DNA from: a virus
Reading direction: 5' to 3' (one strand)
IMG/VR virus record: IMGVR_UViG_3300027607_000111
Span: 1 to 36,317 of that record
Length of the DNA: 36,317 nucleotides
How positions within the stretch are numbered: position 1 is the stretch's first letter; every line of letters begins with the position of its first letter. The position numbers were made by a program, and so were the translations under genes. Below are positions 1 through 36,317 of this stretch, piece after piece. The notes under the pieces are model-generated. The model saw nothing but the letters and a program-made list of their open reading frames with translations. It was not told the DNA's origin and searched no databases.

Positions 1-531
1 CTATTGTCCCAGAAGCCCTGTCTTTTCTTTTGATCCCAAACTGGAGCCGAAGAAAAAGTTGATCACAGCGTATAGCGAAGCCATAACGGCGGAAATGAGC
101 ATGCCCAATTGAGTGGACTCCGGCACCGCTTTGTCCGCAATCAAAACCGCCCAGGTGAACAAAGCCGCCAGACCGAAGAAGCCGACAACAATCGTGACGG
201 CCAAGACGGGAACCAAAATGGTCCGGGTTTTGGCGTACATGTCTCTGGCCGACTTCTGGTTTTCCACTTCCAGAGCAAACACATCAATGTCGAGCTGCCT
301 CAAATCACGCTTGACCTGGGCCTCCAATTCTCTGAGCTTCAACAGCAGTTCCGGTGATTGATGTTCCAAAATGTAGTCTGCCACCTCTTCAGGCGACCTT
401 TTCTCCTGATCGCCAAAAAGAGCCGGGGTCAAGATCGCGGCGACTGTGGCACCGGCGGGTCCGAAAAGACCGGTGGCAATAGTCGGAAAGGCCGTCTTTC
501 CGATAGCCTTAAACCGTTCTTTCCAATTCAT
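1..531 (-). CDS. GTA/phage 3-TM holin-like protein
   Basis: This is a membrane protein of about 176 residues resembling the three-helix holins found in gene transfer agents and alphaproteobacterial phages (GTA_holin_3TM type). Holins open the inner membrane so that endolysin reaches the peptidoglycan. An N-terminal Gly/Ala-rich hydrophobic stretch (about residues 13-38) is followed by a charged helix (about 50-95), then two clear membrane segments (about 105-130 and 142-165) and a short basic tail. I chose the ATG at 531 because it overlaps the stop of the upstream gene as ATGA and has GGAG about 9 bases upstream; the ATG 15 bases further upstream has no ribosome site. It is the last gene of the lysis group, downstream of the amidase cluster. 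The family call is by pattern and is moderately secure. Confidence 0.72.
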   Translation of the reverse strand: MNWKERFKAIGKTAFPTIATGLFGPAGATVAAILTPALFGDQEKRSPEEVADYILEHQSPELLLKLRELEAQVKRDLRQLDIDVFALEVENQKSARDMYAKTRTILVPVLAVTIVVGFFGLAALFTWAVLIADKAVPESTQLGMLISAVMASLYAVINFFFGSSLGSKEKTGLLGQ

Positions 532-2405
532 CTCTTGAAGCTCCATTTGTCATACGTCTTACGCGCGCCCCGCTTCTGCTTACCGTTCCGAGCCTCTTCC
601 AAATAGTCTAAGCCGGCCATGTCATAACCAAGCCACTCGGCAACCACGAGGCCGCCATAGACATAGTCCGCATAGCCGGAATACTGATCTCGAGTTTCCC
701 AATAGGAGTCCTCAGGCCACTTGTCGATCGGTGTCTTGAAACGGTCTGGATAGGTGGCTTTATAGATCGGGAATAGCTCCGACCAATTCTGTGCCCGGCC
801 AAAATCCATTTTCCGATTGTCGACATTGTAGAACGAGGGAACACGACGGTCCCAACCGTTATCTTTTGTTCTCTCATTCATGGACACCAACAGCCATTCA
901 AACCAAGGCCGGAACTGCTCATAACCTGCACGCACGCCAAGCCCCCAAACGCTCACGTTAAAATCCTGCATCCACATGACCGTCAACCAACCGGAATTGG
1001 ACCACATAATATTGAAGCGCTGTCGTTGAATAGCTTTCGTATCGCTGCCGGAATCATTCATGATCGCATTCAACTCAATCAAAATATCGGCCAACAACTT
1101 ATCGTAATAGGACTTCGGCAATAGCCAATTCGGCGCATCGTCCGGTGTCAAATAGTGAGCATGCAGAATGTCTCTGTATCCCCAAGCAAACCCCCGCATC
1201 TGGCCTTTGAAAATCGCCAACCGCTGACCGGCGTCATTGCTGGTTCTTTCAAAATTCGAAGCCAGAATGTGCCGAAGAGTCGAATACTGAAGCTCTTCCA
1301 GCCAAAAGGGGTCCTCGGTAAGAAGAAACGGTATAAAAAATAGGCTGGGGTGATGAGCCGTATCGTGAGAGACAAAGGATGGGTAGGCTTTTCTGTCAGC
1401 CCCTCCCATGGCAATATGATTTGGGTTACCTCGGGTGTTCCAATGAAAATTGTGGTTTTGATAAGCCGGCTTGGTGATGTCAATCATCTCACCAGACGGT
1501 AATCGGAAATGGTGAACCGGCACCGCAGAATAATCCGCCGCCAGAGCGATCAAGTTTTCCTCATCCATCGCACCGCCAAGCAAACAAGAGGCGGACCAAC
1601 CCGTGACCACACCAATGTCGTGGCGCTCACCCCCATTTCCCATACCCCGCTCGAACTCCGGCATAGTAAAAGGTCCGGAATAAACAGGCTTCTTGCCCGG
1701 GTCATGCCCTAATCTCGCCTTTTCGAGCTGCGGCAAAAAGGGATGGTCCTTAATGTCGTCGCAGGTCTTGAGAATCGGCCTTTCCTCGGACTGCCATCGC
1801 CAGCGTCCCCCCCAAAAATGAAAAGGAACCTTCTGCGAGGCAATTTCTTTGCCGTTTTGGCTCAAACGAAACGTATACTCACCTGCGGTGAAAGGGGCAG
1901 ACATATCACTCGTCACATGTCCCAACTCGACAACCACTTCGACCCGGTCACTGGTCGTGTCCGGGCGAAAAGAGACATGCCAAAACCCGTTCGATGCCCG
2001 ACAATTCCTTTGGGTGAAATTGGAGCCGACCCAATCCTCAAAACATTTGGCTTGGTCTTGGCTGAAGTTCAGCTGCTCACCGTCTTTGAACGACAGCGTG
2101 ACCGCTAAACCTTGCGTCGCTTCTTCCGAACCTCCAGCAGAACCCGTATGATTTGAAGCAATCCGAAACTCCATCTCTTCGCGCAAAGCACGGGATCGTT
2201 CCTCAAGCTCGCGAGCCTGCCTGCCAATCTCTCTCGAATCCGACTCCATCCACGTGAGAATTTGCCGCACTTGTTTATCGGAGAGACGATCAACGCCAGC
2301 ATCGCCCGCTTCGTCAGCAAACGTGACAGACGATATGATCAGCGCAATCATAAATGCGGAAATCACTCCAACGGCAATTTGAAAAATGAATGCGTGCTTC
2401 GTCAT
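528..2405 (-). CDS. large exported protein with toroid-like helical domain
   Basis: This protein of about 625 residues starts with a hydrophobic segment ending in VTFA-DE, which looks like a signal peptide or anchor. I start it at the ATG at 2405 because this gives a normal short n-region; ATGs at 2417 and 2438 are possible and none has a good ribosome site. Residues of about 45-80 form a charged coiled coil. The C-terminal half contains HDTAHHPSLFFIPFLL, a Trp/Tyr-rich RGFAWGYRDILHAHYLTPDD segment and a long helical region. This pattern is typical of alpha/alpha-toroid glycan-active proteins. The same motif order occurs more weakly in the 840-residue protein at 32480-35002. It overlaps the holin by four bases (ATGA). 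A role in polysaccharide or envelope processing is an inference; the exact family is unknown to me. Confidence 0.6.
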   Translation of the reverse strand: MTKHAFIFQIAVGVISAFMIALIISSVTFADEAGDAGVDRLSDKQVRQILTWMESDSREIGRQARELEERSRALREEMEFRIASNHTGSAGGSEEATQGLAVTLSFKDGEQLNFSQDQAKCFEDWVGSNFTQRNCRASNGFWHVSFRPDTTSDRVEVVVELGHVTSDMSAPFTAGEYTFRLSQNGKEIASQKVPFHFWGGRWRWQSEERPILKTCDDIKDHPFLPQLEKARLGHDPGKKPVYSGPFTMPEFERGMGNGGERHDIGVVTGWSASCLLGGAMDEENLIALAADYSAVPVHHFRLPSGEMIDITKPAYQNHNFHWNTRGNPNHIAMGGADRKAYPSFVSHDTAHHPSLFFIPFLLTEDPFWLEELQYSTLRHILASNFERTSNDAGQRLAIFKGQMRGFAWGYRDILHAHYLTPDDAPNWLLPKSYYDKLLADILIELNAIMNDSGSDTKAIQRQRFNIMWSNSGWLTVMWMQDFNVSVWGLGVRAGYEQFRPWFEWLLVSMNERTKDNGWDRRVPSFYNVDNRKMDFGRAQNWSELFPIYKATYPDRFKTPIDKWPEDSYWETRDQYSGYADYVYGGLVVAEWLGYDMAGLDYLEEARNGKQKRGARKTYDKWSFKR

Positions 2406-2576
2406 ATTCAGGCTCATTTCTAGGGTTACTGTTGGCATCGCCAGTGGTCTATCGTTTAGGCCAGCTTAACTTTGAAGGGTCGAAACTTCAATTGAGAGGG
2501 TATTCAAATCTTACAGCCATTTATGAAGCAATCGCGGTCAACAGGCCGTTAACCAAACCGCTTAGTGACTTTGAAT

Positions 2577-3053
2577 TCATCCTCTTTGCGGCGGCTCATC
2601 CGTATATCCGTACGGCACCAAATATTTGCGTGGCCAACGGCCATTTTCGATAGTCTCACATAGATCAGCAATGGTCATGCCTTCAAAAATGAGCCTTGCT
2701 TGCCGTTTAGGCCTGAGGAGTCTTCTAAGCCAGAAGCGAAACAGATCCCACAGACAGACTCCGTCATGAGCGATCAAAGTCAATTCATATTTATCCCAAT
2801 CGTGTATGGCCGGGTCTTGAATATTGAAGTATTTGCAAATGTCTTCAATCATGTAGTCGACATCTTCGGAATCGATTTCGAAACCGTCGCTCAAGAGACG
2901 ATGCGGCACGATCCAGTCGTCAGCAACATCCAATTTGTCGCGAATGATCCTCACGAGCATGTCATATGTCTCTTGAGTATACACAATCGCATTACTCTGA
3001 TTGAAACGGGCGCTTGCAGTCCGCTGTGCAACGGGCAATTTGCGCGACGTCAT
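2577..3053 (-). CDS. DUF1493-like protein, second gene of a two-gene cassette
   Basis: This is a 158-residue cytosolic protein. The central part (SDGFEIDSEDVDYMIED, then a Trp-rich stretch WDLFRFWLRRLL and a final IADLCETIENGRW) resembles DUF1493, a family of acyl-carrier-like helical proteins of unknown role. The usual carrier motif DSLD appears here as DSED. It overlaps the upstream gene by 62 bases if translation starts at 3053. An ATG at 2960 (MLVRIIRDKL) would remove the overlap and still keep the domain, so the true start is uncertain. Its position directly after a toxin-like ORF makes it an immunity candidate, which is inference from arrangement only. Confidence 0.62.
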   Translation of the reverse strand: MTSRKLPVAQRTASARFNQSNAIVYTQETYDMLVRIIRDKLDVADDWIVPHRLLSDGFEIDSEDVDYMIEDICKYFNIQDPAIHDWDKYELTLIAHDGVCLWDLFRFWLRRLLRPKRQARLIFEGMTIADLCETIENGRWPRKYLVPYGYTDEPPQRG

Positions 3054-3540
3054 TGGCTAAAAGCCCCCAACCGACATAAGGAGTGGCTCGACCAACGAAC
3101 TTCCCTGCATATCGTGTCATTGGAAACTTTGCAGCCAAAGTCCTCCCATATCTGAGCGTCGTGTCGGTCGGAGCCGGCAGCTTGAGACCAAATGGAAGCT
3201 TACGTTCACCCAGAAACTGACGCGCCGCATGGGATACATAAGACGTTTTCTCGCTCGCCTTGCCCAATGGTCCTTTTTCTTTCTCCAACCGAGGCTGTCC
3301 AGCGCGAACTGCAGCTGCCCCAGCAATTGTCCCAAGACCCAATTGTCTGGCCGTACAGCCCGCCATGCACCTTGATATATGAGGAGTCCTTCTTTCTGGG
3401 GTCGGCGGCAAGGGGAATTCTTGGTGACCTGACAAAAGAGAGTATCGACGTCGATTGGCGCCACGCCGCTGCAGTTCCTGCGCTAACAACTCACGTCTAT
3501 TGTCGGCGTCATAGATCGGGCCTCCCTGTGTTTGGGCCAT
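2992..3540 (-). CDS. toxin-like cargo protein, first gene of a cassette
   Basis: This is a 182-residue protein I do not recognise by name. The start at 3540 has AGGTGA seven bases upstream. Near the N-terminus is a Leu/Glu/Arg helix, ELLAQELQRRGANRRRY, followed by a proline-rich FPLPPTP segment; a similar arrangement begins the protein at 28759-29817. The middle is basic. The C-terminal region has GKFVGRATPYVGWGLLANDV and then two cysteines, a hydrophobic helix of the kind seen near the end of polymorphic-toxin and secreted-effector cores. It is followed by a DUF1493-like gene that overlaps it. Location between lysis genes and the exported 625-residue protein suggests cargo rather than a structural role. 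Toxin function is a guess from architecture. Confidence 0.5.
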   Translation of the reverse strand: MAQTQGGPIYDADNRRELLAQELQRRGANRRRYSLLSGHQEFPLPPTPERRTPHISRCMAGCTARQLGLGTIAGAAAVRAGQPRLEKEKGPLGKASEKTSYVSHAARQFLGERKLPFGLKLPAPTDTTLRYGRTLAAKFPMTRYAGKFVGRATPYVGWGLLANDVAQIARCTADCKRPFQSE

Positions 3541-3657
3541 ATCGAATTCACCTTATGCGTGTCTATCGACAAACATCGCCGGAAAATACGGCATCAGTAT
3601 GACATGAACAAATGGCATTTCTTGCCCCATAAAAGCTAAGCTCTTCGGCCTGTGCCC

Positions 3658-3894
3658 TTACCGCCTAACGACTTTTAGCGACACAGATGTTCCCACGCCG
3701 TCTTTCAAATAGGCTTCCAGTGCGGCGGCGGATTTAATGATCTCGTCCATCTTGGTATTGGGCAGAGCCTGCACCACTTGGACCCAGGCCCAGCAGCGCC
3801 GCCCCTCCGCCGGCTCTTCTAAAGTGAGATAGTCCGGACACGCCCAATCCTCCGGATCAGAGTCGTCAGAGCCCGAGATCATGGAGACTCGCAT
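3658..3894 (-). CDS. small hypothetical protein after the amidase
   Basis: This short acidic protein of about 78 residues has no signal peptide or membrane segment. It has a Trp/Cys-containing middle (CWAWVQVVQALPNT) and a basic end. It overlaps the amidase 3' end by about 29 bases when started at 3894. A second ATG at 3882 would shorten it by four residues and the overlap to 17 bases. The tight overlap with the amidase supports translation as part of the lysis operon. I do not recognise it; it does not look like an Rz spanin because it lacks a lipobox or membrane helix. Confidence 0.5.
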   Translation of the reverse strand: MRVSMISGSDDSDPEDWACPDYLTLEEPAEGRRCWAWVQVVQALPNTKMDEIIKSAAALEAYLKDGVGTSVSLKVVRR

Positions 3895-4282
3895 AAGGGC
3901 AATGTGGCTTGCCCTTGGGATCTAGATCACAGTGCCGCACAACTTCCGCATCCGGATATCTCGATTTCAATTCACCAATAAGCGCCTTCAATGCGGTCTT
4001 CTGAGACAATGTGTAATTGGCCTCAGGTTGATCATTGTGCTCTCCAAGCCCGCCGATCAAACAAATGCCTTCAGAGTTTTGATTGTAGCCTTTCACATGG
4101 GCCCCGGCTGTTCCGCTATTGCGCCCTTTCTCGATCCGACCATTGCGCCGGATCACCCAATGATAGCCGATCCCCTTCCAGCCTCGAGCCTTGTGCCAAG
4201 CATCGATGGTTTCGACGCCGATATCGCTTTCCTTGCGGGTTGCCGAATGATGAATCACGATATACTCAGTTTTACGCCTCAT
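3866..4282 (-). CDS. N-acetylmuramoyl-L-alanine amidase endolysin
   Basis: This 138-residue protein is a zinc amidase of the Amidase_2/T7-lysozyme type, which cuts the bond between muramic acid and L-alanine of peptidoglycan at lysis. The zinc ligands are visible: a histidine in YIVIHHSATRKE near the N-terminus, and the His and Cys of RHCDLDPKGKPHCPY near the C-terminus. GIGYHWVIRRNGRI and GICLIGG are the usual core strands. The start at 4282 is chosen because the ATG overlaps the upstream stop as ATGA and leaves the HH motif near the N-terminus; the longer open frame upstream overlaps the TM gene. There is no signal peptide, so release would depend on a holin. Confidence 0.9.
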   Translation of the reverse strand: MRRKTEYIVIHHSATRKESDIGVETIDAWHKARGWKGIGYHWVIRRNGRIEKGRNSGTAGAHVKGYNQNSEGICLIGGLGEHNDQPEANYTLSQKTALKALIGELKSRYPDAEVVRHCDLDPKGKPHCPYASLHDLGL

Positions 4283-4545
4283 GGGCTGTTGCTTTTGATA
4301 CTGTTCCACAGGACAGCGAGTACCCCGCCTGTGAAAATCGTGAACACCGTAATGATCACGCGGCTGCCCACTTGTTCTGACAGCTTTCGGTATTTTCCCG
4401 CCCAATTGATGGTCTCACGAAACTCCTTCATCGACTCCACGTCCGTGATATCCACATCGAAATGCTGAAACAATTCCGCAACGGTTTGGTGCGCCGCCAT
4501 TTGGGCTGCCTCCGTCGCGATCTTTTGGGCCTCTTCCGGCGTCAT
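4279..4545 (-). CDS. small single-TM protein upstream of the amidase
   Basis: This 88-residue protein has a charged helical N-terminal part of about 65 residues, then one membrane segment (VIITVFTIFTGGVLAVLW) and a short polar end. The ATG at 4545 has GGAG six bases upstream, which decides it over the TTG further up. It overlaps the amidase start by four bases (ATGA), so the two are translationally coupled. Position and topology suggest a lysis accessory protein, holin or antiholin partner to the three-helix holin-like protein at 1-531. That role is inferred from context. Confidence 0.68.
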   Translation of the reverse strand: MTPEEAQKIATEAAQMAAHQTVAELFQHFDVDITDVESMKEFRETINWAGKYRKLSEQVGSRVIITVFTIFTGGVLAVLWNSIKSNSP

Positions 4546-4557
4546 GCATATCTCCAA

Positions 4558-4580
4558 TAAAAAAGGCCCCGGAGGGGCCT
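4558..4580 (-). terminator. intrinsic terminator after 112-residue gene (copy 1)
   Basis: On the minus strand AGGCCCC-TCC-GGGGCCT is a perfect 7-base-pair hairpin followed by a run of T. It lies five bases after the stop of the 4585-4923 gene and ends just before the ribosome site of the small TM gene. A diverged version of the same terminator lies at 5888-5906. Confidence 0.85.
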
Positions 4581-4584
4581 GATG

Positions 4585-4923
4585 TCATAGAAAAGACTTC
4601 AAGTGTTTCCGATATTGCGCCCTGGTGAGATCCGGTCGTGACTGTCTGGCCAACTCAAACAATGCATTGAAAACAATGATCTTGAAGGGATCACCACCTT
4701 CTCCGGGAATAGCTCTTTCAAAGTTTTGGTCTTTGGTCGGCGTGTGAATCCCGGCCTGCAGAATCCATTCACCATTGATATAGTAGTACTCGTCTTCGTC
4801 CGACTGCGCGGATTTGGGAACCAAGCCTTCAATAAATGTATGGGTCTCTTCAAGCTTAGGCTTGTCCGACCGCAGCCCGTAATAAGCCACACGCCCATTG
4901 GGCCCTATAAAACATCCTCTCAT
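4585..4923 (-). CDS. 112-residue fibre-proximal protein, copy 1
   Basis: This 112-residue protein is a clear paralogue of the 6879-7217 product. Both begin MRG(C/S)F and share FIEGL, DEYY(Y/W)INGEW(I/V)LQ, and a C-terminal LT(R/K)AQYRKHLK. The shared block INGEW near residue 50 and the helical end suggest a small phage accessory or fibre-assembly type protein; copy 2 sits directly after the fibre gene, where tail-fibre chaperones are often encoded. The start has GAGAGGA about 10 bases upstream, a leader that resembles that of copy 2. It is separated from the fibre by two methyltransferase genes, so it looks like a duplicated boundary gene. Function is not established. Confidence 0.72.
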   Translation of the reverse strand: MRGCFIGPNGRVAYYGLRSDKPKLEETHTFIEGLVPKSAQSDEDEYYYINGEWILQAGIHTPTKDQNFERAIPGEGGDPFKIIVFNALFELARQSRPDLTRAQYRKHLKSFL

Positions 4924-5025
4924 GATTGGTCATCCTCTCAAATTCGAACTGCCGCTTCATTTGCAACAAACTACTTTCTGTGCCATCTGTTCGGAACCCG
5001 CCTTTATCGGAAGACAAATCTGACT

Positions 5026-5913
5026 ATGTCTGCTGCCCCAAAAAGCCCGCGACTATTGCTAGCAAAAAGAAGGATTTCGGATTTTTCCACAGTCCTGAGC
5101 GCCTATGCACAGGCAGGTATCAACCTTGGCAGCTGCATTGATGGAGGGGCAGGCTTCGGCCATACGGCACTCAAAATGTGCTCATATCTCAACGAGAATG
5201 AGAAGGTCCTCGCGTTTGAACCTTTCCCCGGCAATCACCGCTTTTTTGAAAAACCAGAGTTTTTGAAGGCCGCTAACGGTCAAGTCGAGCTCGTAAAAAA
5301 AGCAATTTCCAATGAAAAAGGTCAGTTCACACTTGCCGTTTCAAGCATAGTCGAAGAAGGCAGCCGCTGGGGCGCGACGGGAAAAAGTGGGTACTCATCG
5401 GCGGGTCGCCTAGACGATCGCGCACCGCAAGGACAACATGACTGCTTAGTAGAATGCGTAAGGCTTGAAGATGAGATTCCTCAGGATACGAAGATAGGCT
5501 TCATCAAACTTGATTTACAAGGCGGTGAGCTAAACGCCTTAAAGGGTCTGGGGTCTAGACTTGCTGACATTCCCCTTATGTGGATCGAATTCATGGGGCA
5601 AGCCGATCTCTACAAGTACCTAACTCAAAAAGGTTTCATCCTCTTTGACTCCAGCTATCTGTTTTTTGGCGAACCTAATGATGCAACGCGACACTATTTC
5701 CAGACAGAAAACTTAAAGGCCAATCTCTCCATAGATCAGAAATCCTGGACCGGATTCCGAAGAGACCATTGGGGCGACTATCTGGCCAACTTTCGGGCCA
5801 TGAAGACACTGTTTGGGCTCGTGCAAACCGACTTGCTTTGCATAAACAGGAATTTTCTCGAAGAATTCCATGCAGCGCGGCCTTTCATAAAAAAAGCCCC
5901 GAGAGGCGCCTGA
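5026..5913 (+). CDS. FkbM-family methyltransferase
   Basis: This 295-residue SAM-dependent methyltransferase is on the strand opposite to the phage genes. It has CIDGGAGFGHTAL (SAM-binding motif I), VLAFEPFPGN (acidic motif II) and IKLDLQGGELNALKGL, the arrangement typical of FkbM methyltransferases that O-methylate sugars and other small glycan units. The start at 5026 gives a compact protein with GGAAG upstream; the open frame extends 300 bases further back but that part is antisense to the 112-residue gene. The last residues (IKKAPRGA) are encoded by a diverged terminator belonging to a remnant of the 112-residue gene, so the 3' end looks chimeric. A role in altering host surface glycans, and so phage adsorption, is inference. 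Confidence 0.8.
   Translation: MSAAPKSPRLLLAKRRISDFSTVLSAYAQAGINLGSCIDGGAGFGHTALKMCSYLNENEKVLAFEPFPGNHRFFEKPEFLKAANGQVELVKKAISNEKGQFTLAVSSIVEEGSRWGATGKSGYSSAGRLDDRAPQGQHDCLVECVRLEDEIPQDTKIGFIKLDLQGGELNALKGLGSRLADIPLMWIEFMGQADLYKYLTQKGFILFDSSYLFFGEPNDATRHYFQTENLKANLSIDQKSWTGFRRDHWGDYLANFRAMKTLFGLVQTDLLCINRNFLEEFHAARPFIKKAPRGA
5888..5906 (-). terminator. diverged terminator of the gene remnant
   Basis: On the minus strand GCGCC-TCTC-GGGGC followed by seven or more T matches the copy 1 terminator at 4558-4580, with one stem mismatch. It overlaps the last codons of the FkbM gene on the other strand. Terminator activity is uncertain because the stem is weakened. Confidence 0.5.
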
Positions 5914-5990
5914 AGTCACAGAATGGATTTCATGTGTTTTCAACATTACGACCGGGTCATATCTCGTCGGTGTTGCAGCATTGGCCGCTC
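5907..5990 (-). pseudogene. 3' remnant of the 112-residue gene (third copy)
   Basis: Reading on the minus strand, this stretch aligns with the last ~80 bases of the 4585-4923 gene, through the stop codon and into its terminator. The final codons read KHMKSIL-stop, matching KHLKSFL-stop, but in-frame stops lie just upstream. It therefore appears to be a decayed third copy between the two methyltransferase genes. Confidence 0.65.
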
Positions 5991-6000
5991 GTGGTCATAA

Positions 6001-6026
6001 AGAAAAACCGGCCACAACGAGCCGGT
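6001..6026 (-). terminator. intrinsic terminator after the split methyltransferase
   Basis: On the minus strand ACCGGC, an eight-base loop, GCCGGT and then TTTTTCT form a six-base-pair hairpin with a T run, 17 bases past the methyltransferase stop. Confidence 0.7.
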
Positions 6027-6042
6027 CTTGAATTTAATTTGC

Positions 6043-6819
6043 CTACCGTACTCTAGATTCCAGTAGAAGTAATTTGAGCGTAACGTCTTTTGGCCACACT
6101 GCTTTCCAGTCAAGAACTGTGTACTTCCAATCGTCAAGCTCTTCAGGTGGTTTGAACTGCGGCGGCAAAGCGAATATTCCCAATGCGTCCGGCGCCATAA
6201 GCTTCTCTAGATCATTCAAGAAGTGTTCAATGCTCCAGTGAAAGCCGATTGAGCAGAAGCTATACAATGGATCGTATTTTTTATTGATAGCATTCATCGG
6301 AACATCCGCAGAATTGATAATTTCAACGTTCGTGATCTTGTTGTATTCAAGAATAGCCGTCAGCACACCAATGTTCCCACAAAACGAGTCATAAAAGCGA
6401 GGCCCCATGACCGTGCACTTTGTTTCCGTGCCTTCGCCCTCGTACGCATCTATTTTACTTTCAGACCAACCCAGTTTTTTTGAAAAGAAAACCACAGATC
6501 TCCCCATACCCGGCCCGACTTCCAAAATACGTTGTGGTTTTGTCATCCCCTTTAAGACAGACTCTAACGCTTCATATTCTCCCCAACACGCCCCATTTTG
6601 ATCAACCTCCCACTTTTCACGGGATGCTTAATCGGGTTTTAGATCAAACTGAGGTGATATCAGTTTAATAGCTGCGACTATTTCCGGCGTTAAAGGCGGT
6701 TCCTTAAAGACATGTTCTTTTTGAGCTAGTCGATTATCCAACTCATCAAAAGAAGGACGCGGCGAAAACTTGCGCTTAATGCGCTCAAGAACTCCCAAAA
6801 TTACACCCCAATTTGACAC
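6043..6819 (-). pseudogene. class I SAM methyltransferase split by in-frame TAA
   Basis: The frame from a GTG at 6819 to the stop at 6043 encodes a 258-codon methyltransferase interrupted only by one TAA at 6628-6630. Upstream of the stop are 63 sensible codons ending FDLKPD; directly after it the same frame continues ASREKWEVDQNGACWGEYEA, and then RILEVGPGMGRSVVFF, a textbook SAM-binding motif I. The part after the stop has no start codon until the ATG at 6546, which lies inside the domain. A GAA to TAA change would explain it. It lies after copy 2 of the 112-residue gene and before a terminator, beside a second methyltransferase. It is either a pseudogene, a read-through gene, or a truncated 167-residue product from 6546. 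Confidence 0.72.
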
Positions 6820-6878
6820 TTTGCCTAAAATTAAACCGCCTTAACGCCGGTTGCGAGTGGGGTCAACCACGAGACACG

Positions 6879-7217
6879 TCACAGTAGAGTCTTCAAGTGT
6901 TTGCGGTACTGAGCTTTTGTAAGTGTGGGGTTAGACTGTTTTGCCAACTCAAATATGGCTCTTAGTGCTATTCTTCCAAAGGGGCTTTGGTTTTCCTCTT
7001 TTAGAGCATCTGCCATGACGACTTGAGGGTCTGGTTTGTTGATATCCTTCTGCAAGACCCATTCACCGTTGATCCAATAGTATTCATCGTACATCTCGAA
7101 AGCTGTTGCGGGAGCCAAACCTTCAATGAACGTGTTTTCTTTCTCCAATAGCGCTCCATCCGCCCGCTCTCCATAAAAAAGCACTTTGCCCTCTGGGCTT
7201 ACAAAAGACCCCCTCAT
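6879..7217 (-). CDS. 112-residue fibre-proximal protein, copy 2
   Basis: This 112-residue protein is paralogous to the 4585-4923 product with the same length and the same conserved blocks (ENTFIEGL, DEYYWINGEWVLQ, KAQYRKHLK). Its ATG overlaps the fibre stop as ATGA and has AGAGGA upstream, so it is coupled to the fibre gene. This is the usual position of a fibre chaperone or a small fibre-associated protein, which is the best guess. Being coupled to the fibre, this copy is probably the ancestral one. A weak possible hairpin (AACCG...CGGTT) lies downstream but I would not call it a terminator. Confidence 0.75.
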   Translation of the reverse strand: MRGSFVSPEGKVLFYGERADGALLEKENTFIEGLAPATAFEMYDEYYWINGEWVLQKDINKPDPQVVMADALKEENQSPFGRIALRAIFELAKQSNPTLTKAQYRKHLKTLL

Positions 7218-8584
7218 GTGCCCATTCCTCTTGTTACCATCTCAAATCCATACGCATTCAGATAAAACGTTGTCGTACCCGCCCCTTCAAGCATTCGATA
7301 TTGAACCTGGCTGCTGCCGTCCACCTGAAAGTTCAGTACACCGAAGACCCGCAATATATTGCCACCACCAGATAGCAACATGCCCGCAATTTGATCCGCC
7401 GCTACGCTTGTGTCTGGCGACGTGGTGTCCCCTCTAGCAAAGAATAAATACTGCCCCGTACTGTTATGAGATGTATTGTTTATGGCCACTTGAAAATGCC
7501 CAATACAGTTTGGGGGCGTCAATGTTGTGCCGGTTTCCCAGGCTGAGTCCGTTATTGTGCTATCCGTAATAAAGTTGATTGGCGTGTCTGCCGTATAAGA
7601 AAACACAATTCCCGCATGTTTAAAGGCGAGAATGTTGGATGACGAATCCGTTGTTACCGCCCCTATCAATTGGGCACGATCGTAATTCGTGGGGAGTGTC
7701 AGGCCGGCCTTAGTAAAGGATGTAGAGAATAGAACATCGACTACCCGCGTATCTGAACGCATTACCAGCCAAACCGCATAGAGCGTATCGGCTGCAACGG
7801 TCCCGGTATCTAGCCCGCCCTGATCGTCTCCCTCGGCCCAGGTAGTATCTATTTGCTTTGTTATTTCTGAGGTCAAGTGCAAGACATCAACACCAGTGGT
7901 ATCAACACAGAAGCCCGCTGTGATGTTCACATCGTGGTCCGTGTCCGTATCGTTCGATAAAACAAGGCCCACCACATGCTCTCGCATAGGAAGAGTTGGA
8001 AGGTCTGGCGATCTTAGAACTTCATGCCAGTCAGTTCCGTCATAACGCAGCATCACCCACTTTTCGAGTGTGTCCAACGTCACGTCATCATTCCACGCAG
8101 TGTTGACATTGCCGGAGCCGTGCTTGACCACGACGCTCCGCGCCGCATTGTTGGCGCGCAGCATAACAATCTGATCGGAAGTATAGTTGGTTGCCGTGAT
8201 CGTGACCAAGTCATCCGACGCCGCATCGGATTCCGTGTCGATGGTCAACTGAGCTTGGCCGGCGGGCGTTACGGCGCCGGAGGCAATCGTATATTCAGTC
8301 AGGCCGCCCATGGCGGGGCCAATCGCTTTGTTGACATCTTGGCGACGCGCGGCGTGAGCCGAGGCCGTCGGCGCTCCCAGATTGGTGATCAATTGACCGT
8401 TCCAATTGATACTCCCGCTGGGACTGTTCGACCCGTCACGAAGCAGCAAGGCTTCGAGCCCGCCTTTAATATCCGTAAATTGTTCGTCGACGTCGTCGGC
8501 GTCGATATACTCCGCGCCGGGATTGGCATCACGGAAGGCGGAGAAATCATGTAAAAGCGTAAATGTCGCACCGGACCAACCCAT
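7214..8584 (-). CDS. tail fibre protein
   Basis: This 456-residue protein is a phage fibre by composition: Thr/Ser/Asp/Gly-rich, beta-strand repeats, no catalytic motif. Near residues 50-85 it carries the tail-fibre signature GSINWNGQLITNLGAPT followed by AARRQDVNKAI, as in many short-tailed phage fibres where this part links the shaft to the particle. The remaining three quarters are likely the receptor-binding shaft and tip. GGGAGGAA precedes the ATG. It is followed, with a four-base overlap, by the 112-residue gene and then by surface-glycan methyltransferase genes. Confidence 0.82.
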   Translation of the reverse strand: MGWSGATFTLLHDFSAFRDANPGAEYIDADDVDEQFTDIKGGLEALLLRDGSNSPSGSINWNGQLITNLGAPTASAHAARRQDVNKAIGPAMGGLTEYTIASGAVTPAGQAQLTIDTESDAASDDLVTITATNYTSDQIVMLRANNAARSVVVKHGSGNVNTAWNDDVTLDTLEKWVMLRYDGTDWHEVLRSPDLPTLPMREHVVGLVLSNDTDTDHDVNITAGFCVDTTGVDVLHLTSEITKQIDTTWAEGDDQGGLDTGTVAADTLYAVWLVMRSDTRVVDVLFSTSFTKAGLTLPTNYDRAQLIGAVTTDSSSNILAFKHAGIVFSYTADTPINFITDSTITDSAWETGTTLTPPNCIGHFQVAINNTSHNSTGQYLFFARGDTTSPDTSVAADQIAGMLLSGGGNILRVFGVLNFQVDGSSQVQYRMLEGAGTTTFYLNAYGFEMVTRGMGT

Positions 8585-8586
8585 AT

Positions 8587-9000
8587 CTATTCCTCCCTCT
8601 TCGTTGTTTTGTTTGCGCGTCGTCTGTCCAACAAAGAAAACAAAGCGGGCGCGACGATATTGCCAAGATTATGGGCAAGATTGTTGCCATAGATATGATT
8701 ACCGGCCGAGACATCACGCCCCCAAGACATTTGGGATTGCCAAGCTTTTCGTCTATTCTTCCCACGTTCTTGGGCTTCCTGCTCGCGTCGAAACAGCATC
8801 GCATCCGCAAGCTCATCCGGGTAACCCTCTTCGGACATGGGACCCGGCTCCAGTGGGAGATTTCCAACAACTTCGAAGCCGGTTTCGTGGACCCTTTGGG
8901 GAAGGGACTCCTTCATCCCTCCGCTGGGCACCATGTAAAACTTGTTAAGGGGCCGCACATGTCCTTGTTTGGCGCTCGAAGTCTCATACTGCCGTGGCAT
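8587..9000 (-). CDS. hypothetical phage tail-region protein
   Basis: This is a 137-residue polar protein. It has a long charged helix (about residues 60-90, ELADAMLFRREQEAQERGKN) and a C-terminal stretch with GNNLAHNLGNIVAPALFSLL followed by a basic tail. The ATG at 9000 has GGAGG seven bases upstream, which is decisive over upstream codons. It overlaps the end of the S74 protein gene and lies two bases from the fibre gene, so it belongs to the tail operon. I do not recognise a family. Confidence 0.65.
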   Translation of the reverse strand: MPRQYETSSAKQGHVRPLNKFYMVPSGGMKESLPQRVHETGFEVVGNLPLEPGPMSEEGYPDELADAMLFRREQEAQERGKNRRKAWQSQMSWGRDVSAGNHIYGNNLAHNLGNIVAPALFSLLDRRRANKTTKREE

Positions 9001-10144
9001 GACTGTTCCTCCCATCTTTTTGAGTGTCGTGCAGACGATTCACCTCTTCGGCTAGTTCTTTGATGGCTTGCAGACAGACGCCAACCGCATCGATCACTGA
9101 GATGGTACTACCATCGCCAAACCCAAAAGTGTTCTGCCAATCCTCCGCATAAGGACCGATATGACGCTCCGTCCCGAGTTTCATTTCCGCCCTGTAGCGC
9201 CAGGAGCGCACGGGCAACCGCTTGACCCCATCCAAAATCCGCTCCGGCGGTGCATCATCGTCCTTGAACGCGCGGCTCGACATCATAAATGCGCTGGCAA
9301 GTCCCATGATGCCTTGCATGGTGGCAGCCGAATTTTGCTGCCGGGCATTATAGGCATTCATATCCGCCTGGTATTTTTGATTGATGGCTCCCTGCAGATC
9401 CGGAGGCGCTACATTGGGCGCCGCGACGCCGGCATAATTGGGCATGGGCAAAGCAGGAGACCCGCTGAGCAACGCCGCCACTTCGTTCGCATCTTGCGTC
9501 CGCTCCAAGAGTCGCTCTTGAACGGCCCGATCGCGCGTATTGGAGTCCAAGCCGAACAAACGCGATTGCTCCGCCCCGCCCTGGCGGACCGCATCGGCGG
9601 CCACATTCTGCAACACCCGGTCTTGGCTGTCTTTAAACTGACGATAGGCGTTGTTATAGGCACCACTCCCCACCGGCAGACCGCGATTGGCCATGCTTTG
9701 TTGAAAGCGGTCGCTCTCCAAGTCCATATCCGGACGCAAGAGATTCCGCGACCTGTTATAAAGGTCTTGTTCAATGCGCCGGCGGTCAAGCCTATAGTTG
9801 TTTCGTTTTGGCGCCACAGGCAGTCCGCGCAAAGTAAAAGGGCTATTCGGCACGGTCTTTGTCCGCTGATTTGCCTTCCAAGCCATGCGGTTGGCGATTT
9901 CCGTTTGCCGGTTGTAGAGACGCTGTTGCGCCGGCGACAAGGTGATCACCTGCGCGCGCGGCACCTGCTGACCGTAGTTCTTATCGAACTCGCGTTTGAA
10001 GGTGGTGGATCCCCAAGGGGCATATTGATCAATCGCCGATAAATCCAAGGTCGCCACCGCTGAGTCTTTGTTGGCTTGGGCCTGAGCCGCCGCTGTTCTA
10101 TAGGGATCGGGCGCTGGAGGCGGACTGGAACTTTTCTTACCCAT
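8984..10144 (-). CDS. tail protein with S74 intramolecular chaperone domain
   Basis: This 386-residue virion protein has a helical, Gln/Arg-rich body (about residues 15-290) with repeated Arg-rich helices, and a C-terminal peptidase S74 / intramolecular chaperone domain beginning at SSRAFKDDD and continuing through WRYRAE, RHIGPYAEDWQ and a long final helix. In this family the Ser and Lys of the first motif carry out self-cleavage after trimer folding; both are present here. The ATG follows AAGGAG and directly abuts the GNAT stop (TGA ATG). It probably forms part of the tail or tail needle. The S74 assignment is firm, the precise structural role is not. Confidence 0.8.
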   Translation of the reverse strand: MGKKSSSPPPAPDPYRTAAAQAQANKDSAVATLDLSAIDQYAPWGSTTFKREFDKNYGQQVPRAQVITLSPAQQRLYNRQTEIANRMAWKANQRTKTVPNSPFTLRGLPVAPKRNNYRLDRRRIEQDLYNRSRNLLRPDMDLESDRFQQSMANRGLPVGSGAYNNAYRQFKDSQDRVLQNVAADAVRQGGAEQSRLFGLDSNTRDRAVQERLLERTQDANEVAALLSGSPALPMPNYAGVAAPNVAPPDLQGAINQKYQADMNAYNARQQNSAATMQGIMGLASAFMMSSRAFKDDDAPPERILDGVKRLPVRSWRYRAEMKLGTERHIGPYAEDWQNTFGFGDGSTISVIDAVGVCLQAIKELAEEVNRLHDTQKDGRNSHATAV

Positions 10145-10609
10145 TCATCTTTCTCCTTGGGTCTTGTAGGTCAGTTCTGCGTATTTCAACCATTTGCAGT
10201 CTTCCTTCAGCATTTCATAAATGATGGCATCTCGCCGCCCGTCCCAACCGCGGGTCAGCTTTCCCACATAGCGAAAGCCCAAACGTTCATCAAAGGCCCG
10301 GGCCCTTTTGTTGTTCTTGGCGGTGATGGTGGTGAGCCGCGAGCAGCCCAACTGATGGAATGGATAAGCGAGAATCAATCCGAGAATGCGCCGCGTCGCC
10401 CAACGGGCATCTTGAAAAGCACCATGCAAGCGAATGTCATTGCCGTATGTCATAACGCGATAATCCGAAAAGACGGCACCGCCCAAGAGCTTCGTCCCAT
10501 TCACCACACCGATCGCCGTGGCATCCGGGGCAAACTGCTCGTCATCACCGATCAAGGAAGAGACAAATGTTTTGACCAGAGCGTCTTGATGGAGAAGCAA
10601 CTGAATCAC
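10145..10609 (-). CDS. GNAT-family acetyltransferase
   Basis: This protein of about 154 residues has the GNAT layout: a central substrate strand (GGAVFSDY), a cofactor-binding region with RWATRRILGLILAYPFHQLGC and the C-terminal NNKRARAFDERLGFRYVGKLTRG, typical of the RimJ/RimL-like branch. GNAT genes are frequent neighbours of tail genes in alphaproteobacterial phages. I start it at the GTG at 10609, which has GAGGAG seven bases upstream; the track GTG at 10624 has no site. The same GTGATTCAGTTGCT start sequence recurs at the 3' end of the next phage gene upstream (11433-11446), indicating that the two were once adjacent and a PEP-CTERM cassette split them. Substrate unknown. Confidence 0.8.
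   Translation of the reverse strand: MIQLLLHQDALVKTFVSSLIGDDEQFAPDATAIGVVNGTKLLGGAVFSDYRVMTYGNDIRLHGAFQDARWATRRILGLILAYPFHQLGCSRLTTITAKNNKRARAFDERLGFRYVGKLTRGWDGRRDAIIYEMLKEDCKWLKYAELTYKTQGER
10596..10609 (+). repeat. 14-base direct repeat, left copy (cassette boundary)
   Basis: The sequence AGCAACTGAATCAC here is identical to 11433-11446. It covers the start codon of the GNAT gene (GTG on the minus strand). The two copies bound the PEP-CTERM gene. Confidence 0.85.
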
Positions 10610-10794
10610 GTTAAGTCTCCTCACTCAGTAATCTTGACAATCGTGACGTGCAGCAAGCCTTCAAGAGGATCACCAAAAAGGGAAAGATTGCTTTTTGAAC
10701 AGGCGCGTTACTCGTCGCCGTTGCATGGAAAATCGATTTCTAATAGCCTAGCTTAACAATTCACGTTGGTCTGAAATGTGATCCGGGGGCAGTT

Positions 10795-11427
10795 ATGAGG
10801 GTAAATGCAAGCGTTCCTAATTTTGCAGCGGCGATATGCTTCGTCGTCGGCAGTTTTTTTGCCACCGCCGCATCCTCAGCAGTGACATACACATATACCG
10901 GACCGAACTTTGACACCGTTTCCGGGATTTACACCACGTCCGACAATGTGACTGTCATCCTTGAGTTTGATGATCCGCTACCGGTCAATTTGTCCGGCGT
11001 CTTTTCAGGCGGCACCGAGAGCGTCATTGGTTTTGCCGGGTTCAGTTTTGTCGCCTCAGACGGACAGCAGTCCATAGACAGTTCAACGGCAACTTCCCAG
11101 GAGATGCTTTTATCAACGAATGGTGCCGGAGAAATCGATTTTTGGAGAATCCGAGTTGAAAACGCCAGTTCATTTGAAATTGGAACGTTTAATGTTTCGG
11201 ACTTCAATCTCTGTTTTGGCTTTGATTCGGGTCGACAATCCGACAACAACGAAGGTATGGTTGGTAGCATTTTTAGCGGCAATTGCGACTCGCGGGCGGG
11301 TGCATGGATCTTTGCTCAAAGCGATGCCGTACCCGAACCAAGTAATATGCTGTTGATCAGTATAGGAATGATCGGGATTTGGGCGGCACGAAGGCGTCTG
11401 CTCATTCCAGATAGCCGGCTTGCATAA
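10795..11427 (+). CDS. PEP-CTERM sorted exported protein
   Basis: This 210-residue protein has an N-terminal signal peptide (hydrophobic core about residues 9-28, cleavage near ASSA) and a C-terminal PEP-CTERM signal: AVPEPSNMLLISIG, a membrane stretch and a basic RRRLL cluster, with a 7-residue tail. Such proteins are exported and processed by exosortase, often alongside exopolysaccharide. The mature part is Ser/Thr/Gly-rich beta structure. It is on the strand opposite to the phage genes with its own leader (GGGGG upstream of the ATG), and is flanked by a 14-base direct repeat. It reads tail-to-tail into the stabilisation gene with 15 bases between. It resembles a lysogenic-conversion gene; binding function unknown. 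Confidence 0.85.
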   Translation: MRVNASVPNFAAAICFVVGSFFATAASSAVTYTYTGPNFDTVSGIYTTSDNVTVILEFDDPLPVNLSGVFSGGTESVIGFAGFSFVASDGQQSIDSSTATSQEMLLSTNGAGEIDFWRIRVENASSFEIGTFNVSDFNLCFGFDSGRQSDNNEGMVGSIFSGNCDSRAGAWIFAQSDAVPEPSNMLLISIGMIGIWAARRRLLIPDSRLA

Positions 11428-11432
11428 AACAT

Positions 11433-11446
11433 AGCAACTGAATCAC
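11433..11446 (+). repeat. 14-base direct repeat, right copy (cassette boundary)
   Basis: AGCAACTGAATCAC is identical to 10596-10609. On the minus strand this copy contains the stop of the stabilisation gene overlapped with a GTG (GTGA). Confidence 0.85.
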
Positions 11447-13050
11447 ATCAGGCCCCCGGGCAGGTAAATGTAAGTTGTCGACTTCCATTCCACTTGATCG
11501 GCGGGCGAGGTAGCGCGAATACGCAAGCTTGCCGCATAGCCCATACCGGTGACACTTTGCCAAGATTTGGTGATGTTCCGTCCGCCGCCCCATTTGGCGC
11601 CGGTGGCCGTTTCCTTATCACCCCATTTGCCGCCAGTGGCGCTTTCCTTGTCACCCCATTTGCCTGAATCGACGGCGTCGATCAGTGTCGCTTTACCGGA
11701 AATGAGCGGTCGATCAAAATCCACCCCCAATCCCAAATCCACAAAAGGCGTGACAACGCCTGACAAGGTCGGACGCACATTGGTAAAGAGTTTCACCCGT
11801 TCACGCGATCCCAAATAGGTCCAAGCCTGCTGGCCGTCGGCAGTGATCGCTGCACCGTCATCGCTTAATCCGCTATCGGCCAAATAGACCTTGCCGTCAT
11901 TGCCGCCGAAATAAATGTCTCCGCCGAATGTACTCCAGCACCGTGCCGGATAATCAAACCGTGTCCAGGCGCCGGTGTCGAAATTCATGACATATTGCTC
12001 GATCGTATTGCTGCTGATCGGCACGTTGATGATCAACATGTCCCCTTTGAAGTAAGGCTGAATCGCCCAGAACGCATTGGCGCCATATTGGCGCACTGCA
12101 GTGGAGGCCGCGCCGACGATTTTGTCGGACAGGGCGAGACCCTGATCTTTTGAACGGCCGAAAGGCAAGACACGGGTCAAAGGCAAAAAGCCGTCTTTGG
12201 TGATGACAATGACATCGGAACCGATTTTGACAGCCATGCGATCCACCGGCTCGCCGATTTGAAAAACACCAACCAACGACCAATCATTGGCATCGCCGGG
12301 ATTCGACCCCGCGTAAATCATCACATCGCCCGACGACATGACAAAGACCGCTAAATCATCCACACCATCGCCGCCGTCCTGGGTGATGGATGAAAAGGCT
12401 GCCAAGTGCCCGCCCTTAGACCCGATTTGGCTAAGGTCAAAGTAATTGGCTGTGCCGCCGTTGATTTCCCCCACCCCGCCGTAGAAAAACCCGGTAGCGC
12501 CGCGCGCCATAAAATAAAGGCGCGACTTAATGGTCATCACATCGCGAAAGTCGGAAAGCGTGACCCCGGCCGGCCCACCGGCCGCGCTCCATGACCCGGT
12601 CCGGTCGCTGAATGTGTTGCCGTCATACGTGAAAATACCGTTGGCCCCATTCACCAATGCACTAAGGCCGTTATATTCCGTGCCCCGCCAATCATTGCCG
12701 GTGATGCTGACTGCGGCGGCCACATCGCTTGGCGTAGTGGGATCGCTGGAGACGTCGAAGAGTTTGTTGTTCACGCCCGCAAGCAAAATGGAAGAGGTTG
12801 CGCCATGATGTTCGTGAAGCGCTTCAATAGTTTGGCCCGTCTCACCTGTATCCGCATAAGGCGCATAGCCTTTGCGCATGACTACATCATGGGTGCGCGG
12901 GAACCAGTTTTTGAGGTCGACGGCATCCATCGCCTGCATTTGATCCAGCGAGTCCCGGTCGTTCCAGCCGCCCACAGGCGGCGGCAGCGTTGCCACTTGG
13001 GCCCGGCCAAACCGTTCGGAAGCCGGGTTGATTAATCCACGTGCAAACAT
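11443..13050 (-). CDS. P22 gp10-like DNA stabilisation / propeller protein
   Basis: This 535-residue protein has the layout of phage head-closure proteins related to P22 gp10 and similar beta-propeller tail-hub proteins: an N-terminal PPPVGGWNDRDSLDQM segment, MDAVDLKNWFPR, then repeated beta blades (for example FFYGGVGEINGG, DGKVYLADSGLS). In this class the protein plugs the connector and retains packaged DNA. Residues about 458-488 carry three short tandem repeats of the form GKWGDKE(S/T)ATG, an unusual Trp/Gly insertion. It starts directly after the adaptor stop. Its stop once overlapped the GNAT start. The family is inferred from sequence pattern. Confidence 0.75.
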   Translation of the reverse strand: MFARGLINPASERFGRAQVATLPPPVGGWNDRDSLDQMQAMDAVDLKNWFPRTHDVVMRKGYAPYADTGETGQTIEALHEHHGATSSILLAGVNNKLFDVSSDPTTPSDVAAAVSITGNDWRGTEYNGLSALVNGANGIFTYDGNTFSDRTGSWSAAGGPAGVTLSDFRDVMTIKSRLYFMARGATGFFYGGVGEINGGTANYFDLSQIGSKGGHLAAFSSITQDGGDGVDDLAVFVMSSGDVMIYAGSNPGDANDWSLVGVFQIGEPVDRMAVKIGSDVIVITKDGFLPLTRVLPFGRSKDQGLALSDKIVGAASTAVRQYGANAFWAIQPYFKGDMLIINVPISSNTIEQYVMNFDTGAWTRFDYPARCWSTFGGDIYFGGNDGKVYLADSGLSDDGAAITADGQQAWTYLGSRERVKLFTNVRPTLSGVVTPFVDLGLGVDFDRPLISGKATLIDAVDSGKWGDKESATGGKWGDKETATGAKWGGGRNITKSWQSVTGMGYAASLRIRATSPADQVEWKSTTYIYLPGGLM

Positions 13051-13755
13051 CTACAAAGTCCAGGAACTGTCCGGCACATTGGGGTCGACCAGATCGTTTG
13101 GTCTTGCGCCCGCCAGGTTCAGCTTCGCCTTGGGGGTTTCCTGACCGAACCGTTTGGCGGCGTGCAAGTTAAAACGCTGCTGGTCCTCTGCATAAGGAAA
13201 GCCGTGCTGCTGCTTCCAGCGATAAATTAAACCGAGGGTCAGCAAGTGTTCATCCAAGACGCCCACATCCGTGTCCGCGGCAAAAGCCGGCTTACCCGTG
13301 CCGCCGGCACTTTGACACCAGTGTTTTGAAATATATTCAAAGGCGATGTCTTCGCCCGCGGCCGGCGTCGGCGTCAAAAACAATTTGCCTTCGCGCAAAT
13401 AGATCGTGTCGAACACCGTTTGGTTGATCACCGCACGATCCCATTGCCAAATCTGCGCCGTCACCGGTCCGAAGATCTTGCGCCGGGTGGTCCGATTGAA
13501 AAAAGTCTCCGGCAAAAAACGATCAAGATCCGCCCAGGCCGTGGCGACCGTCGCCTGCTCCGCCGCCGCCAATGTTGTCAAACTGCCCTCTTTGCGCAAC
13601 ACCGCCCAGGGTGTGTCGCGCATGAGTTCCAGCCCCAGCACGTTCAGCGTGCTCAACATTTCTTGAGTCGCCTGATTGCCATTGTTGATCACCGTCGCCG
13701 GTTGCGGCAGGGAACATAAATTACTGGCGGTTTGGACAATCGATAAAAGACTCAA
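13051..13755 (-). CDS. head-tail adaptor (SU10/T7 gp11-like)
   Basis: This 234-residue protein resembles the adaptor (tail tubular A) proteins of short-tailed phages. It has an N-terminal helical part (SIVQTASNLCSLPQPATVIN), LELMRDTPWAVLRKEGSL, FLPETFFNRTTRRKIFGPVTAQ and a C-terminal helix DEHLLTLGLIYRWKQQHG that is characteristic. The adaptor forms a 12-mer ring below the portal. It overlaps the upstream gene by four bases (ATGA) and its stop TAG is immediately followed by the ATG of the stabilisation protein, which places all three in one connector operon. Confidence 0.78.
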   Translation of the reverse strand: MSLLSIVQTASNLCSLPQPATVINNGNQATQEMLSTLNVLGLELMRDTPWAVLRKEGSLTTLAAAEQATVATAWADLDRFLPETFFNRTTRRKIFGPVTAQIWQWDRAVINQTVFDTIYLREGKLFLTPTPAAGEDIAFEYISKHWCQSAGGTGKPAFAADTDVGVLDEHLLTLGLIYRWKQQHGFPYAEDQQRFNLHAAKRFGQETPKAKLNLAGARPNDLVDPNVPDSSWTL

Positions 13756-14480
13756 TGGTCGGTGTCCTTTTTGCTTTTGGTCCGGCGGCTTCGCTTGGGC
13801 ACCGCCGGTCCCAAATCAGACATAGATTCGCCCTTACCGCCCTCTGGGGTTTCATCGCCCGGGTCTTGAGAAAGTTGCGCCTGCAGCGTCTTATTTTCGG
13901 ACCGCAATCGTTTGAGCTCCGCCTCCGCTGCTGCGGCCTCATCGGCATGATGCTGAATTTGTGCGATTTGATTCTGCAACAGAGAGATTTGGTCCTGCTG
14001 CTGCTCCAATTGCACCGCATATTTTTGGGCCGCGGCGCCGTCTTGCTGCACCTCCAAAAAGGCTTGCGCTTCGGCGCGCAGCTCCCGGGCGCCCATGCCC
14101 AGATTCTGCAACAGCCCGTCAGGCACACCGGCCAAATCCTCAACCGTACGGATCTTAAAAAACTTCAGCTCTTCAATGCGGCTGCCGGGCAAACGCCCCC
14201 ATTGCTCCAAAGGCGTGCCGATGGGCGCCGCCTCTTGTGCACCGGTAAAGGCTTGATAATGGTCGGGCCAGCGGTGGCGATGGAGATCCGTTACTTTTTG
14301 TACCGGCTCCGATTTGATATCGCCCGGAATCTGAATCCGCACCATCTCCACATCTTTGAAAATGGGCCGGCCCGCTTCCGCCGTCGCCGCTTTGTCTTCC
14401 ACACTCTCCATAAAGAAAATGGGCCGAACCCGGCCCATCTCTTCGCCCTCAAATTGGCGGATAAAATCTCCATTGCGCAT
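13752..14480 (-). CDS. phage head-connector region coiled-coil protein
   Basis: This 242-residue protein has an N-terminal globular part of about 115 residues with Pro/Trp-rich RHRWPDHYQAF, a short helix-hairpin-like stretch (IEELKFFKIRTVEDLAGVPD then LLQNLGMGARELR), followed by a long Gln/Ala/Glu coiled coil (about 135-200) and a basic tail ending RRTKSKKDTDH. Its place between the capsid genes and the adaptor fits a small virion or assembly protein common in alphaproteobacterial podoviruses. No enzyme motif is present. It is translationally coupled to the adaptor. Confidence 0.65.
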   Translation of the reverse strand: MRNGDFIRQFEGEEMGRVRPIFFMESVEDKAATAEAGRPIFKDVEMVRIQIPGDIKSEPVQKVTDLHRHRWPDHYQAFTGAQEAAPIGTPLEQWGRLPGSRIEELKFFKIRTVEDLAGVPDGLLQNLGMGARELRAEAQAFLEVQQDGAAAQKYAVQLEQQQDQISLLQNQIAQIQHHADEAAAAEAELKRLRSENKTLQAQLSQDPGDETPEGGKGESMSDLGPAVPKRSRRTKSKKDTDH

Positions 14481-14520
14481 GCAAACTCGGCCTCCTCTTT
14501 GACTTTGAACTTAAGTAATA

Positions 14521-14541
14521 AAAAACCCCGCGTGGCGGGGG
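14521..14541 (-). terminator. intrinsic terminator upstream of the connector genes
   Basis: On the minus strand CCCCGC and GCGGGG pair around a three-base loop and are followed by a T run (TTTTTTATTA). It ends transcripts from the 14707-15633 cassette before the connector operon. The remaining bases 14545-14706 contain nothing I can assign. Confidence 0.8.
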
Positions 14542-14706
14542 TTGATCTGAGAACATTAGCTCTAAATCTACATACTCAGAATAAGCTCTCGCAATGGTCC
14601 ATCATGTAAATAACTCCAACCGAGCTCAACGCGGCGATGCCAGCCGGGACCGAATAACAATTTCGGCCCCCAAAAGAACGCCGAGTGTGGCGTAGCATTG
14701 AGATGG

Positions 14707-14940
14707 TTATTTGTCGTTGTCCGTAAATCCTGACATTACCCAAGGCATGAAAGCACCAATAAGATTGATCGAAATGAAAATAATGACCGAAAAGATAAGG
14801 ATCGGAGCAATGATGTTGAGATCAGTCAGCGCCAAAAATGCGTTGGAGCCGTAAGAGATGAAATGAGTCAAGAAACCACATGCAACCCATAGCAGGCTCC
14901 CGACAATAGAAATGCGAAAAAACCCTTTACGCCAATTCAT
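14707..14940 (-). CDS. small two-helix membrane protein, second gene of a cassette
   Basis: This 77-residue membrane protein has two clear hydrophobic helices (RISIVGSLLWVACGFLTHFI and IIAPILIFSVIIFISINLIG) and a short polar end FTDNDK. The ATG at 14940 has GGAAGAG upstream and is preferred over the longer frame from 15024. It follows the 194-residue cargo gene by about 108 bases and is followed by a terminator. Within the pattern of paired cargo genes it takes the position of a candidate immunity or membrane partner, but I see no direct functional sign. Confidence 0.6.
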   Translation of the reverse strand: MNWRKGFFRISIVGSLLWVACGFLTHFISYGSNAFLALTDLNIIAPILIFSVIIFISINLIGAFMPWVMSGFTDNDK

Positions 14941-15048
14941 AGATGTCTCTTCCTTGCGCAACTTGAATCGCAAAGTCCGGATTTTTGCGCTGGCGATAAA
15001 AAATAGCAAGAAAAAATGATGCAACCTGAGATATATGCCTGACGAACC

Positions 15049-15633
15049 TCAAGGAAGCGGGTCAAACGGTATAATCTCTCCGTTATGCAACACCATATAT
15101 CCGTTTGGGATTCCAAGCTTGTGTAGCTGACGGCGATAATCATCACCAACTTGATAATCTTTATAGTCTGTTCCCGGATTAAACTCTTCACCGACAATCC
15201 AAGCACTGGTGTTATTGGGAACTACCGGATCAACCGGCAGCCATGGGTTATCTGTAAACGGCAGACCATGCCGATATCGCTCAGAACCATCTTTGGCTTG
15301 CTCCGTTTGAACGTAGATTTGATAAGCGCTAGTAGGATCTCCACCAAGAAGGCGGTTGAGGGTTGACCCATGATGAGATTTCTCAAAATCCCTCAAGGCC
15401 GCAACGGCGGCATTTAGTACATCAGACTGATCCTCAAAATTCTGCCAGGTCGTTGGTTCCCGGTCGGCCATTGCGAACTCCGGATAGACGGGATGCGTGG
15501 TCATGCCCGATTCCGTCTCACTCGCCACATCAGTGTCATTGTGATGAGAAACTGGCTGACGATACCGCTGGCGTCCTTCTTCTTCCAAAAGTTCTGCCAA
15601 AATCTGATTCTTTGCTGAGATGGGTTTTGACAT
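15049..15633 (-). CDS. cargo protein of unknown function, first gene of a cassette
   Basis: This 194-residue soluble protein starts at an ATG with AGGA seven bases upstream. Close to the N-terminus is ILAELLEEEGRQRYRQP, the amphipathic Leu/Glu/Arg pattern that other first-position cargo genes also show, followed by a polar linker. The C-terminal region has a repeated Asp/Tyr/Pro-rich pattern (YKDYQVGDDYRRQLHKLG and GYMVLHNGEIIPFDPLP) but no family I recognise. The base composition looks more AT-rich than the neighbouring head genes. It is followed by a small membrane protein and a terminator. Confidence 0.55.
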   Translation of the reverse strand: MSKPISAKNQILAELLEEEGRQRYRQPVSHHNDTDVASETESGMTTHPVYPEFAMADREPTTWQNFEDQSDVLNAAVAALRDFEKSHHGSTLNRLLGGDPTSAYQIYVQTEQAKDGSERYRHGLPFTDNPWLPVDPVVPNNTSAWIVGEEFNPGTDYKDYQVGDDYRRQLHKLGIPNGYMVLHNGEIIPFDPLP

Positions 15634-15864
15634 CTTTGGTTCCTACAAAGTGATTGCAACCGAGGTGGACGACAGGTTCCATAAGATCTGCCACATTCGG
15701 TTAGCAACGTGCCCTCTCTTATCCACAGTTTCGCGATTGACGTGAGCGGAAAGCGCTCGGGACACCCTAAGAGGGAAAAGTATGGAACCCGGCTCTTGCA
15801 GCACGGGAAAACCGCCAAAAAAACGTTCGCTGAGTGACATCCAATGTCCGGTTTTGCAACACTC

Positions 15865-15893
15865 TTGACACAATCGGGTTATAAACAAAGAAT
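15865..15893 (+). promoter_or_regulatory. candidate sigma-70 promoter for the 15917 gene
   Basis: TTGACA at 15865-15870 is a perfect -35 box, 17 bases before AAGAAT at 15888-15893 (four of six positions match a -10 box). A transcript would start near 15900 and reach the ribosome site GGGGA within about 10 bases. It would serve the short PEP-CTERM gene independently of the phage late operon. The rest of 15634-15864 holds no gene I can support. Confidence 0.45.
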
Positions 15894-15916
15894 CTCATAT
15901 AGTTGGGGACAGTAGC

Positions 15917-16237
15917 GTGAAGCGTATATTGAGTTTCATATTCGCCCTCGTTCTGATGATGGGACCTGCCCAAGCAGGCATCATGTATGACGAGTTGCTC
16001 GGCGCACCGAGCACTGCGCGCGAAGCGTCCCTGCCCGGCCCGACTCAGAGCACCGTGGTTCAAGGTAAGGCGGAAACCATTCCCGAACCTGCCGCCTTCG
16101 GATTCATTCTTTTGGGTCTAATCGCTATGTTGTTCATCGCCGGCGGCGGCGGCCGTGTGAACAGCGTCAGAGTGCACACTCCCGCGCGCCAATCGTCTCG
16201 CGTTCCACAAGGGCTGAAAGCCAATCGCGGCATGTAA
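15917..16237 (+). CDS. short PEP-CTERM exported protein
   Basis: This 106-residue protein has a signal peptide (LSFIFALVLMMGPAQA) and a PEP-CTERM-type sorting signal (TIPEPAAFGFILLGLIAMLF, then GGGGR). Its mature part is only about 35 residues between the two signals, so it is a minimal PEP-CTERM protein. Unlike typical members it continues for about 26 residues beyond the basic residue, so the sorting signal is not at the very end; this could be a chimeric 3' end. The GTG start has GGGGA seven bases upstream. A 65-base repeat follows the gene and recurs after the next one. Confidence 0.72.
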   Translation: MKRILSFIFALVLMMGPAQAGIMYDELLGAPSTAREASLPGPTQSTVVQGKAETIPEPAAFGFILLGLIAMLFIAGGGGRVNSVRVHTPARQSSRVPQGLKANRGM

Positions 16238-16315
16238 GCAACGCCACTGCCGGTGGTCGGCCTAGTCGGCTTGCCCGTCACAGGTCGGCGGCATAGGGCC
16301 TTGCGGACGTTTTAA

Positions 16316-16380
16316 TGCGTGACCGCCAAGTCTTCCTGCTCAACCAGAAAGCCGGACTGCCTCTCACTTGTGGGGGAGGG
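16316..16380 (+). repeat. 65-base repeat downstream of PEP-CTERM gene, copy 1
   Basis: This sequence (TGCGTGACCGCCAAGTCTTC at its start, ending in GGGGGAGGG) aligns without gaps to 17261-17325 with roughly four of five bases identical. Both copies lie in the 3' flank of a PEP-CTERM-type gene. It may be a terminator or a shared cassette boundary. Confidence 0.72.
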
Positions 16381-16485
16381 TTAGAATATCTTTACACAGA
16401 GCGTCTTAGCTATTCCACAACAAAGGGTCATGTTAAAAGTCCCCCTCATTCAACTCTGCCGGATCATTCACAGGATTAACGCTAG

Positions 16486-16516
16486 GTATCCTCCTCTCGA
16501 CAGGGGAGAAGGATAC
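16486..16516. repeat. 31-base inverted repeat in the gap 16238-16684
   Basis: GTATCCT and AGGATAC flank an inner CTCC/GGAG stem, making a strong hairpin with no T run. This is more like a REP-type palindrome than a terminator. The remainder of the 450-base gap between the two PEP-CTERM genes, apart from repeat 16316-16380, holds nothing I can assign. Confidence 0.6.
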
Positions 16517-16684
16517 GTGCCGTTCGCCTGTGATGCGAAAACCTAACGGCAAACACAATTCTTAACGCGGCGGTGCGGCGCAAACTACACCTTTCAAGGT
16601 TAACCGCAGCCTGTTTGGCTTTGCCTGATCGCCCGCCTTCGCGTACCATCCTCGGCATAAACCTTCGCGCCGGGGAGCGATGCG

Positions 16685-17260
16685 ATGAAAACGCTTTTTC
16701 TAAAATCCGCGACGATCATGAATGTGCTGCTGCTCTGCCTTGCGGCAAATGTCGCGCAAGCCGAGCCCATGATGGGCATCCTGAATCAGGAGACGGTCAA
16801 CGTCACCGAAAATGTCAACGACGTGACCGTAATCGGCAATATCGGTCCGCTCAGCACCACGTTGTCGGCGGACACGCTGGACCAGGACGTGTTGTTGCAA
16901 TTCGTTCTCGACGATCTCGGCCTAACCGTCGGCGACGTGCTCGGCCTCACTACTGATCTGGTCTTCGACATGCAGACGAGCGTGCTCGATACGGTTGTAA
17001 TTGTTACCGAGGAACCCGGCACTATCTTCATTGGCGACTTAAGTGACCCAACAAACATCATTGTCGTGACAGGCCAGGTGAATGTGATCACCACGAACAC
17101 GACAACCATTACCGACTTTTACACCTTCACGGTGACCGGCGATCTGGTGCAGCCGCCACCCGTTGCAGTCTCCGGGCCGCCCGCCCTGGCGCTGCTCGCC
17201 TTCGGCCTGACCGGCCTTGTCGTCACACGGCGGCGGCAAAGAGCGTTGCGAACACATTGA
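16685..17260 (+). CDS. exported protein with variant PEP-CTERM-like signal
   Basis: This 191-residue protein has a signal peptide (core MNVLLLCLAANVAQA) and a long Thr/Val/Asp-rich beta domain. At the C-terminus PPPVAVSGPPALALLAFG is followed by a hydrophobic helix and RRRQRALRTH. The layout is that of a PEP-CTERM or VPxxP-type sorting tag, but the PEP triplet itself is replaced by SGPP, so recognition by exosortase is uncertain. GGGGAG lies upstream of the ATG. A shared 65-base repeat (17261-17325) follows. It reads opposite to the phage genes and faces the capsid genes across a minus-strand terminator. Confidence 0.72.
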   Translation: MKTLFLKSATIMNVLLLCLAANVAQAEPMMGILNQETVNVTENVNDVTVIGNIGPLSTTLSADTLDQDVLLQFVLDDLGLTVGDVLGLTTDLVFDMQTSVLDTVVIVTEEPGTIFIGDLSDPTNIIVVTGQVNVITTNTTTITDFYTFTVTGDLVQPPPVAVSGPPALALLAFGLTGLVVTRRRQRALRTH

Positions 17261-17325
17261 TGCCTGACCGCTAAGTCTTCCCGCCCAACCAGAAAATCAG
17301 ACTCCCTCTCCCTTAGGGGAGTAGG
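17261..17325 (+). repeat. 65-base repeat downstream of PEP-CTERM-like gene, copy 2
   Basis: This is the partner of 16316-16380. The end forms a short hairpin (CTCCCTCTCCCTTAGGGGAG). It starts immediately after the stop codon of the gene. Confidence 0.72.
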
Positions 17326-17345
17326 AACAAAAACGTCATGAGATG

Positions 17346-17377
17346 AGAAAACGGGAGGGCAGTCGCCTGCCCTCCCG
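17346..17377 (-). terminator. strong terminator after the capsid operon
   Basis: On the minus strand CGGGAGGGCAG pairs with CTGCCCTCCCG over a four-base loop, followed by TTTTCTC. It lies six bases beyond the stop of the decoration-like gene and closes the scaffold-capsid transcript. Confidence 0.85.
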
Positions 17378-17383
17378 CCAAGT

Positions 17384-17869
17384 TTACAGCGTTGCGCCCA
17401 CCGTCGGGTGAGACAAGACGCCCGGCGCTTGATTGCCCGAGCTTTCCGCTGTGGTCAGCACCAACCGGTCGACAACTTCCGCGCCGACCGTGGCGTCGTC
17501 ATCCAGACGTCCCGGCGTGGCGGTTGAGTTGATCGCCGTATTGGCGGCGCAAGACGATCCGACATTGATCGCATCGGCGGTGCCGCACACCAAAAACCAG
17601 CCATATTGGTTATCGGTCAGAGTGGCGTAAGCCACGCCCACTTTCTCACCGAAGGCCGAGGCCGAGTTGGTGGTGTCGAGCTGATCTGCGTCCCAGCTTT
17701 CGGGCAACAGACAGACATCGAATTGGCTGATCGCACCATTGGCTTGGGCGTAGACGAAACTGGTGCCGTCTTCGCCGTGATCGCAGGTGCCCAGCGCAAA
17801 CGCCGGCGACGCATCCGCCTGATCGTAGGTCACGCCGAGGCGGCCTGAGATGCTCTTGGGAATTGCCAT
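17384..17869 (-). CDS. capsid decoration-like protein
   Basis: This 161-residue protein lies directly after the major capsid gene. The ATG at 17869 has AGGAGGT six bases upstream. It is beta-rich, with many Ala/Gly/Thr residues and a C-terminal stretch PGRLDDDATVGAEVVDRLVL, and has no enzyme or membrane motif. Position, size and composition suggest a head decoration (stabilisation) protein bound to the capsid outside. It could also be another minor head protein. It is followed by a strong terminator. Confidence 0.6.
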   Translation of the reverse strand: MAIPKSISGRLGVTYDQADASPAFALGTCDHGEDGTSFVYAQANGAISQFDVCLLPESWDADQLDTTNSASAFGEKVGVAYATLTDNQYGWFLVCGTADAINVGSSCAANTAINSTATPGRLDDDATVGAEVVDRLVLTTAESSGNQAPGVLSHPTVGATL

Positions 17870-17881
17870 GATCAAACCTCC

Positions 17882-18847
17882 TTACGCGACAATGACGCCC
17901 TGCAAACTGCGGTTGGAGACGGTCATATTGCCGGCCCATCCGATCAGCTTGACGATGGCGTCTTGGTTGGTGGAGAACCGCTCGCCTCCAATGGGGACGA
18001 AATTACGGTCCTTATGCGGACGATAATGCAAATATTTGCAATTGAGCGCATACATATGGTTGGTCGGCGCATCGCCACCCACACCACCGTCGGGCACGAC
18101 CGGCGCACCCATGAATTCCAAATTCTGGAACCCGGCAGAAGCCATCTTATCGTCGGTCAGACGTTGGATCTGCTGCAGGCTAGACCAGTAATATTGGAAA
18201 TAGGTGTCGTCCGCGACCCACAGATCCGGCACATCCGCATTCCGCTTGGTGCGCAGATACAGCGTGTTCATGGCCGTTTGGATCGTATTCGCGCCGGGCG
18301 TCACCGCTTCGGCGGAAAAGTCATAGATCGCATTCTGCCAAAACGGATAGGTGGTGGAATTGATGCCCCCCACCGTGCCCGTGCCCACATCGGAGACCAG
18401 CGCTTGCAAGCCGCCGATTTGTTTACCGCCATCGGCCGTGCCGTCGGAATAAATATCCGAACTGATATTGTTCATCATCGTGTCTTCGGCATTTTGAATG
18501 CGCGATTCGAACAAATCGATAATGGCGTTGCGTCCGGCATTTTGAAGAGTTTCCAAACCGGAAATAGAGACCGCCACGGCCGCTTGCTTGATTTCAAACT
18601 CGGCCGCGGTGATCACGTCGCTCGGACTGATATCAAGGGTCTCATAGCCCTGATACCGTTTATACGCGCCGTTTTCCGCATAGGAAATTTCTTCAACGAT
18701 CGTGCGACCGCCCGAAAAGGGACGCACCTTGCCGCGTTCTTTCATTTTATACAGCAAGGCTGTGTTATCGGTCACATTATCCGCCAAACGCCCGCTGCGT
18801 TCGCGCAGCGTGGTGGTGACAATTTCCGAAAGGTTCGGAGATGCCAT
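17882..18847 (-). CDS. major capsid protein
   Basis: This 321-residue protein is the coat protein by context (after scaffold, before decoration protein) and by pattern: an N-terminal SEIVTTTLRERSGRLADNVTDN helix, FSGGRTIVEEISYAEN (E-loop-like), a long spine-helix region around NAIIDLFESRIQNAEDTMMNNISS, and C-terminal strands with RNFVPIGGERFSTNQDAIVK. This is the HK97 fold in the form common among short-tailed phages. AGGAGG precedes the ATG at optimal distance, as expected for a highly expressed protein. Confidence 0.85.
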   Translation of the reverse strand: MASPNLSEIVTTTLRERSGRLADNVTDNTALLYKMKERGKVRPFSGGRTIVEEISYAENGAYKRYQGYETLDISPSDVITAAEFEIKQAAVAVSISGLETLQNAGRNAIIDLFESRIQNAEDTMMNNISSDIYSDGTADGGKQIGGLQALVSDVGTGTVGGINSTTYPFWQNAIYDFSAEAVTPGANTIQTAMNTLYLRTKRNADVPDLWVADDTYFQYYWSSLQQIQRLTDDKMASAGFQNLEFMGAPVVPDGGVGGDAPTNHMYALNCKYLHYRPHKDRNFVPIGGERFSTNQDAIVKLIGWAGNMTVSNRSLQGVIVA

Positions 18848-18862
18848 AATGTCCTCCTAGCG

Positions 18863-19933
18863 TTATTCGTAAGCGTTGAATTTTTCTTCGAGGCTGTCCC
18901 GCAAGCTGATCGGCGCTGTGGCGCTCAGGCCACCTACACCGCCATCAAGGGATTTTGCCGCGCGCCGTGCCCGCTGTGCTTTGGTGCGATCCTGTGCCTC
19001 GCGCCGGAACCGTTCCGCTTCGTCGCGGTCCGATAACAGCGCATTGCGCACAACAGGGCTCGCCCAAGCCGCCTGCTCATAAGCGTCTTCTAGGGTTGAG
19101 GCCGTTCCTGCCCGGATGAGTGCCGCCATATCCGTTTCCAACGTGTCGAAATAGGGAAAGAGCGGCGTCCCGTCAGGGTCGGACGCAGACCTGAAATCAT
19201 CGATCTCCATTTGAACCGCGCCCCGCTGCTGTTCATAAGAGGCGGAGCTTTGCTGCTCCAATTGTTGACTGAGAAGGCTGACCTGGTTTTGCAAGGCCGC
19301 CAAATTAGGATCCGAAGGGAGCGCGGTGTTTTGGCTGCCGCCCCCTGCCCCCAGCGAAGCCAAGTCCACTTGCCGCTGGGCCGCAAACCATTGCACAAAG
19401 CCCGCGGGATCCGCGGCGGCAAAATCGCTGATCGCCAGCAATTGACTGACCGCTTGGGTGCCCGTCAAACCCTCCAAGGCAAATTGCTGTTGCCGGTCGG
19501 CAAAGATCTGATCCAGCTCTTGATACTGAGCACCGCGCCGGTCCAAATCAGAGCGATAGCGCGAAACCTCTTGATCGGTCCGGCGAACCACATCGCGCAC
19601 CAAGCGTTTGGAGGCCTCATCCAAACCGGCAAAGAGTTTCTTCTCCGCTGAATTAAAATGAGCAGGCGGAGCGAGAGCGTTAGGGGAAGCCGTCTCGCGA
19701 CCGTTGGGGTCCTCTTGCGGGGGAAGAGCCGCCTGCCCAAACCCATCCGATGCCTGGCCCGGGTGCGCTGCTGGTATGTCACTACCTTCAGTGCTGTCGT
19801 CAGCGCCGGGCTCAGGCGCCAGATGTGTGTCTTCCGCGGCACCGTCAAAGGTGTCGGCGATCAATTCGTTGAGTTCCGTTTGTTGGGTAAAATCTTGGCC
19901 GCCATCTGCGGCATAGATATCGGTGTCGACCAT
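18863..19933 (-). CDS. capsid scaffold protein
   Basis: This 356-residue acidic, highly polar protein has long Gln/Glu/Ala coiled coils (about residues 100-150 and 205-240) and a C-terminal helix region rich in Arg that probably contacts the coat. Those features and its place just before the capsid gene identify a scaffold. The ATG at 19933 with GGAGG four bases upstream decides the start. A strong terminator-like hairpin (19944-19970) sits immediately upstream of the ribosome site, and this leader is duplicated in front of the toxin-like gene at 21319. Confidence 0.78.
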   Translation of the reverse strand: MVDTDIYAADGGQDFTQQTELNELIADTFDGAAEDTHLAPEPGADDSTEGSDIPAAHPGQASDGFGQAALPPQEDPNGRETASPNALAPPAHFNSAEKKLFAGLDEASKRLVRDVVRRTDQEVSRYRSDLDRRGAQYQELDQIFADRQQQFALEGLTGTQAVSQLLAISDFAAADPAGFVQWFAAQRQVDLASLGAGGGSQNTALPSDPNLAALQNQVSLLSQQLEQQSSASYEQQRGAVQMEIDDFRSASDPDGTPLFPYFDTLETDMAALIRAGTASTLEDAYEQAAWASPVVRNALLSDRDEAERFRREAQDRTKAQRARRAAKSLDGGVGGLSATAPISLRDSLEEKFNAYE

Positions 19934-19939
19934 GAGGCC

Positions 19940-20127
19940 TCCCAAAGAAAAAGGCGGCCCGAGGGCCGCCTGGTTTTGAATGTTGATTTTTGAGTGTCAT
20001 CCCGGACAATGAGCGAAGCGAATGCAATCCGGGATCCATCGCCTGGCCTCGGCAAGGCTAAGCCACAAAGCATCTATTGCGCATCAATTGATGCGCGATG
20101 GATTCCGCGATCAAGTCGCCGAATGAC
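19940..20127 (+). repeat. boundary repeat A (leader + terminator + GTCATCCCGGA element)
   Basis: This ~188-base segment aligns with 21324-21509: TCCCAAAGAAAAAGGCGGCC hairpin, TTTTGAATGTTGA, then an element of ~133 bases from 19995 that begins GTCATCCCGGACAATGAGCG and ends GGATTCCGCGATCAAGTCG and GAATGAC. The last 17 bases encode the C-terminus and stop codon of the 20111-20668 gene. The element type resembles dispersed chromosomal repeats of alphaproteobacteria. Confidence 0.85.
19944..19970 (-). terminator. terminator/attenuator at the scaffold leader (copy A)
   Basis: On the minus strand GGCGGCC-CTC-GGGCCGCC followed by TTTTTCTTT forms a strong hairpin ending about 10 bases before the scaffold start. 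It may terminate upstream transcripts or cap the capsid mRNA. A diverged copy lies at 21328-21353. Confidence 0.8.
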
Positions 20128-20668
20128 AGCCCGGTTGGGACGATGACATCATGGCATCGCTCTTGGCTTTCAAGGCCTCTAACTCTTCGATGTGCTGTTG
20201 AATAAAACCAAGCGTCTGTTTGCGTTCTCTATCCCAATCCGCATTGACAAAAGACCGGTGACAAAATTGATAAAACTCCAAGCCGGCTTTGACAAAAGCG
20301 TCCACAAAACTGGCGCGGTCGAAAGTTGCGGATTCAGCATTAGGGGGGCCGATAAATATCTTGATCCTATCCCCCTCCTCCAATGTCACTTCCAATGGAA
20401 CGTCGCTCTGATCTGCCAACAAACCTTTACCAACTTTACCGTCAAGGGCGTCATTGACTGCTTCGCAGAGGGAGGCCCATAGCACTTCGATCACATCGTA
20501 AAGCGATCGATCGCGGAACACAGGATTACTGTCGACGGAAATATCGATCCGCCCGTCTTCCAATTGCATTCGATAGGGGAGACGTTCAAAGGTCGTCACG
20601 TCTTTACGCTCAAGCCAGACTCCCTCGACATCCACAAAGGTTTTGATCTCGATAGTGTCATTGGTCAT
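20111..20668 (-). CDS. candidate immunity partner of toxin-like protein
   Basis: This 185-residue cytosolic acidic protein follows the toxin-like gene by 12 bases. It has an N-terminal beta region (IEIKTFVDVEGVWLERKD), a middle helix (DRSLYDVIEVLWASLCEAVND), and a C-terminal helical part ending in a Ser/Gln tail. GAGGGA is upstream of the ATG. The last five residues (CHSAT) and the stop lie inside repeat A, so the 3' end was shaped by the repeat. Role as an immunity protein is inferred from gene order and acidity; the family is unknown to me. Confidence 0.62.
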   Translation of the reverse strand: MTNDTIEIKTFVDVEGVWLERKDVTTFERLPYRMQLEDGRIDISVDSNPVFRDRSLYDVIEVLWASLCEAVNDALDGKVGKGLLADQSDVPLEVTLEEGDRIKIFIGPPNAESATFDRASFVDAFVKAGLEFYQFCHRSFVNADWDRERKQTLGFIQQHIEELEALKAKSDAMMSSSQPGCHSAT

Positions 20669-20680
20669 GGAATAGTTCCC

Positions 20681-21319
20681 TCAATAAACCGGATGAAAAG
20701 TCGTCACAACGCCCTTTTCACCAATGACAAGATTATAGTTTCCGCTTCCAAACCGAACGGGGTAAGACCGCTGTACAGCCGTACCATTCCTCTGAATTTG
20801 ACCCCAATTTTGTCGAATGCCCATCACCAGGAGCCTCTGAATCGAGTCTGGTGAAAGGCTCTCACCGAATTGGCTGTTTCTGACTTTTACGTTCCCATTG
20901 TAGAAAAAATAGGGATGATGTCGTGACAAAATATGCTCCATACTCTTTCGAGTCATTCTGACGTTGTTGCCCCCTATTCGCACGTGCCAGGGCTTCCAAT
21001 GTTTCAGAGCTCTCGCGATGCGGTATCTTGAAATGCGCGGCGTGACCGGAACATTTCGTCCTTTAAGTTGATCATCCAATTGTGTCAAAAACCCGCCCGG
21101 CTTGGACTTATCGTATTCAAAGGTGGCAATCTCCTCGATCGGTGTGCTGTCCGGCGCCGTTCCGTAGAGCAATTCGCCGACATCCGTCGTTTTAGCGAGT
21201 CTGCCCTGGTTCCAAAACCGTGTCTGCAGACGCCTTGACGCAGACTCCTCCAATGCATCCGTCAAAAGTGCACGTCGTTGGGCTTTCAGATCTCCATTCG
21301 GTATGATCATCGGCATCAT
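20681..21319 (-). CDS. putative toxin with EndoU/BECR-like C-terminal domain
   Basis: This 212-residue protein has a basic N-terminal part with ALLTDALEESASRRLQTR, then a region of about 60 residues, and a C-terminal domain of about 95 residues: SMEHILSRHHPYFFYNG, an RNSQFGESL block, helix RLLVMGIRQNWGQI, and a final GNYNLVIGEKGVVTTFHPVY. Conserved His, SxF and a terminal T..HP are typical of BECR/EndoU-type RNase toxins at the C-terminus of polymorphic toxins. Here the toxin-like domain is not attached to a large delivery protein. I start at 21319 (GGGA upstream, matching the scaffold leader). The preceding terminator would limit read-through. Toxin activity is a hypothesis. Confidence 0.6.
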   Translation of the reverse strand: MMPMIIPNGDLKAQRRALLTDALEESASRRLQTRFWNQGRLAKTTDVGELLYGTAPDSTPIEEIATFEYDKSKPGGFLTQLDDQLKGRNVPVTPRISRYRIARALKHWKPWHVRIGGNNVRMTRKSMEHILSRHHPYFFYNGNVKVRNSQFGESLSPDSIQRLLVMGIRQNWGQIQRNGTAVQRSYPVRFGSGNYNLVIGEKGVVTTFHPVY

Positions 21320-21323
21320 GATA

Positions 21324-21509
21324 TCCCAAAGAAAAAGGCGGCCAATGGCCGCCCGCTTTTGAATGTTGAAATCAACTGTCATCCCGGACTATGAGCGAAG
21401 CGAATGTGATCCGGGATCCATCAACCGAGCGACAGCAGACCAAGTCACAAATCATCTATTGCACGCCCATTGGCGTGCGATGGATTCCGCGATCAAGTCG
21501 CGGAATGAC
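21324..21509 (+). repeat. boundary repeat B (leader + terminator + GTCATCCCGGA element)
   Basis: This is the second copy of the boundary unit in the same orientation as 19940-20127. The element part runs from 21378 to 21509, beginning GTCATCCCGGACTATGAGCG and ending CGCGGAATGAC. A and B directly bound the two-gene toxin-like cassette. Confidence 0.85.
21328..21353 (-). terminator. terminator upstream of toxin-like gene (copy B)
   Basis: On the minus strand GGCGGCC-ATT-GGCCGCC and TTTTTCTTT match the scaffold-leader hairpin at 19944-19970. It ends nine bases before the toxin-like ATG. Confidence 0.78.
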
Positions 21510-21542
21510 GGCGTCGAAGAACTCACTTGGACACGAACTCAC

Positions 21543-21983
21543 TCACCCGTCCACACTCAGCCGCTCGCAGACCCGGCGCATGGTGGTGCCGACAGGTTCC
21601 AGGCAGCGGCGGTTTTGCTCCACATGTTTCAGACTTTCATTGCCCACAATGGTTTTGCCGTGGGCGTGAACGTGCCGGGTATAGCCTTTCTTGGAGCTGT
21701 GTTTCGAGCCGTCGATGGGCGAAACGACTGGTTGATCAAAGGCGTCGGACAGGAATTCCATGCGGCTGCGCGGCGCATGATCCTTTTCCCATTCTTCCAA
21801 GGGGATGAGTCCTCCGTCTGCTTCACTCCAACGGTAGCGGTTCGACGGCGAGGTCAACTGGGTACGCGGCGATTTCTCGCGCGGCTTTGCTTTGACCGCC
21901 TTTTTGTCTTTAGGCCGCCCGGTCCGCTCCGCCCGGTTAAAGCGCAACGGATTCTCTAGATGCGGGTCGTAGTGTTTGGTCAT
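21543..21983 (-). CDS. hypothetical protein between portal and scaffold
   Basis: This 146-residue basic, polar protein has Lys/Arg-rich N-terminal half (RPKDKKAVKAKPREK) and a C-terminal SSKKGYTRHVHAHGK followed by a helix with conserved-looking Cys. I start at 21983 (MTKHYDPHLE) because the longer frame upstream reads through repeat C and encodes only repeat sequence. The place between portal and scaffold suggests a minor head or assembly protein. I do not recognise a family. Confidence 0.55.
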   Translation of the reverse strand: MTKHYDPHLENPLRFNRAERTGRPKDKKAVKAKPREKSPRTQLTSPSNRYRWSEADGGLIPLEEWEKDHAPRSRMEFLSDAFDQPVVSPIDGSKHSSKKGYTRHVHAHGKTIVGNESLKHVEQNRRCLEPVGTTMRRVCERLSVDG

Positions 21984-22005
21984 GAGCTGTGATTGAACTC
22001 CTACC

Positions 22006-22160
22006 GTCATTCCGGCCCCGGATCGTCGTCCGGGATAAACTCCAGCCGGAATCCATCGCACGTCAAACGACGTGCATTAGATAACTTCTTGAGATGGCAA
22101 ACCTAACGGATTGCCGATGGATCCCGGATCACGGTCGCAAAGCTCCCTGTCCGGGACGAC
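22006..22160 (-). repeat. GTCATTCCGG-type element C, inverted
   Basis: This ~155-base element begins GTCATTCCGG and ends GTCCGGGACGAC; its reverse complement aligns along its length with element D (23230-23383). It includes GCACGTCAAACGACGTGC, an internal palindrome. C and D are inverted around the exported gene at 22212-23126. Confidence 0.85.
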
Positions 22161-22211
22161 AGCCTCTGTTTTTTGGATATGCCTAAGGGCCCGAAGGATC
22201 TGTTGGATTAC

Positions 22212-23126
22212 TCAATCCCGCTCTTCGTCTTCATCACGGAAACGATCGTTACCGTCCTCTACCTTAATTCTTCCGGAACGATTGAACGTGACATAAAGCT
22301 CACTGGTAAATTCCGCCATTGAATACTCTTCTCGTGAGAGGGAATAATCTATGTCGAGAGCGTAGCCTTCTTCGCGCTCATCCTCCGGGTCATCACACCA
22401 AGCGGTAAGAATCATTTCTTCCAAATTCGGGTAAGAGAATTGCCAAAGCTCGTCTATGTCGGCGGTGAAATGCCCAGACACTGTGGTAAAAGAGAGCCCG
22501 GTGAACCGCCGACGGTCGGGAGTCAACCCCACATCCAGTCTGATATCACGCTCACAGCCTCTCGGCGTTATACCGATGGACGCCGCCTGCCAGCGTGCCA
22601 GTTTTTGATATCGCAGGCCTGGATATCGTTCAAAAAACATATCCGCTTTTTCATCGGCTGAAATCTCGAACTCACCGGTGGCATCGAAAAGGACGGATAA
22701 TACGGCGCTCTCCCGCTCATACAGCATTTCTTCATCGCGCAGCGAATACTCGACTTGAATGAGGTAACCCTTTTCAAGACCAGGCATTGCGCCTGAACAC
22801 CACGCCAATATCAAAGCATATTCCAACTCCGGATAGAGATAGTCTTGCAACTGCTCCACCGGAATAGCAATGCGGATATCCCCCGTGGTCAGTGCAAATG
22901 TGGTAAAACGTCCCCGGTCATCGGTGAGTTCCATCTCAAGCTTTGCGCCAGGCTCACAATGACGCGGTGCCAAATTCATGGAGATGGATTGCCACCTCGC
23001 CGGGCTGGGATGAAAGAGATTGAGAACAATTTCTTTATCGCTCGAATCTGCTTCATCAGCATGCAGAGTGATCAATGGAAGACACAAAAGTGCCCCTATA
23101 AGTGCGACACAAAACTTCCACCCCAT
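22212..23126 (-). CDS. exported protein with two tandem ~130-residue domains
   Basis: This 304-residue protein begins with a signal peptide (MGWKFCVALIGALLCLPLI, cleavage near LHA-DE). The mature part is an internal duplication: residues about 40-155 and 170-285 share ARWQ(S/A), two cysteines (HCEPGA/GCERD and WC), DRGRFTTFALTTG versus DRRRFTGLSFTTV, YPELE/YPNLE, and GY.(I/L)..(V/I)(E/D)YSLR/S. Each repeat probably forms one disulphide. It ends in an acidic Asp/Glu/Arg tail. GGAGGG precedes the ATG at 23126. The gene lies between inverted repeat elements C and D between the portal and scaffold genes, so it is a moron-like insertion. The fold is unknown to me. Confidence 0.68.
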   Translation of the reverse strand: MGWKFCVALIGALLCLPLITLHADEADSSDKEIVLNLFHPSPARWQSISMNLAPRHCEPGAKLEMELTDDRGRFTTFALTTGDIRIAIPVEQLQDYLYPELEYALILAWCSGAMPGLEKGYLIQVEYSLRDEEMLYERESAVLSVLFDATGEFEISADEKADMFFERYPGLRYQKLARWQAASIGITPRGCERDIRLDVGLTPDRRRFTGLSFTTVSGHFTADIDELWQFSYPNLEEMILTAWCDDPEDEREEGYALDIDYSLSREEYSMAEFTSELYVTFNRSGRIKVEDGNDRFRDEDEERD

Positions 23127-23229
23127 CGCAATACCCTCCACTTCCGATTGCATATGGATAGAATGCCATTATGGCGAAACCATGATATTCAGGAAGCATC
23201 TGGCACTGTTTGACGACTTAACCTACGCT

Positions 23230-23383
23230 GTCATCCCGGACAATGAGCGGAGCGAATGTGATCCGGGATCCATCGGCCGAGCATCCGCGAGGCCAAAACA
23301 TAGAGCATCTATTGCACGTCGACCGGCGTGCGATGGATTCCGGCTGGAGTTTATCCCGGACGACGATCCGCGGCCGGAATGAC
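23230..23383 (+). repeat. GTCATCCCGGA-type element D
   Basis: This ~154-base element begins GTCATCCCGGACAATGAGCG and ends GGCCGGAATGAC. It ends five bases before the portal stop codon. It shares ATCTATTGCACG, CGTGCGATGGATTCC and flanks with A and B but has the longer right end that C also has. Confidence 0.85.
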
Positions 23384-23387
23384 AGGC

Positions 23388-25454
23388 TTATGTGTTGCTG
23401 CCCACCCGTACAATGATCTCGCGGGTAATACTGTCCCAATCCATGGAATCGTCGACGGCAACACCGCCGGCGGCGAGAACCGCCTTAATGTCTTGGGCAC
23501 GCAGATCGACAAAGGCGTCGAGATCCTGCCCTCGTGCCGTGGTGGCATCGTCCCGGGCAGCGGCCGTTTCGGTTTGCGCCAACTCGGCGAGCTTCACACC
23601 GGTCTCCGCCTGTAATTTTTTCTCCGCGAAAGCTTGCTTCAACATCAGTTCCATATTTTTCAGCTGCAGGCCTTGTGCCTTGAGCGCTTGGTCCTGTTGT
23701 TTCAGCTGAAGCTCCCAATCCGGTTGCGGTGGCATCTCCGGCATGGGTTCCGGGGCTGCGCTCAATTGTTCGGTCACCTGGTCGAACATTTCCTCCAATT
23801 GGCGTCCGATGGGAAAGCCGCGCACGCCGAATTTCAAAAGCTCAAATAAAAGCGGTGCTGCTTCCGGCGTTTGCTGGCCCGCCATAAAGGCATTGTCGAT
23901 AAAGCCACCCACGGCAGAAAGAAATTCCATGCGCGCTTGCTTTTCCGAACGCAGATCCGGGGCCACGGTGGCGTCGGTTTCCACAGACAGGCGGAAGGCC
24001 CGCATTTTATCGTTGCGCAACAGGGCAACCACCTCTTCCACCGGGATGCCCGCCACATTGGGGCTTTCTTCGTAATTGGAGATGTCGCGAATGGTTTCGG
24101 GCGAAAAGTGTTCCGCAATGATCTCCGCTTTGATGCGCAAGAGACCCCGGGCAAATTCCGCCATACGGGATTGGCGTTCTTCCAAACGCATGGAGGCGAA
24201 ATTGGATTTAAGCTGTTCGGCCGTTGCCGTGGCCGACGGCGCGGAATAGCCCCGCATAATATCGCTGAGACCGGTGATCTCATAAAGATCGGCCTTGACC
24301 CGCTCGCGTTGCTGCTGAAGCGAGATCAAAACCTGAATGATATTCTGAATGGGCAAAAAACTCATATGCCCGTCAAGACCGCCGGTCTGTTGAAAGGCCG
24401 GCCATTCATTGACCGGGATCATTTCGTTTTCATTGTCTTCCGACAGCAAGCGGCTCAGCTCCGGCAGCGCGCCGTTATAAGCCCCGTTCACTTTCACCGC
24501 CCGGGTGAGATGGGCGATGCGCACGGACAAATCATCAAGCTCCTTCGCCTGACTGGCATATTCATGATAGTCCGGGATCGGCACCAGAGACTCATTGGTG
24601 AGAGTCGCGTAAAGCGGTTTTGGGCATGGGAAGAAGTCCATGAGGCCTAACGGGTCTTGCACCACATCCAGAGGCCCGTCCCCATGATCCGGGCAAAGCC
24701 ACAGGACTCGGCCCTCCACCTTGTCCCAAATCTCATAGATCTTGATCCGGCCGAACAGCTCCGTGTTCTTTTGTAAGTCGCCATCGCTCGCCCCTTCCCG
24801 TTTGTGTTTGACGGGCAACTTGGCGACAATCTCCGGATCAAACCGTGCACGCGCCTGGGTCTTGGTCATGAAGGAAATGCGCGCCACCCACGGCACTTTG
24901 TCCCAGGACGGCACCATGGGATGGAGAAATTCTTTGCGCCCCACATAGTCAAAGGCCACATCTTCGGCGATCACCCGTTCGCCGGTGCCGGATTCCTCTT
25001 CGCCGCCGGTGGCAAGGTTTTCAAACACAGGCTTGTAGCGCACCCAGGCAACGCCCCGCCCGAACAGAAGAAAGTCGTCCCGCGCCCGGCGCATGACTTC
25101 GTCAAACGCGCCGTCGGCCAAGTCATATTTAACCGCCCGTTCCAATGTCTCCGCCGCTTTGCGCGCCAGCGGGTCGCGGTCGCGATATTTGCGCAAGACC
25201 TTGGGCTCCGGCGTGCGATTGTAAAGGGCAGGTTTCAGGGTTTCGATATTAGACCACAACACATTGAACTTCCGGTCGTGGAGCGAATTGTTTTCCGGTC
25301 GTTCATCCACATACCTTTTAAGGATCTTATCTCCCTGGTCGAACCAAGCACGCATGCCCTTTTCGGCAAGCTTGATCTCATCAAGCCAGCGTGCCACCAG
25401 CGCCTTGCCGTCGGTGCCATATTGCTCGGGCGTGTCTTGGGTAGATTGGATCAT
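23388..25454 (-). CDS. portal protein
   Basis: This 688-residue protein is a portal by position (after TerL) and pattern. Its N-terminal half has YVDERPENNSLHDRKFNVLW, SNIETLKPALYNRTPEPKV, FLLFGRGVAWVRYKP and NYEESPNVAGIP blocks common in podoviral portals, while the last ~120 residues are Gln/Ala-rich coiled helices (barrel/tunnel-extension) followed by AQDIKAVLAAGGV. The portal ring forms the DNA entry vertex. The length is at the long end of the family, as in P22-like portals. Its stop lies five bases from repeat element D. No functional residue is obviously missing. Confidence 0.88.
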   Translation of the reverse strand: MIQSTQDTPEQYGTDGKALVARWLDEIKLAEKGMRAWFDQGDKILKRYVDERPENNSLHDRKFNVLWSNIETLKPALYNRTPEPKVLRKYRDRDPLARKAAETLERAVKYDLADGAFDEVMRRARDDFLLFGRGVAWVRYKPVFENLATGGEEESGTGERVIAEDVAFDYVGRKEFLHPMVPSWDKVPWVARISFMTKTQARARFDPEIVAKLPVKHKREGASDGDLQKNTELFGRIKIYEIWDKVEGRVLWLCPDHGDGPLDVVQDPLGLMDFFPCPKPLYATLTNESLVPIPDYHEYASQAKELDDLSVRIAHLTRAVKVNGAYNGALPELSRLLSEDNENEMIPVNEWPAFQQTGGLDGHMSFLPIQNIIQVLISLQQQRERVKADLYEITGLSDIMRGYSAPSATATAEQLKSNFASMRLEERQSRMAEFARGLLRIKAEIIAEHFSPETIRDISNYEESPNVAGIPVEEVVALLRNDKMRAFRLSVETDATVAPDLRSEKQARMEFLSAVGGFIDNAFMAGQQTPEAAPLLFELLKFGVRGFPIGRQLEEMFDQVTEQLSAAPEPMPEMPPQPDWELQLKQQDQALKAQGLQLKNMELMLKQAFAEKKLQAETGVKLAELAQTETAAARDDATTARGQDLDAFVDLRAQDIKAVLAAGGVAVDDSMDWDSITREIIVRVGSNT

Positions 25455-25585
25455 TTCAGAGGTCTCAGAAATTTGTGAAAGGGTGTGAAACGTGTTGGTT
25501 ATGTCTTCGCCACATTCTCGGGGACTAAAGCCCTCATGAAACGGTGAATTGCGGGAAGACTGCGTCCATCGGTGACGGAAACGCC

Positions 25586-25882
25586 TTAACTTCGTCTCGC
25601 TGCCAATTGAATCCCCGGATCGAACGGGCGTACTTTCACCCCGTCATCGATCTTGATCAATCCGGGGGGCTTGCTCTTTCTGCCCCTTTGCAAGCCAGGG
25701 CCCTTGCGGCCCATCCAATTTTGCTGCGGGCCGCGCCGCCTTGCACGACGCGCGCTGGGCCCCTGACCCCGCAATCCTCTGGCCAAGCGTCCGCGCCGGG
25801 GCGAATGTCCGAACCGCCGCCCGCCCGCTCTGCCCAAACGAAAACCCGGCGCTTGCATCATTGCCTGCTCTAACAACCTCAT
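25586..25882 (-). CDS. Arg-rich small protein between TerL and portal
   Basis: This is an open frame of 98 residues beginning MRLLEQAMMQAPG whose ATG overlaps the TerL stop as TGATG. It is extremely basic and Gly/Pro-rich (for example LARGLRGQGPSARRARRRG), low in acidic residues, and ends in a mixed VRPFDPGIQLAARRS. It could be a nucleic-acid-binding head protein, or a spurious open frame in a GC-rich stretch; the coupled start is the best support. Bases 25455-25585 beyond it hold nothing I can assign. Confidence 0.42.
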   Translation of the reverse strand: MRLLEQAMMQAPGFRLGRAGGRRFGHSPRRGRLARGLRGQGPSARRARRRGPQQNWMGRKGPGLQRGRKSKPPGLIKIDDGVKVRPFDPGIQLAARRS

Positions 25883-27411
25883 CAGTACAGCCTTTCTTTG
25901 CGCTTCAATCCTTTTTCGTGGAGTTCCCACATGTCGTTCAAGGTGGCCCCGGCCAATCCTTGGGACAAGGTTTCTTTAGACGGTGGCGCAGCGGTCACCG
26001 GCCGGCTCATACAGGCATAGCGCCAATCGTCCGCCGCGTGATCTTCCGCTTCCGTATCCAAATCCTCTGCATTCACCTTGTCATGCTGTAGAATCGGCAA
26101 TGTACGAATGGAATCGGTACACGTCGCAAACGTATAGATCATCGGTCGGCCTAACTCGCCGATCAGGCGCGCGCGCAATTGATCCCAACCGCCCATCGCG
26201 CCGCCTCTTGCAATGCGCCGATTGTCAGCTTTACGAAACGTCAGGGGGCGGATCGATAAATCTTGAACGGCCATAGTTCTTGAGTGTTCAAACAAAGTCT
26301 CTGCAATCGACGGCCCACCGTCACTGGCAAAGGCGCTGGGGTCGAGCACTCCATAAGAGACCGCTTCACCCTTCTCCCGTGTGACAATGCCTTCGGCCAC
26401 TTCCTTGGCGGTCAGCTTCAATCCCACATTGGGCTTACCGCCGGCGTTGCCGTACCATTCCCGATAACGCACCAGCGCGCCTTTGGGCAGGATACGCCCC
26501 GTTTCGCGGAGCGCAAAATCCTCCGACGCCACGGCCCACCATCCGACCGAAAAAGGCTTGGCCGAGCCCCAATCCATGGACCGAAACCGTGCCCAATGAT
26601 CCGGTAGCGCAAAAGGTTTGACCACGTGGAGATGGGGCCGCCAACATTCAAAGAAAGCGCCTTCCACAATATCCCAATCGCCCGATAACCAAGCCCGCAC
26701 CAATTGACTAGATCCCGATTGATAGAGCCGGGCCACATAGCCGGGATCGGTCTCCAGTAATTTCGGATTGTCGTCGAGCCGTGCCGGAATAAACACCCGG
26801 CCGATCTGTGTCTCTTCGTTGGTGAACGGATTGGTGTAGGCCTCCGTCACCACTCTAAAACCGCGCGGGTCCGGATCAATGTAACGCTCCTTCACCCACA
26901 AATGTCCGGGCCCGCCTGGATTGCAGGTGGCGCGAAAACCGCACGGCACGCCGGCAGCCGAACGCAAGGTAGCTTTGAGTTTATTGACCGGGCTCGGATC
27001 CGGATAATTGGTCAGCTCCTCCACATAGACTCTCGTGTAATCGTGGCCTTGATAATCCTCCGCGTCCCGGTCCGACTGCAGATGACGAAATTTCAGTGTC
27101 GCCCCATTGGGGAACACCCAGGTCTTTTTTTGCTCGCCCCAGCGTGCGCCCAGTTTGGGGTAGAGCTCCTGGCTGCGGGCAATGGCTGCTTCCAGATGCG
27201 ACACGCTTTTGCGCATGAAAATGCCCTTCGCATGCGCCCCATAGGTTTGGGCATGAAGCGGCCAATCGCCACCGATACAAGCATCGGTTTTCCCGCCGCC
27301 GCGGGCGCCGCCATAAACCACTTCAAATACCGGACATTTGACAAAAGCTTCTTGGGGCCCGGGCTGCGGCGCCCAGATGATTATTGGAGCGTCTTGTACC
27401 GCGCTTGCCAT
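25882..27411 (-). CDS. terL: terminase large subunit
   Basis: This 509-residue protein is the packaging motor. Its ATPase part shows Walker A GGARGGGKTDA near residue 35 and Walker B RVYVEELTN near residue 125, followed by a coupling RATCNPGGPGH. The nuclease part has FRSMDWGSAKPFSVGWW, a middle GVLDPSAF and the C-terminal DHAADDWRYAC; these supply the metal-binding aspartates of the RNase H-like domain. Family Terminase_6/3-type. TerS overlaps it by 31 bases. All key residues I can identify are present. Confidence 0.93.
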   Translation of the reverse strand: MASAVQDAPIIIWAPQPGPQEAFVKCPVFEVVYGGARGGGKTDACIGGDWPLHAQTYGAHAKGIFMRKSVSHLEAAIARSQELYPKLGARWGEQKKTWVFPNGATLKFRHLQSDRDAEDYQGHDYTRVYVEELTNYPDPSPVNKLKATLRSAAGVPCGFRATCNPGGPGHLWVKERYIDPDPRGFRVVTEAYTNPFTNEETQIGRVFIPARLDDNPKLLETDPGYVARLYQSGSSQLVRAWLSGDWDIVEGAFFECWRPHLHVVKPFALPDHWARFRSMDWGSAKPFSVGWWAVASEDFALRETGRILPKGALVRYREWYGNAGGKPNVGLKLTAKEVAEGIVTREKGEAVSYGVLDPSAFASDGGPSIAETLFEHSRTMAVQDLSIRPLTFRKADNRRIARGGAMGGWDQLRARLIGELGRPMIYTFATCTDSIRTLPILQHDKVNAEDLDTEAEDHAADDWRYACMSRPVTAAPPSKETLSQGLAGATLNDMWELHEKGLKRKERLY

Positions 27412-27857
27412 TCTTCCACCGATTGTGACTCCGGTTCCGCCGATACAGCGTAGTGCACATGATCCACCTGATGCTGGTCCACAAACATGCCAAGATGCTT
27501 ACCGATGAGCTCCAGCGCCCGGGTCGCACCGGTGGCATTGAAGGTCCACATGTGATGGCCCGCCTCATCAGTACTGTGCACTTGCACGCCTCCCCGGCGC
27601 GTCATGACCGGCGACTTTTGCATGCAGCGTTCGGCGAGCTCGATCAGATTGCCCAGCACATAATCTTGGGTTAGCCGCAGGCGTTCCGCTCGTTCCTTTT
27701 GCGCCGCATCGATGGCGGCGGCGATCTCCGGCTGTTTGAGCAGGCGATAACTTTGGTCTTCCGCTGTTGAGCGCGCATAACCGGCCCGTAAAGCCGCCGC
27801 CGTTGCATTGAGGTCGATCAAATATTCGTCCACAAAGCGTCGCTGTCTTGGAGTCAT
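27381..27857 (-). CDS. terS: terminase small subunit
   Basis: This 158-residue DNA-recognition protein has the Terminase_2 N-terminal helix-turn-helix (TPRQRRFVDEYLIDLNATAA, ALRAGYA, RLLKQPEIAAAIDAA) and a helical oligomerisation part with GATRALELIGKHLGMF. It overlaps the large subunit and is the first packaging gene. Immediately upstream is repeat E with its terminator, so any promoter for packaging must lie in or before 27858-27874 or act by read-through; I see no clear promoter. Confidence 0.9.
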   Translation of the reverse strand: MTPRQRRFVDEYLIDLNATAAALRAGYARSTAEDQSYRLLKQPEIAAAIDAAQKERAERLRLTQDYVLGNLIELAERCMQKSPVMTRRGGVQVHSTDEAGHHMWTFNATGATRALELIGKHLGMFVDQHQVDHVHYAVSAEPESQSVEEWQARYKTLQ

Positions 27858-27874
27858 AGGGCTCTTTATCTCTC

Positions 27875-28123
27875 CATTGTCACCCTCAGGCTAGACTCGA
27901 GGGTCCACGGTAAAGGTTGCAGAATTGCTGTATCGGCAGAGATTGAACTACAAGCGCCAGCCACGGATCCTCGAAACAAATGCGTGGATGACACGGGTCT
28001 TCAAATGGAATGGCATACAAAAATGCCCCGGCCCTGCTCAGGCCGAGGCGCAATTCCGGTCATGTTTTTGAGCCTCTCACGAAAAGCCTTCCGTGTCGAT
28101 TGTGAAAATTCAAATCTTCACAG
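27875..28123 (+). repeat. boundary repeat E (~249 bp) flanking a two-gene cassette
   Basis: This segment aligns along its length with 29832-30079: CATTGTCA, CACGGTAAAGGTT, GATGACAC, CAAATGGAATGG, GCCGAGGCGCAATTCC, TCAGCCTC-like, CGTGTCGATTGTGAAAAT and TTCACAG, about three quarters identical. It contains a terminator at 28017-28051. The stop codon of the 28127 gene begins three bases after it. Confidence 0.85.
28017..28051 (-). terminator. terminator inside repeat E
   Basis: On the minus strand GCCTCGGCC-TGAGCAG-GGCCGGGGC followed by ATTTTTGTA forms a long hairpin with a T run. It follows the membrane-protein gene. The loop and stem are nearly the same as those of the 31685-31722 terminator. 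Confidence 0.8.
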
Positions 28124-28126
28124 AAA

Positions 28127-28726
28127 CTAGCGCCCAGGACGAGACGATAAGAACATGTTTCCAAATCGCTCTTGTCTGTAAAACATAACACCAACCGCAA
28201 CCGCTCCGGCATAATGAGCTAGCATTCGAGGGGTCATAGCATCGCTCCACGTGAATAAATCTGGCTTGTTCATCTCGTCCGTTACAAACCAAACCTCCAA
28301 GCCAAGCCAAGACGAAGCTGCCGCCAACGCCATGAGAAACGAAGACATTCCTAAATGCTGACTGATCTGGGATCGAAAGGGATAAACGATGATACTCAAA
28401 GGAAAAGCTAAGAGTGGGGCCAGGAGTACCATCGCAACAGCAAGCTCAATCAGCCCCTCAGAAAACTCTCTCTCAATGACGGCAAGTAGGAGATAGGTAA
28501 TAACAACGGAAACCATGTACATAGCTCCCATTGAAAAAGAGAATTCGAAAAACTTATTCCATTTTCGGCGGTATTCTGCACTGTCATACATTTTGCTGTA
28601 TGCCCTCGAAACGCTGCTAAGAACCGATTGAGCTACACAATTCTGGCCAAAGTATGATTGATCTTTGGCTGCATTTGGCAATAAAACCTTTTTTGGGAAG
28701 CTGATTAACACCTTAAAACACGACAA
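28127..28726 (-). CDS. polytopic membrane protein, second gene of a cassette
   Basis: This membrane protein has about four hydrophobic helices (around MVSVVITYLLLAV, VAMVLLAPLLAFPLSIIV, SSFLMALAAASSWLGLEVWF and LAHYAGAVAVGVMFY) after a basic, soluble N-terminal part. The longest frame begins with TTG at 28726 (199 residues); an ATG at 28591 (MYDSAEYRRKWN, 155 residues) is also possible and keeps all helices. I see no strong ribosome site for either. It directly follows the 352-residue cargo gene and ends at repeat E. Immunity or partner protein is a context guess. Codon use looks AT-richer than in the head genes. Confidence 0.55.
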   Translation of the reverse strand: MSCFKVLISFPKKVLLPNAAKDQSYFGQNCVAQSVLSSVSRAYSKMYDSAEYRRKWNKFFEFSFSMGAMYMVSVVITYLLLAVIEREFSEGLIELAVAMVLLAPLLAFPLSIIVYPFRSQISQHLGMSSFLMALAAASSWLGLEVWFVTDEMNKPDLFTWSDAMTPRMLAHYAGAVAVGVMFYRQERFGNMFLSSRPGR

Positions 28727-28758
28727 ATTAAGGCGATGGGAAGTTTCAAACTACGAAA

Positions 28759-29817
28759 CTACTGCATATCAAGCGGAACTTTTTTTGAACCATCTTTGGT
28801 TTCAATCTCAACCCGAATAGCTCTTGTCTCCGGATCGAAATTAACGTCAAATCCTGCACCTGAAGCATGAACGATCGCTGCCAGAGTCTCTTGCGGTAGC
28901 TGCCGCAGGCTAGTTCCATATTCCTTCAGTTGATCAGCAAGTCTGTTGAATGTTTCGATCGCCGCACTCTGGTGGCTCATGGTCATGTTAGCGATCGATC
29001 CGATACCTTTATACTCTAGTTGCCGTTGCCGGGCACGACGAGCAGCTTTAGTCGCCGCAAAAGTAGCTCCACGTGCACCTGCCCCAAGGACACCACCCAG
29101 CGCAAACCCTGAGGCACCGGACCCAATCATTCTTCCGGTCGCATAGGCTGGGTTCTTCTTGGCTTGATGAAGAACGAATTCGACCGCCTTACTGGGGTTT
29201 TCATTTGCCCATTCAAAACCGCGGTTTACCGCCCAATCGATGACTTTGGCCTGCGGATCTTCTTTCCACAACTTGATCTTATGGTTGATAAATGTAGGTA
29301 ACGACATCGCTCCACTTTTCGCACCCTCGCCAAATTTCAGAATATCAGGAACCAAGCTTGGCGAAGCCTTCCATTCAGGGTGATTGTCCGGATGTCCGAA
29401 TTCTTCAAATTCAAAGTCAGTGCGCCCACCCTCTCGATCAGCTGACGGACCGGCACCCTGCGCCATCTGAGAACGATCGTATGCCTCCTCTAAGGATTGC
29501 CGCAGCGACCTTACATTGCTGACGACAGGCTCTTCCACACTCTCTGAGTTGACCGGAGGCATTGGAGTCACAGACGCGGAAACTTCAGAATCCGTGTTCT
29601 CGGATTTCATATCCAAAGCTGGCTCAATTTTAAGTCCTTGAGAGGTTTCCTCCAGCCTCGCCGGTCCCGGCATAGGGAAAGCACTTGGCCGATGCATCTG
29701 TGTCCGCAATGCCAGACCGTGATTACGCCGCTCAAGCGCCATACGCTCAAGCTCTTCTGCCAGCAAATGAGGATATGACGGCGTCTGAGCGCCGTATGTT
29801 GGATGTTGTAGGATCAT
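28759..29817 (-). CDS. 352-residue cargo protein, first gene of a cassette
   Basis: This protein starts with a short disordered end and HLLAEELERMALERRNHG, then FPMPGP, which resembles the N-terminus of the 2992-3540 product (ELLAQELQRRG... FPLPPTP). A long low-complexity, Ser/Glu-rich part (about 60-140) follows, then a helical region, a Gly/Ala-rich hydrophobic stretch near residue 240 (GRMIGSGASGFALGGVLGAG), a basic KAARRARQRQ and a C-terminal domain of about 70 residues ending in IRVEIETKDGSKKVPLDM. The layout resembles a polymorphic toxin or effector with a glycine-zipper-like membrane segment. It sits between repeats F and E. The start uses GAGGCG inside or next to the end of repeat F. 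Confidence 0.55.
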   Translation of the reverse strand: MILQHPTYGAQTPSYPHLLAEELERMALERRNHGLALRTQMHRPSAFPMPGPARLEETSQGLKIEPALDMKSENTDSEVSASVTPMPPVNSESVEEPVVSNVRSLRQSLEEAYDRSQMAQGAGPSADREGGRTDFEFEEFGHPDNHPEWKASPSLVPDILKFGEGAKSGAMSLPTFINHKIKLWKEDPQAKVIDWAVNRGFEWANENPSKAVEFVLHQAKKNPAYATGRMIGSGASGFALGGVLGAGARGATFAATKAARRARQRQLEYKGIGSIANMTMSHQSAAIETFNRLADQLKEYGTSLRQLPQETLAAIVHASGAGFDVNFDPETRAIRVEIETKDGSKKVPLDMQ

Positions 29818-29831
29818 AAACGTTCACGCCT

Positions 29832-30079
29832 CATTGTCATCCTCGGGCTTGGCCCGAGGGGTCACGGTAAAGGTTAGCGGATTTCCCTCTCACCAGAACT
29901 GAACTGCAAATGCTCGTTATGGATCCTCGCAACACGTGCGAGGATGACACTGGTCGTCAAATGGAATGGAACACAAAAGCGCCCCGAATCTATTGGAGCC
30001 GAGGCGCAATTCCGATCATGATTTTCAGCCTCGCACAAAAATTTTTTCGTGTCGATTGTGAAAATTTGAATTTTCACAG
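29832..30079 (+). repeat. boundary repeat F (~248 bp) flanking a two-gene cassette
   Basis: This is the partner of repeat E in the same orientation, with the same order of blocks. Its terminator (near 29976-30007) is diverged. Bases 30080-30213 beyond it are the leader of the lipoprotein operon, without an obvious promoter to my eye. Confidence 0.85.
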
Positions 30080-30213
30080 GATTTGGGTAAGGCTCTCTAG
30101 CACCAAAGAAAACTGCGGGAACTTCTCTTCGCCATTTCATCTGTCTACAGATGTTACTCTCATAGCGAGAATATCATCCTATTTTCGCCATATTCTCATG
30201 TGAGGGTCTTCGT

Positions 30214-30867
30214 ATGAGGGCGTTGGTGGTCATATGTGTTTTGTGGCTTTCGAGTTGTGCAAGTTCCGCTTTAGGGCCGGCCATGACAGGCAAGCTCACC
30301 CCCCAGCTCGATTTTCATGACAACAAATTTCCCTTGCTGACTGTCGACTTTAACGGTGAGAGCTACAGTCTTGAGGGCTATCACATTAAGCCGGGCTTGC
30401 ATCAAGCAAGTCCGTTTGTAACTCACTTCAACGCGCTCCTGTTTTGGGATGATGTCAACTACACTTGCCGCGAAAAGGGCCAACAGCATTTGGTCTGCTT
30501 CGATGCCAAAGGCAGGAATTTCGGCAAATATGCCGAGTTAATTGTCAACGCAGGCCCAATGGTGGGCCTTGAAACGCGGCGCAAACCGCTCCTGACCAAT
30601 CAGATTGGAACACTTTCGCCTCAACTTCATCGTGTCAACGGCATCTTTCCATTCCTAACTGTCGAATTTCAGGGCGAGGAATACACTCTTGACGGCCTCT
30701 ATGCATCACCGGGGATAGATGACCTGGAAGCCTACCGAACCTATCAGCAAGCCGCCGCATTCATGGCGGATCGAAGTTTTTCATGCGACACAAATCATTC
30801 CTGGCATCTGACCTGTTTTAATCAAGAGGGCGAGAACATCACTAAGTATCTCAAAGCGAAATCATGA
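30214..30867 (+). CDS. lipoprotein with two copies of a ~90-residue domain
   Basis: This 217-residue protein has a lipoprotein signal with lipobox LSSC. The mature part holds two copies of a domain: residues about 20-108 and 115-215, each with LTVDFNGESYSLEGYH / LTVEFQGEEYTLDGLY, a two-Cys end (YTC...HLVCF; FSC...HLTCF) and a final G.N...KY. The strand order (gene product folding as a small beta barrel) resembles a reduced staphylococcal-nuclease-like domain, but this is a guess. GAGGG lies upstream of the ATG. It is followed by a second lipoprotein with one copy, overlapping by four bases. A surface role such as superinfection exclusion is inference. Confidence 0.72.
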   Translation: MRALVVICVLWLSSCASSALGPAMTGKLTPQLDFHDNKFPLLTVDFNGESYSLEGYHIKPGLHQASPFVTHFNALLFWDDVNYTCREKGQQHLVCFDAKGRNFGKYAELIVNAGPMVGLETRRKPLLTNQIGTLSPQLHRVNGIFPFLTVEFQGEEYTLDGLYASPGIDDLEAYRTYQQAAAFMADRSFSCDTNHSWHLTCFNQEGENITKYLKAKS

Positions 30868-31325
30868 AGAAGCTCGCCACAATGGGTGTTTTGCTTGCGG
30901 GTTGTGCCACCACACCGGAAAAAGTCGTACAGCCGGAATATTTGTTCGGACCGCCCTTTGGTCCAGCCATGACCGGCGAGATCACTCCATACTTCTACTT
31001 TCTTGATCGGAAGTTTCCTGTTTTCACCGTCGAATTTAACGGCCAGGAATATTCACTCGAGGGATACCATGAACCTCCAGGCCATGATCGAATGAAGTAC
31101 TTTTTTGCTTACCAGAATGCGCGTGATTTTCTACTAGGTAAGACGTTCACCTGTCACGAAACTTTTCCGTGGCATTTGGTATGCTTCAATAACAAGGGAG
31201 AAAACATGGCCCGATATCTAGAACCCAAACCTTTATCATCAGAATCAGTGGCACTGGGAGATCTTGAAAGGGAAGATCGCGACTACTTTGACACGCTTTT
31301 CTTCCTGGAACTTCCACAAATGTAA
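30864..31325 (+). CDS. lipoprotein with one copy of the same domain
   Basis: This 153-residue protein has lipobox LLAGC and one copy (residues about 33-125) of the domain repeated in the preceding gene: GPAMTGEITPYFYFLDRKFP, FTVEFNGQEYSLEGYH, FTC...HLVCFNNKGENMARYL. It ends with a charged tail of about 28 residues. Its ATG overlaps the preceding stop as ATGA, so the two are a translationally coupled pair likely created by tandem duplication. It reads tail-to-tail toward the 31337-31645 gene. The domain origin is uncertain. Confidence 0.72.
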   Translation: MKKLATMGVLLAGCATTPEKVVQPEYLFGPPFGPAMTGEITPYFYFLDRKFPVFTVEFNGQEYSLEGYHEPPGHDRMKYFFAYQNARDFLLGKTFTCHETFPWHLVCFNNKGENMARYLEPKPLSSESVALGDLEREDRDYFDTLFFLELPQM

Positions 31326-31336
31326 ATCCCGGGGAA

Positions 31337-31645
31337 TTAAATGGGTATTTCATCCTCTTGCATACAGCGGTCTATCGCATCCAAATCAAATCCATATAGT
31401 TCCGCGCATCGATTGGCCTTTTCGAACAACGGGCCGTATCTTTTGCGAAGCACTTCTTTCATTTTTTCGTCAAAATCATCCATGCGCTGATCGGCGAGCC
31501 CTTCCTGCAATCTTCTTTGCAGGTCGGGGTTCATCTGGAACGGGCCTGGAGGAACTGCCGACGCAGTTGGATAGTCGGGAACTTGATGGCTGATTGTCTT
31601 GGGTCTTTGGCGCGCTTGCATCAGCGCATGGACGAGATCGTTCAT
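31337..31645 (-). CDS. 102-residue cargo-like protein
   Basis: This small soluble protein begins MNDLVHALMQARQRPKTISH, then a Pro-rich VPPGPFQMNPDL, and two charged helices (RRLQEGLADQRMDDFDEKM and a C-terminal segment with two Cys-free helices ending YGFDLDAIDRCMQED). It has AAAGGA eight bases upstream of the ATG at 31645. It is followed by no partner gene of its own before the plus-strand lipoproteins. The N-terminal helix plus Pro-rich linker is a weaker version of that in the other cargo proteins. Function unknown. Confidence 0.5.
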   Translation of the reverse strand: MNDLVHALMQARQRPKTISHQVPDYPTASAVPPGPFQMNPDLQRRLQEGLADQRMDDFDEKMKEVLRKRYGPLFEKANRCAELYGFDLDAIDRCMQEDEIPI

Positions 31646-31684
31646 GGGACAATCCTTTCGAGGGATGAGTGGGACGGAATTGTC

Positions 31685-31722
31685 AAAAAACAAAACGCCT
31701 CGGCCCTGCTCAGGCCGAGGCG
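31685..31722 (-). terminator. terminator after the LamG-like gene
   Basis: On the minus strand CGCCTCGGCC and GGCCGAGGCG pair around a seven-base loop (TGAGCAG) followed by TTTTGTTTTTT. It closes the fibre/adhesin operon. The stem and loop are nearly identical to those inside repeat E at 28017-28051. Confidence 0.88.
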
Positions 31723-31742
31723 CTATCGTTTAAAGGGCACGC

Positions 31743-32483
31743 CTAAACGAAATGCCCCACATGCTGAACCGTGGAAACGCCGCCACTAGGCGCTTGGAGC
31801 GTGGGATGGTCTGACGACCACGTCGGTGAATAGATGTCTGCGTCAGCGAGATTGGGGCCCGTCAGTGCGGTGTATTGATCCGTATCGGTCAATGTCCAAT
31901 GCGCGACCGGGTTTGCCGCTGCGATGTTGTCCGCTCTTTTGCCGTTGCCGCTGTTGTACAGCTGCGATGCGATCGAGTCCGCATTTGACAAATCCGACGG
32001 CAGCCAAAGGGCCACGTCAGCGATCTTACCTTCCATGCGGGTAAATTGGTTCCGATTATTGCCATTCCCAATGTATACAATCGTAAGATCTTGCACACCA
32101 CCGGGATCACCGGACCCATACGAACGGCTGTTTGATGTGCCGTCTATATATCCCTTTAACGTACAAAATGGCGCGCTTCCCTCCGCAATAACGGCACGAA
32201 AGGCCCACACATTCTGGGCTAGGGCTCCGGTTCCGGTGTTTTGTCCAATCTGCCCATCGTCATTATACTTAAGGATATGGCTCGGTTGATCGAGGCTATC
32301 GAGTTCGCCCCGCATATAGTTGCTTTCGCTCAAAGCTTCGACTTCGACCTCAACCATGCCTCCGCCATCCGCTTCACGCTTGGTCCAATAGGTCATCATC
32401 TTCCAGACGTCGACAGACAAACCGCTTGTCAACGTGGTTTCGAGATAATCCCTACCGTCCACTTGGCTAAATTGAGCACTCAT
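31743..32483 (-). CDS. LamG/concanavalin-like tail protein
   Basis: This 246-residue protein has the LamG_3-like pattern: an N-terminal strand set, a middle YIDGTSNSRSYGSG and the typical MEGKIADVALWLPSDLSNAD, ending IAAANPVAHWTLTDT. Such lectin-like domains bind sugars. Its ATG overlaps the stop of the 840-residue protein (ATGA), so the two are coupled; it may be the binding partner of the lyase-like protein on the virion. The C-terminus is Gly/Ser-rich. It is not clear if it is virion-bound or a head/tail fibre part. Confidence 0.7.
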   Translation of the reverse strand: MSAQFSQVDGRDYLETTLTSGLSVDVWKMMTYWTKREADGGGMVEVEVEALSESNYMRGELDSLDQPSHILKYNDDGQIGQNTGTGALAQNVWAFRAVIAEGSAPFCTLKGYIDGTSNSRSYGSGDPGGVQDLTIVYIGNGNNRNQFTRMEGKIADVALWLPSDLSNADSIASQLYNSGNGKRADNIAAANPVAHWTLTDTDQYTALTGPNLADADIYSPTWSSDHPTLQAPSGGVSTVQHVGHFV

Positions 32484-35002
32484 AGTGCGTACCTCCAGTT
32501 AAGCTTGCTGTCTATGTCTACAGTGATGTTTGACGTAAAATTTTGCGCCTCGGTCACATGACTTGCATTGATGTTTGGCGATCCCGTGTGATGGGCCAAC
32601 ACCGCTGCTGCCTTTTGCATCATCGTATAACTATCCGCAGATGAGATATTGGGTGCCGTCATCGCCACGGCATCTTGCGATTGAAGCAAGAAAGAGATTG
32701 CAGCATTGTTCACAGACGCAAATGAGATCGCAGGACCACCCGGTGTGGCGCTGACCTCGATATTGAGACCGGAAATACTCACCACATAATATTCAGTGCC
32801 TTCGGTAATCTCGGCCGGAATGTCTCTGCTTTGGTTTCCGAGATTGTTGTTGTCCATGAAAAAGGCGCTGTCGCCCACCGTCACAGGAAATTCAACGGAA
32901 TCTGGGGTTAGACTGCTGAGGCCGATAAGTGTCGAACTTGCCGATGTACCGGCATCAACAATATGGCTGGCATATTTCGGATGGTGAAATTCGTTGGTAA
33001 CCGACTCCCATGGCTGACTCTTCGGTGTCGGAATGAAACGATATGCCATGGACTTTGCACTCTGCGTCCCATTCCACATATTGGCTGAAAACTTCGCCAT
33101 ATGATCCGCATAGGTTTTGATATTGGCGTTTTCCGTCAGCCGGTAATTGAAGAAGCTGCCCATCACGATCAACGCCTGGGCCCAGGGCGCCTCCACACCA
33201 TGACCCTCGTTGAAGACACTGACGCCCGCATCCTTTTGGGATTGCGGATAGTAACTCAAGGACACCGCGAGGTAGTCTCCATGCTGATCATTATAGACGG
33301 TGAAGAAATTTCGAGCCACGTCATTGTCAGGCACAACAGCGACGGCACCTGCCATGATCGCCAATCCCAAACCTACTCCGCGGGAATTGTTACCGCTGTT
33401 CAAGTCGCCGGTTCCAAGATATTGGGTGGTGGGGATGCTGAGAGATGGGCGCGAACTCTGAAAGTGGGGGTACGGTTGGCCGTTGCCTAAGTTCCCGTTG
33501 TTTTGATGAGTGAGGTTGGTGCAGAGGTCCATCTGGGCCTCAAGAATGTATCTTTCACCCTCTAAGAGATAGGTGAAGTAACAATAGTTGACACCGTGAC
33601 TAGCTCCTGACGAGACGTTCCATGGGCCGTCACCACCTAGAGGCTCAACCCAGCCGCCGAGTGCTGCGCCCGCGCCGTTTCGGTGGCCCGTTGCGGGCGG
33701 CGGCATGCCGTCGGATTGGAAATCGTACTCTGCTAAGAGTTTTGGCCCCATCTCGAACGACATGACCGTATTCGCTTTGTCTGCGCCCTCACCGGTAAAG
33801 TCATTCCAAGCGTCAGACGCTTTACTCGACCGATTCCGGTTCGTGTCGACCCGATAATGATAAGGGATGTGCAGCCCGACATGAGCATGCACGCGCGCCA
33901 CTCGATTGTTATCCGCCGACGGATTAACTATGGCGATCGCGTCACTATTGGATATCACGCCGCGGCCCATATATCCGCCGCCATCATCAATATTGTAGCG
34001 ATGGTCCATATTTTCCATAATTGAAAGTGTATTGGTCAGATTATTGGTCGGCGTGAAGCCGAGTTCTTGTGGTGGGACCAATCCGGTTTCAATCCAATAT
34101 GCGCTGTCCGGCTTGTAGACTAAGGTGGGGATGTTCACCGACCAATATCGCTGCGCATGTTGCGCATCATTATCCGGTCGAACAGTCGCCCACTGACTGT
34201 GGTAGTAATGCGGAATGGCACTAAAGGTCTCTATCGTTGCAGCACCGTCCTTCAAGACCGCATTGTAGTTACGCCGGTCTTTACCGGCGACAGACCACCA
34301 ATCCTGCGTGAGAACGGCGACATAGGAGTAATCCGTAATTCCGTTTGAGCCGTTGTTCCACGCATCGATATGAAAGATTGCTTTCAAATGGGCATCTTCG
34401 GCACCCCCGGTTTGATCTTTGAACATGATCCAGCCCATCCAAGACTCACAGACCTTTCCACCGCCAACCTTGGTCAGGCGGGTTGCCACTGTGTCATTGA
34501 ACTTGGCTTCGAACGTGCCGGAACCGACGGTCGTATCTGGCGTGTGATCTTTCAGTGTATCAACAACAACTTGCACGTCCGAATTGGCTTTGATGGTCGC
34601 CAAGGAAATCCGTTCCGTATTGTCATAAGTGCCTGAGACGGCCTCGACATCATATGTCCGGCTTTGTGAGGCGCTGAAGGTCGCGTCTTTGAAACGGCAA
34701 ACACAGAATTTGAGGGATCCGTCCATCCAACTGACCCTTTCGTCAAATTGGATATCGGTGATCTCCGCGCCACCTTGGATCGATACTTTGGGTACGCAAT
34801 TGGCCGGCATGTCGCCTTTCTTGAACGGCAATCCGATCTTGACAAAACCTGGCGACGTGCCGCCGCTATTGGTGTTTTCGATCGCGAAGCTTTGGATCAC
34901 CCCTTGGGGCGGGGCCGGCGGAGTCCCGCCGGCCGCGCCGCGCAGGCGCGGGGCGATACCGCCGATCACCCGCGTGCCTTGCATAGCAATATCTATCGTC
35001 AT
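32480..35002 (-). CDS. polysaccharide-lyase-like tail protein (PcRGLX/YetA-like)
   Basis: This 840-residue protein has a short virion-attachment-like Pro/Gly-rich start, then an N-terminal beta part with VKIGLPFKKGDMPAN and RVSWMDGSLKFCVCRFKD, the pattern of the PcRGLX/YetA exo-rhamnogalacturonan lyase family (usually xPFxxG and WPDGSxxW). A large helical part follows with WNVSSGASHGVNYCYFTYLL, SRGVGLGLAIMAGAV, GHGVEAPWAQALIVM and RVHAHVGLHIPYHYRVD. These motif positions echo those in the 528-2405 product. It is placed amid fibre genes and is likely a tail depolymerase. The start overlaps the upstream stop as TAATG. Substrate unknown; catalytic residues not identified. Confidence 0.7.
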   Translation of the reverse strand: MTIDIAMQGTRVIGGIAPRLRGAAGGTPPAPPQGVIQSFAIENTNSGGTSPGFVKIGLPFKKGDMPANCVPKVSIQGGAEITDIQFDERVSWMDGSLKFCVCRFKDATFSASQSRTYDVEAVSGTYDNTERISLATIKANSDVQVVVDTLKDHTPDTTVGSGTFEAKFNDTVATRLTKVGGGKVCESWMGWIMFKDQTGGAEDAHLKAIFHIDAWNNGSNGITDYSYVAVLTQDWWSVAGKDRRNYNAVLKDGAATIETFSAIPHYYHSQWATVRPDNDAQHAQRYWSVNIPTLVYKPDSAYWIETGLVPPQELGFTPTNNLTNTLSIMENMDHRYNIDDGGGYMGRGVISNSDAIAIVNPSADNNRVARVHAHVGLHIPYHYRVDTNRNRSSKASDAWNDFTGEGADKANTVMSFEMGPKLLAEYDFQSDGMPPPATGHRNGAGAALGGWVEPLGGDGPWNVSSGASHGVNYCYFTYLLEGERYILEAQMDLCTNLTHQNNGNLGNGQPYPHFQSSRPSLSIPTTQYLGTGDLNSGNNSRGVGLGLAIMAGAVAVVPDNDVARNFFTVYNDQHGDYLAVSLSYYPQSQKDAGVSVFNEGHGVEAPWAQALIVMGSFFNYRLTENANIKTYADHMAKFSANMWNGTQSAKSMAYRFIPTPKSQPWESVTNEFHHPKYASHIVDAGTSASSTLIGLSSLTPDSVEFPVTVGDSAFFMDNNNLGNQSRDIPAEITEGTEYYVVSISGLNIEVSATPGGPAISFASVNNAAISFLLQSQDAVAMTAPNISSADSYTMMQKAAAVLAHHTGSPNINASHVTEAQNFTSNITVDIDSKLNWRYAL

Positions 35003-35835
35003 TAGTTTGCCGTCCTTTTCACTGTAAAGCTGTAGACCAAGTTCCCCGAGCCGGAGGTGAAGGTGAAATCGAGCGAGAGCTTCGATCCCTTGGCGATGGC
35101 CTGTACCGCCGGCGTCGTGGTGCTTTTGGTGGTGTTGGTGGTCAGGGCGCTAAAGCCGGTGATGGTGGCGCCGTCATCTTGCAATGTTGTGGTGCCGACC
35201 AAATTGCCCGTGGTCTGTAAATTGACTTCGACGGTGTCGAGGGCAAAAGGCGTCGACAGATCGAGATCCACGGTTTGACTGGCATCCACATTCAAAATGC
35301 TGCCGCCATATTGACGCAGATCGTCCCGGGCCTCCGGGGCATCGCCGGCGGCATTGGCCGACAGATATTGATTGCCCGCAAGGGACCCGCTGATCAGCAC
35401 TTCGGCCAGCCATTTGGGGTCGGTGGCCGAGGCATAGGTGACGCGGAGCATTTCATCTTTGCGCAAGGTCGCCGTGTCGAGACCGGCGCGGTTGATACCG
35501 TCGGTCCCTGCGCTGAGGGTGACCAGCCCATCATTGACATTGATGACGTCAAAAAAATCACCGATATTGGTCATGGATGACGGCAGGGTGAGCTGAAGCG
35601 CACTCGCGCTGTTGGTTTTGATCAGCTTTTTGGCGTCGCTGGTCTGCACCGTATAATTGGTGGTGACGTCATTGATCGCCACATAACGCAGCGGATCATA
35701 CTCGCTATCGTGATTATGGGTTGCGATGCTTTCCGCATCATCGCGGATTGATTTTAAAACCGTGTTCGTGTTGGCCCGGTTGGGGATGCCGGCGGAGGGT
35801 ACCGCCTGATCGATTTGGGTATTTGTGGTTGCCAT
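35002..35835 (-). CDS. tail fibre-like protein
   Basis: This 277-residue Thr/Ser/Asp-rich protein starts NTQIDQAVPSAGIPNRANTN and includes THNHDSEYDP, a common phage fibre repeat that binds divalent metal, plus many short beta segments. There is no enzyme motif. GGAG is upstream of the ATG. Its stop overlaps the ATG of the lyase-like protein. It probably forms a trimeric fibre or collar linking the lyase-like protein to the particle. Its receptor is unknown. Confidence 0.7.
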   Translation of the reverse strand: MATTNTQIDQAVPSAGIPNRANTNTVLKSIRDDAESIATHNHDSEYDPLRYVAINDVTTNYTVQTSDAKKLIKTNSASALQLTLPSSMTNIGDFFDVINVNDGLVTLSAGTDGINRAGLDTATLRKDEMLRVTYASATDPKWLAEVLISGSLAGNQYLSANAAGDAPEARDDLRQYGGSILNVDASQTVDLDLSTPFALDTVEVNLQTTGNLVGTTTLQDDGATITGFSALTTNTTKSTTTPAVQAIAKGSKLSLDFTFTSGSGNLVYSFTVKRTAN

Positions 35836-35838
35836 GTT

Positions 35839-36039
35839 CTAACTCCAATGTGTTGAATTGTCCCAAGTAATGCCGTTGTCCCAAGTGACACCGGTACCGT
35901 CCCAAAGAACGCCGCTGTCCCAAGTCGTGTTGTTGTCCCACGGTGTCCCGCCGATGCCGGCGATGGCCGCAGCCGTTCGGATGACGCCGCGTTCGACGCT
36001 GCGCCAAAGATTGCGTGTGAGAGTTCGAATGGATGTCAT
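35839..36039 (-). CDS. small protein with Trp-Asp tandem repeats
   Basis: This 66-residue protein starts two bases after the upstream stop (TGA TC ATG). Residues 1-30 form a basic helix (TLTRNLWRSVERGVIRTAAA). The rest is a tandem repeat of WDN/WDS/WDG units at 6-9 residue spacing (TPWDNNTTWDSGVLWDGTG and onwards), mirrored at the DNA level by repeated TCCCAAGT. It is a tail-region minor protein by position. A related Trp/Gly repeat (KWGDKE) occurs within the stabilisation protein. Function unknown. Confidence 0.62.
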   Translation of the reverse strand: MTSIRTLTRNLWRSVERGVIRTAAAIAGIGGTPWDNNTTWDSGVLWDGTGVTWDNGITWDNSTHWS

Positions 36040-36041
36040 GA

Positions 36042-36317
36042 TCAGACCGACAACCGGCACTTAAAGGTGCCGCTGGTATGGGAGGTGCATTCGAAGCGAT
36101 AGCTCACGTCATACTCGGGCTCATCAAGGACCTCGGTCACGTCTGAGGTGTATTCTTTGACGAGATACCATTCCGCATCGTCGACAAACTTGCGCTGCAC
36201 TTGCACGATGCCGGTTCCGGCGGTCAGACCGCTGATCGTGATGTTGGCTTCACCGCGTACGGCCAGAGACGCTGAGGTCCCTGTCGCAGTGAAGGATATG
36301 GTCGTGGGACTTGCCAT
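36042..36317 (-). CDS. small beta-rich phage protein
   Basis: This 91-residue protein begins at the ATG at 36317, the last base of the window, so a longer upstream start cannot be excluded. It has strands separated by Gly/Thr turns, FTATGTSASLAVRGEANITISG and EYDVSYRFECTSHTSGTFKCRL, with two cysteines that could pair. The pattern is that of small head-decoration or tail-attachment proteins. It is the first of four co-oriented genes in the fibre/adhesin block. No family identified. Confidence 0.6.
   Translation of the reverse strand: MASPTTISFTATGTSASLAVRGEANITISGLTAGTGIVQVQRKFVDDAEWYLVKEYTSDVTEVLDEPEYDVSYRFECTSHTSGTFKCRLSV

Follow-up and report, generated by a model that had tools for sequence, protein, structure and literature searches.

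The window analyzed here, 36,317 bp in length, corresponds to an entire IMG/VR virus record and derives from an uncultured phage. Its minus strand carries the morphogenesis block of a short-tailed phage, with the genes for terminase, portal, major head protein, adaptor, a P22 gp10-like neck/stabilization protein (STAB), a head-assembly acyltransferase (GNAT), and a Peptidase_S74 protein. The STAB-GNAT-S74 gene order is conserved in relatives, which places these genes in the P22 gp10-like STAB plus GNAT module. The annotators of phage phiGT1 named the STAB homologue tubular tail B or P22 gp10-like and the GNAT homologue head assembly protein. In the window, STAB and GNAT are separated by a segment that contains a single gene, antisense to its neighbors, for a PEP-CTERM protein (Table 1).

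Table 1. Features at the STAB/GNAT junction (window coordinates)
Feature	Position	Strand	Description
Peptidase_S74 virion protein	8984..10144	-	Next gene in the conserved STAB-GNAT-S74 block
GNAT, head-assembly acyltransferase gene (phrog_4470)	10145..10609	-	Intact
Repeat copy 1	10596..10609	-	GTGATTCAGTTGCT on the minus strand; contains the GNAT start GTG (10609-10607), where homologous GNAT N termini begin
Inserted segment	10610..11432	+	823 bp between the repeats; GC 0.482; not at this junction in relatives
GAGGAG, Shine-Dalgarno-like	10617..10622	-	Within the insert, 7 nt before the GNAT GTG; seen in the sequence
PEP-CTERM protein gene	10795..11427	+	Opposite in orientation to the late operon; 210-aa product with a signal-peptide-like N terminus and the C terminus VPEPSNMLLISIGMIGIWAARRR
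Repeat copy 2	11433..11446	-	Contains the stop codon of STAB, TGA (11445-11443), plus ten duplicated bases that no longer code
STAB, P22 gp10-like neck/stabilization protein (phrog_5107)	11443..13050	-	Intact; C terminus PGGLM, like relatives

The segment is flanked by a 14-bp direct repeat, AGCAACTGAATCAC, which is found exactly twice in the window, with both copies exact; no third site with fewer than 3 mismatches exists in the whole window. On the minus strand, copy 1 reads GTG ATT CAG TTG CT, i.e., bases 1 to 14 of GNAT, whereas copy 2 reads GTGA (a G and the STAB stop codon TGA) followed by TTCAGTTGCT, ten noncoding bases identical to GNAT bases 5 to 14. The first-pass annotation had described both copies in this way, with the GTG start of GNAT in one and the stop codon of the stabilization gene in the other, and each of these readings holds. 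In 36 kb, a 14-mer repeat at unconstrained positions is nothing unusual: the window contains three chance-like pairs, and the number of chance pairs spaced 300 to 3,000 bp apart is expected to be about 0.55. The significance of the match lies in its register, because relatives fix where the STAB stop and the GNAT start must coincide; the probability of ten dead bases matching in a fixed register is about 4^-10. Likewise, the longest match shared by the 120-nt stretches around the two insert edges is 14, and matches of at least 14 are found in about 0.1% of random 120-nt pairs (4 of about 3,950). The ten duplicated bases, which are under no constraint, are still identical, and the insertion is therefore probably not ancient, ten sites providing a loose bound. 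A longer duplication of 25 bp with subsequent decay was considered, since 6 of the 11 bases that follow are identical and the other 5 differ by transitions. It was rejected in view of the unchanged state of the ten free duplicated bases and the purine-rich ribosome-site sequence on both sides.

Relatives that lack the PEP-CTERM gene were expected to show a tight stop/start overlap at this junction, and they do. Both genes were identified in 107 distinct related loci; in 99 of these, STAB overlaps or abuts GNAT, often through a 4-base NTGA. As originally classed, the 107 junctions comprised 42 with a 4-base overlap, 56 with another overlap or abutment, and 9 gaps; one of the latter (L026, NYA-2014a) was moved to the overlaps, as its annotation shows a 4-base overlap. 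The overlap is GTGA in RHph_N2, Mx8, and EPV2, as well as in MW202489 (GTG start at -3), ATGA in BUCT555, NYA-2014a, and the related phage L003, and TTGA in phiGT1. The 107 do not include 27 further loci in which the script found no GNAT. In three of these (L030, L032, and L036) a tail fiber directly follows STAB. Another one, L110, from an alphaproteobacterial assembly, encodes the closest STAB found (48% identity); its junction, read individually, runs directly STAB-TAATG-GNAT. The remaining eight of the 107 include one with a short spacer only (L038) and seven (L019, L033, L073, L109, L126, L129, and L179) with co-oriented tail-fiber-like, low-complexity, or unknown sequence between the two genes. 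The STAB/GNAT junction is thus a recurrent insertion point, as shown by co-oriented sequence in several related phages. None of these eight gapped junctions contains an antisense gene of note or a repeat above chance length; in the seven occupied ones, the same comparison of edges gives 6 to 8 shared bases.

Accordingly, the relatives do not uniformly carry a gap at this position, and the 14-mer is not intrinsic to unoccupied junctions, nor is it a recurrent junction motif within the window; either outcome had been listed as evidence against an insertion. Exact nucleotide scans of viral contigs revealed neither an empty nor an occupied copy of this same junction, and no same-species empty-site phage was found. 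The relatives available for comparison, none above 48% identity, suggest that the ancestral state was empty. Deletion of the insert with one repeat copy had been predicted to restore a GTGA overlap of the kind found elsewhere in this operon. The restored GTGA has counterparts in several relatives, but not in the operon itself, where the other 4-base overlaps are TTGA (13752-13755) and ATGA (7214-7217).

Both genes that border the insert are complete, in agreement with the earlier statement that neither was damaged. The C-terminal PGGLM of STAB aligns with PGGIL, PGGVL, and AGGLV of relatives, whereas the GNAT N terminus VIQLLLHQDALV aligns with VKTLVFHEPDAV of MW202489 from the overlap codon onward. 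This alignment puts the true GNAT start at 10609, not at 10624, where the longest open reading frame begins. Because the duplication spans the overlap, neither the STAB stop nor the GNAT start was lost. The GAGGAG motif ahead of GNAT belongs to the insert, as had also been recognized. Near its C terminus, STAB contains a 33-bp tandem repeat (window positions 11588-11653), so that an 11-residue KWGDKE-type peptide is repeated in the protein.

The PEP-CTERM protein resembles the cargo proteins of the PEP-CTERM/exosortase (EpsH) system (Haft et al. 2006, PMC1569441) in combining an N-terminal signal-like segment with a C-terminal PEP motif, a hydrophobic transmembrane stretch, and a basic tail. 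The C-terminal region scores 24.5 bits against PF07589 (cutoff, 20.7) and 20.2 bits against TIGR02595 (cutoff, 16). Unlike those proteins, it is encoded by a phage, and its middle domain bears only a remote resemblance to that of a cellular homologue (G173/L216; 25% over 184 aa, including the NF..V...Y.T.DNV stretch and the PEP-CTERM tail). No close homologues were detected in viral contigs, phage records, or genome contigs, and a plasmid search returned one partial match at chance level (E 0.8). The third-position GC content of the gene is 0.50, compared to 0.57 to 0.68 for the phage genes. The overall GC content of the insert is mildly low, with about 13% of windows equally low. The distant cellular homologue and the low GC3 support a foreign origin of the gene, in line with the earlier description of it as being of unrelated type. 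A structure prediction from the single sequence was discarded (pLDDT 32). Among 43 related virus records searched, the only other carrier of a PEP-CTERM-like gene is L003, which encodes a secreted PEPxxWA-CTERM-like protein, LPEPSTWAMLIGGFFGAGAMVRSRR, with a score below the PF07589 cutoff (L211:1477-2052, minus strand; about 3571-4146 of IMGVR_UViG_3300045454_000009). This gene is also antisense to the late genes but is located at another site, and the STAB/GNAT junction of L003 is empty. No paper on phage-encoded PEP-CTERM proteins was found in the open-access literature searched, which is only part of all literature.

In several respects the insert resembles the morons described in HK97 and HK022 (Juhala et al. 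2000, as presented in PMC3029335 and PMC7067206). It adds one gene at a point where relatives have its two neighbors side by side, differs from its flanks in base composition, distinctly in GC3 and modestly in overall GC, and is antisense to the lytic genes, with a product that is likely directed at the host; the antisense position among lytic genes has been called characteristic of morons (PMC7067206). It departs from them in carrying a 14-bp target duplication that spans a stop/start overlap and, as far as the scans described below could tell, in having no recognizable promoter or terminator. There is a precedent for phage insertions flanked by direct repeats: genes 43 to 46 of mycobacteriophage LRRHood form a 1.35-kb segment of four genes, including a repressor, between 29-bp repeats, of which relatives have one copy (PMC3029335). 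Here, by contrast, the repeats are 14 bp long and enclose, at an overlap, one gene for a predicted exported surface protein. The mycobacteriophage mobile elements (MPMEs; PMC3029335) are likewise very small phage-genome insertions without a classical transposase. However, MPMEs possess inverted repeats, recur in identical form, and bring 6 additional bp at one end, whereas this insert has neither inverted repeats nor a second copy.

It is very probable that this phage lineage acquired the 823-bp segment, with its one cellular PEP-CTERM gene, by insertion into the 4-base overlap of STAB and GNAT with duplication of the target, most likely as a moron. Fourteen bases of the target would have been duplicated either by a staggered double cut and fill-in or by a template switch out and back. 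Since the duplication covers the overlap, the STAB stop would have remained in one copy and the GNAT start in the other. The overlap in relatives suggests that GNAT was formerly translated by coupling to STAB; if so, GNAT would now depend not on coupling but on a ribosome site of its own, GAGGAG, furnished by the edge of the insert.

The main rival, which is nevertheless rather unlikely, is recombination with a donor phage that had the PEP-CTERM gene beside its GNAT start, the 14 bp representing the homology at the crossover. For LRRHood, where the relatives retain a single repeat copy, this is the explanation favored by the authors (PMC3029335), and the PEP-CTERM-like gene of L003 shows that a second phage of the group has such cargo. 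However, the searches turned up no phage whose GNAT gene has a PEP-CTERM gene next to it, and both 14-bp copies match the junction of this phage, so that the donor would need to have had the same bases.

The repeat could also be a target-site duplication left by a nonautonomous element that carries the PEP-CTERM gene and was moved by a transposase acting in trans. A direct 14-bp duplication is indeed present, in register with the empty site and with nothing else lost. Still, the insert contains no transposase and no terminal inverted repeats (its ends align no better than shuffled sequences), and there is no second copy of it in the record. Between the stop codon of the PEP-CTERM gene and the right edge there are just 5 nt, into which an end sequence could hardly fit, and 14 bp exceeds most known target duplications. 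Transposition therefore appears an unlikely source of the insert.

Identical short direct repeats around a single-gene insert also resemble an attL/attR layout, as expected if a gene cassette had been integrated by site-specific recombination with the 14 bp as the att core. This is quite improbable: no integrase is present in the insert and none was recognized among the window proteins scanned, no inverted arms are reported around the 14 bp, and the 14-mer does not recur as a junction motif. That the gene occupies a normally variable gap, with a 14-base match devoid of historical meaning, is very unlikely and the weakest reading, since, even though seven relatives have other sequence here and 14-mer pairs do arise by chance in the window, the match stands in the exact register set by relatives, whose own intervening genes are co-oriented and whose segments share far shorter edges. 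Fourteen bases is a short repeat, and an assembly artifact might underlie it, although a duplicated target at both edges is not what a chimeric contig would normally produce.

The insertion is thus well supported, and the segment fits best among the phage morons, as one whose borders can be read unusually well. The first-pass annotation had it placed precisely between two virion genes. It is located exactly at the stop/start overlap, but there is no sign of targeting, and survivorship is the preferred explanation. Insertions within the neighboring virion genes would be lost, as they destroy essential functions, whereas one at the overlap destroys no gene; selection after ordinary illegitimate insertion would suffice.

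A scan of positions 10500 to 11500 for sigma-70 promoters and hairpins yielded chance-level sites only, with no consensus promoter for the PEP-CTERM gene and no terminator-like site on the late-transcribed strand; host promoter types may differ. Sigma-54 promoters are in use at some PEP-CTERM genes, but no such pattern is present in the insert or in the same interval. An Rfam search gave no matches. Among the window proteins scanned, neither an integrase nor a repressor was recognized, so that the capacity of the phage for lysogeny is an assumption; several relatives are part of long contigs in bacterial assemblies, some of them from named isolates, which is consistent with prophages. One of these assemblies is that of Nitrosovibrio Nv6, in which 33 PEP-CTERM matches were counted. 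The PEP-CTERM gene would be silent or opposed during lytic growth and expressed in the lysogen, where its product might be exported and handled by the host exosortase, altering the cell surface (adhesion, flocculation, or phage entry). A role in lysogenic conversion, acting on the host surface, would be its most likely function.

Several other regions of the window deserve mention. An FkbM-type methyltransferase gene (PF05050; positions 4726-5913, plus strand), antisense within the late operon, is a candidate surface-modifying moron; no direct repeat of at least 9 bp flanks it. Between genes of unknown function at 19942-23383, intergenic modules recur that consist of a terminator-like hairpin, a REP-like TGTCATCCCGGAC...ATCCGGGATCCATC element, and a further palindrome. 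These REP-like elements are of a chromosomal type, here inside a phage record; of 289 genomes from the class to which the L110 host belongs, 2 contain matches to similar repeats, which is not conclusive for host assignment. Repeats of about 250 bp, 74 to 79% identical, are found at 27875-28123 and 29832-30079 (plus 31692-31726); they flank the genes at 28127-28726 and 28759-29817 and could be module borders. For most of the large proteins encoded at 28127-35835, one of them 840 aa long, neither Pfam nor PHROGs gave a match; weak similarity links one protein to lectins and another to a PHROG of unknown function.

The entry of morons usually cannot be read because their borders have decayed, whereas here both borders are legible, so that this locus offers a well-preserved footprint of the pickup of an extra gene by a phage, a process that is broadly known in kind. 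The borders suggest a simple rule, namely that no harm is done when an insertion duplicates a stop/start overlap. The nature of the cargo suggests that phages exert control over the exosortase/PEP-CTERM surface system, on which no paper was found in the open-access literature searched. As a tentative generalization, more doubtful than likely, stop/start overlaps might serve as safe harbors for gene capture, since any insertion with a target duplication longer than the overlap leaves both genes whole, and PEP-CTERM surface proteins might be a recurrent cargo acquired in this way by phages of exosortase-bearing hosts, remodeling the surface of the lysogen.
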